64,000 nt of DNA from Lutraria lutraria (taxonomy: Eukaryota; Mollusca; Bivalvia; Venerida; Mactridae): contig OZ026848.1 in assembly GCA_964023205.1 (NCBI GenBank), forward strand, positions 4,764,501 to 4,828,500, given 5' to 3'. The notes below the pieces were generated by a model. The model was given only the letters and a program-made list of their open reading frames with translations. It had not been told where the DNA came from and made no database searches. The position numbers were made by a program, and so were the translations under genes. Below, piece by piece: positions 1 to 64,000 of the stretch; positions within the stretch are counted from its first letter, which is position 1, and each line of letters starts with the position of its first letter.

Positions 1-109
1 AGCCTGCTTTTGTAAAGACAAAACGGATGTTAGATATAAGCCCGCTTTATACAGAAAAAAGGTAAAGCGATGGGATAATGATATACATATACTAAGTTTG
101 AAGGTATTT

Positions 110-290
110 GGGTCTCCCTTGTCAAGTGGTTATTGTCTCTGACTAGAATTCACTGGTCCGAGACCATACTCCATAAGTGTGGAAGCTTTTTAGCTAGCTT
201 ACAGAAGGGCAGTGTTTCTATCCAGGTGCCGTCTTCCTCCATCGCCAAAGGTAGAACAGTCACCCATTTTGTATACAAATTGAGCCAAGA
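110..290 (+). repeat. Probable decayed tRNA-derived SINE
   Basis: A GGTCTCCCTTGTCAAGTGG start resembles the A-box end of the SINE copies at 40804 and 55381. The following GTGTGGAAGCT...AGCTAG segment resembles the body seen at 23310-23420. No B box is clear, so this is a weak call. Confidence 0.35.
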
Positions 291-399
291 TGTTCCTGAA
301 ATGTTATACGTCTCGTGTTTTATTTGGTCTATCTATGATACTTCCGATGATAACATATTTGACAGAATCTTTGACAGGATATGTGTTGTAAATGTATAG

Positions 400-490
400 G
401 ATAGATCACGAGTAACTGTCGTCTATGCAATTTAGAGGCGAGCGTAGCGAGACGTTAAATTTCCTAGACGACTGTTACGAGAGATCTATC
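400..490. repeat. Imperfect inverted repeat (hairpin)
   Basis: The arms 400-425 and 465-490 match at 22 of 26 positions when one is reverse-complemented. They enclose a GCGAGCGTAGCGAG core. It may be a fold-back element remnant; no gene is associated. Confidence 0.6.
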
Positions 491-698
491 TGACTTAGAC
501 CATAGGTAATCTATTGTATATGAATACTGTTTGTTTTTACAATGGCTAACTGTGATTTACGTGTTTTTGCAAACATTTTTTCTGTTCTGGGATTGGTCAG
601 TTGGAGTCAATTGTGGTCTAAATTTTGGTGTTAAAATACTATAATCATGTGTACACGTATTGTTTAAGGGGAATGCGATCATTGTTAATATGTAAATA

Positions 699-765
699 AG
701 TGATTTGATATATAGGCCGAGGGCAGTCGTATTGGCCCAAGGCCGAAGGCCTATATCAAATCACT
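699..765. repeat. Inverted repeat with GGCC-rich loop
   Basis: The arm at 699-718 (AGTGATTTGATATATAGGCC) pairs with 748-765, apart from a 2-nt indel. The loop is rich in GGCC and GGCCGA. It lies about 130 bp from the Polinton insertion point. Confidence 0.55.
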
Positions 766-894
766 ATTGACACTTTTATTAAATATGCGTGTCTAGTTCC
801 GTCCATTTTTGTACTTACATGAAAGAAAGCGACATAATGTATATATTGCAAGCGCTCTAGCTATGTATGACCATGCAACATACGAATGAATTAG

Positions 895-900
895 GTCATA
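895..900. repeat. Target-site duplication, left copy
   Basis: GTCATA directly abuts the left TIR and is repeated at 18154-18159 directly after the right TIR. Six bases is the length known for Polinton integration. Confidence 0.93.
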
Positions 901-1064
901 AGTAGTATACGGCGATACCCTGGGACCATTTGCACCCATTTTGGTCCCCAAAGTTTTCAAAATTGTGACAAATTAGGACAAATTGGAAATCAATGTTGTA
1001 CCCCAAAATAGTATGAATTGAATTTTAGGAATGTTCTGGGACCATTGTTTTGTGTGTGTATAGA

Positions 1065-1868
1065 CTAAATATTTGAGACAATGAGAGAATTTTCTTTCGA
1101 AAAGACATGGTGGCCCTGAAAAGGGCCGTTGGTGGTCCTGAAAAGGACCGTTGGTTTCTTCATAGCTGTTAGTCGGATCTTTATTTCTTTACCATACTTG
1201 CCCCGAGGTTGTTTCTCAAGGTCATGTTTTCGTTTCTTCGTTTCTGTCATCTCCGGTTTCTTTTTGTCATGCTCCGGTTTCTTTTTCTCATGCTCATGTT
1301 TTCGTTTCTTTGAATCATACATAAACTGTACAGGTACAATCATTTCTTGTGGCTTAAACCGTACTTCTTGATTCTTCATGAGTCTGACCATCTCTTGCAT
1401 GACTTGATTCATCTGTACCATTTCTTCCCTGATACCTTGTAGAACAGACAATCCTGTTGTAGGCTTTGCATCACCCGTTGTATTAGACTGTGTTTTCGCC
1501 ATAGGGGGCTGTGTATTCGTCATAGTGGGTTGTACATCTACCATAGGCTGTGTATTCATCATAGTGGGTTGTACATCTACCATAGGCTGTGTATTCATCA
1601 TAGGGGGTTGTACATCTACCATGGGTTGTATCGGCTGTACATCTACCATGGGGGGCTGTACATCTACCATGGACTGTTGACTGTACTTAGGCAGGCTGTA
1701 CAGTGGTTGACTGTATTGGCTGTACTGTGGCTGACTATACTGTAGTTGACCGTACTTTGGTTGGTTGTACTTCGGCTGGTTGTAATGCATACCCGCATTC
1801 GGGTCTATCAACTCAGACGATTCTAGTGCTTCTCTCAATACATCGTATGGCATGTTGAAGGACTCCAT
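1065..1868 (-). CDS. Polinton accessory protein with Y/Q/P and MVDVQP repeats
   Basis: I chose ATG at 1868 (267 residues) because a TATAAATA box lies 36-43 bp upstream; the frame is open further, to a GTG. After an N-terminal stretch of about 25 residues comes a block of Y-x-Q-P units. Several MVDVQP units follow, alternating with MMNTQP-like units. Next is a short coiled-coil candidate (QGIREEMVQMNQVMQEMV), then a very basic KKRKHEHEKKK-type tail suited to nuclear targeting or nucleic-acid binding. The gene points outward and its last 28 or so codons run through both histone-type stem-loops in the TIR, ending at TAG 1065-1067. A stop upstream of the loops exists only in another frame, so the natural C-terminus may have been lost by a frameshift. 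No family is recognised. A scaffold or condensate role would be pure inference from composition. Confidence 0.6.
   Translation of the reverse strand: MESFNMPYDVLREALESSELIDPNAGMHYNQPKYNQPKYGQLQYSQPQYSQYSQPLYSLPKYSQQSMVDVQPPMVDVQPIQPMVDVQPPMMNTQPMVDVQPTMMNTQPMVDVQPTMTNTQPPMAKTQSNTTGDAKPTTGLSVLQGIREEMVQMNQVMQEMVRLMKNQEVRFKPQEMIVPVQFMYDSKKRKHEHEKKKPEHDKKKPEMTETKKRKHDLEKQPRGKYGKEIKIRLTAMKKPTVLFRTTNGPFQGHHVFSKENSLIVSNI
1112..1127 (-). terminator. Histone-type 3' stem-loop (TIR, distal)
   Basis: On the minus strand this reads GGCCCTTTTCAGGGCC followed by ACCA: a 6-bp stem and TTTC loop matching the known histone mRNA element. A purine-rich CGAAAGAAAA lies about a dozen nucleotides downstream, where the U7 snRNA target of histone genes normally sits. 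Confidence 0.7.
1134..1149 (-). terminator. Histone-type 3' stem-loop (TIR, proximal)
   Basis: On the minus strand this reads GGTCCTTTTCAGGACC plus ACCA. It is a compensated variant (GGTCCT/AGGACC) of the neighbouring loop, placed 6 nt before it. Confidence 0.65.
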
Positions 1869-1903
1869 GCTAGATAATGAAAAAATAGTGTCTGCGCCGG
1901 GGG

Positions 1904-1911
1904 TATTTATA
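1904..1911 (-). promoter_or_regulatory. TATA box for the MVDVQP-repeat gene
   Basis: TATAAATA on the minus strand lies 36-43 bp upstream of the ATG at 1868. That spacing predicts a very short leader. Confidence 0.6.
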
Positions 1912-1957
1912 CTTTTTGCCTGCACGCGCCAGTGTTCTATTAGGTCAAGGTTATTTT

Positions 1958-2066
1958 TGACACTTCAAGTTTTTTTAAAATAAGTGTGACACTTCAAGTT
2001 TTTTTTTGAACAAGTGTTTGACACGTCAAGGTCAATTGTGACACGTCAAGGCCGATACGTCAAGGT
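1958..2066. repeat. TGACAC(G/T)TCAAG direct repeats
   Basis: Units start at 1958, 1987, 2019 and 2039, with a partial copy near 2055. They lie 50-160 bp upstream of the TATA box at 1904-1911, so they could be promoter elements. Irregular spacing argues against a simple microsatellite. Confidence 0.55.
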
Positions 2067-2146
2067 TATATTGTACACATCAATACATCATACAATCACA
2101 GCAATTTGCATACATTTGTGGGAATACTTTGTACACATCATACTAA

Positions 2147-2440
2147 CACAGCACTTTGAATACTGTACACTTAATATATACTATCACAGCAAATTGAATA
2201 CTGTACACTTAATATATACTATCACAGCAATTTGAATACTGTACACTTAATATATACTATCACAGCAATTTGAATACTGTACACTTAATATATACTATCA
2301 CAGCAAATTGAATACTGTACACTTAATATATACTATCACAGCAATTTGAATACTGTACACTTAATATATACTATCACAGCAATTTGAATACTGTACACTT
2401 AATATATACTATCACAGCACTTTGAATACTGTATACATTT
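2147..2440. repeat. 38-bp tandem repeat inside the Polinton
   Basis: Seven near-identical units of exactly 38 bp begin at 2147, 2185, 2223, 2261, 2299, 2337 and 2375 (each from CACAGCA). An eighth at 2413 diverges, and another CACAGCACTTTG occurs at 2469. The array lies upstream of the leftward repeat-protein gene and downstream of the gene ending at 2705. It may be an enhancer or a replication/packaging element; function unknown. Confidence 0.9.
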
Positions 2441-2647
2441 GTTGAAAATGATTGTACACATCATACTATCACAGCACTTTGTAGGAAAAAATGTTATAAT
2501 GTTTATAGGAAACTCTATAAAACGTACACTTACCCCACACCGTCTATTTGTATTTGGTGTTATCAGATAGGAATGTAAATATAGTAGTAAATAGTAAAGT
2601 ATGATAATATTGACAATATGAGAGTGATTCTTTCTGAATTGTATGGG

Positions 2648-2663
2648 GGCCCTGAAAAGGGCC
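2648..2663 (-). terminator. Histone-type 3' stem-loop, internal, distal
   Basis: GGCCCTTTTCAGGGCC on the minus strand, identical to the TIR stem-loop but outside the TIR. A CAGAAAGAATC purine tract follows downstream. It belongs to the gene ending at 2705. Confidence 0.68.
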
Positions 2664-2669
2664 GTTGGT

Positions 2670-2685
2670 GGTCCTGAAAAGGACC
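2670..2685 (-). terminator. Histone-type 3' stem-loop, internal, proximal
   Basis: GGTCCTTTTCAGGACC plus ACCA on the minus strand, starting 19 nt after the stop codon of the 107-residue gene. This is the usual placement in histone genes. Confidence 0.68.
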
Positions 2686-2704
2686 GTTGGTGCTTGTATG
2701 GGGA

Positions 2705-3028
2705 TTAATGGCGTTGACCGCATCTCCCCATACAAGCGGGACACCACTTGTCCCATTTCTGGACATCCTTGGGGTCCGGTGTAGGTTGGTAGAGGTTCGA
2801 CGGAACCTCCGTGAGTTCATCTTCCCAGTTCTCTGGGGTTGATTCTTGAGGGGTATCCCCCCAGTCCTCTTCCCCAGAGCTGACCACAACCTCCTCTACA
2901 AACTTCTTCCCCTCTCTCAGCTCTTTTACCTCTAGCCTCAACTCTTCTAACTGCATCTCCAGTTGTTCAATATACCGCCCTAAGGCAGCATATTTTCTCT
3001 TAATAATATTAACTGTACGTTGAGACAT
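2705..3028 (-). CDS. Polinton accessory coiled-coil protein with Cys tail
   Basis: 107 residues from ATG 3028. Residues about 10-45 are a strong coiled-coil candidate (heptads of L/I in YIEQLEMQLEELRLEVKELR). An acidic, Trp-containing segment follows (SSGEEDWGDTPQ). The C-terminus is WCPACMGRCGQRH, with three cysteines that could bind metal. The overall plan (coiled coil, Pro-rich linker, Cys tail) is shared with the gene at 17424-17900, though I see no residue-level homology. It is divergent from the gene at 3205 and shares its CCAAT-box region. Two histone-type stem-loops follow the stop. No family recognised. Confidence 0.65.
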   Translation of the reverse strand: MSQRTVNIIKRKYAALGRYIEQLEMQLEELRLEVKELREGKKFVEEVVVSSGEEDWGDTPQESTPENWEDELTEVPSNLYQPTPDPKDVQKWDKWCPACMGRCGQRH

Positions 3029-3091
3029 CTTGATACAGAATGAAATTAGATCAAGGCAAGGTCACTCACTGACTATGATACAAGGACTCTG

Positions 3092-3144
3092 ATTGGTCCA
3101 TTTTAACGGTATTTCATTGGTCTATTTTAACGGCATTTCATTGG
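3092..3144. promoter_or_regulatory. Three phased CCAAT boxes in a divergent promoter
   Basis: ATTGG (inverted CCAAT) occurs at 3092-3096, 3116-3120 and 3140-3144, exactly 24 bp apart, each with a GTC or GTT context typical of NF-Y sites. The region separates the divergent genes at 3028 and 3205. I see no TATA box on either side. Confidence 0.6.
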
Positions 3145-3204
3145 TCTGTTCTAGGTCAGTGTTTTTCTCATGTTCCATAGCTCATTTATGTTTCATGATT
3201 CAAC

Positions 3205-3432
3205 ATGGGCAACTGCTTGAAAAGTTCTTCTGATGAACCTGATGAGTTACAAGAAGATGTTTGGGTGGTCAAGATGGGTAATTTGTACCCAGACTTGTCT
3301 GAATTCCAAGATGTTAGTGTTGTCAAGATGGATATCAAGATGGGTAATTTATACCCTGACCTTGCCATGTATTATGATGAGGATTTGAGAGCCAACTATT
3401 GGCGGTACTTATTTCTTGCAGAAATGCAATGA
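3205..3432 (+). CDS. Small acylation-type protein with two LYPDL motifs
   Basis: 75 residues from ATG 3205. It begins MGNCLKSSSDE: Gly2 for N-myristoylation and Cys4 for palmitoylation. From memory, the first seven residues equal those of the acylated host E3 ligase RNF11. A KMGNLYPDL segment occurs twice, with matching DNA, so it is an internal duplication. LYPxL is the known ALIX-binding late motif of retroviruses; YPDL also fits the YxxPhi AP-2 signal. The rest is acidic and ends in an aromatic tail (YYDEDLRANYWRYLF). A histone-type stem-loop follows the stop by 10 nt. Together these suggest a peripheral membrane adaptor that recruits ESCRT or sorting machinery; this is inference. N-myristoylation usually prefers Ser/Thr at position 6, and here it is Lys6-Ser7. 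Confidence 0.75.
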   Translation: MGNCLKSSSDEPDELQEDVWVVKMGNLYPDLSEFQDVSVVKMDIKMGNLYPDLAMYYDEDLRANYWRYLFLAEMQ

Positions 3433-3442
3433 ATTACCCAAC

Positions 3443-3458
3443 GGCCCTTATTAGGGCC
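3443..3458 (+). terminator. Histone-like 3' stem-loop, variant loop
   Basis: GGCCCTTATTAGGGCC plus ACCA. The stem and flank match the histone element, but the loop is TATT instead of TTTC. An AAAGACAAAAG tract lies about 35 nt downstream. It follows the LYPDL gene on the + strand. Confidence 0.55.
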
Positions 3459-3523
3459 ACCATATGTGTTAGATTCGTTTTATATCTCGAGCAAAGACAA
3501 AAGCATATTACATTGTCTATCAT

Positions 3524-3529
3524 TTTATT
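3524..3529 (-). terminator. Poly(A) signal for the zinc-knuckle gene
   Basis: AATAAA on the minus strand, about 117 nt past the stop at 3646. There is no histone-type loop here. Confidence 0.45.
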
Positions 3530-3645
3530 TTTGAAAACATTCTGAGTAACAAAGTACAACAAAGTACAACACAATACAACTCACTTAGTCTCCAATTTAA
3601 GTCTATACACAATTGTCCAACACATTGTCCAACACATTGTCTGGA

Positions 3646-3999
3646 TTACACAAAGTCACTCACAGTTTTTGTTGGATTCTTTTTGTATTTACGTTTTTTC
3701 TTACTCTGTTCTGCGTCCTGTAGATCGACCTGTTCACCTTGTTTCTTAGGACAGTCTGCGATGAAATGTCCTTGTTCATGACAATAAAAACATTCATTTT
3801 TATCGACGGTTTCCGTACAGCTTGTAGAATAATGTCCTTTCTTTCCACAACGATAACACTTGATATGATCCCATGTTACATTTTTCTGTCCACAGAGCTG
3901 ATCCGCTAAGTTGTTAAGCTCTTTAATTTTTTTCTTTAATGAATACATCAAAGTTTGATCTCGGTTCTCTTCAACTTGGTTCATTTTAGGATCGCTCAT
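3646..3999 (-). CDS. Two-zinc-knuckle (CCHC) protein
   Basis: 117 residues from ATG 3999. Two perfect C-x2-C-x4-H-x4-C knuckles lie at residues 48-61 and 70-83, the arrangement of retroviral nucleocapsid and CNBP-type proteins that bind single-stranded nucleic acid. The N-terminal third has a short coiled-coil candidate (LKKKIKELNNLADQL). The C-terminus is basic (KKKRKYKKNPTK). A TATAAAAG box lies just upstream in the 110-bp space shared with the divergent polymerase gene, suggesting co-expression with replication. Gag-like or host-derived origin cannot be decided from this sequence. Confidence 0.8.
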   Translation of the reverse strand: MSDPKMNQVEENRDQTLMYSLKKKIKELNNLADQLCGQKNVTWDHIKCYRCGKKGHYSTSCTETVDKNECFYCHEQGHFIADCPKKQGEQVDLQDAEQSKKKRKYKKNPTKTVSDFV

Positions 4000-4032
4000 G
4001 TTGAAATGATAAAAAACGGACGGAGCGTACGT

Positions 4033-4080
4033 CTTTTATAGAGTGTCACGCGTTGTGACCTTGAACCCGAAGTATAAAAA
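4033..4080. promoter_or_regulatory. Divergent TATA-box promoters (zinc knuckle / PolB)
   Basis: The minus strand has TATAAAAG at 4033-4040, 34 bp above ATG 3999. The + strand has TATAAAAA at 4073-4080, 29 bp above ATG 4109. The + box is why I place the polymerase start at 4109 rather than at the upstream GTG 4043. Confidence 0.6.
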
Positions 4081-4108
4081 ACGGCGGAGAAGTTCTAAGA
4101 TCATAATC

Positions 4109-7100
4109 ATGTCAGATACCGACAGTACTAGTGGTGAGGATGAACCTCCAACTAAACGAAGTAAGTTTGAGCCTGTGCGCGACTATTATAACATACAGTC
4201 ACGCATGGAAAGAAAGTCAAGGAAATTCAAGACTCAATCTAGAGTATATGATGTGACATTTCAGCCTTATAATCAATCGTTTGAATTTACAAACAGGGTG
4301 TTTAATGATATGATGGATCAGCTCTACAAGAGATGTGAAGTGAAGTCGAATGATCGAGTTCGAGTATCTATTCTACATCCTGATTTGGACTTTGGGATAC
4401 ATGTTCCGTTTAATAGGGCATCTCGTATTAGTGGAGATACATTGTTGGATGAAATTGAACGTGTGGCACAAAGTAACCGTCAATTTAAAATTCATGATGG
4501 GGCGGCACAGATGGAAATTACGCATATTGCTATGCCACAGGGATCCGGAAAGAAAACGTTTAAAGCACCAAACTTATCCAGTATGCGGAAGTCAAAGACA
4601 AGTGTTGTGTGTATTGACAATAGTAAAGACTCTATGTGTTTAGCTAGATCGATTGTGGTAGGACGGTGCAAAGTACATGAAAATCAAACCCCGGAATGGA
4701 AAAAACGATGGGGTCTTATACGTCACTCTAAGAAAAATCTTCAAAAATACGAAGCTGAAGCATTATTAAAGCAAGTGGGTATTTCATCGGATCAGTCGTG
4801 TGGTATAGAAGAATACCAAAAACTACAGGACTATCTCTATCCAGGCTATGTGATTAAAATCCATCCACAACATTATGGAAGTGAATTGTTATTCAAACCA
4901 CCTGCTATGACTGAAAAAAGTCGTGTGATTCATATCTTTCACCATGATAATCATTATGACTGTATCGTATCCATTACCGGATTTCTCGGACGGGGTTATT
5001 ATTGTGAATGGTGTGATATCGGTTATGATCACCGTGAAGGACACCAGTGTAGCCATATTTGTCAGTGTTATGCTCACACCCTGTGCCTAGCAGGACAATC
5101 TATAAGATGTCCGGATTGTCGTCGCCTATTCCAGAGTCAGGCATGTTTTGACAATCATAAAACAAAAACGGGAAAACAACGTAAAACCATTTGTGAATCC
5201 GTATGGAATTGTAAGAAATGTGGGCAAAAGGTGATTGGAACGAAACGGAGTCACGTTTGCCCAGGGACAAAGAAATGCAGGTGTTGTAAAGCCATAGTAG
5301 GACCAGATCATGACTGTTACATTCCAACGTATGAACCACTCGATAGAAAACAACCAGAAGTACCATTCATCTTTTTTGATTTTGAATGTCGTTTTGATTC
5401 TGGAGAACATATCCCTAATTTTTGTGTGGCTCAACGTGCTTGTGGTGACTGTATGTGTAAGTCAGTGAAAACTCCATGTGAGTATTGTGAAGAGGTGAAT
5501 GAAGCCAGACAAATGACATTCCGTGGTGAAAATACGTTACAACAATTCTGTACTTGGCTATTCCTCCCTACCCATCGAGGATCGACAGTGATAGCCCACA
5601 ATGCTCAAGGCTATGACGCTCAGTTTATTCTTAGATATGTGGTCACTCAGGGGACGGCGAAACCCCAGTTGATTATGAATGGTAGTAAAATCATTCAATT
5701 GAGAGTGCATGGAATACGCATGATTGACTCCCTCAGTTTCCTGAGTATGCCTCTCTCCGGTTTTCCCAATACATTTGGACTGACCGAGTTAGCCAAAGGA
5801 TGGTTTCCATTCTATGCAAACACCTTGGCGTATCAAGATTATGTGGGACCTTATTTGCCGCTACACTTTTACAAACCGGATAGTATGAAACCAGAGCGAC
5901 GTGAAGAGTTTTTAACCTGGTACAATGAAAGAAAAGGTGACGTGTTTGATTTTCAAAAGGAAATGGAGAAATACTGTCAATCGGATGTGGACATTTTAAG
6001 ACGCGGGTGTGGAGAATTTCGTCAACAATTATTGGAAAGTGATCAAATAGATCCATTTACTGAAGCTACCACATTAGCTCAAGTGTGTAACAAAGCCTGG
6101 CGCAAAAATTCCATGCCACCTCATAGTTTAGCCGTGATTTCGGATGCCGGGTATCCCAATAAAACCCGGTATTCCATGAAAGGCATACGTTGGCTACAAA
6201 CGATGGCTGTCACCGAAGAGATACATATTCGGCATGCCTTGAATAACAAAGGCGAAGTCAAAATTGGACCTTATTACGTGGATGGCTATTGTCAAGAGAC
6301 CAACACCGTGTATGAATTCATGGGATGTTGGTACCATGGGTGCCCCACCTGTTTTCCTAACCGAAGTACCATTAATCCGTATACTTTGAGAAGCATGCAA
6401 CAGGCCTATCACGATACGTATAAACGACTGGAGTCTTTGAAAGAACAGGGGTACCCTGTTGTGGTCATGTGGGAATGTGAATTTGATCAGCGTTGTCAAA
6501 AGGATCCTGCCTATAAGACAAGAGTGGAACGATTCTATCATGGTCAAGGCCCGATTCAACCCAGGGAAGCTTTGTTCGGAGGTCGTACGAATGCCATCCG
6601 ACTGTATCATGAAGTAGACAACGATCAAGAAATCAAATATGTGGATATTTGTTCTCTCTATCCGTATGTGAACAAGTACAGGGCTTATCCGATAGGTCAT
6701 CCAGTGATCATGAGTCAAGAACAAATTGATCAACAGCATATTGAGAAATACAAAGGACTGATTAAATGCCGTGTTCTACCCCCGCAAGATTTATGGATGC
6801 CTGTCTTACCCATACACTGCAATAGCAAAATGGTGTTTACGCTATGTCGTACTTGTGCTGAGAAGGAGATGGATTATTGTACACATTCACCGTATGAACG
6901 GTTCTTGTATGGCACATGGACTCATGTTGAATTGGCTAAAGCTATTGCTTTAGGCTATCAAGTATCAAAAGTGTATCATGTATGGCACTGGGATGAATGG
7001 AGTACGGACGTCTATCGGCAATACATTGACAAATACTTGAAAATGAAACAAGAGGCTAGTGGATATCCTCCAGGGGTGGATACGGAAGAGGCTCAAGATA

Positions 7101-7899
7101 AATTTAAACAAGATTATTTTGAAGCAGAAGGAATTCGTTTGCAACAGGTGGAGAAAAATCCAGGAAAACGAGCTTTTGCCAAAACCATGCTGAATTGTCT
7201 CTGGGGTAAAAATGCTCAAACTAACCTCTTGCCTAAAACAGAGTATGTTCATCGATTGGACCAGTTCTACGGAATACTGAACGATCCTAAAAAGTCTGTG
7301 AAATATGCAGAGTGTTTTGATCATGATGAATTCATGTTAATGAATTATACTGTGAATCGGACAAAGCAGACCCTCATTCATCATCCAATCCTGTGGTGGC
7401 TTCATTTGTGACGGCTTATGCTCGATTAGAACTGTACAAAGTGCTTGAACCTCTAGGAAAGAGAGTACTGTATTTTGACACAGACAGTTGTATGTACATT
7501 CATGACCCTGATGGCTATAATGTTCCTATTATCTCCAGTCGATTGGGAAAATGGACAGATGAGGTACCAAAGGGTCGTATTGTGAGATATGTCGCTTTAG
7601 GTCCAAAGAACTATGGCTATGAATACATTGAAAACGGTGAACTCCATCAAAAATGCAAAGTGAAAGGTATTACGTTAGACTACAATGCCACTCAACAAGT
7701 GAATTTCAATACGATGGTGGATTGTGTGAAAGACAGACATCATTATTCGACCGTAGTTGAATATGCTTCTCGGATTAAACGTCATAAGGACAGAACCGTG
7801 ACCAGTGAGAAACAAGTCAAAACATTTCGTTCGGTGTATACCAAACGTATTGTGGTCGAGAATCATATGACTGTGCCTTATGGTTATCTACATGACTGA
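4109..7899 (+). pseudogene. POLB: Protein-primed DNA polymerase B, one frameshift
   Basis: This is the Polinton replicative polymerase. The first frame (4109-7411) has an N-terminal region with the family motif SMCLARSIVV, then several Cys/His clusters (about residues 290-400). The 3'-5' exonuclease motifs follow: FFDFE near 423, HNAQGYDAQF near 500 and YCQSDVDIL near 622. An inserted VSR-like nuclease segment (YVDGYC...YEFMGCWYHGC) spans about 722-790. The palm motifs are DICSLYP near 846 and NCLWGKN near 1028. That frame then stops at 7409-7411. The last palm motif, YFDTDS (near 7470), and the C-terminal end lie in another frame, up to TGA at 7897-7899. The break falls near 7370-7395 and removes the catalytic aspartates from the first product. 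It may be a real mutation or an assembly error. Confidence 0.93.
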
Positions 7900-7964
7900 C
7901 CTTGACCTTTTAGGATACCTTTTGGCCTAGAACAAGTCATCTAAAAGTCATTATTCATAAAGAC

Positions 7965-8591
7965 ATGGATTGGATACCCTTACTACCGATAGAGCTGAGA
8001 CTTAAAATTTATCGTTATGTCATATGGGCTAACGCTAAAACATGGAAGATGGAGTTAGTGCACACATGGGCTACTCATAATGCTATACATAGCTTACAAC
8101 ATACAAATCATCGAAAGATAGAGAGACTGTTGAAGGATGTAGGTGATCGCCAGGACTTGTCATTCAACCAAAAATTACCTATTCTACGAAAACTGAATGT
8201 GGTACAACAAAGCTTAGATCGTATGTTATCTACGACATGGGATTTTTTAATCCACGATGCTAATTTGAGCGACGTATCTGCCTTAGCTAACAATTTTCGT
8301 TCTACCCCCAATGTGATATGGTTCAGTATGGCTGAAGAGGACAATGGGAGATCTCACCCCGGATGGCGTCAGTATTCACAGTTTAAAATACGTGGTATCA
8401 TGGTATTTAAGAGACAGGTACCGTTCACTCATGTTATTCATATTCTACAGTATCGTGCCGTGTTCTATATATTAAGGCATCGCTTAAGAGAAGTCAAAGA
8501 CGAGATTGAAGCCGTTCATGCGAATCGACCTAGAATAGTGATTTGTTCAGGAAATATTCAATTATGGTTAAACCATCTAGACGATTTATAA
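7965..8591 (+). CDS. F-box-like N-terminal protein
   Basis: 208 residues from ATG 7965. It opens MDWIPLLPIELRLKIYRYV, which matches the LPxELxxxIxxYv start of F-box domains. Similar short F-box-like starts are known in Polinton and large DNA virus proteins. The remainder has no repeat or domain I recognise. It contains long amphipathic stretches and a final Trp-rich segment, and it overlaps the next gene by 28 nt. If the F-box is real, it would connect an unknown substrate to an SCF ubiquitin ligase. That is inference. Confidence 0.7.
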   Translation: MDWIPLLPIELRLKIYRYVIWANAKTWKMELVHTWATHNAIHSLQHTNHRKIERLLKDVGDRQDLSFNQKLPILRKLNVVQQSLDRMLSTTWDFLIHDANLSDVSALANNFRSTPNVIWFSMAEEDNGRSHPGWRQYSQFKIRGIMVFKRQVPFTHVIHILQYRAVFYILRHRLREVKDEIEAVHANRPRIVICSGNIQLWLNHLDDL

Positions 8592-8851
8592 GTTTATATT
8601 ACATTTTGGACTTTGAGCTGTATACGGATACGTTATACAGTATTGTACAAGATGACCTTGTCAAGGTCAAGGACATTCGCGCGTGGATTCTGAACCCTCA
8701 CACGTTTGAACTATTTAGACAGATGATTCGTGATGCTATGATCAGTGCACACTTAGACTTGAAAGCTATCCATCGAGACGATTGGAATACTTATGTATGT
8801 AACGATAGAGTGATTCACACGATTCAAGAGTGGAACAGTTTGATATTATGA
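8564..8851 (+). CDS. Polinton protein of unknown function (96 aa)
   Basis: ATG 8564 gives MVKPSRRFISLYYILDF; an earlier TTG in the same frame is less likely. The gene overlaps its upstream neighbour by 28 nt and its stop overlaps the next ATG (ATGA). The protein is mixed alpha/beta in composition, without cysteine clusters or membrane segments. I recognise no family. Its place between the polymerase and the ATPase is typical for variable Polinton genes. Confidence 0.6.
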   Translation: MVKPSRRFISLYYILDFELYTDTLYSIVQDDLVKVKDIRAWILNPHTFELFRQMIRDAMISAHLDLKAIHRDDWNTYVCNDRVIHTIQEWNSLIL

Positions 8852-9192
8852 ACCATACCCTGTTGAGAAAAGCATTGGTATTTGCTTATCGTATGAAGAT
8901 ACCTGAAGGTCATCATTCTCTGGAATGGATTCGACAACAGTTGAGTACACCAGACATGTTTGAAGAAATGAAACATGGACTTCATGTGATGAATTCATTT
9001 TATAAACAATCAGTACCCATGGACTTGAGTGAAACGGATTGGTTCAAACAGGTGGTGAACAATGACTCTGTGTTAACATTTCTGAGTCAATTTGGACATT
9101 CAGAATGTGTGTTTGAATTTTCTGACAAACTGTTGTTACCCTTACATGACATGTGTTGTTCTTGTTGTGATTATTCTTGTACTCATACCTAA
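8848..9192 (+). CDS. Polinton protein with C-terminal Cys cluster (114 aa)
   Basis: The start at ATG 8848 overlaps the previous stop by ATGA coupling. The body is helical and rich in Met and Phe. The last residues carry CCSCCDYSC, six cysteines within about 12 residues, that could bind metal or form disulfides. An AATAAA pair at 9232-9241 follows, so this may end the polymerase-side transcript. Function unknown. Confidence 0.6.
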   Translation: MNHTLLRKALVFAYRMKIPEGHHSLEWIRQQLSTPDMFEEMKHGLHVMNSFYKQSVPMDLSETDWFKQVVNNDSVLTFLSQFGHSECVFEFSDKLLLPLHDMCCSCCDYSCTHT

Positions 9193-9231
9193 ACTTGTAA
9201 AGAACTCAATCATGTTTTATCTGGTTACACA

Positions 9232-9241
9232 AATAAATAAA
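9232..9241 (+). terminator. Tandem poly(A) signals
   Basis: AATAAA occurs twice (9232-9237 and 9236-9241), 40 nt past the stop of the preceding gene and just ahead of the ATPase gene. Confidence 0.5.
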
Positions 9242-9281
9242 ATGTTTTTCTTCCAATAGTGTTAGTTGTGATTTTCACGTC

Positions 9282-9929
9282 ATGGAGTCCAGTTTACTTT
9301 TTAAGCATCCTTGCAATATGTTTATCTCAGGCCCTAGTGGCTCTGGTAAAACACAATTTGTAAAAAAGGTGTTGGAATACAAATCAGATTTGTTTCAAGT
9401 AGTACCAGAGCGTATTGTATGGTGTTACAAAGAATGGCAAGTAGCCTATGCACAGTTACAAGAACAAGAACCTAGTATTCGGTTCATACAGGGGATACCT
9501 GACGAGGATGAAGAGATAGTAGAGGATACATCCATTCCTCATTTAATTATATTTGATGACATGCTTGGTGATAAAGATGAAGAGAAAATCAAATTATGGT
9601 TTACACGAAAAGGTCACCATCGTAATGCTAGTGTGATCTACATTACACAAAACATGTTTCAACAATCGAAAGCCAGTCGTACCCTGAGTTTAAATGCACA
9701 TTACATGATCTTATTTCAAAACACAAGAGATAAAGGACAAATCAAAGTGTTGGCGAATCAAATTCAATTGCCACACTTGTTACCCGCTTATCAAGATGCT
9801 ATCTCTACACCTCATGGGTATTTAGTGATTGACTTTCACCCTCAAACACCAGACAGTTATCGGTTAAGAACAGATATTTTTCATCACTGGATCACTGGAG
9901 AAAAACGTGGACCAGTTGTGTATATATAA
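9282..9929 (+). CDS. ATP: Genome-packaging ATPase (FtsK/HerA, A32-like)
   Basis: 215 residues from ATG 9282. Walker A is GPSGSGKT at 17-24 and Walker B is LIIFDDM at 88-94; an ITQNMF sensor-type strand follows. The length and layout match the Polinton packaging ATPase, which is related to the A32 family and is thought to pump DNA into the capsid. The gene is intact. Confidence 0.93.
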   Translation: MESSLLFKHPCNMFISGPSGSGKTQFVKKVLEYKSDLFQVVPERIVWCYKEWQVAYAQLQEQEPSIRFIQGIPDEDEEIVEDTSIPHLIIFDDMLGDKDEEKIKLWFTRKGHHRNASVIYITQNMFQQSKASRTLSLNAHYMILFQNTRDKGQIKVLANQIQLPHLLPAYQDAISTPHGYLVIDFHPQTPDSYRLRTDIFHHWITGEKRGPVVYI

Positions 9930-9930
9930 A
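9923..9930 (+). promoter_or_regulatory. TATA box, core-protein gene
   Basis: TATATAAA overlaps the end of the ATPase gene and lies 33 bp before ATG 9964. TCAGTC at 9955-9960 has initiator-like sequence at the right distance. Confidence 0.55.
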
Positions 9931-9963
9931 CATCGTTTACTCATATAAGATCATTCAGTCATC

Positions 9964-11142
9964 ATGTCAGCCACAGCCATAGCTCAATCGTTAGAACATT
10001 TGGGTCAGGAACGAGACCCTACTGTACGGGAGCAAATGCTACGGTCTGGATTAAAAGAAATGCTCAAGTGGTTCACCTTAGCAGCAAAGGTGATTTTAAA
10101 AAAGAAAATTGTGCTACCTAAACAAACACAAAACTTTATGCAAAAACATCAGCATGAATTAGAGCAGCTGGGAGATGATCAAGTGGACATGGATACTAAA
10201 CGTCAACTCATATTGAAACCAGGAGGAGGTGGATTTCTTGGTGGAGTCATGATACGAAGTTTACTCCGATGGAATGGTCAAAAGACGATTCGTAAATTCG
10301 GTCAGCAAGCAAGAAAATCTCCAGCTAAAAAAGCCAGAAAAGCGCCTGCTAGAAAACCTAGAAAATCTCCAGCTAAAAGAGCAAGAAAAGCACCAGCCAG
10401 AAAAGCTCCAGCTAAAAAAGTAGTCAGAAAATCGCCTGCCAAGATCAATGAACGTTTTATTACTCTCCGTCGTCGAAAGCAAACCACTTCAACACCCTCT
10501 ATAGCTGTAACTCCAATCAGTAAGTTACAATGGTCTCCTATCAGTCCTGTGAGTAGTTTGAGCTTTAGCTCATCTAGAAATTCATCTAAAAGCTCATCTC
10601 AAAATTCTTCTAGAAGTGGACCAAACAGAAGTTTTACTTCTCAGAATCCATCTAAAAGTTTAAGAAGTTCATCTAGAAGTTTATCTAGAAGTGGACCAAG
10701 CTCTTTTAGCACACCTAGAAGTTCAAGAAGTTTATCAAGAAGTGGACCAAGCAGTTCATCAAGAAATTTATCTAGAAGTTATTCAAGCAGTGGGCCAAGC
10801 AGTTTATCTAGAAGTGGACCAAGCAGTTTGAGTTTGAGTTTATCTAGAAGTTCGCCAAGTAGTTTGAGTTATTCAAGCAGTGGGTCAAGTAGTTTATCTA
10901 GGAGCACACCTAGAAATTCATCTAGGAGTTCATCCAGCAGATCATCTAACAGTTCATCCAGTAGATCACCTCCCAGTTCAAGAAGTTCACCAGACACTCC
11001 ATTGTGCCGTTTTTCACCCCTATCCTTATCTACCTTATCAAGACAGGCTGTCTTGAAACCCCTTTTGAGACATCGTATTCACCTGATGAGACAGGGCCCT
11101 ATGAATCCAGCTTCAAGACAAGCCTTTGATGCTTTAGTATAA
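9964..11142 (+). CDS. Basic core-type protein with SPAKK repeats and Ser/Arg tail
   Basis: 392 residues from ATG 9964. The N-terminal domain (about 1-100) is homologous to the next gene: both share a LKEM/SKEM helix, an NVL or VILK segment, an LxxLxxD region and a KR(Q/V)L...GG end. Residues about 115-160 are a histone-H1-like array of KSPAKKARKAP units, the type that binds AT-rich DNA. A long Ser-rich region with SRS and SGPSS repeats (about 185-350) follows and could be heavily phosphorylated. This suggests a DNA-condensing virion protein comparable to adenoviral core proteins; the role is inferred. Confidence 0.8.
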   Translation: MSATAIAQSLEHLGQERDPTVREQMLRSGLKEMLKWFTLAAKVILKKKIVLPKQTQNFMQKHQHELEQLGDDQVDMDTKRQLILKPGGGGFLGGVMIRSLLRWNGQKTIRKFGQQARKSPAKKARKAPARKPRKSPAKRARKAPARKAPAKKVVRKSPAKINERFITLRRRKQTTSTPSIAVTPISKLQWSPISPVSSLSFSSSRNSSKSSSQNSSRSGPNRSFTSQNPSKSLRSSSRSLSRSGPSSFSTPRSSRSLSRSGPSSSSRNLSRSYSSSGPSSLSRSGPSSLSLSLSRSSPSSLSYSSSGSSSLSRSTPRNSSRSSSSRSSNSSSSRSPPSSRSSPDTPLCRFSPLSLSTLSRQAVLKPLLRHRIHLMRQGPMNPASRQAFDALV

Positions 11143-11145
11143 AAG
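11138..11145 (+). promoter_or_regulatory. TATA box embedded in a stop codon
   Basis: TATAAAAG includes the TAA stop of the preceding gene and lies 36 bp above ATG 11181. Confidence 0.5.
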
Positions 11146-11180
11146 CTGTGAAGAAGTAAAAACAGGTATTATTTGACATA

Positions 11181-11552
11181 ATGGCACCAAAGAGACCACT
11201 CCTGCATAAATACGGACATCTGGTTTTGGGTTTAACTCAAGCCCCAGATGGGTTAAGAAGAAAGATGATACATGGAGCATCTAAAGAAATGATTCAATGT
11301 GTGGCAGAATGCTGTCAGAATGTTTTAAAAGGCAATGTTGCCTTATCCCCCTCTCAAAAGCAAAGGTTGAAGTCCAAGCGTCAACATCTCCGCACTTTAG
11401 CAGATAAAAGAGTATCCATTCAAAAAAAGAAACGTGTGTTGAATCAAAAAGGAGGATTATTTCCATTACTGGCTCTTGCTCCAATCATTGCTAAAGCTGT
11501 TGCTGCAGGAGCACTCAGTGGAGGTGTTGCCACACTGGTGAAAAAGCTATGA
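11181..11552 (+). CDS. Core/PX-type protein with hydrophobic C-terminus
   Basis: 123 residues from ATG 11181. It has a basic N-terminal helical domain paralogous to the start of the preceding gene. A GG hinge follows, then a hydrophobic segment (LFPLLALAPIIAKAVAAGALSGGV) ending VKKL. Small proteins with this KR...L.QKGG(F/L) plus hydrophobic tail recur in invertebrate Polintons and resemble adenoviral minor core proteins in plan. The tail could insert into membranes. The stop overlaps the next ATG. Confidence 0.75.
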   Translation: MAPKRPLLHKYGHLVLGLTQAPDGLRRKMIHGASKEMIQCVAECCQNVLKGNVALSPSQKQRLKSKRQHLRTLADKRVSIQKKKRVLNQKGGLFPLLALAPIIAKAVAAGALSGGVATLVKKL

Positions 11553-12298
11553 AGAAAATGGCTATCGTCCCATTCAAAATGCTAGAAGAGATGAATCGAT
11601 GGAAAACAGAACAACGACCACGTTTACCTCCTCCCCCGCAAGTCAGTCAAACATCCGATTTACAGAAACAAATGGGAGACGTATTACAAAATGAATCGTT
11701 GTCTGAATCAGAAAAAGCACAACACTATGGGCAAGTCTTGCAAAGGTTTCAACTGTCTCATCAAAAAGCACGTGAACCGGCTACTCTGGCTGCACCGGTT
11801 GCACCGGCTGCACCGGTTGTTCCAGCTGCTCAAGGTGCACAAGGGGCACAAGCGGCTCCTGCTACATTGACGGATCGGATTCTTGAAAGTGTTCCTACTA
11901 CCATGCGTCGAAAAACTCAGCTTTTATTACACTTTCTACAAAATCATCCCCACATGTCATGGAATGATCATGGGATGTTGGAATACCATGGAAAACCAAT
12001 ACAAGGATCCAACATTATTGATTTGGTCAATGATGTCATACGTCATAGAAAAGGGTCGGAGCCTAGAGGATGGGAACAGTTTTCTAGTGGACTAAGAGAT
12101 GTCAATGTACCACAAGAAGTGATAGGAAATAAACGGAGATGGTCATGGATGCAAAAAGCAGACGACTCGGAGGAAGATGATGAATTCTTTGATAGTTTTG
12201 TTGAGCCTCCTTCACCTATAAGTAAACGGATGAAAGCAGAACCTATAAGTAAACCTGTCAAACAGATGAAAGCAGAACCTAAGTGGGAAGCCTACTAG
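11549..12298 (+). CDS. Conserved Polinton protein with SVP..RRKxQLLL domain
   Basis: 249 residues from ATG 11549 (ATG 11558 is also possible). The N-terminal half is low complexity (PPPPQ and repeated APAAP/QGAQ). The conserved part, about residues 110-205, has the pattern SVPTTMRRKTQLLL...W...G...IxGSNIIDLVND..R......GW..F..GL...NVP, which I know from many invertebrate Polintons. A bipartite-looking acidic then basic tail follows, with two near-copies of an ISKPVKQMKAEP-type unit. Function unknown; its position among structural genes suggests a virion component. Confidence 0.8.
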   Translation: MKKMAIVPFKMLEEMNRWKTEQRPRLPPPPQVSQTSDLQKQMGDVLQNESLSESEKAQHYGQVLQRFQLSHQKAREPATLAAPVAPAAPVVPAAQGAQGAQAAPATLTDRILESVPTTMRRKTQLLLHFLQNHPHMSWNDHGMLEYHGKPIQGSNIIDLVNDVIRHRKGSEPRGWEQFSSGLRDVNVPQEVIGNKRRWSWMQKADDSEEDDEFFDSFVEPPSPISKRMKAEPISKPVKQMKAEPKWEAY

Positions 12299-12303
12299 AC
12301 AAC

Positions 12304-13377
12304 ATGAACAAAAAGGTAGACAGTCTGTTACATCAGATTTATTATGATCCCCATCATCCGGCTGGTTTTGGTGGGGTAGAACGTCTTACTACAGCAGCTC
12401 GAACTCAACTGAAATCCATTACGCCAAGTCAAGTGCGATCCTGGTTGAAGGGACAAAAGACCTATACCCTGCACAAACCTATCCGTAGGGCATTCTCGAG
12501 ACGGAAAACAATTGTGGGTGGTATTGATCATCAATGGCAAGCTGATTTGGCAGACATGCAATCCTTGGCTCAGTACAACACCCCTTATCGATATTTGTTG
12601 TGTGTCATTGACGTGTTTTCAAAATATGCTTGGGTCGTTCCCCTCAAGGATAAAACGGGGCTCACATTGGTGGAAGCGTTTCGCTCTATTCTTAAAACGA
12701 GACAACCTAAAGCGTTGCAAACCGATAAAGGAACAGAATTCAAGAATCAAAGGTTTCAACAGTTTTTAGACAAAGTAGGGATTCATTATTTTACGACTGA
12801 AAACCCAGAAACGAAGGCTAGTATAGTGGAACGTTTTCAACGGACATTAAAATCACGCATGTGGAAATACTTTACGCATCATAAAACACGAAGGTATATT
12901 CAGGTATTGCCTGATCTCGTGCATGCCTATAATCATCGTGTTCATCGTAGTATACAAATGGCACCCGTATCCGTGAATGAGAATAACGAATCTCAAGTGG
13001 CCTTGACCTTGTATGGAAAATCAAGAAAGAAAGCGTCGACGACCCTTCATGTGGGAGATATTGTTCGTATCAATAAAACAAAACGTACATTTGATAAAGG
13101 TTATCTACCCAACTGGACCACTGAACTGTTTAAAGTGATCCAAGTCAAAAAGACCTCTCCTGCTACTGTGAAATTGACTGATTTAGACGGAGAACCCATT
13201 TTGGGTTCGTTTTATTTCTCTGAAGTACAGGTTATAAAAGATGATGCTATCTATGAAATTGAATCAGTGCTCGCCCATCGCCAGAGTAAGGTAGACGGAA
13301 GACGAGAAATTAAAGTGCATTGGAAAGGTTATCCTTCGAAATTTGACAGTTGGATTCCCGAATCCCATCTCGTTTGA
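12304..13377 (+). CDS. INT: Retroviral-type integrase with chromodomain
   Basis: ATG 12304 gives 357 residues; an in-frame GTG at 12283 would overlap the previous gene. The catalytic core shows Asp81 (in QADLAD), Asp141 (QTDKGTEF) and Glu176 (SIVERFQRTLK), with about 35 residues between the last two. The C-terminus is a chromodomain of the form YEIESVL...VHWKGYPSKFDSWIPESHL, which could bind methylated histone tails and steer integration. The protein inserts the element and creates the 6-bp target duplication seen here. The frame is intact. Confidence 0.95.
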   Translation: MNKKVDSLLHQIYYDPHHPAGFGGVERLTTAARTQLKSITPSQVRSWLKGQKTYTLHKPIRRAFSRRKTIVGGIDHQWQADLADMQSLAQYNTPYRYLLCVIDVFSKYAWVVPLKDKTGLTLVEAFRSILKTRQPKALQTDKGTEFKNQRFQQFLDKVGIHYFTTENPETKASIVERFQRTLKSRMWKYFTHHKTRRYIQVLPDLVHAYNHRVHRSIQMAPVSVNENNESQVALTLYGKSRKKASTTLHVGDIVRINKTKRTFDKGYLPNWTTELFKVIQVKKTSPATVKLTDLDGEPILGSFYFSEVQVIKDDAIYEIESVLAHRQSKVDGRREIKVHWKGYPSKFDSWIPESHLV

Positions 13378-13396
13378 ACTGGTTAATAAATACATC

Positions 13397-13642
13397 ATGT
13401 CTCAAACTGATACGGCCAGTGTGGTAGTGACTGCCTCAGAGCAAACCAAATTGTGTGAACCCATAAATAAGGTCATTTTTTTGTCACAAATTGTAGTGGT
13501 ATTTATTATTATTACCGTATCGCTATTTAATTTGTGTTTTCAACGACCCGATCGAGAATTGTGGCTTCTGCTTTTAAGTAGTTCTCTAGGTTATATTCTA
13601 CCGAATCCCTCCTTTAAATTCAATAAACCTAAATCAACATGA
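13397..13642 (+). CDS. Small two-span membrane protein
   Basis: ATG 13397 gives 81 residues; the frame is open from an upstream TTG inside the integrase. Two hydrophobic segments are clear: VIFLSQIVVVFIIITVSLF and ELWLLLLSSSLGYILPNP. The second motif recurs in Polinton small proteins. The stop overlaps the start of the capsid gene. A membrane role in entry or exit is possible but unproven. Confidence 0.75.
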   Translation: MSQTDTASVVVTASEQTKLCEPINKVIFLSQIVVVFIIITVSLFNLCFQRPDRELWLLLLSSSLGYILPNPSFKFNKPKST

Positions 13643-14481
13643 GTTCGTTTTACATTACACTCATGAGTGATAGCTCTATGGATTTATTCCAAGACAATAC
13701 GCAATGTTGTTTTCGTACCAAACTGGCAAAACCCATCCATCTCAATAAACAAGACTGGGAAATTGCCTTAGTGGAAATGATTGTTCCTAGTCAGGTCATT
13801 AATGTCACTGAAGAAGAGCGACATTTCTACATTGTCACACACGATCCTGTCCTGGGTAAGGCCTTAGAAAACTTTGAGAACTATTGTACTCTCCCCAATA
13901 AAGAAGAAAAAGGTGTACGACTTTGTATTCCTATAGGAACTTATGTCACACCCCAACATTTGATCGAGACGATTGACTTTACCGTGAAAGATCAATTAGG
14001 TAAAATATTTAGACAGAAAGGGCTTCGATTTACCATGGGTTTTTCAGGACAAAGTAAACGCGCAAAACTGGACAGTTCGGATCAACTAGGCATTCAGTTT
14101 CATCCTCACATGTTTATTAAACTGGGTGGAGCCCCTGATAGTTCTTCTACCATCTTTTTTAAAGACACTCCAGATCCGTTTCCTCATGGCGTAGATATTA
14201 ACATGGGTCATAATCATTTGTTTGTTTATTCCGACCTCGCGTCTTATACCTATTTGGGAAACATAGAAGCCCCCATCTTACGTGTAGCTCCATTTGATCC
14301 GAGAACGAAAGCAGGAACTAACCCCCATATTCATTTCGAGTTCTTGAATTTACACTATGTACCACTGGCTAAAGCCGACTTTGACACCATCATTATCCAT
14401 ATAAGGGGTGACACTGGCCAGTCTATTCAGTTTATTCATCGGAAGTCTATGGTGAAACTACACCTACGTCAAAGACAATGA
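13639..14481 (+). CDS. Minor capsid (penton-like) protein
   Basis: 280 residues from ATG 13639. The opening SFYITLMSDSSMDLFQDNT followed by FRTKLAKPIHL and WEIALVEM matches the single-jelly-roll minor capsid protein of Polintons, which builds the vertices. The gene sits directly upstream of the pX/pVI-like and major capsid genes, the usual order. Intact. Confidence 0.85.
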   Translation: MSSFYITLMSDSSMDLFQDNTQCCFRTKLAKPIHLNKQDWEIALVEMIVPSQVINVTEEERHFYIVTHDPVLGKALENFENYCTLPNKEEKGVRLCIPIGTYVTPQHLIETIDFTVKDQLGKIFRQKGLRFTMGFSGQSKRAKLDSSDQLGIQFHPHMFIKLGGAPDSSSTIFFKDTPDPFPHGVDINMGHNHLFVYSDLASYTYLGNIEAPILRVAPFDPRTKAGTNPHIHFEFLNLHYVPLAKADFDTIIIHIRGDTGQSIQFIHRKSMVKLHLRQRQ

Positions 14482-14843
14482 TACCTACTTACCAAGGTCA
14501 ACCTCGACAATATGGACACGGACTTGGATCCATGTTTAAGAAAGCCATGAAAAGAATTATGCCTTTATTGAATCCATTTGTGAAATCTGGAGTTCACACC
14601 TTGAAAAAAGAAGGACTCCAGCAAGGAAGAGCCGCTATCAATGATATCTTGACAGGATCAAACGTTAAACAAGTAATACGAAAACGTGGAGCCTCTGTAT
14701 TAAAAGATGTGGGTGAATCCTTGCTACGTGCCGTGGCCAACCCTAAAAGACGTATAAAGAGCAAACCAGTCAAGAAAAGACCTCATTCGAAACTTCATCA
14801 TCGCCGAGTTAAGCAGGCCAGACCTCTTGATATTTTCGATTAA
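14478..14843 (+). CDS. pX/pVI-like basic minor virion protein
   Basis: 121 residues, start overlapping the previous stop (ATGA). It begins with a Q-rich GHGLGSMFKKAMKRIMPLL segment, an amphipathic helix after a Gly-rich turn as in adenoviral pVI/pX-type proteins. A strongly basic second half follows (KRRIKSKPVKKRPH...HHRR). It may be a protease substrate or membrane-active virion protein. The similarity is one of plan and position. Confidence 0.7.
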   Translation: MIPTYQGQPRQYGHGLGSMFKKAMKRIMPLLNPFVKSGVHTLKKEGLQQGRAAINDILTGSNVKQVIRKRGASVLKDVGESLLRAVANPKRRIKSKPVKKRPHSKLHHRRVKQARPLDIFD

Positions 14844-14845
14844 TC

Positions 14846-16144
14846 ATGATGCAACACGGTTCCTGTGAATGTAGTAAGACAGAGTTGGATGTGTCTGTTG
14901 TGCCACCTACCATGACAGCCATGCAAGAAGGTCAATGGACTGAGCATTATCCCATTTCTGCTCTGGACAATAATGCTCCGATTGAATTTGTGATTCCTGC
15001 ACAGACAGAAAAATGGACAGATCTGAATAAATCTTACCTGTACCTAAAACTAAAAATTATACAGGCAGATGGTACAGACCTAGCGGCCGACAGTGAAATT
15101 GCTACCGTCAACAATTTCTTTCACAGCATGTTCTCAAGCATTGATGTGTACCTGAATAATAAACTGATCACCAGCAATGCGGACACGTATGCCTATCGGG
15201 CATACATAGAAAATTTACTCTCCTTCACCTCAAGCTGTAAAGACACTCAGCTTCAGGCGTTAGAGTTATGGGCTGAAGACACCCCTGGTCATATGAACAC
15301 CCACGCACATGACGGGGATAACAAGGGCTATATTGAGAGGCGTGCTCGTGTCCATCAAAGTCGTGTGGTGGAACTATGTGGACGACTTCATTTGGATCTG
15401 ATGATGCAAGATAAATATTTACCCAATGGTATGGAAATACGCTTAAGGCTAAACAAAGCGTCACCCCAATTCTGTCTCATGGGTGCCGCACCGGCTAAAA
15501 TCAAGTTTCTAGAAGCAGGATTTAATGTAAGAACAGTAGATTTACTGCCAGTGGTAGCCAATCAACTCAATCAACAGATTGCTCAACATAACATGAAAAT
15601 CCCCATCCGACGAACTGAAGTAAAAACATTTACGATTCCTAACGGTCAACGATCCAAGATTGAAGATCATTTATTTCAAGGTCAATTGCCAAAACGACTT
15701 ATCATCGGTATGGTAAGAAATGGAGACATGAATGGAGACATGGCTACCAACCCCTTTGATTTCCGTCATTTTACACTGAATCATCTGGAAGTCAGCATTG
15801 ACGGAAAAAGTATTCATAACAAAGCGTTTCAACCCAATTTTCAAACGTCAGAAGTTCTAAGATCCTACATGTCACTTTATCAAGCGACAGGATCTCTTGG
15901 GCTCAATCGTTCATTTGGATTGAGCATGACTGATTATCGGTTCGGATACACACTCTGGGGGTTGGACTTGACAGCAGATCAAGGTTGCGAGGAAGGTCAA
16001 CTCCATCCTATAAAAACGGGCAATCTGAGATTGGAATTTCACTTTGGAACAGCACTTGCACAAGCCATCAACGTGATTGTATTTGCGGAATACGACAATC
16101 AAATTGAAATCAATCAATTCAGAGAAGTGCTTCTAGATTATTAA
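14846..16144 (+). CDS. MCP: Major capsid protein (double jelly roll)
   Basis: 432 residues from ATG 14846 (a second ATG follows at once). Features of the Polinton hexon-like protein are clear: an early YPISALDNNAPIEFVIP strand, SSIDVYLNNKLI, and a C-terminal block with YTLWGLDL...GNLRLEFHF...NVIVFAEYDNQIEINQ. It forms pseudo-hexameric capsomers. Intact, adjacent to the minor capsid gene. Confidence 0.94.
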   Translation: MMQHGSCECSKTELDVSVVPPTMTAMQEGQWTEHYPISALDNNAPIEFVIPAQTEKWTDLNKSYLYLKLKIIQADGTDLAADSEIATVNNFFHSMFSSIDVYLNNKLITSNADTYAYRAYIENLLSFTSSCKDTQLQALELWAEDTPGHMNTHAHDGDNKGYIERRARVHQSRVVELCGRLHLDLMMQDKYLPNGMEIRLRLNKASPQFCLMGAAPAKIKFLEAGFNVRTVDLLPVVANQLNQQIAQHNMKIPIRRTEVKTFTIPNGQRSKIEDHLFQGQLPKRLIIGMVRNGDMNGDMATNPFDFRHFTLNHLEVSIDGKSIHNKAFQPNFQTSEVLRSYMSLYQATGSLGLNRSFGLSMTDYRFGYTLWGLDLTADQGCEEGQLHPIKTGNLRLEFHFGTALAQAINVIVFAEYDNQIEINQFREVLLDY

Positions 16145-16145
16145 G

Positions 16146-16610
16146 ATGGAAGACATGGATATTGAACACCTGGAAAAAGGACAAGATAACGAAATGAAGT
16201 TATTGGCGTATCCTTGTTGTACAAGTTCAAAGACGGACTTTTTACAAGAGTGCTTGAATCATCACGTCACAGAAGCACTCCAATCTTTAATTTATAATCA
16301 AGTGCATAAAGACTGTTATGGTTGTCGAGTGAATCATCCTAGTCAAGTACAACATGTACTCTGCTTATACACGAATACGGAAGAGTGGACAGAACTTTAC
16401 ATTCAAAAAGCTTTTCAACGTTTGGACGTGTTCAAGGTCATGGAAAAGTGGTATCCTGAATTAGTGACCTTGACCGATAGTGAAAAAGGAGACGCGTGTC
16501 GATTATGGATTCAATTTAAAGAAGAACTCACTCAGAATCAGTTCATAGATCAGTGGATCAGTGTTTGGGCTGAACGTGTCAACAGAAATTGGCATTATGG
16601 AGACGAATGA
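16146..16610 (+). CDS. Conserved Polinton Cys/His protein
   Basis: 154 residues from ATG 16146, one base after the capsid stop. The centre has KDCYGCRVNHPSQVQHVLC, a possible zinc site (C-x2-C-x3-H...H-x2-C). The same YGCxVNHPSQ motif recurs in other animal Polintons. The flanks are helical and acidic. Overlaps the protease start by 14 nt. Function unknown. Confidence 0.78.
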   Translation: MEDMDIEHLEKGQDNEMKLLAYPCCTSSKTDFLQECLNHHVTEALQSLIYNQVHKDCYGCRVNHPSQVQHVLCLYTNTEEWTELYIQKAFQRLDVFKVMEKWYPELVTLTDSEKGDACRLWIQFKEELTQNQFIDQWISVWAERVNRNWHYGDE

Positions 16611-17196
16611 ACTACAATACCTATTAGATCATTCACCGTTATTAAAACCACTACATGCTCGTGTTTGTGCCAAAGATCAATTACCTTCAGAGAAACCGCA
16701 TGACGTGAAAGCCTATATTGTGAATACCCATAATGGGAATCAACCTGGAGAACACTGGGTGGCTCTTTATTTAAAAGACAATAAAGCAGTGTACTTTGAT
16801 TCCTATGGATTACCTCCTTTCGAAGAGATTCTATCCTTTGTGAAAAAACATGCCAGCAAAACTTATGTGTGGAATGCCATGAGAATACAAGGCGATATGT
16901 TACCGGTGTGTGGTGTGTATTGTCTATTCCCTTTGGATTTTATCTCACGTGAATGTGACTTGAACCAGATACTGTTAACCCGATTCAAACCGGACATGTA
17001 TGGAAAAAATGACACTTATGTGACGCATTGGTTTCATCAATATTATGGTACTTATTACATGCATGCTCAATATGTGAATAAATGTGGACAAAAGTGTTTT
17101 GCTCAACGTAACTCTAGACCAGAAGGTCACAGACGTTTGTATCATAGTATCATACATAGAAATACAACTCTTTATGGTGATGATTATATGGTGTAA
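16597..17196 (+). CDS. PRO: Adenain-like cysteine protease
   Basis: I prefer ATG 16597 (199 residues); a GTG 36 nt earlier is unlikely. The catalytic set is visible: His53 in GEHWVAL, Asp68 in YFDSYG, Gln98 in RIQGD and Cys105 in PVCGVYCL. This order is that of adenovirus maturation protease and Ulp1-type enzymes. It would cleave virion precursor proteins. AATAAA at 17239-17244 follows. Confidence 0.92.
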   Translation: METNELQYLLDHSPLLKPLHARVCAKDQLPSEKPHDVKAYIVNTHNGNQPGEHWVALYLKDNKAVYFDSYGLPPFEEILSFVKKHASKTYVWNAMRIQGDMLPVCGVYCLFPLDFISRECDLNQILLTRFKPDMYGKNDTYVTHWFHQYYGTYYMHAQYVNKCGQKCFAQRNSRPEGHRRLYHSIIHRNTTLYGDDYMV

Positions 17197-17238
17197 ACAA
17201 TGTTACTGTTTCATGTTGTTACTGTTTCTTGTTACAAA

Positions 17239-17244
17239 AATAAA
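17239..17244 (+). terminator. Poly(A) signal after the protease gene
   Basis: AATAAA lies 43 nt past the protease stop and is the last such signal before the accessory gene at the right end. Confidence 0.55.
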
Positions 17245-17330
17245 AGTTTAGAAAACTGAAACTAGGTGTCTGTTGTCTTTTTTCTAAGTTCATAAAATTA
17301 CCAATCAAGCTCCGCACATGCATCGGCGCG

Positions 17331-17397
17331 TGACGCCATCCAACCCTAGGGTGACGTCATCCAAGCAATATGACGTCATCCAACCACGAGAGTGGGC
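17331..17397 (+). promoter_or_regulatory. Triple CRE-like promoter plus GC box
   Basis: TGACG(T/C)CATCCAA occurs at 17331, 17352 and 17371; the last two contain perfect palindromic CRE sites TGACGTCA. GGGCGG follows near 17392. No TATA box is visible. The sites lie 50-130 bp upstream of the likely start codons of the last gene. Confidence 0.65.
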
Positions 17398-17423
17398 GGC
17401 GTAATACAATACTCCGTCTTACA

Positions 17424-17900
17424 ATGCCTCATTTCCTTCTGAGAACTCAAACACTCAAGATGGAGGCTTTATTCAATGAACTCAAAACAGCAAAACAACT
17501 GACTGAAAAACAGAGCAGGGTATGGCGTTCAATCAGTCGCTTAGCGGCTAGCATTGTTAGAAAAAGGGAACGTGATCTTCAAACCATTGGTGAGACTTTG
17601 AATACCATTGAAACCAATCGATTTCATCATAGAGAAGAACTGTCTCAAATGCGAGAGCAATTTCGAGATCAAGTCAGAGAAAGGCAGCGAGATGCTCGGG
17701 AACGAACGGCGAATAGACAACGGGAACAACAACAAGAAGAAGAGCATTGGCGTATCATCACTACCGCTCAAGTTGAGTACACGGAACAACCACCAGTACC
17801 AGAACAGGAATGGTCCTGTGGGGATCTAACATGCAGGCTCTGCTATCCCCCACCAGACTGCCAATGCGAACTATGTACCCAACCAGATCAGTCAGCATAG
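17424..17900 (+). CDS. Polinton right-end accessory coiled-coil protein with Cys tail
   Basis: The frame is open from ATG 17370, but that codon lies within the CRE repeats, so ATG 17424 or 17460 is more likely (158 or 146 residues). A long Arg/Glu/Gln-rich coiled coil (about 30-110) is followed by a Pro/Glu linker. The tail CGDLTCRLCYPPPDCQCELC has six cysteines and is probably metal-binding. The stop at 17898-17900 is 12 nt ahead of two histone-type stem-loops inside the right TIR. No family recognised. Confidence 0.7.
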   Translation: MPHFLLRTQTLKMEALFNELKTAKQLTEKQSRVWRSISRLAASIVRKRERDLQTIGETLNTIETNRFHHREELSQMREQFRDQVRERQRDARERTANRQREQQQEEEHWRIITTAQVEYTEQPPVPEQEWSCGDLTCRLCYPPPDCQCELCTQPDQSA

Positions 17901-17912
17901 ACAACTATCAAC

Positions 17913-17928
17913 GGTCCTTTTCAGGACC
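17913..17928 (+). terminator. Histone-type 3' stem-loop, first of two
   Basis: GGTCCTTTTCAGGACC then ACCA, 12 nt past the stop of the right-end gene. The 6-bp stem and TTTC loop match histone mRNA ends, with one compensated pair relative to the second copy. Confidence 0.7.
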
Positions 17929-17934
17929 ACCAAC

Positions 17935-17950
17935 GGCCCTTTTCAGGGCC
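17935..17950 (+). terminator. Histone-type 3' stem-loop, second of two
   Basis: GGCCCTTTTCAGGGCC then ACCA, matching the known histone consensus (GGCYCUUUUCAGRGCC) at every position. CGAAAGAAAA at 17963-17972 resembles a histone downstream element. Confidence 0.78.
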
Positions 17951-18153
17951 ACCATGTCTTTTCGAAAGAAAATTCTCTCATTGTCTAAGTCTATACACAC
18001 ACAAAACAATGGTCCCAGAACATTCCTAAAATTCAATTCATACTATTTTGGGGTACAACATTGATTTCCAATTTGTCCTAATTTGTCACAATTTTGAAAA
18101 CTTTGGGGACCAAAATGGGTGCAAATGGTCCCAGGGTATCGCCGTATACTACT

Positions 18154-18159
18154 GTCATA
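18154..18159. repeat. Target-site duplication, right copy
   Basis: GTCATA, identical to 895-900. Confidence 0.93.
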
Positions 18160-19671
18160 ATTATACAACCCATGATCATACCGTTATGGAGTAAAAATAC
18201 ACATAAGGTCTAACGGCAAAGGAAAGTACATTGTATCATGAAGGATACAAACATAATTGTATTTTGTATGTTGTCAATACCATAACAAGACTATTTAAAT
18301 GATAATATACGTACAACGTAAATCAAACGCTTTATAAGTGTATGTACTAGACTAAATAGTCCAATTTGGCATTAACATAAATTAACAAGGTTATTGACTC
18401 ATTTAATGATACTATACAAATGAATGCGCATCGTCAAGCAAAACCATCTTAAGTGATTGTAGTCAATTTGGCACTCATTTTAGATATTAACATTATTTTT
18501 AATATGTTTCGATCATTACAAAAATAGTGTTTTAACTTATAGTATTGTTTCACACAACATATAAGAACATTATATTGAGACCCCTTTGTTGGCTGTCTTG
18601 ACCTTTTCCTATAATATAATAATAAAATTATTATATTTTACTACTTTCGTCATCAAGAAATTAAGAAGTTCGTAAAAGTAAACTGGGAATAATTCCTTTA
18701 CATTTTAGACACTGTCCTGTCATAGTATACGCCAAGAAATAGCTAAAAAGGTCAAATAAAACATTATGCTATTCAGATTGTTCATTAACTGTTTTATTGT
18801 ATTGGGCCCCTACATCAAAAGACAATCAAAACTTTTGATTCCTCAAACAGAATTACTGGCGACACCACGAAAAAGTAAAGTGATAAGTGAATTGATGTGC
18901 CGGTCCGTAATGGGCATATGAGTGATGTTTATTTCTCTTGTACCATTTGAATAAAAAAATGCTCTATATTGTTGATCAAGACAATTTCTTTCTATATCAA
19001 CATATTTTGGATATGTATCATTTGTGTTGAACGAGGAATTGTTTTTTCTTTTGAATTAGGTACGTTATCGACGTCATTCCGGTCCCGATCTTAGACTTTT
19101 CGAAATTGTATTTTTAAACAAACCTATCCAATTATGCACACCTTTAGTACTTGTTAAATTGACAACTCTTTTACATGCTATAGCGAATTCGTAAGCAACT
19201 ATCGTAATGTTATCAAAGACATGCTGTCATTTAAACCACTTCTTTAAGTTTTGTTCAAAGTCGTTGTATAACTTGTCTACAATGTAAGTAAATACTAGCA
19301 GAAAAGCATTTTTGATACAAATAGTGCTAGTACTATTCCTCTCGATTTTAATGTAAAAATACCGTTGACAACATAAATTAAGCTTAACGAACTTACGACA
19401 GAAGTTGGTGGTATTTTTACAAAATGATTAGGTTTGAATTAAACACCCGTGTAACAAGTGTTAGATGAAAGCTCGGGTCGATGCAGATTGGCTTATTGCA
19501 AAAAATGTTCAGGTAGTTTAGCTACTTAAAGCCTTATAAGACGCGAGAGTGAGCATATGGCTTCAGGAATAAAATTGTGGATTGTAAACAAAAAAAAAAC
19601 AAGAGAAGTGGTGGAAATACTGACGGGAAACAACCATAGAAATATGGATTAGGTGTAAAAAGCATTGTATG

Positions 19672-19965
19672 ATTGTCATATCAGATCTGTAAATAGTATG
19701 ATATATTTCCTAACAAGAAAATGATACGCAGTATTGTTGCCCATTACTTTTTTTTGTAGAATAGCCTTCAGTTACCGAACTTATGCTTGTGTAGTATAAT
19801 CAGACATAAGGCGTAACTAATCGTTTGCGTCTGGTTAAATGCTCATTTAAAATATGGTAAATAAGAAAGAATGTTTTATTGTTAAAACTCTTTGAAGTGT
19901 ACAGAAAGGTAAAAGGGGAGATAGTGGATCTACCATTCCTCTACCCTGATAAAAACCTTTAAGAG
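19672..19965 (+). repeat. Dispersed repeat, copy 1
   Basis: It aligns by eye with 54930-55215: shared GATTGTCATATCAGA start, a TTGTAGAA-CTTCA block, an AAGGCGTAA-TAAT block, GTTAAATGCTCAT, and an AGGTAAAAG-GAG-TAGTGG end. Family unknown. Confidence 0.65.
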
Positions 19966-22900
19966 GGCAGGTCTGTTACGAGAAACAAACCTTTTTAACA
20001 CCTTTATTCTCGGGACATTAAGGCCAAAGATGGTTCTATTGTTTTGCTCTTGCCAAAGGAGAAAATCAACTCTTTGACCAGTTTCTTAATGCCTTATGAT
20101 ATAGACTCAAGGTCCTGTCGTATCATTGTTGTTTTCCAAAAGTCATTATCATAATTACATTGCAACAATGAATCATTGACACATATTAGGAAAGTGGTGA
20201 ATATACACTTAATTTAATAAAAGGGTGCATCTCAACTAACTGTGGCAAACACATATTTCTAGTATGGCATGACTTAAGCACTAACCAATGTCCTTCTGCT
20301 AAGAAAGCGGACTTCTTTATCAACTCTGAGGTATTTCTGTCATGTTATAATTTCTCTTATATCATTTATGATGATATTTACAGAAAATCTAGACTAGTTG
20401 TCCTTGAATATGTTATTTTGACAGTCTTCGTCTTTACGATTAAACATCTTATTCCCCATGGCATGACAAGTTTGATTTATTCAAGATTGAGCATGTTCAA
20501 GTTCCCATTGTGTTCGAAACAGACATATCTATTGGCTTTATAGGCTGTTTATAAATGTAATAATTCATGTTTCACTGCCTAAGTAACGTGGACATCTTTG
20601 CACATATATCATACGTTCTTGAAACAATACATCAGTTTGATAAACCATCAGATGGGTAAATACTCTAAAAACAGGAACAGGATAAACAACAGACCATACA
20701 TCAAGGGCCTACACAAACGAAATATTCCAGTACATACTGATTATAATAACGCACCTTCCCAAACAATTCTCCCACTGCCCAAACCCAAAGGCATCCCAAC
20801 ACATAGGGCCATGCCCAAAATTGAGGATGGTTTAGTTGGTCTTAATAGGTACCTTGAGATAGTTTTAACCATCTTACTGTTAAATTAGATAATTATAAGA
20901 TAGTATCAATAAAATCACAAATGGATTTGTTGAAAACTTGTTGCAAATATATATAGATATTAATAATAAGGCATAGATAATAAAAAATGAGAAAACGGCT
21001 TATTTGTCAAGCGCACTATTTCTTGGCAGTATGAGTTTTTTTCCATTTACGCTAATTAGGATTCTGTTCATTTTTAAGTACTCGTTCTATCCATTAAGAC
21101 AAATTCCCATTGGAATACATCCTGATTAGCTTGTTTGTTTCTGCTTTAGTTCAAACTGACAATCTTTTTCGTGAGGGAAAATTGTTTTTTTTTTCATTGT
21201 ACGTTCCCATGCCAATAAACAAATCTTTGTTTTATCGCTTCCGATTCATGTGCTAAAAATTTAAAACATACGGCAAAAATACCTAAACATCAACACCACG
21301 GAACGATTTAGAGGAACTCTGAAAATTTAAACAATCTCAGCACAAGAGAGTTTCAAGCCTTCGATTAAAATTCGCCAGCCCTCGAAAAGTAATGTTGACA
21401 TCGGCGCTTTGTGTGTCAACATTATTAAGTTTCTCAGCTGACAATGATTTTGAAAATGCCCTCTCAGAAAAGTGATATCTGATATCGAAAAATGAAAAAA
21501 AAAAATAATAATAATTGTTAAGTACTCATTTTGTATGACGTTACATAATTCTTTACAAATGCTTGTACTGGCTTAAGAAGCTTTAATATGATGGGTTAAC
21601 AAGAATAATTCGATTTTAAAAATTGTTTTAGTTGGATCTGTGATAAGTAAAATAAATAAATGAAAAATATTAAATTACCGTAAATCTGTTTGGACTGTAC
21701 GCGCATCGTGGCTGAGCATGTTATATTACAAGGTGACTTTACATTGGAAGCGGGGGCGAAGTACAATAATTACGCATATAATTTACACAAGGTGTGTCAA
21801 ATTAGATGTAACCTAAAGATACGTCAGAGTGACGTAAAACCCTACATAACGCCCGTGAGGAGCATCTAAGAGTAGAACACACTGTCAGTATAATAACAAG
21901 AACCCTGGCTAGATTGTCTGAAATTTTAGGTCCTTGTGGATTTCGTATCTCCTTTAAGGAAATATAATTAATTGCTTTTATTAACAGTGACGCACCTGAA
22001 GGGAAAATGTGTCACATATGTACCTTGAATGCTAACTTTGGAGAAGTCTATAATTATACTCGTTCTTGTCTTAGTTACGGCTGTTACTGTAGGGGATTTA
22101 GATTTGCTATTTTTGTCTGCGGAAGCAGTTATACTGAAACTTGATAAGGTTATATTGACCAACATGTTTGCCAGTTGCTGATCCTTGTTGCTTCAAGCTT
22201 TTAGCGGCTTCGAAGGTCGCACAGCTTGTAGACATTGATGATAATTATGATCAATTTGATTTGATTTCAGGGTCTTTTTTTAGAATACTTACTGTCAGAT
22301 ACATATGTTGAAATGGATCAGTAAAAAGCTAATAATTGCACCAAGAAACGGAAGCGCAGCACTTAATTATGATCAAGGACATTTTTGTACGTTATGGAAT
22401 AAATCTACAATGTTTCCTCATCACTCAACCGAAGACTACCGTTGAATTATTTAATGCTAAATGTGTTTAGTCTAAGCGAGATACGTCACCTTAGGGCGCT
22501 GTAGGATACAACTAAAAAATAATGAGCATCTTCAGACATATCAATTTTAAGTCAGCTTATTTAAGTTCAAACGCATTACTGTCGTTACTCATAATTTTAC
22601 CACTGCTCTTCGGCGTGTTTCTAATGCGTTCATAAGGTATTAGACGCATTGACTGAAATATATATGTATCAAAAGCTTTATTTCATATTGAGTTTTTTTA
22701 ATACCTTTTTATATAAATATAATTTATGCAATTCAGAATGTGTTTTACGTAATTTTGAGCTTACTAATCATACTACTTGGCAGTGAATCTGTTTCGTGAG
22801 TCTGTGAGCGTCATATCAGATCATGTTCAAATAATGCAAAGACGTTGACACTGTCTTCAGTTACTTTTTGTTGGAAAGGCATAATCACAACCAGAAGTTG

Positions 22901-23309
22901 AATAAAATTATGCATTAATATTTTTCAATATATTAACCACCTCGGAAGCCGACGAAAACTTATTTTGATTATAAGTTAAAAAATATGTTCCAGATAATTA
23001 TAGAATGCGTGATACGCACCTAATAATTTGCATTCTCAGCGTTTCGTACTAGGACTTATAAATTAATTTTTTAAAACGGATGCTTTGAAATCGTTTTAAA
23101 TGAAGCGGATCGTTTCCTTTCAATCATTTACATTGTATAATCATTCCTTATCGCAAAATAAAATTGATACATTTACTGTGAAGGAATCACTCGTGATGAT
23201 AAATATCTGAGTGCTGATAATTTACCGGTAGCTTTTAAACATTTTAGTAGACCTACATTGTCGACCGGTTATGTCTTCTGATCAATTACCATCGTTGTCA
23301 GTTCAAATC

Positions 23310-23420
23310 TTACTTATGTTCACATGTGTGGAAGCTGTTCAGCTAGTACACAAATGTCTGAGGTACGACCCAGGTATACAAATGAGGTCTTCCTCCGTCA
23401 TTAAAGCTGAAAACGACACC
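23310..23420 (+). repeat. SINE body fragment
   Basis: ATGTGTGGAAGCTGTTCAGCTAG...CCAGGTATAC...AGGTCTTCCTCCG resembles the body of the SINE copies at 55381 and 110-290. No A or B box is preserved. Confidence 0.4.
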
Positions 23421-23756
23421 AAATGATTCTTGCTTCTGCTGTGGCGAGGAAACATAAAAATAGATTATTCCATACACAGGTAACCGTATCATGAATAGAT
23501 TATTAAAATATGAAAAAAAATATATAAAAAAAACTATTTATTGATATGTTAACAAGGTATATTTCAACGAAAATTCTCTGGACGATCACTGAGGTGACTT
23601 TTGTTTTTCAATTTCATCAAGGATTCCGGTGAATTCATGCAAATGAATATACTTTTTACGGCCGTAATTGAACAGAAACATATTCATGCATCAAAGCTTA
23701 CATTATTTTACCTTCATATGACTCTAGAGAAATCCCAGAGTATTTTGTAACGTTCG

Positions 23757-23835
23757 TTTTCATTGGCCGGGAACTAAATTCTTGTACATACGTCATTTCG
23801 CCTGGGAAAACCCTTTTGAAATCGGCCAATGAAAA
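23757..23835. promoter_or_regulatory. Perfect 13-bp inverted repeat with CCAAT boxes
   Basis: TTTTCATTGGCCG at 23757-23769 is exactly repeated inverted at 23823-23835. Each arm carries a CCAAT box and TACGTCATTT lies between. It looks promoter-like, but no gene starts recognisably on either side. Confidence 0.35.
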
Positions 23836-24794
23836 TGGTTGTCACAAACTGGATAGCACGCGCGTCATATGAACCAAAATGGAGTCTATCGGGGATAAAA
23901 ATTAAAGCCGAAAATTTGTTTGTTCGAATACGGTCCAGGAAAACATGTTAGTTGATTCGACCGCCGTATATAGCTGAAAGCTTGTTGAAAAAAGGGCACT
24001 AAACCAAATAAATAGACGCTTAGCTATAAATTATTTTCGAATTGCAGAGACTTCCTGCTTCTGTCACGTGTAACGCGTGTGTATTAAGTCGCTTTTGGAA
24101 AGAAAATAGCATTTGTGACGGTACCGGTTCTATTGGAATGCTTTAATCTTTGCGTAAGATTGAAGTGATATACAGATTACACCCACGGAAGTCAATTCAA
24201 AAGAAAATTTAATACCTTCTGACAAAGGGGTGTTGTTGTCTATAGCAGCCTTATAGCTCCTGTGTGGCATACTAGGTGCTCCAGGAAATGCTTTACTCGA
24301 TTATTCGCATGATACAATCCCAATTGGAAATTTCTACAATTCCACTAAGTTTTCATTAGAACGCTTTTACATAGACATTATTGCATACGTGTTAACGACA
24401 TTAACGGATGTTTACTACATTTGTATTTTAGAAAATGGACTTAATAATTAATGCCAGACATATTGAGAAGATCAGTTCTTATCCCAAGCTGATATTTAAG
24501 CTTTATCCTAAAAGCATGATACAAAAGATATTGTCAATAACTCTCGTCTGATGGTTCCTTTTTACGATTTTGTTATTGGATGAGACAACCTTGGTTTTGA
24601 TGAATTATAAGCTTTTTTAACGATGATAAAATAAGTCGACATGACCAGAACACTAAAAGAGGATTATATGGTAAAACAAATTTACGTCATAAGTATTTTA
24701 AGTATACTTCTCTAATAAATCGCAAATCTGCTATGTAATATTAGCCGATGAGTTAGGTAAAATAATATTTCCTCTTTGATATAGTAGAATTAAT

Positions 24795-25000
24795 TGAAGC
24801 ACAGGGGCCTCTGTCTTCGAGACGCTATGGTCTCTGATAAGTGATTACTAGCCCATCATCGAATCAAATCCCACAAATTTCACATATTCGGAAACTCTCC
24901 AGCCAGCTTACGTAAAGCCGGTGAATCTGCCTTAGTGTACGCCTGATATTTGTCCCGAATTGTCGCCATATGATCTCGGCTAAAGGCGCGACGACAAACC
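24795..25000 (+). repeat. Decayed tRNA-derived SINE
   Basis: It begins GGGGCCTCTGTCTTCGAGACG and has a degenerate B box, then CAGCTTACGTAAAGCCGGTG and a CGACGACAAACCCC tail shared in outline with the copy at 54127. Confidence 0.5.
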
Positions 25001-25951
25001 CCAAACACACAAAAATGAACCAGTTTTACATCTATAAATACTTTTCTGCGTGAAGATAAAGATGATGAAACTATATAAGCTAGTGAAGTTATAAAGAATA
25101 ACTAGACCTCATGATGATTTTTATCTAGAAGTACAATCTAATGAATTGCAATTTAGGATTATTTCTAATAAGTCGCTACATCATCTCTGAATTAAGTGTA
25201 CTTTTGCTTACAGGGCATTCATTTATCTAATGTCTCCAACGTTTAATTTTAGGTCAACCGGAAATGGAAATGAAAAGTATACAGGATAATAGACTTGGAA
25301 ACCGATTTGTCTCTCGAAATTGTCCATACTATTTTTTCTGCAGGTTTTAACATCACACAAACTGCCAGGGTCCTTATGACGAGTACAAAACACATTCCAT
25401 GCGCGAGAAGCTTCCCCCGGGGCGATCTGACGTTTCTTAAATAATCTTGGAGAACGTACAAGATGGTACATATTAACATATTTTCACTAAATTTGTAGAT
25501 GTATGAATATAATTCACAAAATGTTCGAATAAAAAAAGGAAAAAATCAAATGCATGACTTTGAAGATATTGTAATCATCACAATTACCACAGTATCCACA
25601 CACACTGAACTGACAATTTCTCTCAACCAACGAAAAGCGAAAAACTCCATTTAATACATCTCAAATTTTGCTATTTGCTTGTAGTTTTTACTTAACATTT
25701 TAAATACAAATATTAATGTCGCAGAGTCAAGTATTGTAGGTGGCCATAATGGTCCACCGTACTTTGTACATATGTACATCCGGTGGTTATTTATATTTTT
25801 TTCACTTTCTCCATTTATCTCATCATTTATCATTAAATCATTCATTTACTTTCATTTAATACTCCATTTCGTCATTTCATCACAATAATTTACTAAAATC
25901 TTTAATTTATTTCAGAAAATCCACAACACGCATGCGCACCTTTTTCAACTC

Positions 25952-26370
25952 GCATTTACCATAAACTTTCAAAGAAGTCAGACGTGTTATTTTTTTTTCT
26001 CTACAGGTATACCATTTATGTAAAAGACATTTTTGTAAATTATTGTATTCATGTTGTTCTTTCTATATCATTATTTCATTACTGTTCATGTTGTTTTCAT
26101 TTTGCTTTTGTTATCATACATGTATATATCTTGGCATTTACTATAAACTTTCATAGAAGTCAGACGTGTTATTTTATTTTCTCTACAGGTATACCATTTA
26201 TGTAAAAGACATTTTTGTAAATTATTGTATTCATGTTGTTCTTTCTATATCATTATTTCATTACTGTTCATGTTGTTTTCATTTTGCTTTTGTTATCATA
26301 CATGTATATATCTTGGCATTTACTATAAACTTTCATAGAAGTCAGACGTGTTATTTTATTTTCTCTACAG
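25952..26370 (+). repeat. 182-bp tandem duplication (about 2.3 units)
   Basis: Units start at 25952, 26134 and 26316 (partial). The second and third are almost identical over their shared length. Each contains TTTTATTTTCTCTACAG, which looks like a splice acceptor, followed in the first two by GTATACC. The short open frames here are just these repeats. Confidence 0.88.
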
Positions 26371-29340
26371 ACATTTCCTCAGAGTAGAAATCTACGTTTT
26401 CGGTTACCCACACCAAAAAGGAACCGAATATAAGCGTGACATTAAGATTAAGAATTATACGTCCATAGCAGTATTTTTGTATATCATGTATTTCTATGTA
26501 CGGACTATTCAAAGATCATGCAATTTTATTAGTATACATGTAGTTCGATTATCTGGAGCGCTCTATTTCGGCACGTTTCGTCATGCTTCAAACAAGGAAG
26601 GTCAATATTAAGATGTACGAAGTAAGAGTAATGAAATTATTTCTTGGATTCAATTACTATTCTCACAACAGTATAACTTGTTACCTTAGCAACAGAGGTC
26701 AAATTGGGTTTTGTTAAATTGCTTTAACAAATTAATGGCAGTTCTAGTTGTTTTTATGGAACTGAACGTCACAATCAACAAATTGAAACAAAAAAATAAG
26801 ATGACACAAACAAATAAAAGCACCATTTCATTTAACTTAACAATACCAACTGTACTTGGTTCGTTTGTTGAAATACAAATGTATTATTGGAAAACAGCGT
26901 TAAACCCACTGTAACAGAACATAACAGAACAGAACATTATAAAACAGAATCTTATTTTGTTGCTTAACAAAACACGAACAGAACATAACATAACTTTTAT
27001 TAGAGGCTTGTACAAAGTAAATAGTCAATTATACAATGCAATGGACTATGTTTATGCGTGGGTGTACATCACACCACTTGAATGCACGCATAGGTTTTGG
27101 TATTTGCGATCTGCTTACCGCTTATTGTAGTGTTCTATTGAAGGTCAAAATAATTTATATTTGTTGATTTGAACAAGAAAATAATTCTTGGGATAACAAT
27201 CACTTTCAAAAATTCCCTTGCACAGTGTAAAAACATGCATGATGCGGGATGTGTTATTCGCGATTTCAGAGGAATGTGGGAAACTCGCCATGAAGGAAGC
27301 GTGTTGTTTGCCGCATAGGAAGGTGCTTCCTAGAAAAACACATACAAAACATCCAACTTTCCCCAAGATACTACTTCCCCAAAATCCACAACCACAAAGC
27401 TACTCAACATACAGGACCATGCAAAACGATTGGGAACAAAAACACAGTATTCCAAAGAATGCAGCATTCTAACGGTCAGTACCAAAGCTGAATGATTGGC
27501 GTGTTTGAATATTTGCGTGTTTCTTATCTATTTGCAGTCATGTGTAGGCTTGAGTTTGACTCGTTGCATTATTTGTCGTAACTTAAGATTGTGTACGTGA
27601 CTTTTTGTGGTAATCATTCTTACTGTCTATTATTGTAACATATAAAATAACGGTAATCACATCAATTATCTTAAAAATGCAGCGTCATTGTTCTAATTAT
27701 AGAAGATACAAAAAGGATAAATGTTGCCATTTAAAGTCTATGGTACGCGATATTTATGATATTCGACGAAATGCTAGACACTGAAAGCGAATAGAACATT
27801 CACTAATTAGTTTGGTTTTCATTTCCTTTATTGTAACAAGATATCTTAAGGAAAGAGCAAATACAAAAGTATTACATTTTCTGATTGTGTACTGCGAATG
27901 TTGCAAAATTTACATTATATAATTCGGGAGGAGCTTTTAATGGAGATATAAGGCATGACTAAAGAATAGCTGATGTCATCAGATTAGCACTAAATTACGT
28001 TGATCAATATCATATGCTGCGAACGAAAGAGAAACTTAATGTTGTATTTTAATTCACAAACACTACCAAAGAATACTAGTAGTGCCATAACACACATGCT
28101 CCCAGAGTCCATCCAGGCATTCTTAACATGGCTGAAAGGTATTCACTGCATTCATCGGTCATTTAGTGGCGCCGCTATCGTAGGCTCCAAACGCTAATGG
28201 AAACCAATGTAATTGAATAAATGCTAATGCAATTTTCTTAGCTCATGTTGTGGGAGTTCAGATATCCTTATGATAAATGAAAGATTTACAAGCAGTATTG
28301 TATCCTCGAACATTTATGAGTCCTATCTAATGTTTTTCTCCACTCATATCTTGTCACAAATAAAACTAATTTAACTATTCATATTGTTTTGTCTTTTCAC
28401 GCATTTGGGAGTATGTATAATATATAATTTACATCACAGCGTACAAGTTTTTTGAAATAACTGTATTGAATACATCCAGATGCTCAATAATGGTACAATA
28501 AGTCTTCACGAATCAATCCAAAAAAAATATAAATGCCGAGGACTGTACCTATTGATATTTGTGTAAAAACACCGTCTGACAATAGCCAACTGCATTTACA
28601 AAAATAACATACAACCTGATGGACGATTTGTTTTAAATATAAACGTTAAACTACTCAATATTCAGTTTTTCTGTCAATATCAAATCTAGCGTGCTTTTCG
28701 ATCTTCTGATATCAGCGATGTCTTAGGGTGATAGTTCAAAGCAATAAAAGATGGGCGGTAACGGAATCATCTACTTTATTTCAATCGCATTGTATTAACA
28801 GGAAACGACATCTTCACTGGAAAGGCATTGACTTAGTATTTCGTTGTCAGCTAATACATTAAGATATATCTTTTGCAAATACAACAACGGTATTTTAACT
28901 GTTTGATAGACACAGAAAAGCTATTTGGTATTTAATACACGTGTGACAATGACCGGAAAACGCATAGTGATTTTAGGGAAGTCAATCACATGAACTTGCG
29001 ATCATCAGTTGTCTCACATGGCTTACACGACTGTGAATAAGGTGTGAAAGATATACATCTCCAATACGATTCCTGTATTCCGTAGCATTCGCACACTACT
29101 AAATGAATTCTTATGTCTCAATACACGCCCAAGCAACGTTACATTGCTGTTTGATATACACATACAAATAACAGGGATGACTATGTAATACAACTTATGT
29201 CGGTACCTGTTGTGGACTGAAGACTGCTCATCAACCAACATCCTCAGCATGTAGTCCGCCGTCATTGGGTGTTTCGGCCTTTAAATCCGTGAACACTCTC
29301 ATGGCGGGTGGGCCCACAGTGGTGATAAGTCACAGGGTGT
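26371..29340. other. No gene recognised
   Basis: AT-rich DNA. A short AACAGAACAT-type simple repeat lies at about 26913-26995. The small open frames have no recognisable content. Confidence 0.55.
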
Positions 29341-29347
29341 TGGTTGG

Positions 29348-29930
29348 TTACTCCCAGCTCTTCTCCTCTCGTCTCAGCCGCAACCAGCTAGATGCACGCT
29401 CTGTGGCTTGGCTTAGTCTTTGGATAGCCTCCCTTATCTCTCTGCCTGTTGTTCCAACTGCTTTCATCAATCGACTCACAGTCTGTGAGCAGAACCCTCT
29501 ATGGCCCACTTCCACGGGGAACAGCCAAATACGCCAACCTCTTTGCTTGCATTGTTCAAGGTGTTCAGTGTATTTTGCTTTCTTCCGCTGGTATGCTTCT
29601 TCACATCTCGTTTCCCATGGCACAGTAAGCTCGATGACAATGAGCTTCTTTCCTGTCTTGGACCACAGTACGATGTCTGTCTCGAGGGAGGTGGTCTGTT
29701 CAATGTCTGGGAACACAAGTCTTCTTCCGAGGTCAACCTCCATATTCCATCCAGTGGTGCCATTTCGGATTGGCGCATGCTGTGTTGTCATTCTCTTCGC
29801 AGTTTCACCCGGCTTGACTTCGCTTGGGTATACTTCCGCGTTCCTTCTTTCTGTCAATTTCTAATCAGTCAGCCAACTCTCTGAGGACTGTGTCATGTCT
29901 CCATCCAACAGGTCATTGTATTACATGTAA
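29348..29930 (-). pseudogene. Retroelement-type PD-(D/E)XK nuclease fragment
   Basis: The minus-strand frame at 29348-29857 reads a nuclease-like domain: TDIVLWSKTGKKLIVIELTVPWE, EEAYQRKKAKYTE, then GW...PVEVGHRGF. This D...ELT...K pattern is common at the end of retroelement-type proteins in invertebrate genomes. Just upstream (to about 29930) another frame continues the same family with WRHDTVLRELAD, interrupted by a TGA and a frameshift. It is therefore a decayed mobile-element fragment. I cannot assign the element family securely. Confidence 0.6.
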
Positions 29931-32900
29931 CTGCAAGCTGTCCATTTTGTGAGGCGTTCTCATTAGACTCAGCAATGTTAAGACCAAACTTCCACAAATA
30001 TTGATATGTATACCTGGACGCATGCAAATGTGATTAAATGAAGCGTTATGCATCGTGGTATGGACAAAACCCGATAAAAATGAAATGCATTATCCAAAAA
30101 AATTATCAAAATTATTTACACACAGCAAAACTAGCATTGTTTCAGACAAACTTAAGTATTAAACAAAAACGACATTGCTATTGTTACATGAGAACACAGT
30201 TATAGTTTATTATTAACCACTCCGTCTTTAACTTCATCGATGTGTACCCCTAGATAAGTTGCTATCTAGTTGGCCGTTGGCCATGTTGTCAAGAAAAAAG
30301 TAATGAGGAAAAGTTTGGAAAGTGATACAGTCAAACTGTGAACAAAGTCCGTCCTTGGGAAAGACAAAATATGGCCTTTATTGAAAGGTAGATCTTATTC
30401 GAGGGTCACTTTCTTATAAATAATCAATTTTCAAAGAATGCACTTTATTCACAAGGTGGCTTTTACCCGAAGGTGGCCACTACAACAGGTTCGACTGCAG
30501 TTGTATTAGTTTGGTGTTTCGGTAACGATGGGTGCAGAGTAAGTTTAACTTGAGTTTATAGCCATGTGATTTTGTTCGTAGTTTTCGCTATAGTGCGATC
30601 ATGTAATTCTTCTTTCTTTAAATGATAAATTAATGTAAATGCTGGGCAGAAAATGTCCTGATAAACATTCAGAAAAAGGAAAGATTAGCGAGTCATTCAT
30701 AGCTGATGCCGTCGATTTCAAAACGTGTACTTTCTTTTGCAAGTGGGTAATCCATGAATGGACAACAATAGACTTTGAAACCGATACCATACAGGCGTCA
30801 GTGCACGGTAAAATTTAATGGCTAATGTACCGTGCGTGATATATCATTCTGTCCAAGAAAACCCATTTGCTGTTTGAAATCAATACTCGAGTGGTGTAAG
30901 TACAAAAAAGAGGTGTTGTTGTCGTGTGCATATTGGTAGTTTTTGGCATTTGGGCATATTTTTATATACGACATCGATTTAATGTCATTTACTGTAACTG
31001 AAAGAAATACTCAATTTCGTGTGAAAAGCTTATATTTATTTATAAAGTAAATTCTGATGTCACGAGTGTGGATCTATACAACAGCTGGCAACTGGATTAC
31101 ATTTTTCACTGCGTGGTATCAGAATAGATATTCCCGCATCGGGGCAATTCGACCAAACATGACAACATGTATTTTTAAAACTTCAAATGTAGTTAATTAA
31201 CAACATTGTCGACAAATCGATCAATTAAGTATGTTATTGAAATATCATGTCCAGACAGCATAACAAGAATGTTTACGCACAGTATTCATTTACAAGTTTT
31301 CCATAAACGTGGTATGATTCATTATGTATGCACGATCGTGTTTTATCGTTTTATATATATTATTACCTTTACTAAAGATACTAAAAAATAATTCCTAGAT
31401 TTAAAAAAGCACATACAGGAATACCACCGTTACATAAATATTCGTAGTTCTCAAAAACTCGACAACCCAAACCTGTCCAATACGTGGAAACTCGGAAAAG
31501 GGAGAATAGCGCCCAGGGATTATCAGGAGCAAAGCTGCAGGGGGTAAAACTAGCTCTTTTTCGGAGGGGGGTATAACCACAATTGGAAACAAACAAGAAA
31601 TGTCTTTAAAAAGACAGTGGCGAAGTTTATTCAAGGTTTTATGAAATTCCTAATTGCCGTTATAGTACCGAGTGAACACAACTTATTTCTGGCAGTCCAA
31701 TTAGGTCGCGCCTTAAAATGTTAATCTTAGGTCAGCTAAATAAATTACGTACATATTTCGACCACATAAGAATACATTTTAGTACATTTTTACTTTACAT
31801 GTTTTACAACCACAAGAAGTGCGCATTAAACAGTTACGGACTCGCTATAAGTTGGCGTGGTCTTTTTTTCTACGCTTGTAGATTTAACCCAATGGAAGGA
31901 AGGGTTTACTCTGAATCATCCAATAGAATGAGGAATTTCATCTGAATAATTAATACGTCAGTATTGAATACTGTTGAAGAAAGTTCACTGGGCTTGCGTA
32001 ATCGATTTGGGAGAAGCTGGTATTATTAAAAAAAAATGTTTTATCTTTCTCAAACAACCTGGTATTATGTATAGGTAAGAGTGCATATTTGTGTGTATTG
32101 GTGTGTTGCTACTATAGCTTTAGTATTCTATTACTCAGAGCACCCTAACATGCATTCCTATCGTCTAGTTGCTCCTTCTCAGAGCATGCGCAGTGTGTGC
32201 GCTAAGTCGTTCTTCGAAACTAAGAAATTTGAACGCCGATTTTATATTTATATGAAGAAAAGAAAGCCAAACAAAAACTATTAAGCCTTGTCACTAAATG
32301 GATAAGAACGTTTAGCGAACACTAAGCTCAGTAAATATACGCGTGTACTTAACGATATCAATTATATAATAAACTCGTGACTTTAGAACTACATGTAGAA
32401 CTAAAACTGTTTTCTTAGGGAATTTGTTACACTCAGTAAAACTACACATTCAAGTCATGCATGTAAAAAGGACTACGCGAGTTGACAAGAAGACATTAAC
32501 AGACCAATATCTCTGAAGTTTGTGGAAGACCACCCAACTAAGATTATCAGACGTTAATAACGTGTTTATATCTATCAAATGATGCTCTCTCCGAATCAGT
32601 TAGAATAATAAGCACTCGATTCTGTTTCATCTCCTGTATCAATGATGTGTTTATCTTATTGCGTGTATTTGTTTATCCACAGCGAATGTTTAGAGAAAGT
32701 AATTTCAGAAGTCGAACTTACTATCGACGGTTAGTGGTATGATAAAATACCAAGTCGTAGGTTTCTTTTCCATTTTGATAAAGCTTATAAATGATAGTAA
32801 TGAAAGAATGACGTATTCGTGACTCTCCGACATCTTTGTATAAAAGAGAAAAGTATACTAGATATATACGACACTATAATGTGGCAATTAATCGACTGGT

Positions 32901-33530
32901 CATACGTCATGTCGGCGATCTCTCCCAGGAATTTTACGCCGACAATTATTCGTTCGTCGGCGATTCGTTTATCAGACCATCCATTACAAGGTTCTGCAGA
33001 AGTGTGACATAAATGAAATGGCACACCAGGCTACCAGATAGGCCTGCATCATGATAGGGGGTGTTCTAAATCTAAATCCAAAAGTCACTTCATATGCATT
33101 TGTTATTTTGGTGACATTGTGGTACAGTGGTAGTCTAACTGTAAGGTATATTAAGGTTGCCATTTGTGCATCTGACAGGATCGTAATGAGCGACGTTGTC
33201 TTGTAATTAGGACGTTATTCGTGGCGACGTAAGGTCTTCAAAAAATATATCATGTGTTAAAAGGTAATAATAGTACATAATAGAATCAAGCAACTTTCAA
33301 AAAGAACAAGTAACTAATATTGGTATGTCTGGCATTTTGAAGTTTACATACACAAGGTCAATAAGCACGGGATATATTGTTTTGATTCCACAGGGTCCGG
33401 AAAAATAGCGGCGCCCACGAGTTCGTATTTTTCGTCGGAAGTTTAAATGTTTCGAGTTTTTCACGTAGCCCATGTTCCAGCTAACAATGTTCCGAATGCA
33501 TCGGTACCTTTAACATTGTTACTGCCGTAG
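29931..33530. other. No gene recognised
   Basis: AT-rich DNA with scattered short frames lacking recognisable content. A dispersed GTGGCCTTTA-type repeat is at 30335-30500. An NRF1-like GCATGCGCA occurs near 32184 but no gene starts beside it. Confidence 0.5.
30335..30500 (+). repeat. Dispersed AGGTGGCC-type repeat, copy 1
   Basis: It shares GTGAACAAAG(T/G)CC...GAAAGACAAAAT, AAATAATCAAT and a final GGTGG(C/T)C...TAAACAGGTT(C/T)GAC-like end with 63390-63735. Confidence 0.6.
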
Positions 33531-33642
33531 TTTGTCCAAAGACCCTGCAGAGAAATTCGAAATGGACGAAGTCGAAGTTCGACTTTTTCATTAATATTTT
33601 TTTCAGATTTCTCTGCAGCGTCTATGGACAAACTACGGCAGT
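33531..33642. repeat. Fold-back (inverted-repeat) element
   Basis: ACTGCCGTAGTTTGTCCA at the left pairs with TGGACAAACTACGGCAGT at the right, and an inner CTGCAGAGAAAT pairs with ATTTCTCTGCAG. Total length is about 112 bp with a short loop. It has the shape of a MITE-like element or hairpin. Confidence 0.75.
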
Positions 33643-35949
33643 AAAAATACGGCAATTTAAAATTGGTACGGATGGATTCGGAAAATTATTGTAGGCTGGA
33701 AAATAGGCCACATGAAAAAAATCGAAACACTTGTACTTTCGATGAAAAAAAGACTAACCTTCGAGCCCATATGGCATCAATCGTTATCAAAACAATATAT
33801 ACCATGTGATTATAGGCCGTAATATACTCAAACACAGAGCCTGTGTGTGAAATATATTTAGATATGTCATCTACAGTGAACACTCTATAGACTTAAAGCT
33901 CTTGTTTTTTTCTATGTTGTCATATGCAACCTTAATTATAGTGGCTGGTATTGACGTTTTACCCACGTGTGGTACAGGGATTTGAGCCGACTAATAACAG
34001 AAAGATCATGTTGAATAAACGTGCATTCCCATACTTGTCTGTGCTACACGTTTGCCTTTAAAGAAGCATGCACTGGAACTGATGTGACTTGGTTTGCATA
34101 CACCAAAAATGCATTTATCACTTGTAAAACCTATTATCATCGAAAAATCAAAGAAGAATGTGCGTTCAAAAATGGCTCTATAACACATGCACCGATATTT
34201 GAGAGTATGAGAATGTTACTGAATGTTACCAAATGCACGGATATTGATATTTACTTATAATAAGAATATATCGGAAAAAAAGAACATAGCATGAGCAATA
34301 CTTACCATTTTACTGTTAGTTGACATTTTTTTCGCGATGTTTTCAGTTTTGACAAAATATGGTCGAGTTGTGAAAATGCGGAATGCTGTCCGTATTTCTG
34401 GGGCCTAAATCGACAAGTTTGTATATCTTGAAATGTGTTTTTTGAGTAAACTAGCGGGATATTTCGTAACTATTTTACAGGGTTTTCATAAATTGATTTA
34501 GGCATTAAAATGATACCAATTTGATTGCTATTCGAGACGCTTCAATTCTAGGGCATCCCTCTTTAAACAAATGTTATCGACCACTATGGATGTATATTTC
34601 CAGCGTCTCTATATTCATCAACCAGATGAGTAAGACTTTTCTCATGGAAAATATCGTGAAGAGCTCGTTCGGTGACATGTTATTTTGATATGTTTGTTTT
34701 TGAGAATTTCACTCGGGATGCACTTGTTATTCATTATCAACGATGTTTCTTGTTTATTCTCGCATCTATGAATAGTCTAAACGTGCGTCTTTATTTAATA
34801 ATGTTCATCTTAAAAGCAGAGGGATTCTTTCAAAATATTTGAATTCAAAATTTTGAGACTGTAATACCTCCTTTTGGGATGCCTGATTTATGTCGTTTTA
34901 AGGCAAGACGCGGGACTCAGTGGCGATACGGGACACGGGACTCACATTCGTTCTTAAATGGGACACGGGACTCGCTCTTTAAACTATGGAGGGACGCGGG
35001 GCACAGCGGAAAAAAAGAGACTCGTGAGGAGATGGTATTACAGCCCCAAACTTCAGGATAGCTTGCACCATCGAGGTGTGATCGCTTCTTTCATCAATAC
35101 ACTAACTATGACTGAATAAACGCTGAAAGATAGCATTCAGTTGACACGATGAAAAATACGTCTAGTCACATATAGTTTCGTTGCGCAAGATTCAATGTCG
35201 TAAATATTCATTTAATTACAGAGCTCAATGTCTGTCAATGAGAGACGTTTGTTAACTCTAGACAATGTAATTACTAATTATTGATCGTGTCGATATAAAC
35301 ATCCTGCACGGTAATTATGTTACTTTCTGATTACACCAGTTCTTATTGATCAGATACGCTTATGGACAAAAGCTGTGTCCGATGAAGAATTGCAATATCT
35401 TTTTTTAAATGAATTACTGTATATCAATAAAAAAAATGATACCATTTGATAGAAGACGCTGCGATTGGTTCATTTTTGTTTGATTTAAATATGTATGCCC
35501 GGTAATATATCAACTGAAAGTGGTGCGCCGTAAAATTACAAGTAACAACCGATTTTAAATTCTTCACGGAAACCCTAACTGGACAAGACTTGTTCATTAA
35601 GTATACACCAATGGCAGAGTGCTAAACATTCAGCTGACTCAAATACAACCACAATAGATAATTGATCCAAAAGTGTAAGTTATAAGACGAACTTTTATAG
35701 CATAGAACAAAAGTATTGGATCGTTCCATAGATCAATATGGGCAAAATCCTTTTAAACACCTAACGCGAACAAAACTGGCCAAACCAACTGATCCTAAAC
35801 TGTTGTCGTAGTAGTTGACAACAAAGGAGTTACTTCTTATACACATCGCGTTTGGCTTAATTTGCACTCTGTCATCATTTGGGATGACTTGTTCTTAAGG
35901 TGGTTATCTTACCGGGCTGTGAAATTTTGCCAATTAATATAAACTATGT
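33643..35949. other. No gene recognised
   Basis: A degenerate GGGACACGGGACTC repeat occupies about 34905-35000. Otherwise nothing identifiable. Confidence 0.5.
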
Positions 35950-36530
35950 TCAAGTAGCAGACACAGTCAGTTCAAAGTAGACATAGACAGTACAAAGAAG
36001 ACATGGTTAGTACAAAAACATAGTTAATACAAAGAAGACATAGTCAGTTATAAGAAGACGTAGTTAGCACAAAGTAGATTTAGTTAGTACAAAGAAGACA
36101 TGATTAGAACAAAGAAGACATAGTAAGTACAAGTAAGACATAGTTAGTATGTAGAAGACATAGACATAGTTAGTATAAAGAAGACATAGTTAATACAAAG
36201 AAGACATAGTTAGTATAAAGAAGACATAGAAAGTACGAAGAAGACATACTTAGTACAAAGAAGACAAGATTAGAACAAAGAAGACATAGTAAGTACAAAT
36301 AAGACATAGTTAATACAAAGAAGACATAGTTAATACAACGAAAACATACTTAGTACAAAGAAGACATGATTAGAACAAAAAAAGAAGACATAGTAAGTAC
36401 AAATAAGATATAGTTTGTATGTAGAAGACATAGAGACATAGTTAGAACAAAGAAGACATAGTAAACACAAAGAAGACATAGTTAAATCAAAGTACAAGGA
36501 AGACATAGTCAGTACACAGAAGACATATTT
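35950..36530. repeat. About 20-bp minisatellite
   Basis: Imperfect tandem units of the form AGTACAAAGAAGACATAGTT, with base changes and a few insertions, continue for almost 600 bp. Confidence 0.85.
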
Positions 36531-38394
36531 AACATATGCACATAACAAACACAATGAGGGCACTGCAAGCATGATATACGACACCAAGATAACAAGTTTG
36601 AAGCAGATCGGAATGATCTGTTAACATTAGCAAATAGTTCTACACATAATTAGATATTGGTCATCCCATCTAGACACCATTGCTCTATCATGATTGGCCG
36701 GTGAAGATAAAAATGCATTCTTCTTGGAAATAAACTCATCACCATTTTTCAACTACTGGAGGCCGTAATGTTAATTGTCACGTCGTTCTTAAATTTACCA
36801 CGTTGGTAAATCGTCAATCGATTTATAGTCAAGTCATAGATGTAAGCAATTTATCCTGTTGGCATAATAGAGTCTAGCAAACTGTATCGCAAGTGTTTTG
36901 ATAATAATGAATTGATTCCAATTTATTCGACGTTTATAATATTATTGCAAAAGAACTCATCTGATCCAGACAAATGTTGACACTCGTCGAGCGCAATCAC
37001 TTCATTGAAAGCATGGCCGTACCGGCCGTGTATTGATGCAATCTATCGGATCGTGTCTTTATGAGTTTCCACACGATTTGGAATCTTGGGATATTATTAG
37101 GAAAATAGACAAGAGCTTTGATTATTTGTTCTAGTCATTGACATTTACGTCATAGATATTATTCTATTATTAAACCAGAACAAAAGTTCGAGGATCTCTC
37201 GAAGGATAATGATGCTCCAATTTCTTTTGGCATTTAAATGAAGTTTGAAGTCACAATTATGTTAAATGTCATTCGATAGACCAGAGTGTTCGGAGTGAAA
37301 ATTGGCAGTAATTAACGGCAAATCAAGATTGTCTTTGGTATTTTACTTAACTACGCGACCATATCATTTGATTTCTACCAGCCAGACTATTGGATACTGC
37401 AGTCAGGAACTCGCGACATGACGCTACAATGAATTACATGTATATGTTTACTATGAGCAAATTGTACTTACATCACCATTCTACGTATTCGTTTAACAGT
37501 GTTTGTGGTATAATAACGAACAACTCAGGGGGATCAATTATTCAATTCCCATCCAGAACCATGCAAATTTCACACGTGAAGAAGATGCCCTGTAAACTTA
37601 TTGCTTATGGAATATCAGGTGGTTTGACTCATATGCCCTCCATCGTTAGAATTGGAAAAGTTTATATGAGCACATGTTGGTGCGACGAGAAAAACTCTGG
37701 AACTACTCAATGATTTGCAATCAGATGTATAAGCGGAATATGTATCAATGTTTGTGAAGCTAATGATAAAGTCTAGACGTTCCATATCAAGTCGATTAAG
37801 TGGCACCAATATCCCGATGGGTGTTCAAAGCAGCATATTGTTTTTGTATTTTTATTTCTTTGTGATCATTGCACATACAATTTGACTAACTTGAAGTATT
37901 TACTGAAGACGTGATTTTAAAATATCTCCTGAATAAACTATGAGTACTATTGTTGTGTTATTCATTTAGATACGTCAGCTGAAATACCAGTAAAATTGTA
38001 AAAAAACAATGAGAATAACTTCGTAACATGCGATAATTTTGTCTCATTGTAACATGCAATGGTTTTGGAAAAAAAAGTCTTAGCTTTAGTATAATGTGAT
38101 ACGGTGCCAAAGTTCTATGATTACGCGAAACTACCTGTTGGTGGCGCTTTATGTGTGATAAATGGCGCCCTTCTCCAAAGAGCTGAAAGCGACGACAAAC
38201 TGACGTAAAACCTAACATTGATGGAATTTACCAAGCAACTCATTCAGTAAGTTTAAAATATATTTCAGTAAATAATTATGCATACATACAATTTACAAAC
38301 ATATACTATATAGTGACATATTGCATCGCTCTTACTTCACGGTAGCGACACGGTTTCCATATAACACAAATACTCAATGACATGTTAAATGCAA
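36531..38394. other. 3' flank of the Kunitz-like gene
   Basis: No second gene is visible. A minus-strand AATAAA lies near 37850, over 500 nt past the stop at 38395; a nearer canonical signal was not found. Confidence 0.45.
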
Positions 38395-38894
38395 TTAACT
38401 AGCAGCATCTAATAAGAACAAATTCTCAAGGACCTTATTCGATTGAATTCCTGTATTTCCAATGTCTCCGGTGTTAAGTAGAGGAGGTGGTGGGATAGTG
38501 GGTGTTTGTACAGGACCGGTATTTGACGCTGCAGGGTTTACGCTGACATCAAACGTATCAATGCGAGTAACTATTATATCTCGTACAGCGCCTCCGGCAT
38601 TGCGGTTCATGTTTCGCGTGAGAATCCTTCCACGGCGGCCCCGTCGGACACCGTTTGTATTTTTGTCCTGACCGTTGGAACCGGAGAGAAAATTGGGTAA
38701 TACTTCACTTCGTGGCTCAATTTCTCGCTTAATACAATTATTCCGACACATGTCTCTTGTAAGCCAAATATTTCGGTCGCGGATCGTATAACAGCCAGTC
38801 AGTTCCAGACATGTTCCGGTTTTCTGACTGTAGCTCCAGTAGGACCGTCTTTCATCAGGTGTACAAACTCCAGGTGTTGGGTTCAGACGACATT
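38395..38894 (-). CDS. Exon 19: domain 17 and C-terminus
   Basis: Acceptor CAG precedes 38894. The Kunitz-like domain (P1-equivalent Thr) is followed by a tail of about 110 residues. That tail has a basic RRGRRGR site, possibly cleavable by furin, and a Pro-rich PTIPPPPLL segment. Stop at 38395-38397. Confidence 0.8.
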
Positions 38895-41800
38895 CTGCAA
38901 GTTAAAACAAGACAATCATGTTTACGTTTTATATCTAATGATCTACGAATACTGTGATTCGCTACAACGAGGGAGCCTCACTTTCACAGCCTAGTTACTT
39001 TACTTAATGGGTCATTGCAACCGAACATTTAAGCATACCAAGTATTATTAAGCTCATAGAAAAGCTGTATGCTAATGCTTGCCGGGTAGGACATTACTTT
39101 CATAGAAGCCATAGATGTTTATGTTTCATTCATATACATTTCCTAGAGACAGGTCTATTCAATTCTTACTCTGTTAAAGAATGTTATTCCTCAAGACAAT
39201 GTTATATTTTTTCTTCTCAGAATTAGATGCAATGTAGAACAGCAGGATTCTACGACATAATTGGAAACCAAAATTTTAACTTTTCAATAAATACCTCGGG
39301 AAATGCCTCCTATAATATATTCCGGTGGTTTGCTTAGACAGCCAATTTCACAACGTCTTTTGCTGATGAACACATTCTGCTCTCCGAGACGGTAACAACC
39401 TTCTATTCTCTCACATTGCAGTGTGGCACGATTATATTTATACCATACCCTTCTCTGGTTTGGTAGACATGCGTACAGTACTGGATCGCGCAGACACGCT
39501 AAAATATATATGGCACCACAATTGTTATCGATATTATAATTGATATAATATTTATATAATGATTCACAAAATGTGACTATCAGAATTTCCAATTCTATAA
39601 CAATGTGAATTTATCACTGTAAGGGAGAAATGCCATTCATTTAACCGACCCAAGAGGCCGAGATATAAATACGCAATTCACCGTTTCATGAGACAGCATC
39701 AATTATTTTATGTACATTGTATTTTCCATTAGAGATTAATTAACAAAAAATATTGTATAGATCGCTTTGATCATCAACATAAGCGTTCTGTATCACAAGA
39801 AACAATCTTACTTTTTGCAATCTGTGTTGAGCCACCGTTACCAGGTCTTGGTAATAAACAGCTTTCCTGACATCCATTTCTAGTGTACCAAACATTTCTA
39901 TCATTTATGGTATAACACCCATAAATTTCTACACAGCCACCGGCTTTACCACTAAAACTGTAAAACGTCCTCTTCTGGCTTTCCTGGCAACGTCCAGGTA
40001 TAGGATTTAATCTACATTCTGAAATAGGAAACAATAGAATCTCACTTAGTGACAATATCAATTTTACGACCACCTATTTCTTACGACCACTTTTCTAATA
40101 TTTATCCTACAGTTCAACCTAATAATAAAACCATTTAAATACCTTAAATATTAGAGATTTTACTGTAATTATTGCATTGATACATCGAATAAAACATGTA
40201 AAAAGTCCAAAACAATAGTAATTAACATTCGAGTATTTTCATAATGACAAAGCATCATAAGAATGATGATAATCGTATCAATTATGATTAATTAGCGTAC
40301 ATAATTTTAAGAATATAATAGAATAAATATTATATAATAAGCATATTATGATGATTGGTATAATTTTATGATTGAATAATCTTCATATAGAGTGTCAACA
40401 AATCATCATGTTAGTCCCCCCCCTCCCCCAAGAAATGTTCGGGTGCTTAAAAAAGCTTGTCGTGATTTTACAGTAGAAACTCGCTTGGTAACCACGCAAC
40501 TATCAAGACCACCATGATATAACGATCATATTTCAACTTGATAAGTGAGTCTAAATCCACATTCAAACTTATGTAGGGTACAGAAGCTAGTCTACAGTGG
40601 TCTACAGTGCAACCTCTGGAGGCGGAGTTTGGAAAAAAACGATGCTCTATGTACAGCGGCGTTGCTCTCTGCAGGTTTACGCAAGTGTTGTAAGGATATG
40701 TATTAATATAATGTATTGAGATTATATGGCGATGGCGATGTTCGTTTGTGACTGAAATCGAATATGACCAGATCCAACTTTATCAAGACTTAATCTATAA
40801 TCGGGGACCTCAGTGGTCGAGTGATTTTGTTATCTAGCTAGTAATCACTAGTTTTTCTGCATTGCTCGTTCGAATCTCACAGGACTCAGACATGTGTAAG
40901 GAATCGTTTGATGGTAGATGCTAACATCCAGTTAATCCTTTTTGGGTCGTACTTCTCCATTAAAGCCGGAAAACTGTTTGGTATACGTTAAACTCCAGTA
41001 ACACGTCGGTAATCCGCACGATTTCATCTTCCTTTTACTTGTCATTCCAGACAGAACATATTCGTTCACTAGCAGCATTTGGTGTTTTGTTGTAATTATA
41101 CGTGTAATATTACATGGGTTTAGTCTACAGCATTCTAAATATGGTTCATTAACACATGAACACCGACTTTGGACATATACGCTTATAACCCGTTGGTGTC
41201 TTATTGCCAGACAATCTTTTATACATCTTATCAATAGTTCGTGATAGCAAACTATTAATGCTACCTTTAAAATACTTTTCATGGTTTTAATGACATGGAA
41301 CACGACTACTACCATCATGCATAGCGTGTAGTTTATCATCTTACCGAAAAACACAATTAATTAGCGTACATTAAATAGTTCTTTATTCCTTCTTTGGGAT
41401 GGTTTGCAGGTTATACAATCTGTGATTGTGTGTTTCAGACAATATTAAGGTCTTCTTGAGAATATTGAATGGATCGACAGTACCATTTTCACATTTGGGA
41501 TGTGGAGAATTCTACCGTCTTAACACGAAACAAAATATGATTTTATTAATAGCACGCGAGTAAAGATATAGAGGTACATTATCACCATTATTTTCATCTT
41601 CATATCTTGGGCCGTCCTTAAAAAATGTTCAATGTTAGTACACTACGTAACCGCGCACCTGCCGCTTCTGAGATGAAATGTGCTTTTATTTAATATATTA
41701 AAAACTAATAACTGTAAAGGAAACTAATAATGAGCACCAAGGAATGACTATTGTAATCTTAAAGAATTGTAAAAAAAGTTCATGATGTTAATGTCTCACC

Positions 41801-44800
41801 TGGGCGTGAAAACGAGATAATGCGTTTTTCTAAATGGTCCCATTCGGACACTTGCCACAAAAATGAAAAGAAAACACTATCCCGTTTTCGAGCCTTTATC
41901 AAAGATGTTGTAAATCCTTGGTGCGGTACGTCATTTTACATTACTTATCACATATGATGAATTATTTCATACAAAATAAGGCTCTATAACTGTGAGTAGA
42001 GAGATGATGTTTACATACAGAAGGTCCGGGGGATATCAACTGATGACGTAGTGTACTACGAGTACTAATGGCATTGTTTAGCCGTCACGCTACCGACTCG
42101 TACCAAAAATGCCCGACCTAATCTTATCAAAATGACATCTTACCTACCCACTGTCGATAGTTTGGGTCGCTTAACAATAAACGAATATTTTTTTAAGACT
42201 GGCCTTACTTACTTACCTAATGCAATATCATATTTCGTTAAATCCGGAATTACTGACGTTGTCACATGACAACGATCGTTACATGCTTGTAGCGTCCTCC
42301 AGACGTTTCTATCGTGGAAGTCATAGCAACCAGTAATTTCAACGCAGATACCAAGTTTGTCACTGTATGTATAAACTGACTTCTTTTGACTATCTAGACA
42401 TCGCCCTGGTGACGGGACCAGTTTGCATTCTGTAAAACAATGGTTATTTATTATCGAAAAATTGTGTATTTTTTAAAAAATCTTGTTTTATTTTATTTTA
42501 TATCCCCGTATCGATAGATCGGGACATATTGTTTTTGGTCTCTCTGTATGTCTATGTGTCTGTCTGTTTGTCCGTTTGTACCAAACTTTAACCTTGCCTA
42601 TAAAATCAAGCTTGAAACACATCTTGTTCCTTTTTTGGTTGTTAATTCGTTTAAGAAGATATCACAGTTCAATGTATTAACTCAATGGTATTAATTTATC
42701 GATTTTTACCTTTGTAAAAGTGTATTATATCATTATTTCTATAACGACAGGCAGATCGCCTAAACATTATTCCAGTATTCTTTTGCAGTACTGCCATTTG
42801 ACATTGCTTTCATAGATAAAGCCCCGTCCATATTCCTGAAATTAGTCCGCTTAGTATTGATAAACACGTGAAAAAAATACATACCTAAAGGTTTGGCATG
42901 TGTGACGTCAGAAGCGTTGACAAGACAACTTGTTTTACATTCCTCACGTGACCGCCACGTGTTCCTGTCACGTATATTATAACATCCGGTCACTCTAGTA
43001 CAAGCACTGGCCTTGCTACTAAATGTCCAGAAAGTTTTCTTTCGGTTATCTGTACAAACCCCGGGTGATGGGTTAATGTGACACTCTGAAAGAAGATTTA
43101 AATACATCAATGTGAGGGGAACATACATCTTTTTGGGGAATGGGGTAAGCCCTCTATCCCTAATCCTGGTTCCTACGGCCCTGTGTATACAGTACAACAA
43201 AGAAAATATTAGACATCAAGATGACAGGATTTGAAAAAAGTAATGTTTACGGTTACGATACAAACAACATAGGCTGGCAGATCATTTTTCTAAACATATC
43301 ATTCTTACTTCGGAGAAATGATTCGTCCTGATATATTTTCGTATTTTCTGAATATTTTTTTCCATTAGGATCCGCGCTAAACAATGCGGTCGGTCGGAAA
43401 CACGACCATTTTCTTGCCATGGCATGTCTCCAAATACAATGTACATGTTTGATAAATAGTTCTTCTTTCGAACGGTCTCCATATTATTAATATAGAGTTA
43501 GTATCGTAAAATACTTTCATAAACAAGTATTCACAAATGGCACTATGATAGTCATTCTATATACACTACCAGTATGCATATTCGGAAATATTTCTCGCTA
43601 CACCAATAACCCCGTGATTAGAACAATTCCATTGCCACCGTTTTAATTTTATCTAAATAAAACTTACCAGGATGTATGCTGATACCTTCCACGTTATAAG
43701 GGATTTCTGGAGCTAATATTGTTGAGGTCACCTTACATTTACTGCGACAGCGAGCTCTTGAAGACCACACATTTCGGTCATGGTAGTCATAGCAACCTTC
43801 TAACTGGGTACATGCTCCTAATTTAGTGTTGTAAATCCATATCTTACGTTCTTCACTAGGTAAACAACGACCCGGTGTTGGGTTTAATTGGCATTCTGAA
43901 AGATAACCAAATTAAACAAATATCTGATTATATGTTTGGAACTATCATTAGTATAGCAATTACGAACTATTGCCTGTTTATCTAACCATTGCTTTCTTAA
44001 GAACATCTTAATTTACAACGTAACAAAAAACGATAGTAGGGAACAATTGTATTAACTGTTTGAACTTTAGATAAAGTGTACGTTTCATGATGGTAAACTA
44101 ACAAGAGAACACTTGACGTATCCTCACTAATGATTGATCAATCGTTTTGAGCATCTTCAAAAACAACGTGAAAGGGTCATTTGCGGACATTATGTCATTA
44201 CTCACATGCCAGCAATAAAATTGCTGAAAGTAAAGTCGATTATTAAGTGGGCATTAACGTCTTTTATATCACTTTCATTGAAACGGTATGATGGTATTCT
44301 CATAATTCTAATGCATACATTTCACACGCAAAGCTACCCATCCGTAGATATGCTTTGAATCTTTCATGTTAAAAGAAAAGACTTGATCAAATCTCAAGAA
44401 ATAGTTTCAGTCTCAGACTTCCCCTCTCCCAAATTGACCTACTGGCCACGACACACTTGACCTTTGCGGCCCTTTTCCTTCGGTCTCGCCCCATATGATT
44501 TTCCACTGAACCGTATATCCTGTATCGGGTCAGTTACTAACCCTGTAACGATTAATATGACATATTTGTGACTAGTAAAAAAACTCACCAAGAGGCAGGG
44601 CTCCGCTTGTATCCACGACGCTATCATTTTTAAAGCAGTTCCTGCGACAGCCGTCCAAGGAAAGCCAAGTATTTCTGTCATGTATATCGAAACATCCCAT
44701 AATCTGTGTACAGCTGTTGCTCTTTGTACTAAACGTCCAAAATGATTTCTGCTGATTTTCTAGACAAATACCAGGTGTTGGATTGATCAAACACTCTGTA

Positions 44801-47800
44801 AAGGATGTGGAAGAAAGTGATGAGTATTGTTTACCGTTTCTAGGCATCAGTCATCCTGCTAAGAACGCTATCTTGACACTCACACCGTACATCAAGGGTG
44901 AAAACATCTGACATAAGCACTATAGATCACAAATTGTATGGTACAGTTAAATGGGCCAAGTCACTTTCTTCGTATCAGCTAGCTTTCATCACATTTTTTC
45001 CAGATTCTCTTCTCTAACAACGTTTAAAAGGGAATGAACACAGTTAACAAAAACACATGCATAAACGTAATAGTGAACTCATAAACGAAGCTTTAATTGT
45101 ATGAATATTTGTTTTCTTAAAGACGTTTGCTACAGTATACGCTGCCCTTGAAATGACTTAAAATTCAAAATTCAAAGTCAAGGACAGACAACACAAAAAA
45201 AAGAGTTCGTCAACCCCATTTTGATTCGCTTAAAAGTTTCTGCTATCATATTCTATTTCATTTTCCCGATGTCTATGTGAAAAAAATAGAAACAGTAGCA
45301 AACGTCTTTAAAACTTAATGAAGATTAGTATAAAATCTGGCTTATACACAATGGATATCATTTTTTAAAATCATTTACCTCTAGCGATCCGTACGCCCGG
45401 TGCTATGTTGATGATAGGTAAATCAGTAAGTGATTGTGGATCAATTGGAATAATATCACTGATAAAACCGCTCGATCCATCTCTAATGTCAATGAAACTT
45501 GCATTATTGTGCGATCCGGAACCGCCTCGTATATCGACCATATTTGTCGACCCACCACGTATGTCTACGAAATTGGCATCTTTTGGATTACTTCTTATAT
45601 CAACCATATTGCCATTGCTTGCACCTCCTCGGATATCAATAAAATTTGACCCTGTATTGCCGCGTATGTCAACCATGTTCTGATTCACATTGCCGCCGCG
45701 GATATCGTCAAAGTTGGTTCCGGCTTGGTTACCTCGTATGTCTACCATATTAGCATTGCTGTTTCCATTACGAATGTCAAGAAAGTTTGCACCTCCCTGT
45801 GATCCGGAGTTACTTCGAATATCGACCATGTTAGTTTTTCCATTACGGACATCTACAAAGTTGGTACCGGAGTTGCTTCTTATATCTACCATATTAGGAT
45901 CAGTCTTTGCTGCTCGTATATCGACGAAGTTCGCATTAGACTGTGTGTTACCACGTATATCGACCATATTCGGATCGGTTTGACCGCGGCGGATGTCAAC
46001 AAAATTAGAGTTTGACCCGGAAGTACCTCTTATATCAACCATGTTTGGATCGGTTTTACCGCCACGAATATCAACAAAATTAGTCCCCCCTGTGCCTCGG
46101 ATGTCAATCATGTTGGCATCGACCCTGCCATTTCGGACGTCTACGAAGTTCGTTCCACCCGCATTGTTTCCGCGAATGTCAACCATGTTTGTATCCACTT
46201 GGCCATTACGGACGTCTACAAAGTTTGTTCCAGCGGAAGATTTACCTCGGATATCAACCATGTTTGAATCGACCCTGCCATTACGGACGTCTACAAAATT
46301 AGTTCCAGAGGAAGTTTTACCTCGGATGTCAACCATGTTTGAATCGACCCTGCCACTACGGACGTCTACAAAATTAGTACCACCAGCTGATTTTCCACGG
46401 ATGTCAACCATGTTTGCATCGACGCCTCCGTTACGTACGTCTACAAAATTAGTTCCAGAGGAAGTTTTACCTCGGATGTCAACCATGTTTGAGTCGACCC
46501 TGCCATTACGGACGTCTACAAAATTTGTACTGTCTGCAGTTTTCCCCCGGATGTCAACCATGTTAGAATCAAGTCTTCCGTTGCGAATGTCTACAAAATT
46601 ATTCCCTGCCGAATTACCTCTAATATCAACCATACTAGGTACTGTTTGTCCATCTCTTATGTCAACAAAATTACCGTTTGTTGTTCTGATGTCAACCAAA
46701 TTAGAACCTGATTGTCCGTTACGTCTTACATCAACCATGTTTGGGTCAGTGTTTCCACGTCGTATATCAACAAAGTTATTTTGAGACGACCCAGTACCGC
46801 TTCTTATATCCACCATATTTGCTCCGGATCTTCCGCCGCGTACGTCAACAAAGTTAGTATTTGTCTGAGATGATCCGCTGTTTCGTATATCAACCATAGA
46901 TGGTCCTTGATTGCCGTTCCTTACGTCAACAAAGTTTGTGGAAGCTCTGTTATTACCTCTGATGTCAACCATGTTATTACCGGACGGACCTCTTATGTCG
47001 ACCATTTTATTACCAGTACCCCTAATGTCGACCAAATTATTGTTCGTCGTTCCTCTTATGTCAACCATATTGCCAGAATTGCGAACGTCTACAAACTTTT
47101 TGGAAGAACCTTGCCTAATATCAACCAAATTAGGCGAATTCGTACCACTGCGAACATCAACGAAATTACCGTTTGAATTCTGTCTAATGTCTACCATGTT
47201 ACTTAATGTGTCGCCTCGACGAATATCAACTAATCTATTATTATTACGAACATCAACAAAGTTGGAACCGGAAGTACCTCTAATGTCAACCATGTTATTG
47301 TTACCAGCATTTGGACGAATATCTACTACATTGTTTCCGCGTATGTCAACCATATTTGCCCCTGTACTGCCACGTATGTCAACCATTTTGTTTCCTCGAA
47401 TATCTACCATATTATTTCCTGTATTTCCTGAACGAATGTCAACCATATTGGCCCCTGTGTTGCCACGTATGTCAACCATATTGGCCCCTGTGTTTCCACG
47501 AATGTCAACCATCTTGTCTCCACGAATATCTACCATGTTACTTGATCCTTGTCGAATATCAATCATATGTGTTATGTCATTATTGCGAACATCTACAAAA
47601 TTTGGGTTATTCCTTGATCGAATATCAATCATATTGGCGTTATTTGACTGTGAGTTCCGTACATCGACCATACCCGTGCCAGCTAGTCTCTCATTTCTTA
47701 TATCAACCATATTAGAAGATCCGGCACGTCTAATATCAACCATATTAGCTCTGTCGTTCCTAATATCAACCATGTTGCCTCCACTTTGACGAATATCAAT

Positions 47801-50800
47801 CATATTTGGTGTTGTACCACCGCGAATATCAACCATTGAGTTTCTTATATCTACCATATTAGCTCCGTTTCCTCCCTTACGGACATCCACCATTTGTGAT
47901 CCAGGAGTTCTTATATCAATCATATTTCGTTCTGTTCTTGCTGAGGTGTCTATTGGTGGCATGACGGCTGGTGGCTCGCAACTTCGGCGGCATCCTTCTA
48001 GCGTCATAAAAACGTTTCTGTCACGTAGGCTGTAACACCCGTAAATCTGAAGACAAGATGAGGTTTTGGAACTGTAACTGTAATAAGAACGTCTTTCATT
48101 CACGGCACATCTGCCTGGTGACGGGTTCATCGAACATTCTGAAAGTTTTAAAGTAAAACAAGTAAATATCAAAACCCGAATGACGACCACAAAAAAAAGA
48201 ACGCTATTAAATTGCATAATTCTGAAAATACAAGTAAAAATAAAGATTCAGACAACACTGATTAAATAGAATTTAAATAGAATACAACAAAACTGACAAA
48301 CATGAGGTATTGGAATATTTGTATGGACATCATGGCGAAAGTGAAGAAACCATTTTACCTTTTATCTCATTTATTGATTCACCAGTTATAAAATACCTAA
48401 ATCTCAACATCAAGCATATGATCATATATTAATAAAAAAAATACTTAGTAGGACGTGCGCACGTACGTGGTTCTGAGCTAGGAATCTCCTTTTCAAAACA
48501 TCCCTTTCTGCAGCCCTCTCTCGTAAGAAATACGTTTCTATCTCGAATGCTGTAACAACCGTATATTTCTGTGCAGCGATGTGTCTTGCTGCTATAAGTA
48601 AAGTACGTTCTACGTTCTTGTTCTGAACACCGCCCAGGTGATGGATTAATTCGACAACCTAATACATAAAGAAAAAAAATACCGCAATAAAATCAAGACT
48701 AACTCATTCAATGATATATTTACGGTTTTATAAAACTTGTTAATCGAGTTCATTTTGATGGAATTATTTTGTATTTAGCATACATTGTGTATTTGGTTTG
48801 CTATTTTATCTAATTTCTTAAAGACATTTTAATCGTGTCTCGACTATATCCAATGTTGTTGTTTAGTGTTACCCTAGTTCGAATACGATCAGTTATGTCA
48901 AAAACAAGCTCCAATTTCTTCAACAAACCTATGCTGACTTGGTTTATGGGAACCACTGGTGTTGTGGATACAACTGGTCCTCCGTTTGGTACACATGCCC
49001 TCTCACAAGGATCGCGTCTCAAGAAGACATTTCGATCGCGAATACTGTAACAACCATATATTCTGGTACAGGACATTGTTTTAGTACTGTAGCTCCAGAA
49101 ATTTCTTCGCTCACTTTCTCGACAACGACCAGGTGACGGATTGATGTAACATTCTGTAATTAGATATTAGAATTCTAGCAATTAATACGATAAATATGTT
49201 TACTGGAAACTCTCCAAATCTTCTAAGAGGTAACGTAGATATAACTAAACCACCCAAACACACTTGTTCCCCTTAAAACATCACTAGCTGTACGATTACC
49301 ACCTCAAAACCGTATCAATTAATACCATGGAAGCTGCCAAAGATATATACAAACATGGACTCGGTCAATGAATTTAAAAATATCAAAACATGTTCAATGA
49401 GTAAAGTATAACAGTTTTGGGGGACGAAGAGTATTGCACAAAGAACTGAAGCACTTTGATTTTTACTTACGGGTTTCCATGACTCCCGTTGGAGTAGTTC
49501 CGGAAATGTAACAATTACGACGACATCCATCTCTTCGTGTGAACACGTTTCTATCACGTATATTGTAGCAGCCGTAGATTTGAACACACGATGAAGTTTT
49601 GCTACTGTATGTGTAGTAATTCCGTTTTTGGTTCTCATTACAAATACCCGATGATGGATTAATCCGGCATTCTGAAAAGTTCGTTTACACTAGGTATGAT
49701 TGCTTTTATAAATAAATACATGTATGTGCTTAAACTATTATAATTGGTCCAACTGTCTGGACTCTGGAGATACAAGGATCTTTACGTTATTAGATTATAT
49801 ATTGATGTGTTGTTTATCGGTCCATTCGACAGCTATGGTCATTTCAGAGCAGCCACAGGCGAGAGGGGAGATAAGATACAATTGTACCGGAAATTTGTAT
49901 TCCCGACCTTCTCTTATTTTAACAAATTATTCCTGGTTTTTAGGCCATAAAACAACAGATAATTCGTAATTTTGGATTTTGCTGTTAAAAACTTTATCTT
50001 CGGCTCCAAACTTTGGGCTAGGTCTGATAAAAGTGAACGCGTTTTTTTTCTGGCCTTAGTGAAGCGATTAATACAGCCGGATTCTAACTCTGTCTGACAT
50101 AAACACTTACCAGGGGCTATAGAATAGTCTGGTCCACTCGGTAATGGTACAATATCTATGCTGGGTGAATTGTTTGCCGGAGTAGCTGGACGTACCGGAA
50201 TATCTCCTGAACATGCTTGTTGACAGCCGCGACGAGTGAGGAATACATTTCTGTCTCTGATACCATAACAACCATATATACGTACACACGAGTTTATCTT
50301 TGTGCTGTAGGTAAAATAGGTACGTTTTTCTTCTGTACGGCATCTTCCAGGAGATGGAGAGATATAACATTCTGCAATTATCGATAGTACACACATTACA
50401 AAACAAAAATACTAAACCTACTGTAAAAACTGGCCCATAGGTTATAAAACTTACACTAGTTCTCTCAGCTCAAATCTCCGACAATACGGGTAATGTTAAT
50501 ACGTTAACTTAGTATTACTGCATAATTAATCTGAACATGTATTAAAACTGTAAGCATTCTATCTTTTCAACCACACGTGCATAATACTTGAGAATTGAAT
50601 TTGAGATTTGAGCTCGGAGACTGATAATAAGTTTTTATAACCTCGAGGCCAGCACTTTCTAGAAACTGATATTGTTAATGCACTGTCTAAAACAGAGTGT
50701 GAATAATCGTCTATATTTTTGCTCCATTTAAATTCAACCAGTTCATTTAAATGTGAAATTGAAACTTTGTCCAAGGAATTTCTACAGAGATCTACTTACG

Positions 50801-53800
50801 AGATTCCATTACAGTGGATAACGTTGCGTCATTTGAAACAAAACAGCTTCGTCGACAACCAGCTATGGTTAAGTAAACGTTACGATCCCGTACCGAGTAA
50901 CACCCGTACAATTCGTCACAGTCGCCGGTTTTACTTGAATAACTGTAAAAAGTACGTTTCTCCCGGTCTGTGCAAATCCCAGGAGACGGGTTGATACGAC
51001 ATTCTGTGAATAAAATGGTAATCAATAAAAAATTGGTATTTTATATGTTTTACCTTGTAAATTAACGAACAGAAATATTTTTTATAGCCAAAACAAGGAA
51101 AAGTGTAGATAAAATGTCAATAAATGTCTAAAAGACAAATTTTGTGTTTGTTAAAATTGCTGAAATTGTTGATATAATTATGACTATCGTTAAAAAAATG
51201 TTAGTTTTCGGTAACCAGACTTTTAACAGACGATAGGAAGTCGGATAGGTCTCCTTTTATATTAAAATTCTTGAACAGAAAGCGAAGAGCAAACAAATAT
51301 CAAGATTGCGGAAACATTTTGAATGAGAAAATTACAAACCAAGATTTTTGTAAATGACTGCATGAATTCACTAGATAAGGTAAAATTTACGAATTATTTG
51401 TTTAAAAGACGGTGTGCAGTAAATATTACTGATAATTATATTCCCATTCACTATATACTACGATGGTTAATTAGTGAATTTACCCAGTGCTATTTTGATG
51501 TTTAAATCGGGTGTAGGCGTTGTGGTGGGATTTGGGCGGTCTTGGCTTATACACGAATTCTTGCAGCCATTCAATGTACGAAATACGTTTCTGTCTCGTA
51601 CACTGTAGCATCCATATAGTTGTTGACAGTTGTTCGTCTTTGAGCTGTATGTCCACATGGATTGTCTATCTTCCGGTAAACACCGTCCCGGTGAAGGATT
51701 TAGATAACATTCTGAAGCACAGTCAATCCTGACATTTTAAAAGATGCAATAACCGAATCTGGAAATCAACGTTAGAAGCCGTAACACGCGAATCATATCA
51801 GCGCACTAGTTAAAGTTAACACTTGATACGATTTAACAATCTTTGTGATGAGCGACTCACTAATATATAACGTTAAAAGTACATCTGAACTATATCATTA
51901 GTATGGCAATACAAATTGATTGATTTACGATCCTTGTAATCGTGGCGATAATCTGATTGATTTTTATGTATCTATTGTCAATGATATTCAGAGCCTTCAG
52001 CGTAAATGCAATTCTTTCATCGTCTTTCCTTTATGCGGAAAACTTGTTTAATTAAGCAACGATTTAAAAACGCAGGTCAAGACTTGACTCCTCCGGTGCA
52101 CTGTAATGCGCATAATGAAAAGTTCCGGGTTTACAATATGCCGAAAGACAGGTGTATTTATTTATTTCGATCCTCGACTTTGCTCAGTCTAGATCAATTT
52201 TGTCCTGTCTTTATTTTCATATGAGCTAAATCGGCGAACTTAAAAAATACATATGAAAAAAAGCCGACCAGTGGACACCATATTTTTTAATCTTTGTAAA
52301 ACATGACATATTTTTCTTTTCATTTTAAAAAACTGTGCAGAATTCGTGTTTTTTTTTCACTAACTGAGTGTAATCTGTCGAAGGAGATGACTCTAAATTA
52401 TTGATTGCAGATAATTTGTTTATGAGCGATTATTTGCTTAAACTCATGTTGTATTCTATTTGTTTTATCATAGTCTTTGCTTAAAGTTTTCTACATTTAA
52501 AGATCATTTTAACGAACTGTGAGATCAGGTGTGTGGAGGTTATGTTCAGTTTGCTGAGGGATGGTTGGTTGAGTAAAGCTTGAAAAATCGACAAATGACC
52601 ATGGCCTTTTGTGCGACGCTAAAATCCTAAAATGTCATTTTGAAGAATCCTAGTAAACCATAATAAAGTATTAATATTTATTAATATTGCGCTATAAATC
52701 TATCACTTTGGAATCGTTCAAATGTGACAAATAATGACGAGATCAGTCGAATGCCTCAGACTTTATAATTTAACAAACGACTGTACAAAGGATAAAAATG
52801 AGGGCCAAATTGATAGAACATTTTTACAGTAATTTGATAACCAATGAATTGAATATATAAACGTCACGTGCTAGACGCTTATTAATCTTATACACGACTG
52901 TTTGATATAAAAATCACAATTAAAACAGCAACCACAAAAATAAACAATTAATGTCATACTACAGACAAACATATTTGTTTTATCGCATAGCCGGTATTTT
53001 TAAGATGAATCAAAATATAGTTACGTTCAATTCTGTCTCAATGACTGTCAATTATAAGTTAAGCTCGCGTTGGCTGTAAAACACGCCTCTGATTGTTAAT
53101 GAAATAACAGTGATACGTGTTCCAAAAAAGAACAAGTAAAGTTGCGATCAAAACACTCCAAGTCATAGAAAATCTTAACTCAATTCATGAAACTCGTCCT
53201 GGATTTTTTATCGATTCTAATTAGGAAAAGTTAGAAATAATTGGAGAAGTTTGATTGCAACAAGGTCTTGGAGGTGATTCAGTAACATAACTTTCGTTTT
53301 CAGACAACTTTGTCACCTATTTGATCTCATTATCTTGAAAATACTTCTTAATCGTGTTATTAAAATCTTCACCATTTTAACAAATATCATTTGTATAACT
53401 TATTTATCTTTAGAATTTAATTACAAATGTAGACAATGGGAACTATCGAAGTACACCAAGACTTATTCCTTAAACATGATCAGAGTTACTGTAATTGATT
53501 TCCTCAGATTAAGATGTTAGCTGAACTATTTATCAGTCTGGTATATTAAATAGTCATACAGGGAGACAAAGTCAAAAAGCTCCCAACCTTGAGACAGAAA
53601 TCCTTTGGCTAGGGAGTCAGCAATGGTACAAAATGACAATTAAACAATTAGAACATACACAGTCACTGCGACAAGTACTTTTATAAATTAACAATTAAAT
53701 CATGAAAATTCCTAATTATTAGTCGGAATTCCTTACGTGGATCTTTTGACCAGATGTTGCCGGAGTCTGTTGTATCTTTCAACATACAATTATTACGACA

Positions 53801-56800
53801 CATGTCACGTGACAAGAAAACATTGCGATCACGGACGCTGTAACAGCCATAAATCTGTACACAGGATCCAGATTTACTTGAGAATGTGTAGAAGGTACGT
53901 CTTTCACTCGGCAGACAGGCCCCAGCTGAGGGGTTCACAGAACACTCTGAAACATAAATTGATCTATTTTACCTAATTATATATCTTTCATTATTTCTGA
54001 TGGTTGAACCAGTATTTACGCTATTTTAAAAATAAAAGCCTTTGACCCATCGCTATTGGTTTTGTATGCACAAACATTCAAATTTAATAAACAAACATCA
54101 CTATTGTCACCATGGAAACAAACAGGGGTCTCCATTGTCCAAGGTTATGGTCGCGTTCTGGTAATCACTAGCTTTTAAGCTCAAATCAAACTCAGGAGCT
54201 GACAAAATTCACATTGTGAGGAAGATGTCCAGGATGTTTACGTAAGGTCGGTGGCTTCACTCTAGAGTACGCTTAGAATCTTCATCCATTGTTTAAACAG
54301 GAAAAGTTGTCCAATGCCCGTGGCTTTTTGTGCCATGGCAAACCCCGTAGAAAATATGGGAACAACGGTCGCTCTTTAACACACATTTATTAATACAAGA
54401 AACTAAATTAACCTATGAGCAAAGGTCGATTGTGCCTAGATGCTTTACTTTCGATTTTTCATTTGATGGGTATTTTGTTTATTACAAGTATATATATGGA
54501 CAAAGTGAAGCATGATCGTGGATTTGGTATTCTAAATTGCGCATTCTTCATCATTGTCAAACACGAAGCGACCATTCAAAAGGCAAGCGTAACATATATA
54601 CGTGAAACCGACTGTTTTATAGAAACATTATTGCTTTTACAAGTAATCAGTATATTTTTTTCTACTTTTTTATTATAAATTGTAGTATTCTAAGAAAGTC
54701 AGTGTATAACATCTATTGCTCCATGCTAAAATTCACGTATACGCACCGACTGACACTTTATATCCTATTTCCGCCGGAAGTACAGATGGGGTATTGTTGC
54801 GATTCGGGAATAATGGAGACACGGGTAATGTATCCGGTCGGTTTAAAATGCAGATCCGTCTACAACCATCACGACTTAAGAATATATTCTTGTCACGAAT
54901 TGTATAACAGCCATTAATCTGAAAATAACGGATGATTGTCATATCAGACATGTGATTATCATGATATACGAGTATGTCTTACATAAAAGTAATACGCAAT
55001 TTTGTAACTACTTCTTGTAGAAACCTTCATTTAATAAACGTATGCTTACAAAACGTAATTCAACACAAGGCGTAAGTAATTGATTGCTTCTTGTTAAATG
55101 CTCATAAAAAACAGGATAGGTAGACATGTTTAATATTATTGTATTTTATCATTCTTGAAAGCGATCGGAGAGGTAAAAGAGTGAGGTAGTGGCTGTGGTG
55201 TTCCTCGGACAAAATAAGAAGTCCCGAGTCGCGGGAAAATAATAGCCCGGTCGGGTACCAGAAGTAAACATTTTTTACGCCCAATTAATTATTATATAGA
55301 TCATTCTTATTAAGTCATTTAGACATTTCTCTCAACCCTGCACATAAAAAAATAAAATAATTGTTGCTTGACTTAATACAGGGGCTCGGGGCTCTGTGGT
55401 CGAGTGGTCATGATCTCACCGATGATAGTTCGAATCTCTCATCCGGACATGACAAAGTTCCATGTTTGGGAGCTATCCAGGTATCTTACGGATGATTGGT
55501 GGTTCTACCCAGGTGAACCCCTGGGGTCTTCATCCATCTTTTAAGTTTAAAAATCTGTTGAACAGTCCCGACTGTTGATACGACCCTACACACAGTAGGT
55601 AGTCAAAATATCTTTATGTTCAAAAACATTCTTTACAAATTTTGAAAACCTTGTATGGATATATATAATATACTTATTTGATAAATTATGGGTACGTTTT
55701 TTTGTCTGTAAAATATTTATTTTTATTTTATGGTGTTATTACCTGTACACAAGCATTTATTTTGCTGCTAAACGTGAAATAAGTTCTTTTTTCGCTGTCT
55801 TGGCATAATCCTGGTGATGGGTTAACTTCACAATCTGTAAGCAACATTTTTTTAGACATTTCAGTAGTCTTTAAAGTTTGTCAATGTCTGTGGTTTACTA
55901 ATAAGATAGACAGACTATGGAAAATTTGGTAGATAACTTTCTGATTGAAAACTAATTTGATAATTTCACAATTCACCAACCTCAGACAGGAAGCTTCTTA
56001 GCAAATTACAAAAAAAATAAAATCTATATTTATTCTGATTTTTCATATTTGTCCTATGTATGAAAGAAGGTATCATACGATATGATCTGGGAGAATTCGG
56101 TGTCTCGGTTAATAACATAGTAACAATGTTTAAAATGTACCTCATTAAATCATTTCACGATTCACCGACCTTAGATAAGGTACTTCTACTTTATCAAAAA
56201 ACTGTTCATCAATTAGAGGCAACTTCAATTAATAATGATGGCGACTCATCGTTAAAAAGACGATTTCTTCGAAATACTATTTTCTATAGATATGTGCCGG
56301 ATATGTCTTCGACATTTTAACTAAATAATGGGACCATCTCAATTTGATTTGGTCCCGGAACGTGGTAATAGCCGCGAAGTTGCTATGTACACACTTCTCC
56401 TACCTAAATATGAATTCGAGTTAGCACCGTTGTTGCCAGTGGAGAAACAGCTTCGTTCACAGAGCGCTCGCGACTGGAAGACATTTCTGTCGCGTATCCC
56501 ATAGCAACCGTAGAGTTCCGTACAGGCCCCAACCTTCGTGCTGTAACTCCAATATGATCGCTTCTGGGTCTGAGCACACCGCCCAGGAGATGGGACAACT
56601 CGACAATCTAAAATAATTATGATGACAAGAAATATAATTATTTTATTGAAAACCACGATTGAATGAGTGATAATTGTTTCTTTTTTATCGATCATAATTG
56701 TCATCACTGGGGCAATTTTATTACACATAAATAACCGTTGTCCTGAAGAAATTTACCGACGGTACACAGTGTATTTTTCTTGTTCGTGTTACATGTGATT

Positions 56801-57228
56801 TGATATAATGTGTTCAATGCCCACTGCAGTCTGATTTGCCCTCTTAGATATGCCCTGTTTTATTTTGCCATTTGTACCGTGCATGTGTTTGTATAATATT
56901 GTATGTTGACATAATTATGTAATGTATATTAATACAATGAGCTAATTAATACATATTCTGTTCTGCTCTTATAAATATATCAGCATTACATTATATTTTT
57001 TCCTCAAGTCCTCGTGTTTGGGAAAAATGTGGATTACTAATAATGTCTCCACCCAGCGTTCATTCACTCTTTGCACTAACGACTGCTAAAATTAACATAA
57101 AAAGTTCAGACACTAAGATGAATAAAGCCACATAAGTACTTACGTAGTGCTACGTTTCTGACATTCTGTGCGATTGCCTGTTCTAAGACAGCCAGTAGCA
57201 GACACAAGGCTGTTGTCAGTAGCTGCAT
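38395..57228 (-). CDS. Secreted multi-domain Kunitz-like protein (19 coding exons)
   Basis: I assembled one gene from a signal-peptide exon, 18 downstream exons and matching splice sites. The exons sum to 6594 nt with no internal stop, giving 2197 residues. The product is a secreted protein with 17 six-cysteine domains of about 55 residues, consensus (E/D)CxxNPSPGxC...YSSKTxxCxxIYGCYxxRDRNVF...GCRRSC. Spacing is C-x8-C-x17-C-x5-C-x14-C-x3-C in every copy; classical Kunitz/BPTI is 8-15-7-12-3. Domains are joined by short variable linkers. All exon borders are phase 1 except one intron inside domain 2. Domain 10 is followed by a long VDIR-repeat array in the same exon. Papilin-like matrix protein or inhibitor are options; only two domains have a basic P1-equivalent residue. 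Confidence 0.82.
38895..39294 (-). other. Intron 18
   Basis: It begins with a GTATTT donor and ends with TTGCAG. Nothing else recognised. Confidence 0.6.
39295..39498 (-). CDS. Exon 18: domain 16 (divergent)
   Basis: The most divergent domain: CLRDPVLYAC instead of CxxNPSPGxC, and GEQNVF instead of RDRNVF. All six cysteines keep the family spacing. P1-equivalent is Leu. Confidence 0.78.
39812..40018 (-). CDS. Exon 17: domain 15
   Basis: CRLNPIPGRC start, P1-equivalent Gln, NDRNVW in place of RDRNVF. Linker GNGGSTQIAK, then donor A|GTAAGA. Confidence 0.85.
40019..42216 (-). other. Intron 16 (2.2 kb)
   Basis: Contains a tRNA-derived SINE at 40804-40920 and a 140-codon Cys-rich open frame (40932-41354) that I do not accept as a gene. 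Confidence 0.6.
40804..40920 (+). repeat. tRNA-derived SINE head
   Basis: GTGGTCGAGTG (A-box-like) and GTTCGAATCTC (B-box-like) have tRNA-like spacing. Only the tRNA-related part is preserved. The same family occurs at 55381. Confidence 0.65.
42217..42429 (-). CDS. Exon 16: domain 14
   Basis: CKLVPSPGRC start with P1-equivalent Leu and HDRNVW. Linker ends YDIAL, donor G|GTAAGT. Confidence 0.85.
42430..42884 (-). other. Intron 15
   Basis: Contains a CTGTCTGTTTGTCCG-type low-complexity repeat at about 42530-42590. Otherwise nothing recognised. Confidence 0.5.
42885..43085 (-). CDS. Exon 15: domain 13
   Basis: CHINPSPGVC start, P1-equivalent Thr, then RDRNTW. Linker HAKPL, donor G|GTATGT. Confidence 0.85.
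43086..43667 (-). other. Intron 14
   Basis: Nothing recognised beyond splice sites. Confidence 0.5.
43668..43895 (-). CDS. Exon 14: domain 12
   Basis: CQLNPTPGRC start, P1-equivalent Leu, HDRNVW. Longer linker ending ISIHP, donor G|GTAAGT. Confidence 0.85.
43896..44588 (-). other. Intron 13
   Basis: Nothing recognised; a short open frame on the other strand (44134-44358) has no support. Confidence 0.5.
44589..44795 (-). CDS. Exon 13: domain 11
   Basis: CLINPTPGIC start, P1-equivalent Leu, HDRNTW. Linker VDTSGALPL, donor G|GTGAGT. Confidence 0.85.
44796..45378 (-). other. Intron 12
   Basis: AT-rich; nothing recognised. An imperfect inverted pair (GACGTTTGCTAC... near 45121 and GTAGCAAACGTC near 45295) could fold back. 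Confidence 0.45.
45379..48138 (-). CDS. Exon 12: domain 10 plus 71-unit VDIR array
   Basis: This 2760-nt exon is 42 percent of the coding length. It opens with a normal domain (CSMNPSPGRC, P1-equivalent Ala). After a short Pro-rich linker come about 71 units of (M/F/L)(V/I)D(I/V)R by my count. They are separated by 2-10 residues rich in Gly, Asn, Ser and Thr. In the C-terminal half the units alternate as NMVDIRG and NFVDVRN, forming a two-unit repeat of about 25 residues. The array ends GFISDIIPIDPQSLTDLP. It has no cysteines. I know no characterised family with this repeat; an extended, sticky or matrix-forming segment is conceivable. Confidence 0.85.
48467..48658 (-). CDS. Exon 11: domain 9
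   Basis: CRINPSPGRC start, P1-equivalent Ser; unusually the residue before Cys1 is Gly. Short linker ending SSEP, donor C|GTACGT. Confidence 0.82.
48929..49153 (-). CDS. Exon 10: domain 8
   Basis: CYINPSPGRC start, basic P1-equivalent Arg. Linker ends INQVSI. The donor G|GTTTGT is the weakest in the gene; I chose it because it keeps phase 1 and the linker resembles others ending in (A/S)xG. Confidence 0.75.
49471..49671 (-). CDS. Exon 9: domain 7
   Basis: CRINPSSGIC start, P1-equivalent Asn. Linker ends GVMET, donor C|GTAAGT. Confidence 0.84.
49672..50110 (-). other. Intron 8
   Basis: Nothing recognised beyond the splice sites. Confidence 0.5.
50111..50371 (-). CDS. Exon 8: domain 6
   Basis: CYISPSPGRC start, basic P1-equivalent Arg. 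A longer Pro-rich linker (RPATPANNSP) ends YSIAP, donor G|GTAAGT. Confidence 0.85.
50372..50799 (-). other. Intron 7
   Basis: Nothing recognised beyond the splice sites. Confidence 0.5.
50800..51003 (-). CDS. Exon 7: domain 5
   Basis: CRINPSPGIC start, P1-equivalent Thr, RDRNVY. Donor C|GTAAGT. Confidence 0.85.
51004..51483 (-). other. Intron 6
   Basis: AT-rich; nothing recognised. Confidence 0.5.
51484..51711 (-). CDS. Exon 6: domain 4
   Basis: CYLNPSPGRC start, P1-equivalent Leu. Thr/Pro-rich linker NPTTTPTPD ends IKIAL, donor G|GTAAAT. Confidence 0.85.
51712..53736 (-). other. Intron 5 (2.0 kb)
   Basis: About 52540-52625 resembles the tail of the SINE family (GACCATGGCCTTTTGTGCGACG). 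The rest shows nothing recognisable. Confidence 0.5.
53737..53946 (-). CDS. Exon 5: domain 3
   Basis: CSVNPSAGAC start, P1-equivalent Leu. Linker ends NIWSKDP, donor C|GTAAGG. Confidence 0.85.
53947..54746 (-). other. Intron 4 with SINE
   Basis: Holds a SINE-like copy at about 54127-54350. An open frame at 54415-54678 has no support. Confidence 0.5.
54127..54350 (+). repeat. Decayed tRNA-derived SINE
   Basis: GGGGTCTCCATTGTCCAAGG head, then GTTTACGTAAGGTCGGTGGC, a GAATCTTCATCCATTGTTTAA segment and a GGCTTTTTGTGCCATGGCAAACCCC tail. Confidence 0.55.
54747..54918 (-). CDS. Exon 4: second half of domain 2
   Basis: Starts in phase 0 with INGCYTIRDKNIF and supplies the last three cysteines. Linker ends YKVSV, donor G|GTGCGT. 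Confidence 0.78.
54930..55215 (+). repeat. Dispersed repeat, copy 2
   Basis: Matches 19672-19965 in ordered blocks; its start lies about 12 nt from the splice acceptor of exon 4. Confidence 0.62.
55381..55570 (+). repeat. tRNA-derived SINE, best preserved copy
   Basis: GTGGTCGAGTGGTC (A box) and AGTTCGAATCTC (B box) are followed by a body with GGGAGCTATCCAGGTATCTTACGG-like sequence. The tail includes GTCTTCATCCATCTTTTAAG. Confidence 0.7.
55743..55834 (-). CDS. Exon 3: first half of domain 2
   Basis: CEVNPSPGLC start, P1-equivalent Gln, ending INACVQ in phase 0 with donor CAG|GTAATA. Joined to exon 4 it gives the exact family spacing. Confidence 0.78.
55835..56403 (-). other. Intron 2
   Basis: An open frame on the opposite strand (56060-56320) has no support. 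Nothing else recognised. Confidence 0.5.
56404..56607 (-). CDS. Exon 2: domain 1
   Basis: CRVVPSPGRC start, P1-equivalent Ala. Asn/Ser-rich linker NNGANSNSYL, donor G|GTAGGA. Confidence 0.83.
   Translation of the reverse strand: MVELSHLLGGVLRPRSDHIGVTARRLGPVRNSTVAMGYATEMSSSRERSVNEAVSPLATTVLTRIHI
56608..57143 (-). other. Intron 1
   Basis: Nothing recognised beyond the GTAAGT donor and TTTTAG acceptor. Confidence 0.55.
57144..57228 (-). CDS. Exon 1: signal peptide
   Basis: MQLLTTALCLLLAVLEQAIA is a textbook signal sequence, followed by QNVRNVAL and donor C|GTAAGT in phase 1. TTTATTTCAG lies just before AATAATG, so an upstream non-coding exon is likely. Confidence 0.8.
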
Positions 57229-57232
57229 TATT

Positions 57233-60200
57233 CTGAAATAAATGTATTAAGTTGCTATATAAATCGGATTGTAATGCATGATTACTTATAAGGTATGTTT
57301 TTGACGGGTTTGTGTAAGCCACGTGTCTACGAAGCTCATGTATTTGGCAGCCTTGATATAACATTCATTCATGCGCTATTCATTCTTCACAGCACATACT
57401 TAAATGTTCTTTTTTGGTGATTCTGTCATAATATCAATTATAACCGGCATTTAAAATGAGAATATAGATAGAACTATGGCTTCAACGTGTATCCCATATG
57501 TCCGAAACTTGAATCCGTCTTGGGATTCGCGGTTACGGCTCCAATTTTACTAATTTCGGTTTTGGTTCGGATACTAGAAAAAAACTACTAATCGTTGTTG
57601 AAATATGTCCCTCCCATTTTAACGACTTGCGCTCGTTTCATACATTTTGACGGGTTTTGCTTTTCGTCAGCACAGAGGTCGCACTTATTGTATCCATCAG
57701 GAATATAGTCTATCGGTTTTGGCATTGGCAGTTCGTATTAGATTCCTCTGAAATGTCGAAACCGAAAATATATGACGCTCCTTCGAGACTAAAATCGGCA
57801 GTGTGATCATATTTTGTTGTTGTTTTCTCGGATTAATGTATAATTATAATGATTTTGTTATTTAGTGCTGGCAACTAATTGATGCATTATAATTTTGCAC
57901 TTTGCATTATCCCAATTTTAACATCAATCATGTTTATTTTGTAACTGAAGACACACTTCTATTAATACAATGCAGTGTTTTGTTGTGCACATTTTTTTTG
58001 TCTGATTGTGTCAATTTTTCAATCATTTACAACTCATAAAATATTAGATATTTATTGCTGCAATAATGATTCTTTCATTTATTACCAATATAAAATGACG
58101 GTTAAAGTTTTCTTCATTTGTTCAGTAAAAGTTGTTTTTGCTTAAAATATCTATTTTCATTAACAAGTGATATATTTATTAAAATTAAAAAATAAAAAAA
58201 GCTTAGTAGTTTATTTGGATGGCCGAAATGTTTATGTCGGACAAGTAAATGAAAATGAACTTTATATATATATTATAAGGGGTGAATGTGTCGAGAGTAT
58301 TGCCTTTTAGAAATCATTGCATTGTAATTTCATTCAAATTTCTTACTTATAAACGTCAGGAAATGTATTGTCGTGCGTATTTTTAAATGCACAAATACTG
58401 AAAATGAAGCTAGGCAAAAAATCAACTTACTTGAGATCAGAAAAGATGGCTGTTTCTAATACGATTTTACAATCATAATTTATTTCTATTCATTGAATAT
58501 TTTATAGGAAAAGCATGTAATGTACAGCGCCACTGAATACGTTTCTGTCAAAATATAGGCGTTTTATCAAATAAAGCATTTTCACGAATTAACAAACGAC
58601 AAAGCAAATAAAGTTTAGGTTGTACGTATAAAGTTTAGACTATGCTAATGCCTTGGTACACGGTACAAGATTAATTCCATGAGGTCCGATGGCGCAACAC
58701 AAATCATTTTTTTTTGGATTAAAACAACATAGGTAGTGAACATCAAATCGACCTGAGAGTTTTACACAACATGTAGTGTCTCACAGTATATCAAAAGATT
58801 AATTTCTGAGCAATGTTTCCTTAATTCAAAGAGAATTGCTAATTTAAAAGTAAAATGTCCAAGTCAATTCTGATAAAGAACCATTTTAAGCGAATCAAAA
58901 TAGTGAAACAAATATAAATGTTATATAAACATTGATTTTTTCGTATTCGAGAATATGTCCAATAAAATAACTAAATCTGCTTAATAGTCTTATTATAATT
59001 TATATCAGCAAAAGAGACAAAATGAATATTCCTATGGAAGCGCGTCAGATTTGTTTGACCGATTTATTCTAATCAAGCATACCCTGTTCCCGCCCGAGCG
59101 GAAATGTTTGAAATTTAAAACATTCAATTAATTCAATGACAGACACAAGTAATCCTTCATGATAAATCCAGAAAATAAGTTCACTTGTTATTAAACAATT
59201 GCAATGAAATTGGGGTGGTTAAAATTATGCTTACTTATACAAAAGACGGAAAAAGATTAATAACTCACCTTCCGTAACCATCCACTAAACTTATCAATTG
59301 ACAACAAGACCTGGTCACGTATTATATTATACAAGCATGTTTATTCGGCTGTTTTATGGTTCTTTTATGATCGGTCATGATTTGGTGTACGTTATTCGTG
59401 TGTTAATGATCAGGGCATTGCTTGATAGTTTATGTTAACGTGTGACACTAGCGACTTGTATTGTCCCGTTATTCTTCATTACGTGTCTCACTAATTAGAC
59501 TTAATTATCGATAAAAACACTTGCATACCATTCATTACGTTACCGGTCTTTATTTTTCTACAAATATGTGTACGGCTATTTGCCATGTTTATTGAGTGTG
59601 ACCTGTACGTGTGCTTCTGTTCATGAGTGTAAGTCTTAACGAAAAATTTAGTTAGAGCAACCTTTAAGCTGTAAGACGTTGTAATAATGTTGTTTTAGTA
59701 ATGATATTCCGCCTTTGATGTTGCATATTTCCTTGTGCTTATATGTTGTTTGTATTTGTTGTTTACTGTTGTTATTAACATATTACCAACACAGACGTAC
59801 GTCGCGTGAATTTACGACATAAGTGATATAGATGGCTTAGATTAGTTTATAGATTATATACTAGTATACTTAATGTTATTTTATAAGATTACTCACATTT
59901 CTATTTATAGCAACATGTGAAATTGTATATAAAGAGAATTGTTATTTATTTATCAATCAATTACAGATAGTTCACAAGAAGTCATTAGTATTAAAAGTTC
60001 AAAACATATATTTGTATAAAAGACACGTGATGTTTATCGTAAATGTTTATTGTTTAATACATCACATGGGCCGTCTACAACACAAGTGATCTGTATTTTG
60101 TTTCGTATTTCTTCTTCTTCCGGTATTGTACAAAATTCCCTCGTACCTTTCATTGGCGTTGATGGAAAGGTCTAAAACGCTGCCGATAGACATAATAAGC

Positions 60201-60510
60201 AGAATCTGTTGAATGTGTTAATCAGATGAGAGATCGAGTAAATTATTCCTGGATGATGAGTATGGGAGTTGTTCAATGTGAGTATATTCATCTAGTGAAA
60301 TGATATATACGAGAGTAATAGTCTCTGTTCCTTAAAAGTTTCAAGAATACTGCTTCTATGGAGAACATATTAATACCAAAAAAACTGCACCCAGAAAAAC
60401 TATATTACTGAAGAGTACCAACAAGATTCACTTATAATAAAGTTTAATATACTAAACAGCTTTACCAAAAACAGTTTTATACTAAACATATTAGTATGAG
60501 CATCCTTTAC
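57233..60510. other. 5' flank / 5'UTR intron region
   Basis: AT-rich, no coding region recognised. Contains the candidate non-coding first exon listed separately. Confidence 0.5.
59269..59340 (-). promoter_or_regulatory. Candidate promoter and non-coding first exon
   Basis: On the minus strand a TATAATATAATA box (about 59316-59327) is followed by some 45 nt ending GGAAG|GTGAGT, a strong donor, at 59269. It could splice to the acceptor before 57232. An alternative donor, CAA|GTAAGT, is at 58431. Confidence 0.3.
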
Positions 60511-60529
60511 CTGTGTACATAATATCCAT

Positions 60530-61037
60530 TCACAAATCCATCCGTCAATCCATTCACCAATCAACCAATCCATCCATCCATACATTTACCACTCAACCAA
60601 TCCATTCACCAATCAACCAATCCATTAATCCATCCATCCATCAATTCACCAATCCATCCGTCCACCAATCCTCCATCCATCCATTCACCAATCCATCCAA
60701 TCCATCCATCCATTCACCAATCCATCCAATCCATCCATCCATTCACAAATCCATCCATTCATCACATCCATCCATTCACCAATCCATCCGTCCATTCACC
60801 AATCCATCCATCCATCCATCCATCCATCCAATCCATCCATCCATCCATCCATCCATCCATCCATCCAATCCATCCATCCATCCATCCATTCACCAATCCA
60901 TCCGTCCATTCACCAATCCATCCATCCATCCATCCATCCATCCATCCATCACATCCATCCATCCATCCATCCATCCATCCATCCATCCATCCATCCATCC
61001 ATCCATCCATCCATCCATCCATCCATCCATCCATCCA
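60530..61037. repeat. (CATC)n microsatellite
   Basis: CCAT/CATC units with interruptions (CAATCCATT, CACCAATCC) at the left become nearly pure at about 60955-61037. The open frames on both strands here are repeat artefacts. Confidence 0.97.
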
Positions 61038-64000
61038 GTAAGTTTTTTTTTCGCTGTTTTATGTTCAATATAGACTATATATTACTCCCTGTCTGAATTT
61101 AATGAAATAATTTTGCACGAATTATTAGTGAAAACATCAGCCTACAATAAGATGTGATATTTAAAATCCTTGGAATCAAGAATCAATCAATCAATCAAAG
61201 AAATGCAATTCTGGAAACATACTATTTTCCTTGACCTTTTCTTGAATAGTCCATGAATTATGAATAATTACTTGACTGGGGTCAATACACCTTTACGCAT
61301 GCATGTATTCCCATGCGTATTTCGGGAAAATATCCAGTAATTCTTGTAACTATCATATTTGTAAGCTGTGTTGGAGGGGAAACTACTCTATACAAAGCGC
61401 AAAACAAAAGAGTTATTTTCATTTAAACATGCTTATGTAATTAAAATCGGTAAAGAATCGCTTATAGTGAACTCAATATTTTTCTTCAGCAAGCTCTCTC
61501 GTGTTTACAAATGCATTAATGCTCGGATATTTTGAATTCGGATAAGACGCAGAATTGGATGCAGTAAACACATATATCTTGGACCTTAAACAGTGTATCT
61601 AGTTTAGCCTATTTTACACACAGTTTCACCACATTAAGCCACCCTTATACTATATTAGTCAACAAAGACCTAGTAGAAGATTATTGTTGGGAATGTGCTT
61701 GTAAGTAACACTACCGCGAAGATTTGCCCGTAGATATTTATTATCCGGAACATTGAAAATTGTGGTGTGCTTAACAAATGTTCTATTATAAACCAGTATA
61801 AAACCTCATGCATTCAATACGATAAATGGAAATATATTCCATGAGCGGTTCTAAGGTATTTTTTATAATTATATAAAGAGAAGAAGGCGAATAGTGAAAC
61901 GTCACGTAAATCTACTGAAAGATTTTTTGAGACCTTTAAATAAGACGCCAAAGGAAACTGGTTTCCATTTAAGGAAAGTGATTATTGAAATTGATTGACA
62001 GAAGTTTTACCTATTTATTCTCAGGATTGAAGTAAAATAAAAGATTCATACAATAATAAAGTGCAAAATTCTATTTAGAAAATTACGTTCATTTAGCACA
62101 ATTTGTGTAATGTTACTATTTTTGTTTTAATTTTGATAATAGGTTTATAAAGTTATATCCTAAAGGCAGAGTTGTTTATTTTTGATAAGAATCTTGCAAA
62201 TATAAATAATGAATATTGAAAGAGACCTGAAAATTCTGATGAGAAACTATAAATAGAAATGCAAGGCAGATAACTTGAAAATAAAAAATTCAATGTTTAA
62301 TCAAGCACAGTTTTCGGATTTTCCAAGGTTAAAATCATTGTTGTTTATCACTTGTTTGTGAAATCGAACAGGGCATGATTGGTGCTTGAATCGTGTTCTG
62401 TCGGAAAAATTGATATTGATAACTTGTTAACAATCATAGTTCAAAAAAATTGTTAAAATACAGAGACAGTTTTTGTTAATATTCGTTTGAGAAAAAAACA
62501 CTTTCTTTGGACACGTTTTGAAACTTGTGTCGCATTTCTAGTTAGATACCGATATAGCTTTAATCACTTTCAAATCGTAATACTTTTGATATGTTTTTGG
62601 ATACAATTATGTTTCTGAAATGTTTGTAACATAGTCACATTAAAAGACAGCTCATATCATATAGATACAGATAAGTCTGTGACTCAACTAGACGGGTTAT
62701 TGTTGATGTTGACATTTACACTTGTCTGTGACATTCGTTAATGTTTCCCTTAAATTGACGTCTTTGATTTTAAATGACAAATCGCATTGTTTGCCTTCTA
62801 AATTAATTTCTATGGTTTAAATGATCAATTGCACTCTTTGATCAATCATTTGTTTCATTTTCAAGCATTTTTATATCACGTTCGATATAATCATAGTCAA
62901 TGACAAATCTTTCATAAAAACTTGGTCAACAAACAAACACTATTTAGTCATATCTCTCCGACCATATAAGGCAAAGGCGGAGGAATTGTTCACATAAATC
63001 GTTGTATTACTAATGATTTGCCGTGTTTGTTAACGCTCACTTAGATTCTCACCGTCAAACATGATGTGACATTTATCATCCGTTTATTGATATGTGTCAA
63101 TATTATAAGATCGTAATTAATACAAAAATCATGAAGTAAAAACCTCAACGTGGACGTCACGTGGTATGTGATCTGTCATCGGTCAAAGTACAACATTACC
63201 GCCACAAAATGAATACTCATTGTTTATAAAAATAAAATGTTTTGTCTAAAGCTTTCTTTTGTATTTGTTTCAAACACAATCTTAACCAATACACGGATCT
63301 TTAATGGCATTTATTGCTTTGCTACCAAATCGTTCACCTTTGAAGCTTGAGTTTAACGATGTGCTCATACAAACAGTATTATAATATCTTATACCAAACC
63401 TTTGAACAAAGGCCAACTTTCAGTAAGACAAAATGGCCATTAGTGTCAGATGGCCTTTATTTTGAGGTCGTGTTGTTCTAAATAATCAATGATTTATTTC
63501 AAAAGAATGGCCTTTAATCTCAGAATAAAGCATGAATGACACATTACAGAGACAGTCAGACCTGTGAACAAAGGCCACCCTATGGAAAGACGAAATGTGG
63601 CCTTCATTGAGAGGCAGCCTCTATTCGGATGTCATTTTGTGTTAGATAATCAATCATGACTGTTTTAGTACAATGACCTTTGTCAACAGGGTGGTCTTTA
63701 TTCAGAGGTGGTCGCTAAAACAGGTTTGACGGTATATTTTTTTCTTTGATCCCACGTTATTTCTCCTCATATGATTTTTTTATTTGTGTGTTTAAAATGT
63801 GAGAGAAATAAAAAGAGACATTAATATTATATTGTTATTTTTACTGTATAATTATAAATGATTACAGTCACAATGTACAATATTAGATCTGAACCATAGA
63901 TAGTTAGTTAATGAATATGTCAATGACATAAAGAGTGTATCTTCACTTATACGTATATGAAAAATGTTTGGTTTAGTTTATCCATAGTTTATTATTGATA
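61038..64000. other. No gene recognised
   Basis: AT-rich DNA with a short AATC repeat near 61180-61199 and dispersed repeats at 63390-63735. Confidence 0.55.
63390..63735 (+). repeat. Dispersed AGGTGGCC-type repeat, copies 2 and 3
   Basis: Two related units in tandem (about 63390-63540 and 63555-63735), each with TGAACAAAGGCC, GGCCTT(T/C)ATT and TAAATAATCAAT/TAGATAATCAAT blocks. Related to 30335-30500. Confidence 0.65.

Follow-up and report, generated by a model that had tools for sequence, protein, structure and literature searches.

Why should small genes of a virus-like mobile element end in the stem-loops of metazoan histone mRNAs? The question is raised by a 64,000-nucleotide stretch of the Lutraria lutraria genome (hereafter the window), which holds one integrated Polinton with seven histone-type stem-loops, which stand in sense orientation at the 3' ends of four small genes near its termini (A to D).

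The element and its stem-loops

A type B DNA polymerase, an A32-type packaging ATPase, an integrase with rve domain and chromodomain, terminal inverted repeats and a 6-bp target duplication identify the element as a Polinton. Its features, and those of its immediate borders, are:

895-900: target-site duplication GTCATA, left, identical 6 bp on both sides
901-18153, no strand: Polinton (adintovirus-type) element, 17,253 bp, with terminal inverted repeats, PolB, A32-type ATPase, rve and chromo integrase and capsid homologues
901-1153, plus: left terminal inverted repeat, holding the gene A stem-loop pair; arms 901-1082 (96%) and 1076-1153 (100%)
1065-1868, minus: gene A, with QY and MVDVQ repeats and a basic tail
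1090-1099, minus: gene A purine tract CGAAAGAAAA (HDE-like)
1112-1149, minus: gene A tandem stem-loops (GGTCC type, then GGCCC type); RF00032 35.8 bits, gathering threshold 34
2627-2636, minus: gene B purine tract CAGAAAGAAT (HDE-like)
2648-2685, minus: gene B tandem stem-loops; RF00032 31.7 bits, E 3.4e-5, below gathering
2705-3028, minus: gene B, 107 aa, CPACMGRC near the C-terminus; 2 homologues in protein search
3205-3432, plus: gene C, 75 aa, N-terminal MGNCLKSS
3443-3458, plus: gene C single stem-loop, loop UAUU; RF00032 31.0 bits, E 6.5e-5, below gathering
3646-3999, minus: CCHC zinc-knuckle gene without stem-loop (contrast case); AATAAA 117 nt past the stop
4109-7411, plus: type B DNA polymerase, open piece; PF03175 E 7.5e-37
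7492-7899, plus: second open piece, attributed to the polymerase from its position alone; no family match
9282-9929, plus: A32-type packaging ATPase; PF04665 E 3.9e-8
12304-13377, plus: rve integrase with C-terminal chromodomain; PF00665 E 3.1e-12, PF00385 E 1.3e-7; AATAAA 8 nt past the stop
14846-16144, plus: major capsid protein candidate; 332 homologues
16597-17196, plus: adenovirus-type protease candidate; PF00770 E 0.038, under its cut-off; AATAAA 43 nt past the stop
17370-17900, plus: gene D, 176 aa, cysteine-rich tail; 2 homologues in protein search
17909-18153, minus: right terminal inverted repeat, holding the gene D stem-loop pair
17913-17950, plus: gene D tandem stem-loops; RF00032 35.8 bits
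17963-17972, plus: gene D purine tract CGAAAGAAAA (HDE-like)
17975-17981, plus: CTCTCAT, a string shared with host H4 and H1, where it likewise follows the stem-loop
18154-18159: target-site duplication GTCATA, right, identical 6 bp on both sides

Among the matches listed for the capsid candidate (the best 120 of 332), the named homologues are mostly from bivalves (Mercenaria, Ostrea, Crassostrea and Saccostrea), with one from a bacterial bin; its profile found 0 matches among solved structures. Polintons and adintoviruses characteristically encode a double jelly-roll major capsid protein and an adenovirus-type cysteine protease, for both of which the element has candidates. Genes B and D show no clear family match, and their cysteine-rich C-terminal parts are reminiscent of small DNA tumour virus regulators. 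The MGNCLKSS of gene C is a possible myristoylation site. A tandem repeat with a unit of approximately 38 bp, as judged by eye, occupies approximately 2150-2440 between genes A and B, the distance between which varies among copies. Outside the element, 45371-48217 on the minus strand encodes a protein of 948 aa in which a weakly Kunitz-like N-terminal part is followed by many VDIR/VDVR repeats.

All tandem pairs and the TATT-loop site described in the initial annotation were recovered at the same positions, six stem-loops being exact GGYYCTTTTCAGRRCC sites and the seventh the TATT-loop site at 3443-3458. The window contains 7 instances of a strict motif, defined by six paired bases with outer GG/CC, a T-A closing pair and the loop TNTN, where base composition predicts 0.028, and all 7 lie inside the element. 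Each site combines a 6-bp stem with a four-nucleotide loop carrying U at loop positions 1 and 3, which is the usual rule for histone stem-loops. Worm histone loops start with C (PMC1924863). The ACCA flank that had been ascribed to every pair is present at most sites, the second stem-loop of gene B being followed by CCCA.

The Rfam Histone3 model (RF00032), the scan proposed in the initial annotation, matches on both strands at 1086-1132(-), 17930-17976(+), 2623-2668(-) and 3438-3483(+). The score exceeds gathering at two of the four sites, both of which are arms of one terminal repeat, and the other two have E below 1e-4. The pairs of genes A and D lie in opposite arms of the terminal inverted repeat, which agree at 100% over 78 nt, and so constitute one observation; the gene B pair stands in a 70-nt copy, 86% similar, outside the terminal repeat. 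That two of the three pairs, those of genes A and D, sit in the repeat arms would suit palindromes acting as DNA, in integrase binding or as terminal replication sites, but the signal of genes B and C lies beyond the repeats, and at all four genes the loop and its 3' flank are asymmetric and oriented with the sense of the adjacent gene.

With respect to placement, the proposal that the loops terminate short genes in the sense direction holds past the stop codon for genes B, C and D, where the first loop starts 19, 10 and 12 nt after the stop in the window, respectively, but the frame of gene A in the window copy runs through its stem-loops to 1065. Among copies chosen by the motif, which all lie on contig C1, the stop of gene A precedes the first loop by 26-66 nt in 19/19 other copies, the terminal residues of gene B are unchanged in 17 of 19 (altered in L025 and L026), and gene C is present in 18 of 19, its end located 10 nt before the loop; these C1 comparisons for genes A to C leave out one of 20 copies (L032), which has no B or C loop in its stretch, and the variation of gene A was calculated also without the unmatched copy L014.

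No AATAAA or ATTAAA occurs within 250 nt downstream of genes A to D in the window. Such a signal is found within this distance in 9 of 17 other open reading frames, the polymerase counted as two pieces, and because the remaining 8 are equally without one the contrast is weak and suggestive only. In worm, histone genes retain AATAAA though their mRNAs end at the hairpin (PMC1924863).

Downstream tract and host histone genes

The purine tract described after the pairs is found 13 nt past the loop at the pairs of genes A, B and D, and is absent at the usual distance from the single loop of gene C. In each tandem pair this spacing applies to the second loop only. Approximately 24-29 nt past the stem-loop, CTCTCAT followed by a TTGTC-like string was noticed by eye at genes A, B and D (1081-1087, 2618-2624 and 17975-17981) as well as at host H4 and H1; it is possible that these two strings represent a further histone 3'-end element.

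The host assembly (728.5 Mb, 71 contigs) harbours a tandem histone cluster on contig C6. Host H4, H2B, H2A and H3 terminate in GGCCCTTTTTAGGGCC, 28-30 nt past the stop (locus L083), while H1 ends in GGTCCTTTTCAGGACC, the 16-nt core of which is identical to the GGTCC-type (first) loop of the Polinton. With RF00032, the host genes score 34.5 (H4), 33.8 (H3), 31.9 (H2A), 31.7 (H2B) and 30.5 bits (H1), so that most of the host's histone stem-loops also fall below gathering (34). The range of 30.5-34.5 bits overlaps with 31.0-35.8 bits for the Polinton, and the Polinton loops therefore score about as well as the host's own. At four loci with other histone-fold matches (L085-L088), no RF00032 match was present in the stretches examined.

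In mimivirus and the virophages, transcripts are polyadenylated at a hairpin just past the stop, the hairpin sequence being free. A poly(A) signal of this kind deserves consideration as virophages are relatives of Polintons and the hairpins of the present element also lie just past the stops. However, all four genes share one sequence class, rather than a palindrome of unconstrained sequence, this class matches the histone model and the host histone genes, and the purine tract follows 13 nt downstream at three of the four genes. We regard polyadenylation at these hairpins as very unlikely.

A search of the host genome with the U7 family model gave a best match of 29.2 bits and E 0.07 (best 65 of 192,230 candidates considered), which is under the cut-off. 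As the same model at E<=10 also matches in 12 of 14 prokaryote controls, matches at this level are noise. U7 snRNA carries the Sm site AAUUUGUCU; seven candidates (L089-L095) were inspected and were not convincing.

Variation among copies of the family

The motif with its ACCA flank (GGYYCTTTTCAGRRCCACCA) has 860+857 = 1,717 exact matches genome-wide, compared with 0/0 for the reversed control. Of 20 copies on contig C1 chosen by the motif, 19 share one arrangement of loops at genes A, B and C, L023 among them having a single loop at gene A, and in the stretch of L032 the A pair stands alone. A search of the genome with the capsid protein returned scored matches that are all 97-100% identical (best 97 of 474 candidates), which marks the Polinton family as both recent and abundant. 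With an oyster capsid protein as query, no second capsid clade emerged among the matches listed (best 91 of 460 candidates).

The number of motif matches, set against 47 histone-fold matches among the matches listed, most of them in one cluster, raises the question whether the loops mainly draw SLBP and U7 off the host histone mRNA. Loops in tandem at genes A, B and D, only the last of which adjoins the purine tract, would fit such a sponge. On the other hand, each site is placed as the 3' end of a gene and keeps the purine tract, which a sponge would not need, and we consider this role improbable.

As a comparison independent of the motif, the gene D end was inspected in 40 copies picked by hand on the basis of a capsid match, 20 from the 97 matches (none on C1) and 20 from the 91 scored with the oyster capsid. 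In the first set, pattern matching shows two loops in 15 copies, one in 2 and none in 3, so that 17 of 20 keep loops, and in the second, two loops are kept in 19 of 20, L135 being without a loop. Comparison with other Polinton copies, another check put forward at the outset, thus finds at least one stem-loop in 36 of 40 capsid-chosen copies, and CGAAAGAAAA is present in the same 36/40. In the three loop-less copies of the first set (L096, L098 and L100; upstream stretches in L116-L118), the gene D tail and both stem-loops are deleted by what looks like the same deletion, delineating a subfamily (3/20). The gene D pair is therefore not needed for every copy to spread. The capsid genes of these three copies are open and 99% identical.

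An alignment of the gene D end comprised 18 rows, 17 capsid-chosen copies and the window, with L096, L098 and L100 left out of the 20. Mean pairwise differences are low in the two loop units (0.014 and 0.024), in tract plus spacer (0.012) and in the coding tail (0.031), and higher directly past the stop (0.23) and further downstream (0.17). Among these 18 rows, 2 and 5 of 23 columns vary in the two loops versus 5/8 just before and 18/42 beyond, and the longest invariant run, 37 nt at 17950-17986, spans the purine tract and was matched in 40 of 20,000 column shuffles. The motif-chosen C1 copies agree with the capsid-chosen copies on this pattern of variation; L052, which ends like gene A and not like gene D, was kept in the C1 rows. 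The low variation of the gene B and C loops and of the gene A tract was not used as evidence, the rows having been extracted by those very strings. The conservation rests on shallow divergence, because all compared copies are close relatives.

These differences bear on two further explanations. If the element had captured histone gene ends and spread them as non-functional remains, this could account for the core shared with host H1, but variation in loops and tract is lower than in the adjacent non-coding sequence and no higher than in the coding tail, and the signal stands on four genes. We judge such remains very improbable. A function of the palindromes as DNA is likewise disfavoured by the outer terminal repeat, which is among the more variable stretches in the motif-chosen C1 rows (0.22 versus 0.00-0.02 for loops and tract), and by the existence of the three copies without the right pair. 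Considering also the two pairs within the repeat arms, we judge integrase binding or replication sites to be unlikely.

Among 180 units with at most 3 mismatches from known forms, 174 have six Watson-Crick pairs, the third pair being C-G or U-A; as these units were selected by similarity, only the pairing pattern is informative. The divergent remnant L010 retains a single loop and the tract. The number and spacing of stem-loop units differ among copies: at gene A, L029 has three units and L023 one, and the units of L119 are more widely spaced.

Putative histone-type processing and known systems

Cumulatively, we hold it to be about 80% probable, as judged from sequence, that this Polinton family carries genuine histone-type processing signals at the 3' ends of the four small terminal genes. 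This reading is based on loops of the metazoan class in the sense strand shortly past the stop, with the tract 13 nt on at genes A, B and D, on the near-identical loop of the host histone genes, on the lower variation of loops and tract compared to their surroundings and on the lack of AATAAA/ATTAAA within 250 nt. The use of the host histone 3'-end machinery, as suggested in the initial annotation, gains support from the RF00032 matches, from other copies that keep the signal and from the host loops. The Polinton thus probably borrows the host S-phase histone mRNA machinery for genes A to D, and we infer that their processing by SLBP and U7, for which sequence support is good, would replace polyadenylation.

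SLBP binds the stem-loop and the 5' region of U7 pairs with the downstream element (PMC7026596), and worm histone mRNAs end 3-6 nt past the hairpin (PMC1924863). By this route, the host SLBP would bind the Polinton loop, the U7 snRNP would pair with the purine tract and CPSF73 would cut a few nucleotides past the second stem-loop, while the first loop of each pair, which does not have the tract at 13 nt, would stay in the mRNA. By analogy with histone mRNAs, the mRNAs of genes A to D would have no poly(A) tail and would be made and kept mainly in S phase, whereas the AATAAA-bearing genes (protease, integrase and CCHC) would use ordinary polyadenylation. The element would then possess two mRNA classes, one tied to host DNA replication. 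A virus-like element with the same signal would connect mobile DNA to the host S phase through the 3' ends of its mRNAs and show how little a gene needs to become histone-like.

A broader scenario is tentative and in our view rather doubtful: a split transcriptome in which the accessory genes produce non-polyadenylated, S-phase-coupled histone-type mRNAs and the core genes polyadenylated ones, in which SLBP and U7 would act on protein-coding genes other than those of histones, A to D being the first such case known, and in which tandem loops in hundreds of copies would compete with the host histone genes for SLBP and U7 in S phase.

With respect to other elements, the pattern CCAACGGYYCTTTTCAGRRCCACCA has 0 matches in viral contigs, and neither the capsid protein nor the capsid alignment found relatives among them. 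The pattern GGYYCTTTTMAGRRCCACC has one match there (L004), located inside long overlapping open reading frames of a 61-kb contig and by eye a chance match in a phage. Three distant Polinton contigs were retrieved from genome contigs in bacterial bins, two from a tubeworm-symbiont bin (L001, L003) and one from a Breoghania bin (L002); RF00032 detects no stem-loop on them, the contigs being partial and possibly lacking the terminal genes. In the literature searched, outside which most subscription journals lie, no report of histone-type 3' ends in Polintons was among the matches listed. The portion of PMC11071296 consulted makes no mention of stem-loop, polyadenyl or hairpin, and PMC11071308 none of stem-loop, histone or polyadenyl, hairpin appearing once and only in a reference entry.

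In its core genes, the element resembles Polinton/Maverick elements and adintoviruses, with which it shares PolB, A32-type ATPase, integrase with rve domain and chromodomain, terminal inverted repeats and the 6-bp target duplication, but it differs from the three distant, partial contigs scanned by the histone-type 3' end. The closest counterpart of this end is the metazoan histone 3' UTR stem-loop (RF00032) with its histone downstream element: common to both are the six-base-pair stem, the four-nucleotide loop, the ACC flank (at most of the Polinton sites), the purine tract, which three genes have 13 nt downstream, the short distance from the stop and the near-identical loop on the host histone genes. 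In contrast to histone ends, the Polinton signal is carried by virus-like genes, in tandem at three of them, and its loops (UUUC or UAUU) differ from the UUUU of the host core histones. With the hairpin signals of mimivirus and virophages, the Polinton shares a hairpin just past the stop and the use by a mobile element of another genome's 3'-end rule; while in those systems the hairpin sequence is free and polyadenylation follows, stem, loop and flanks of the Polinton are of the host histone class.
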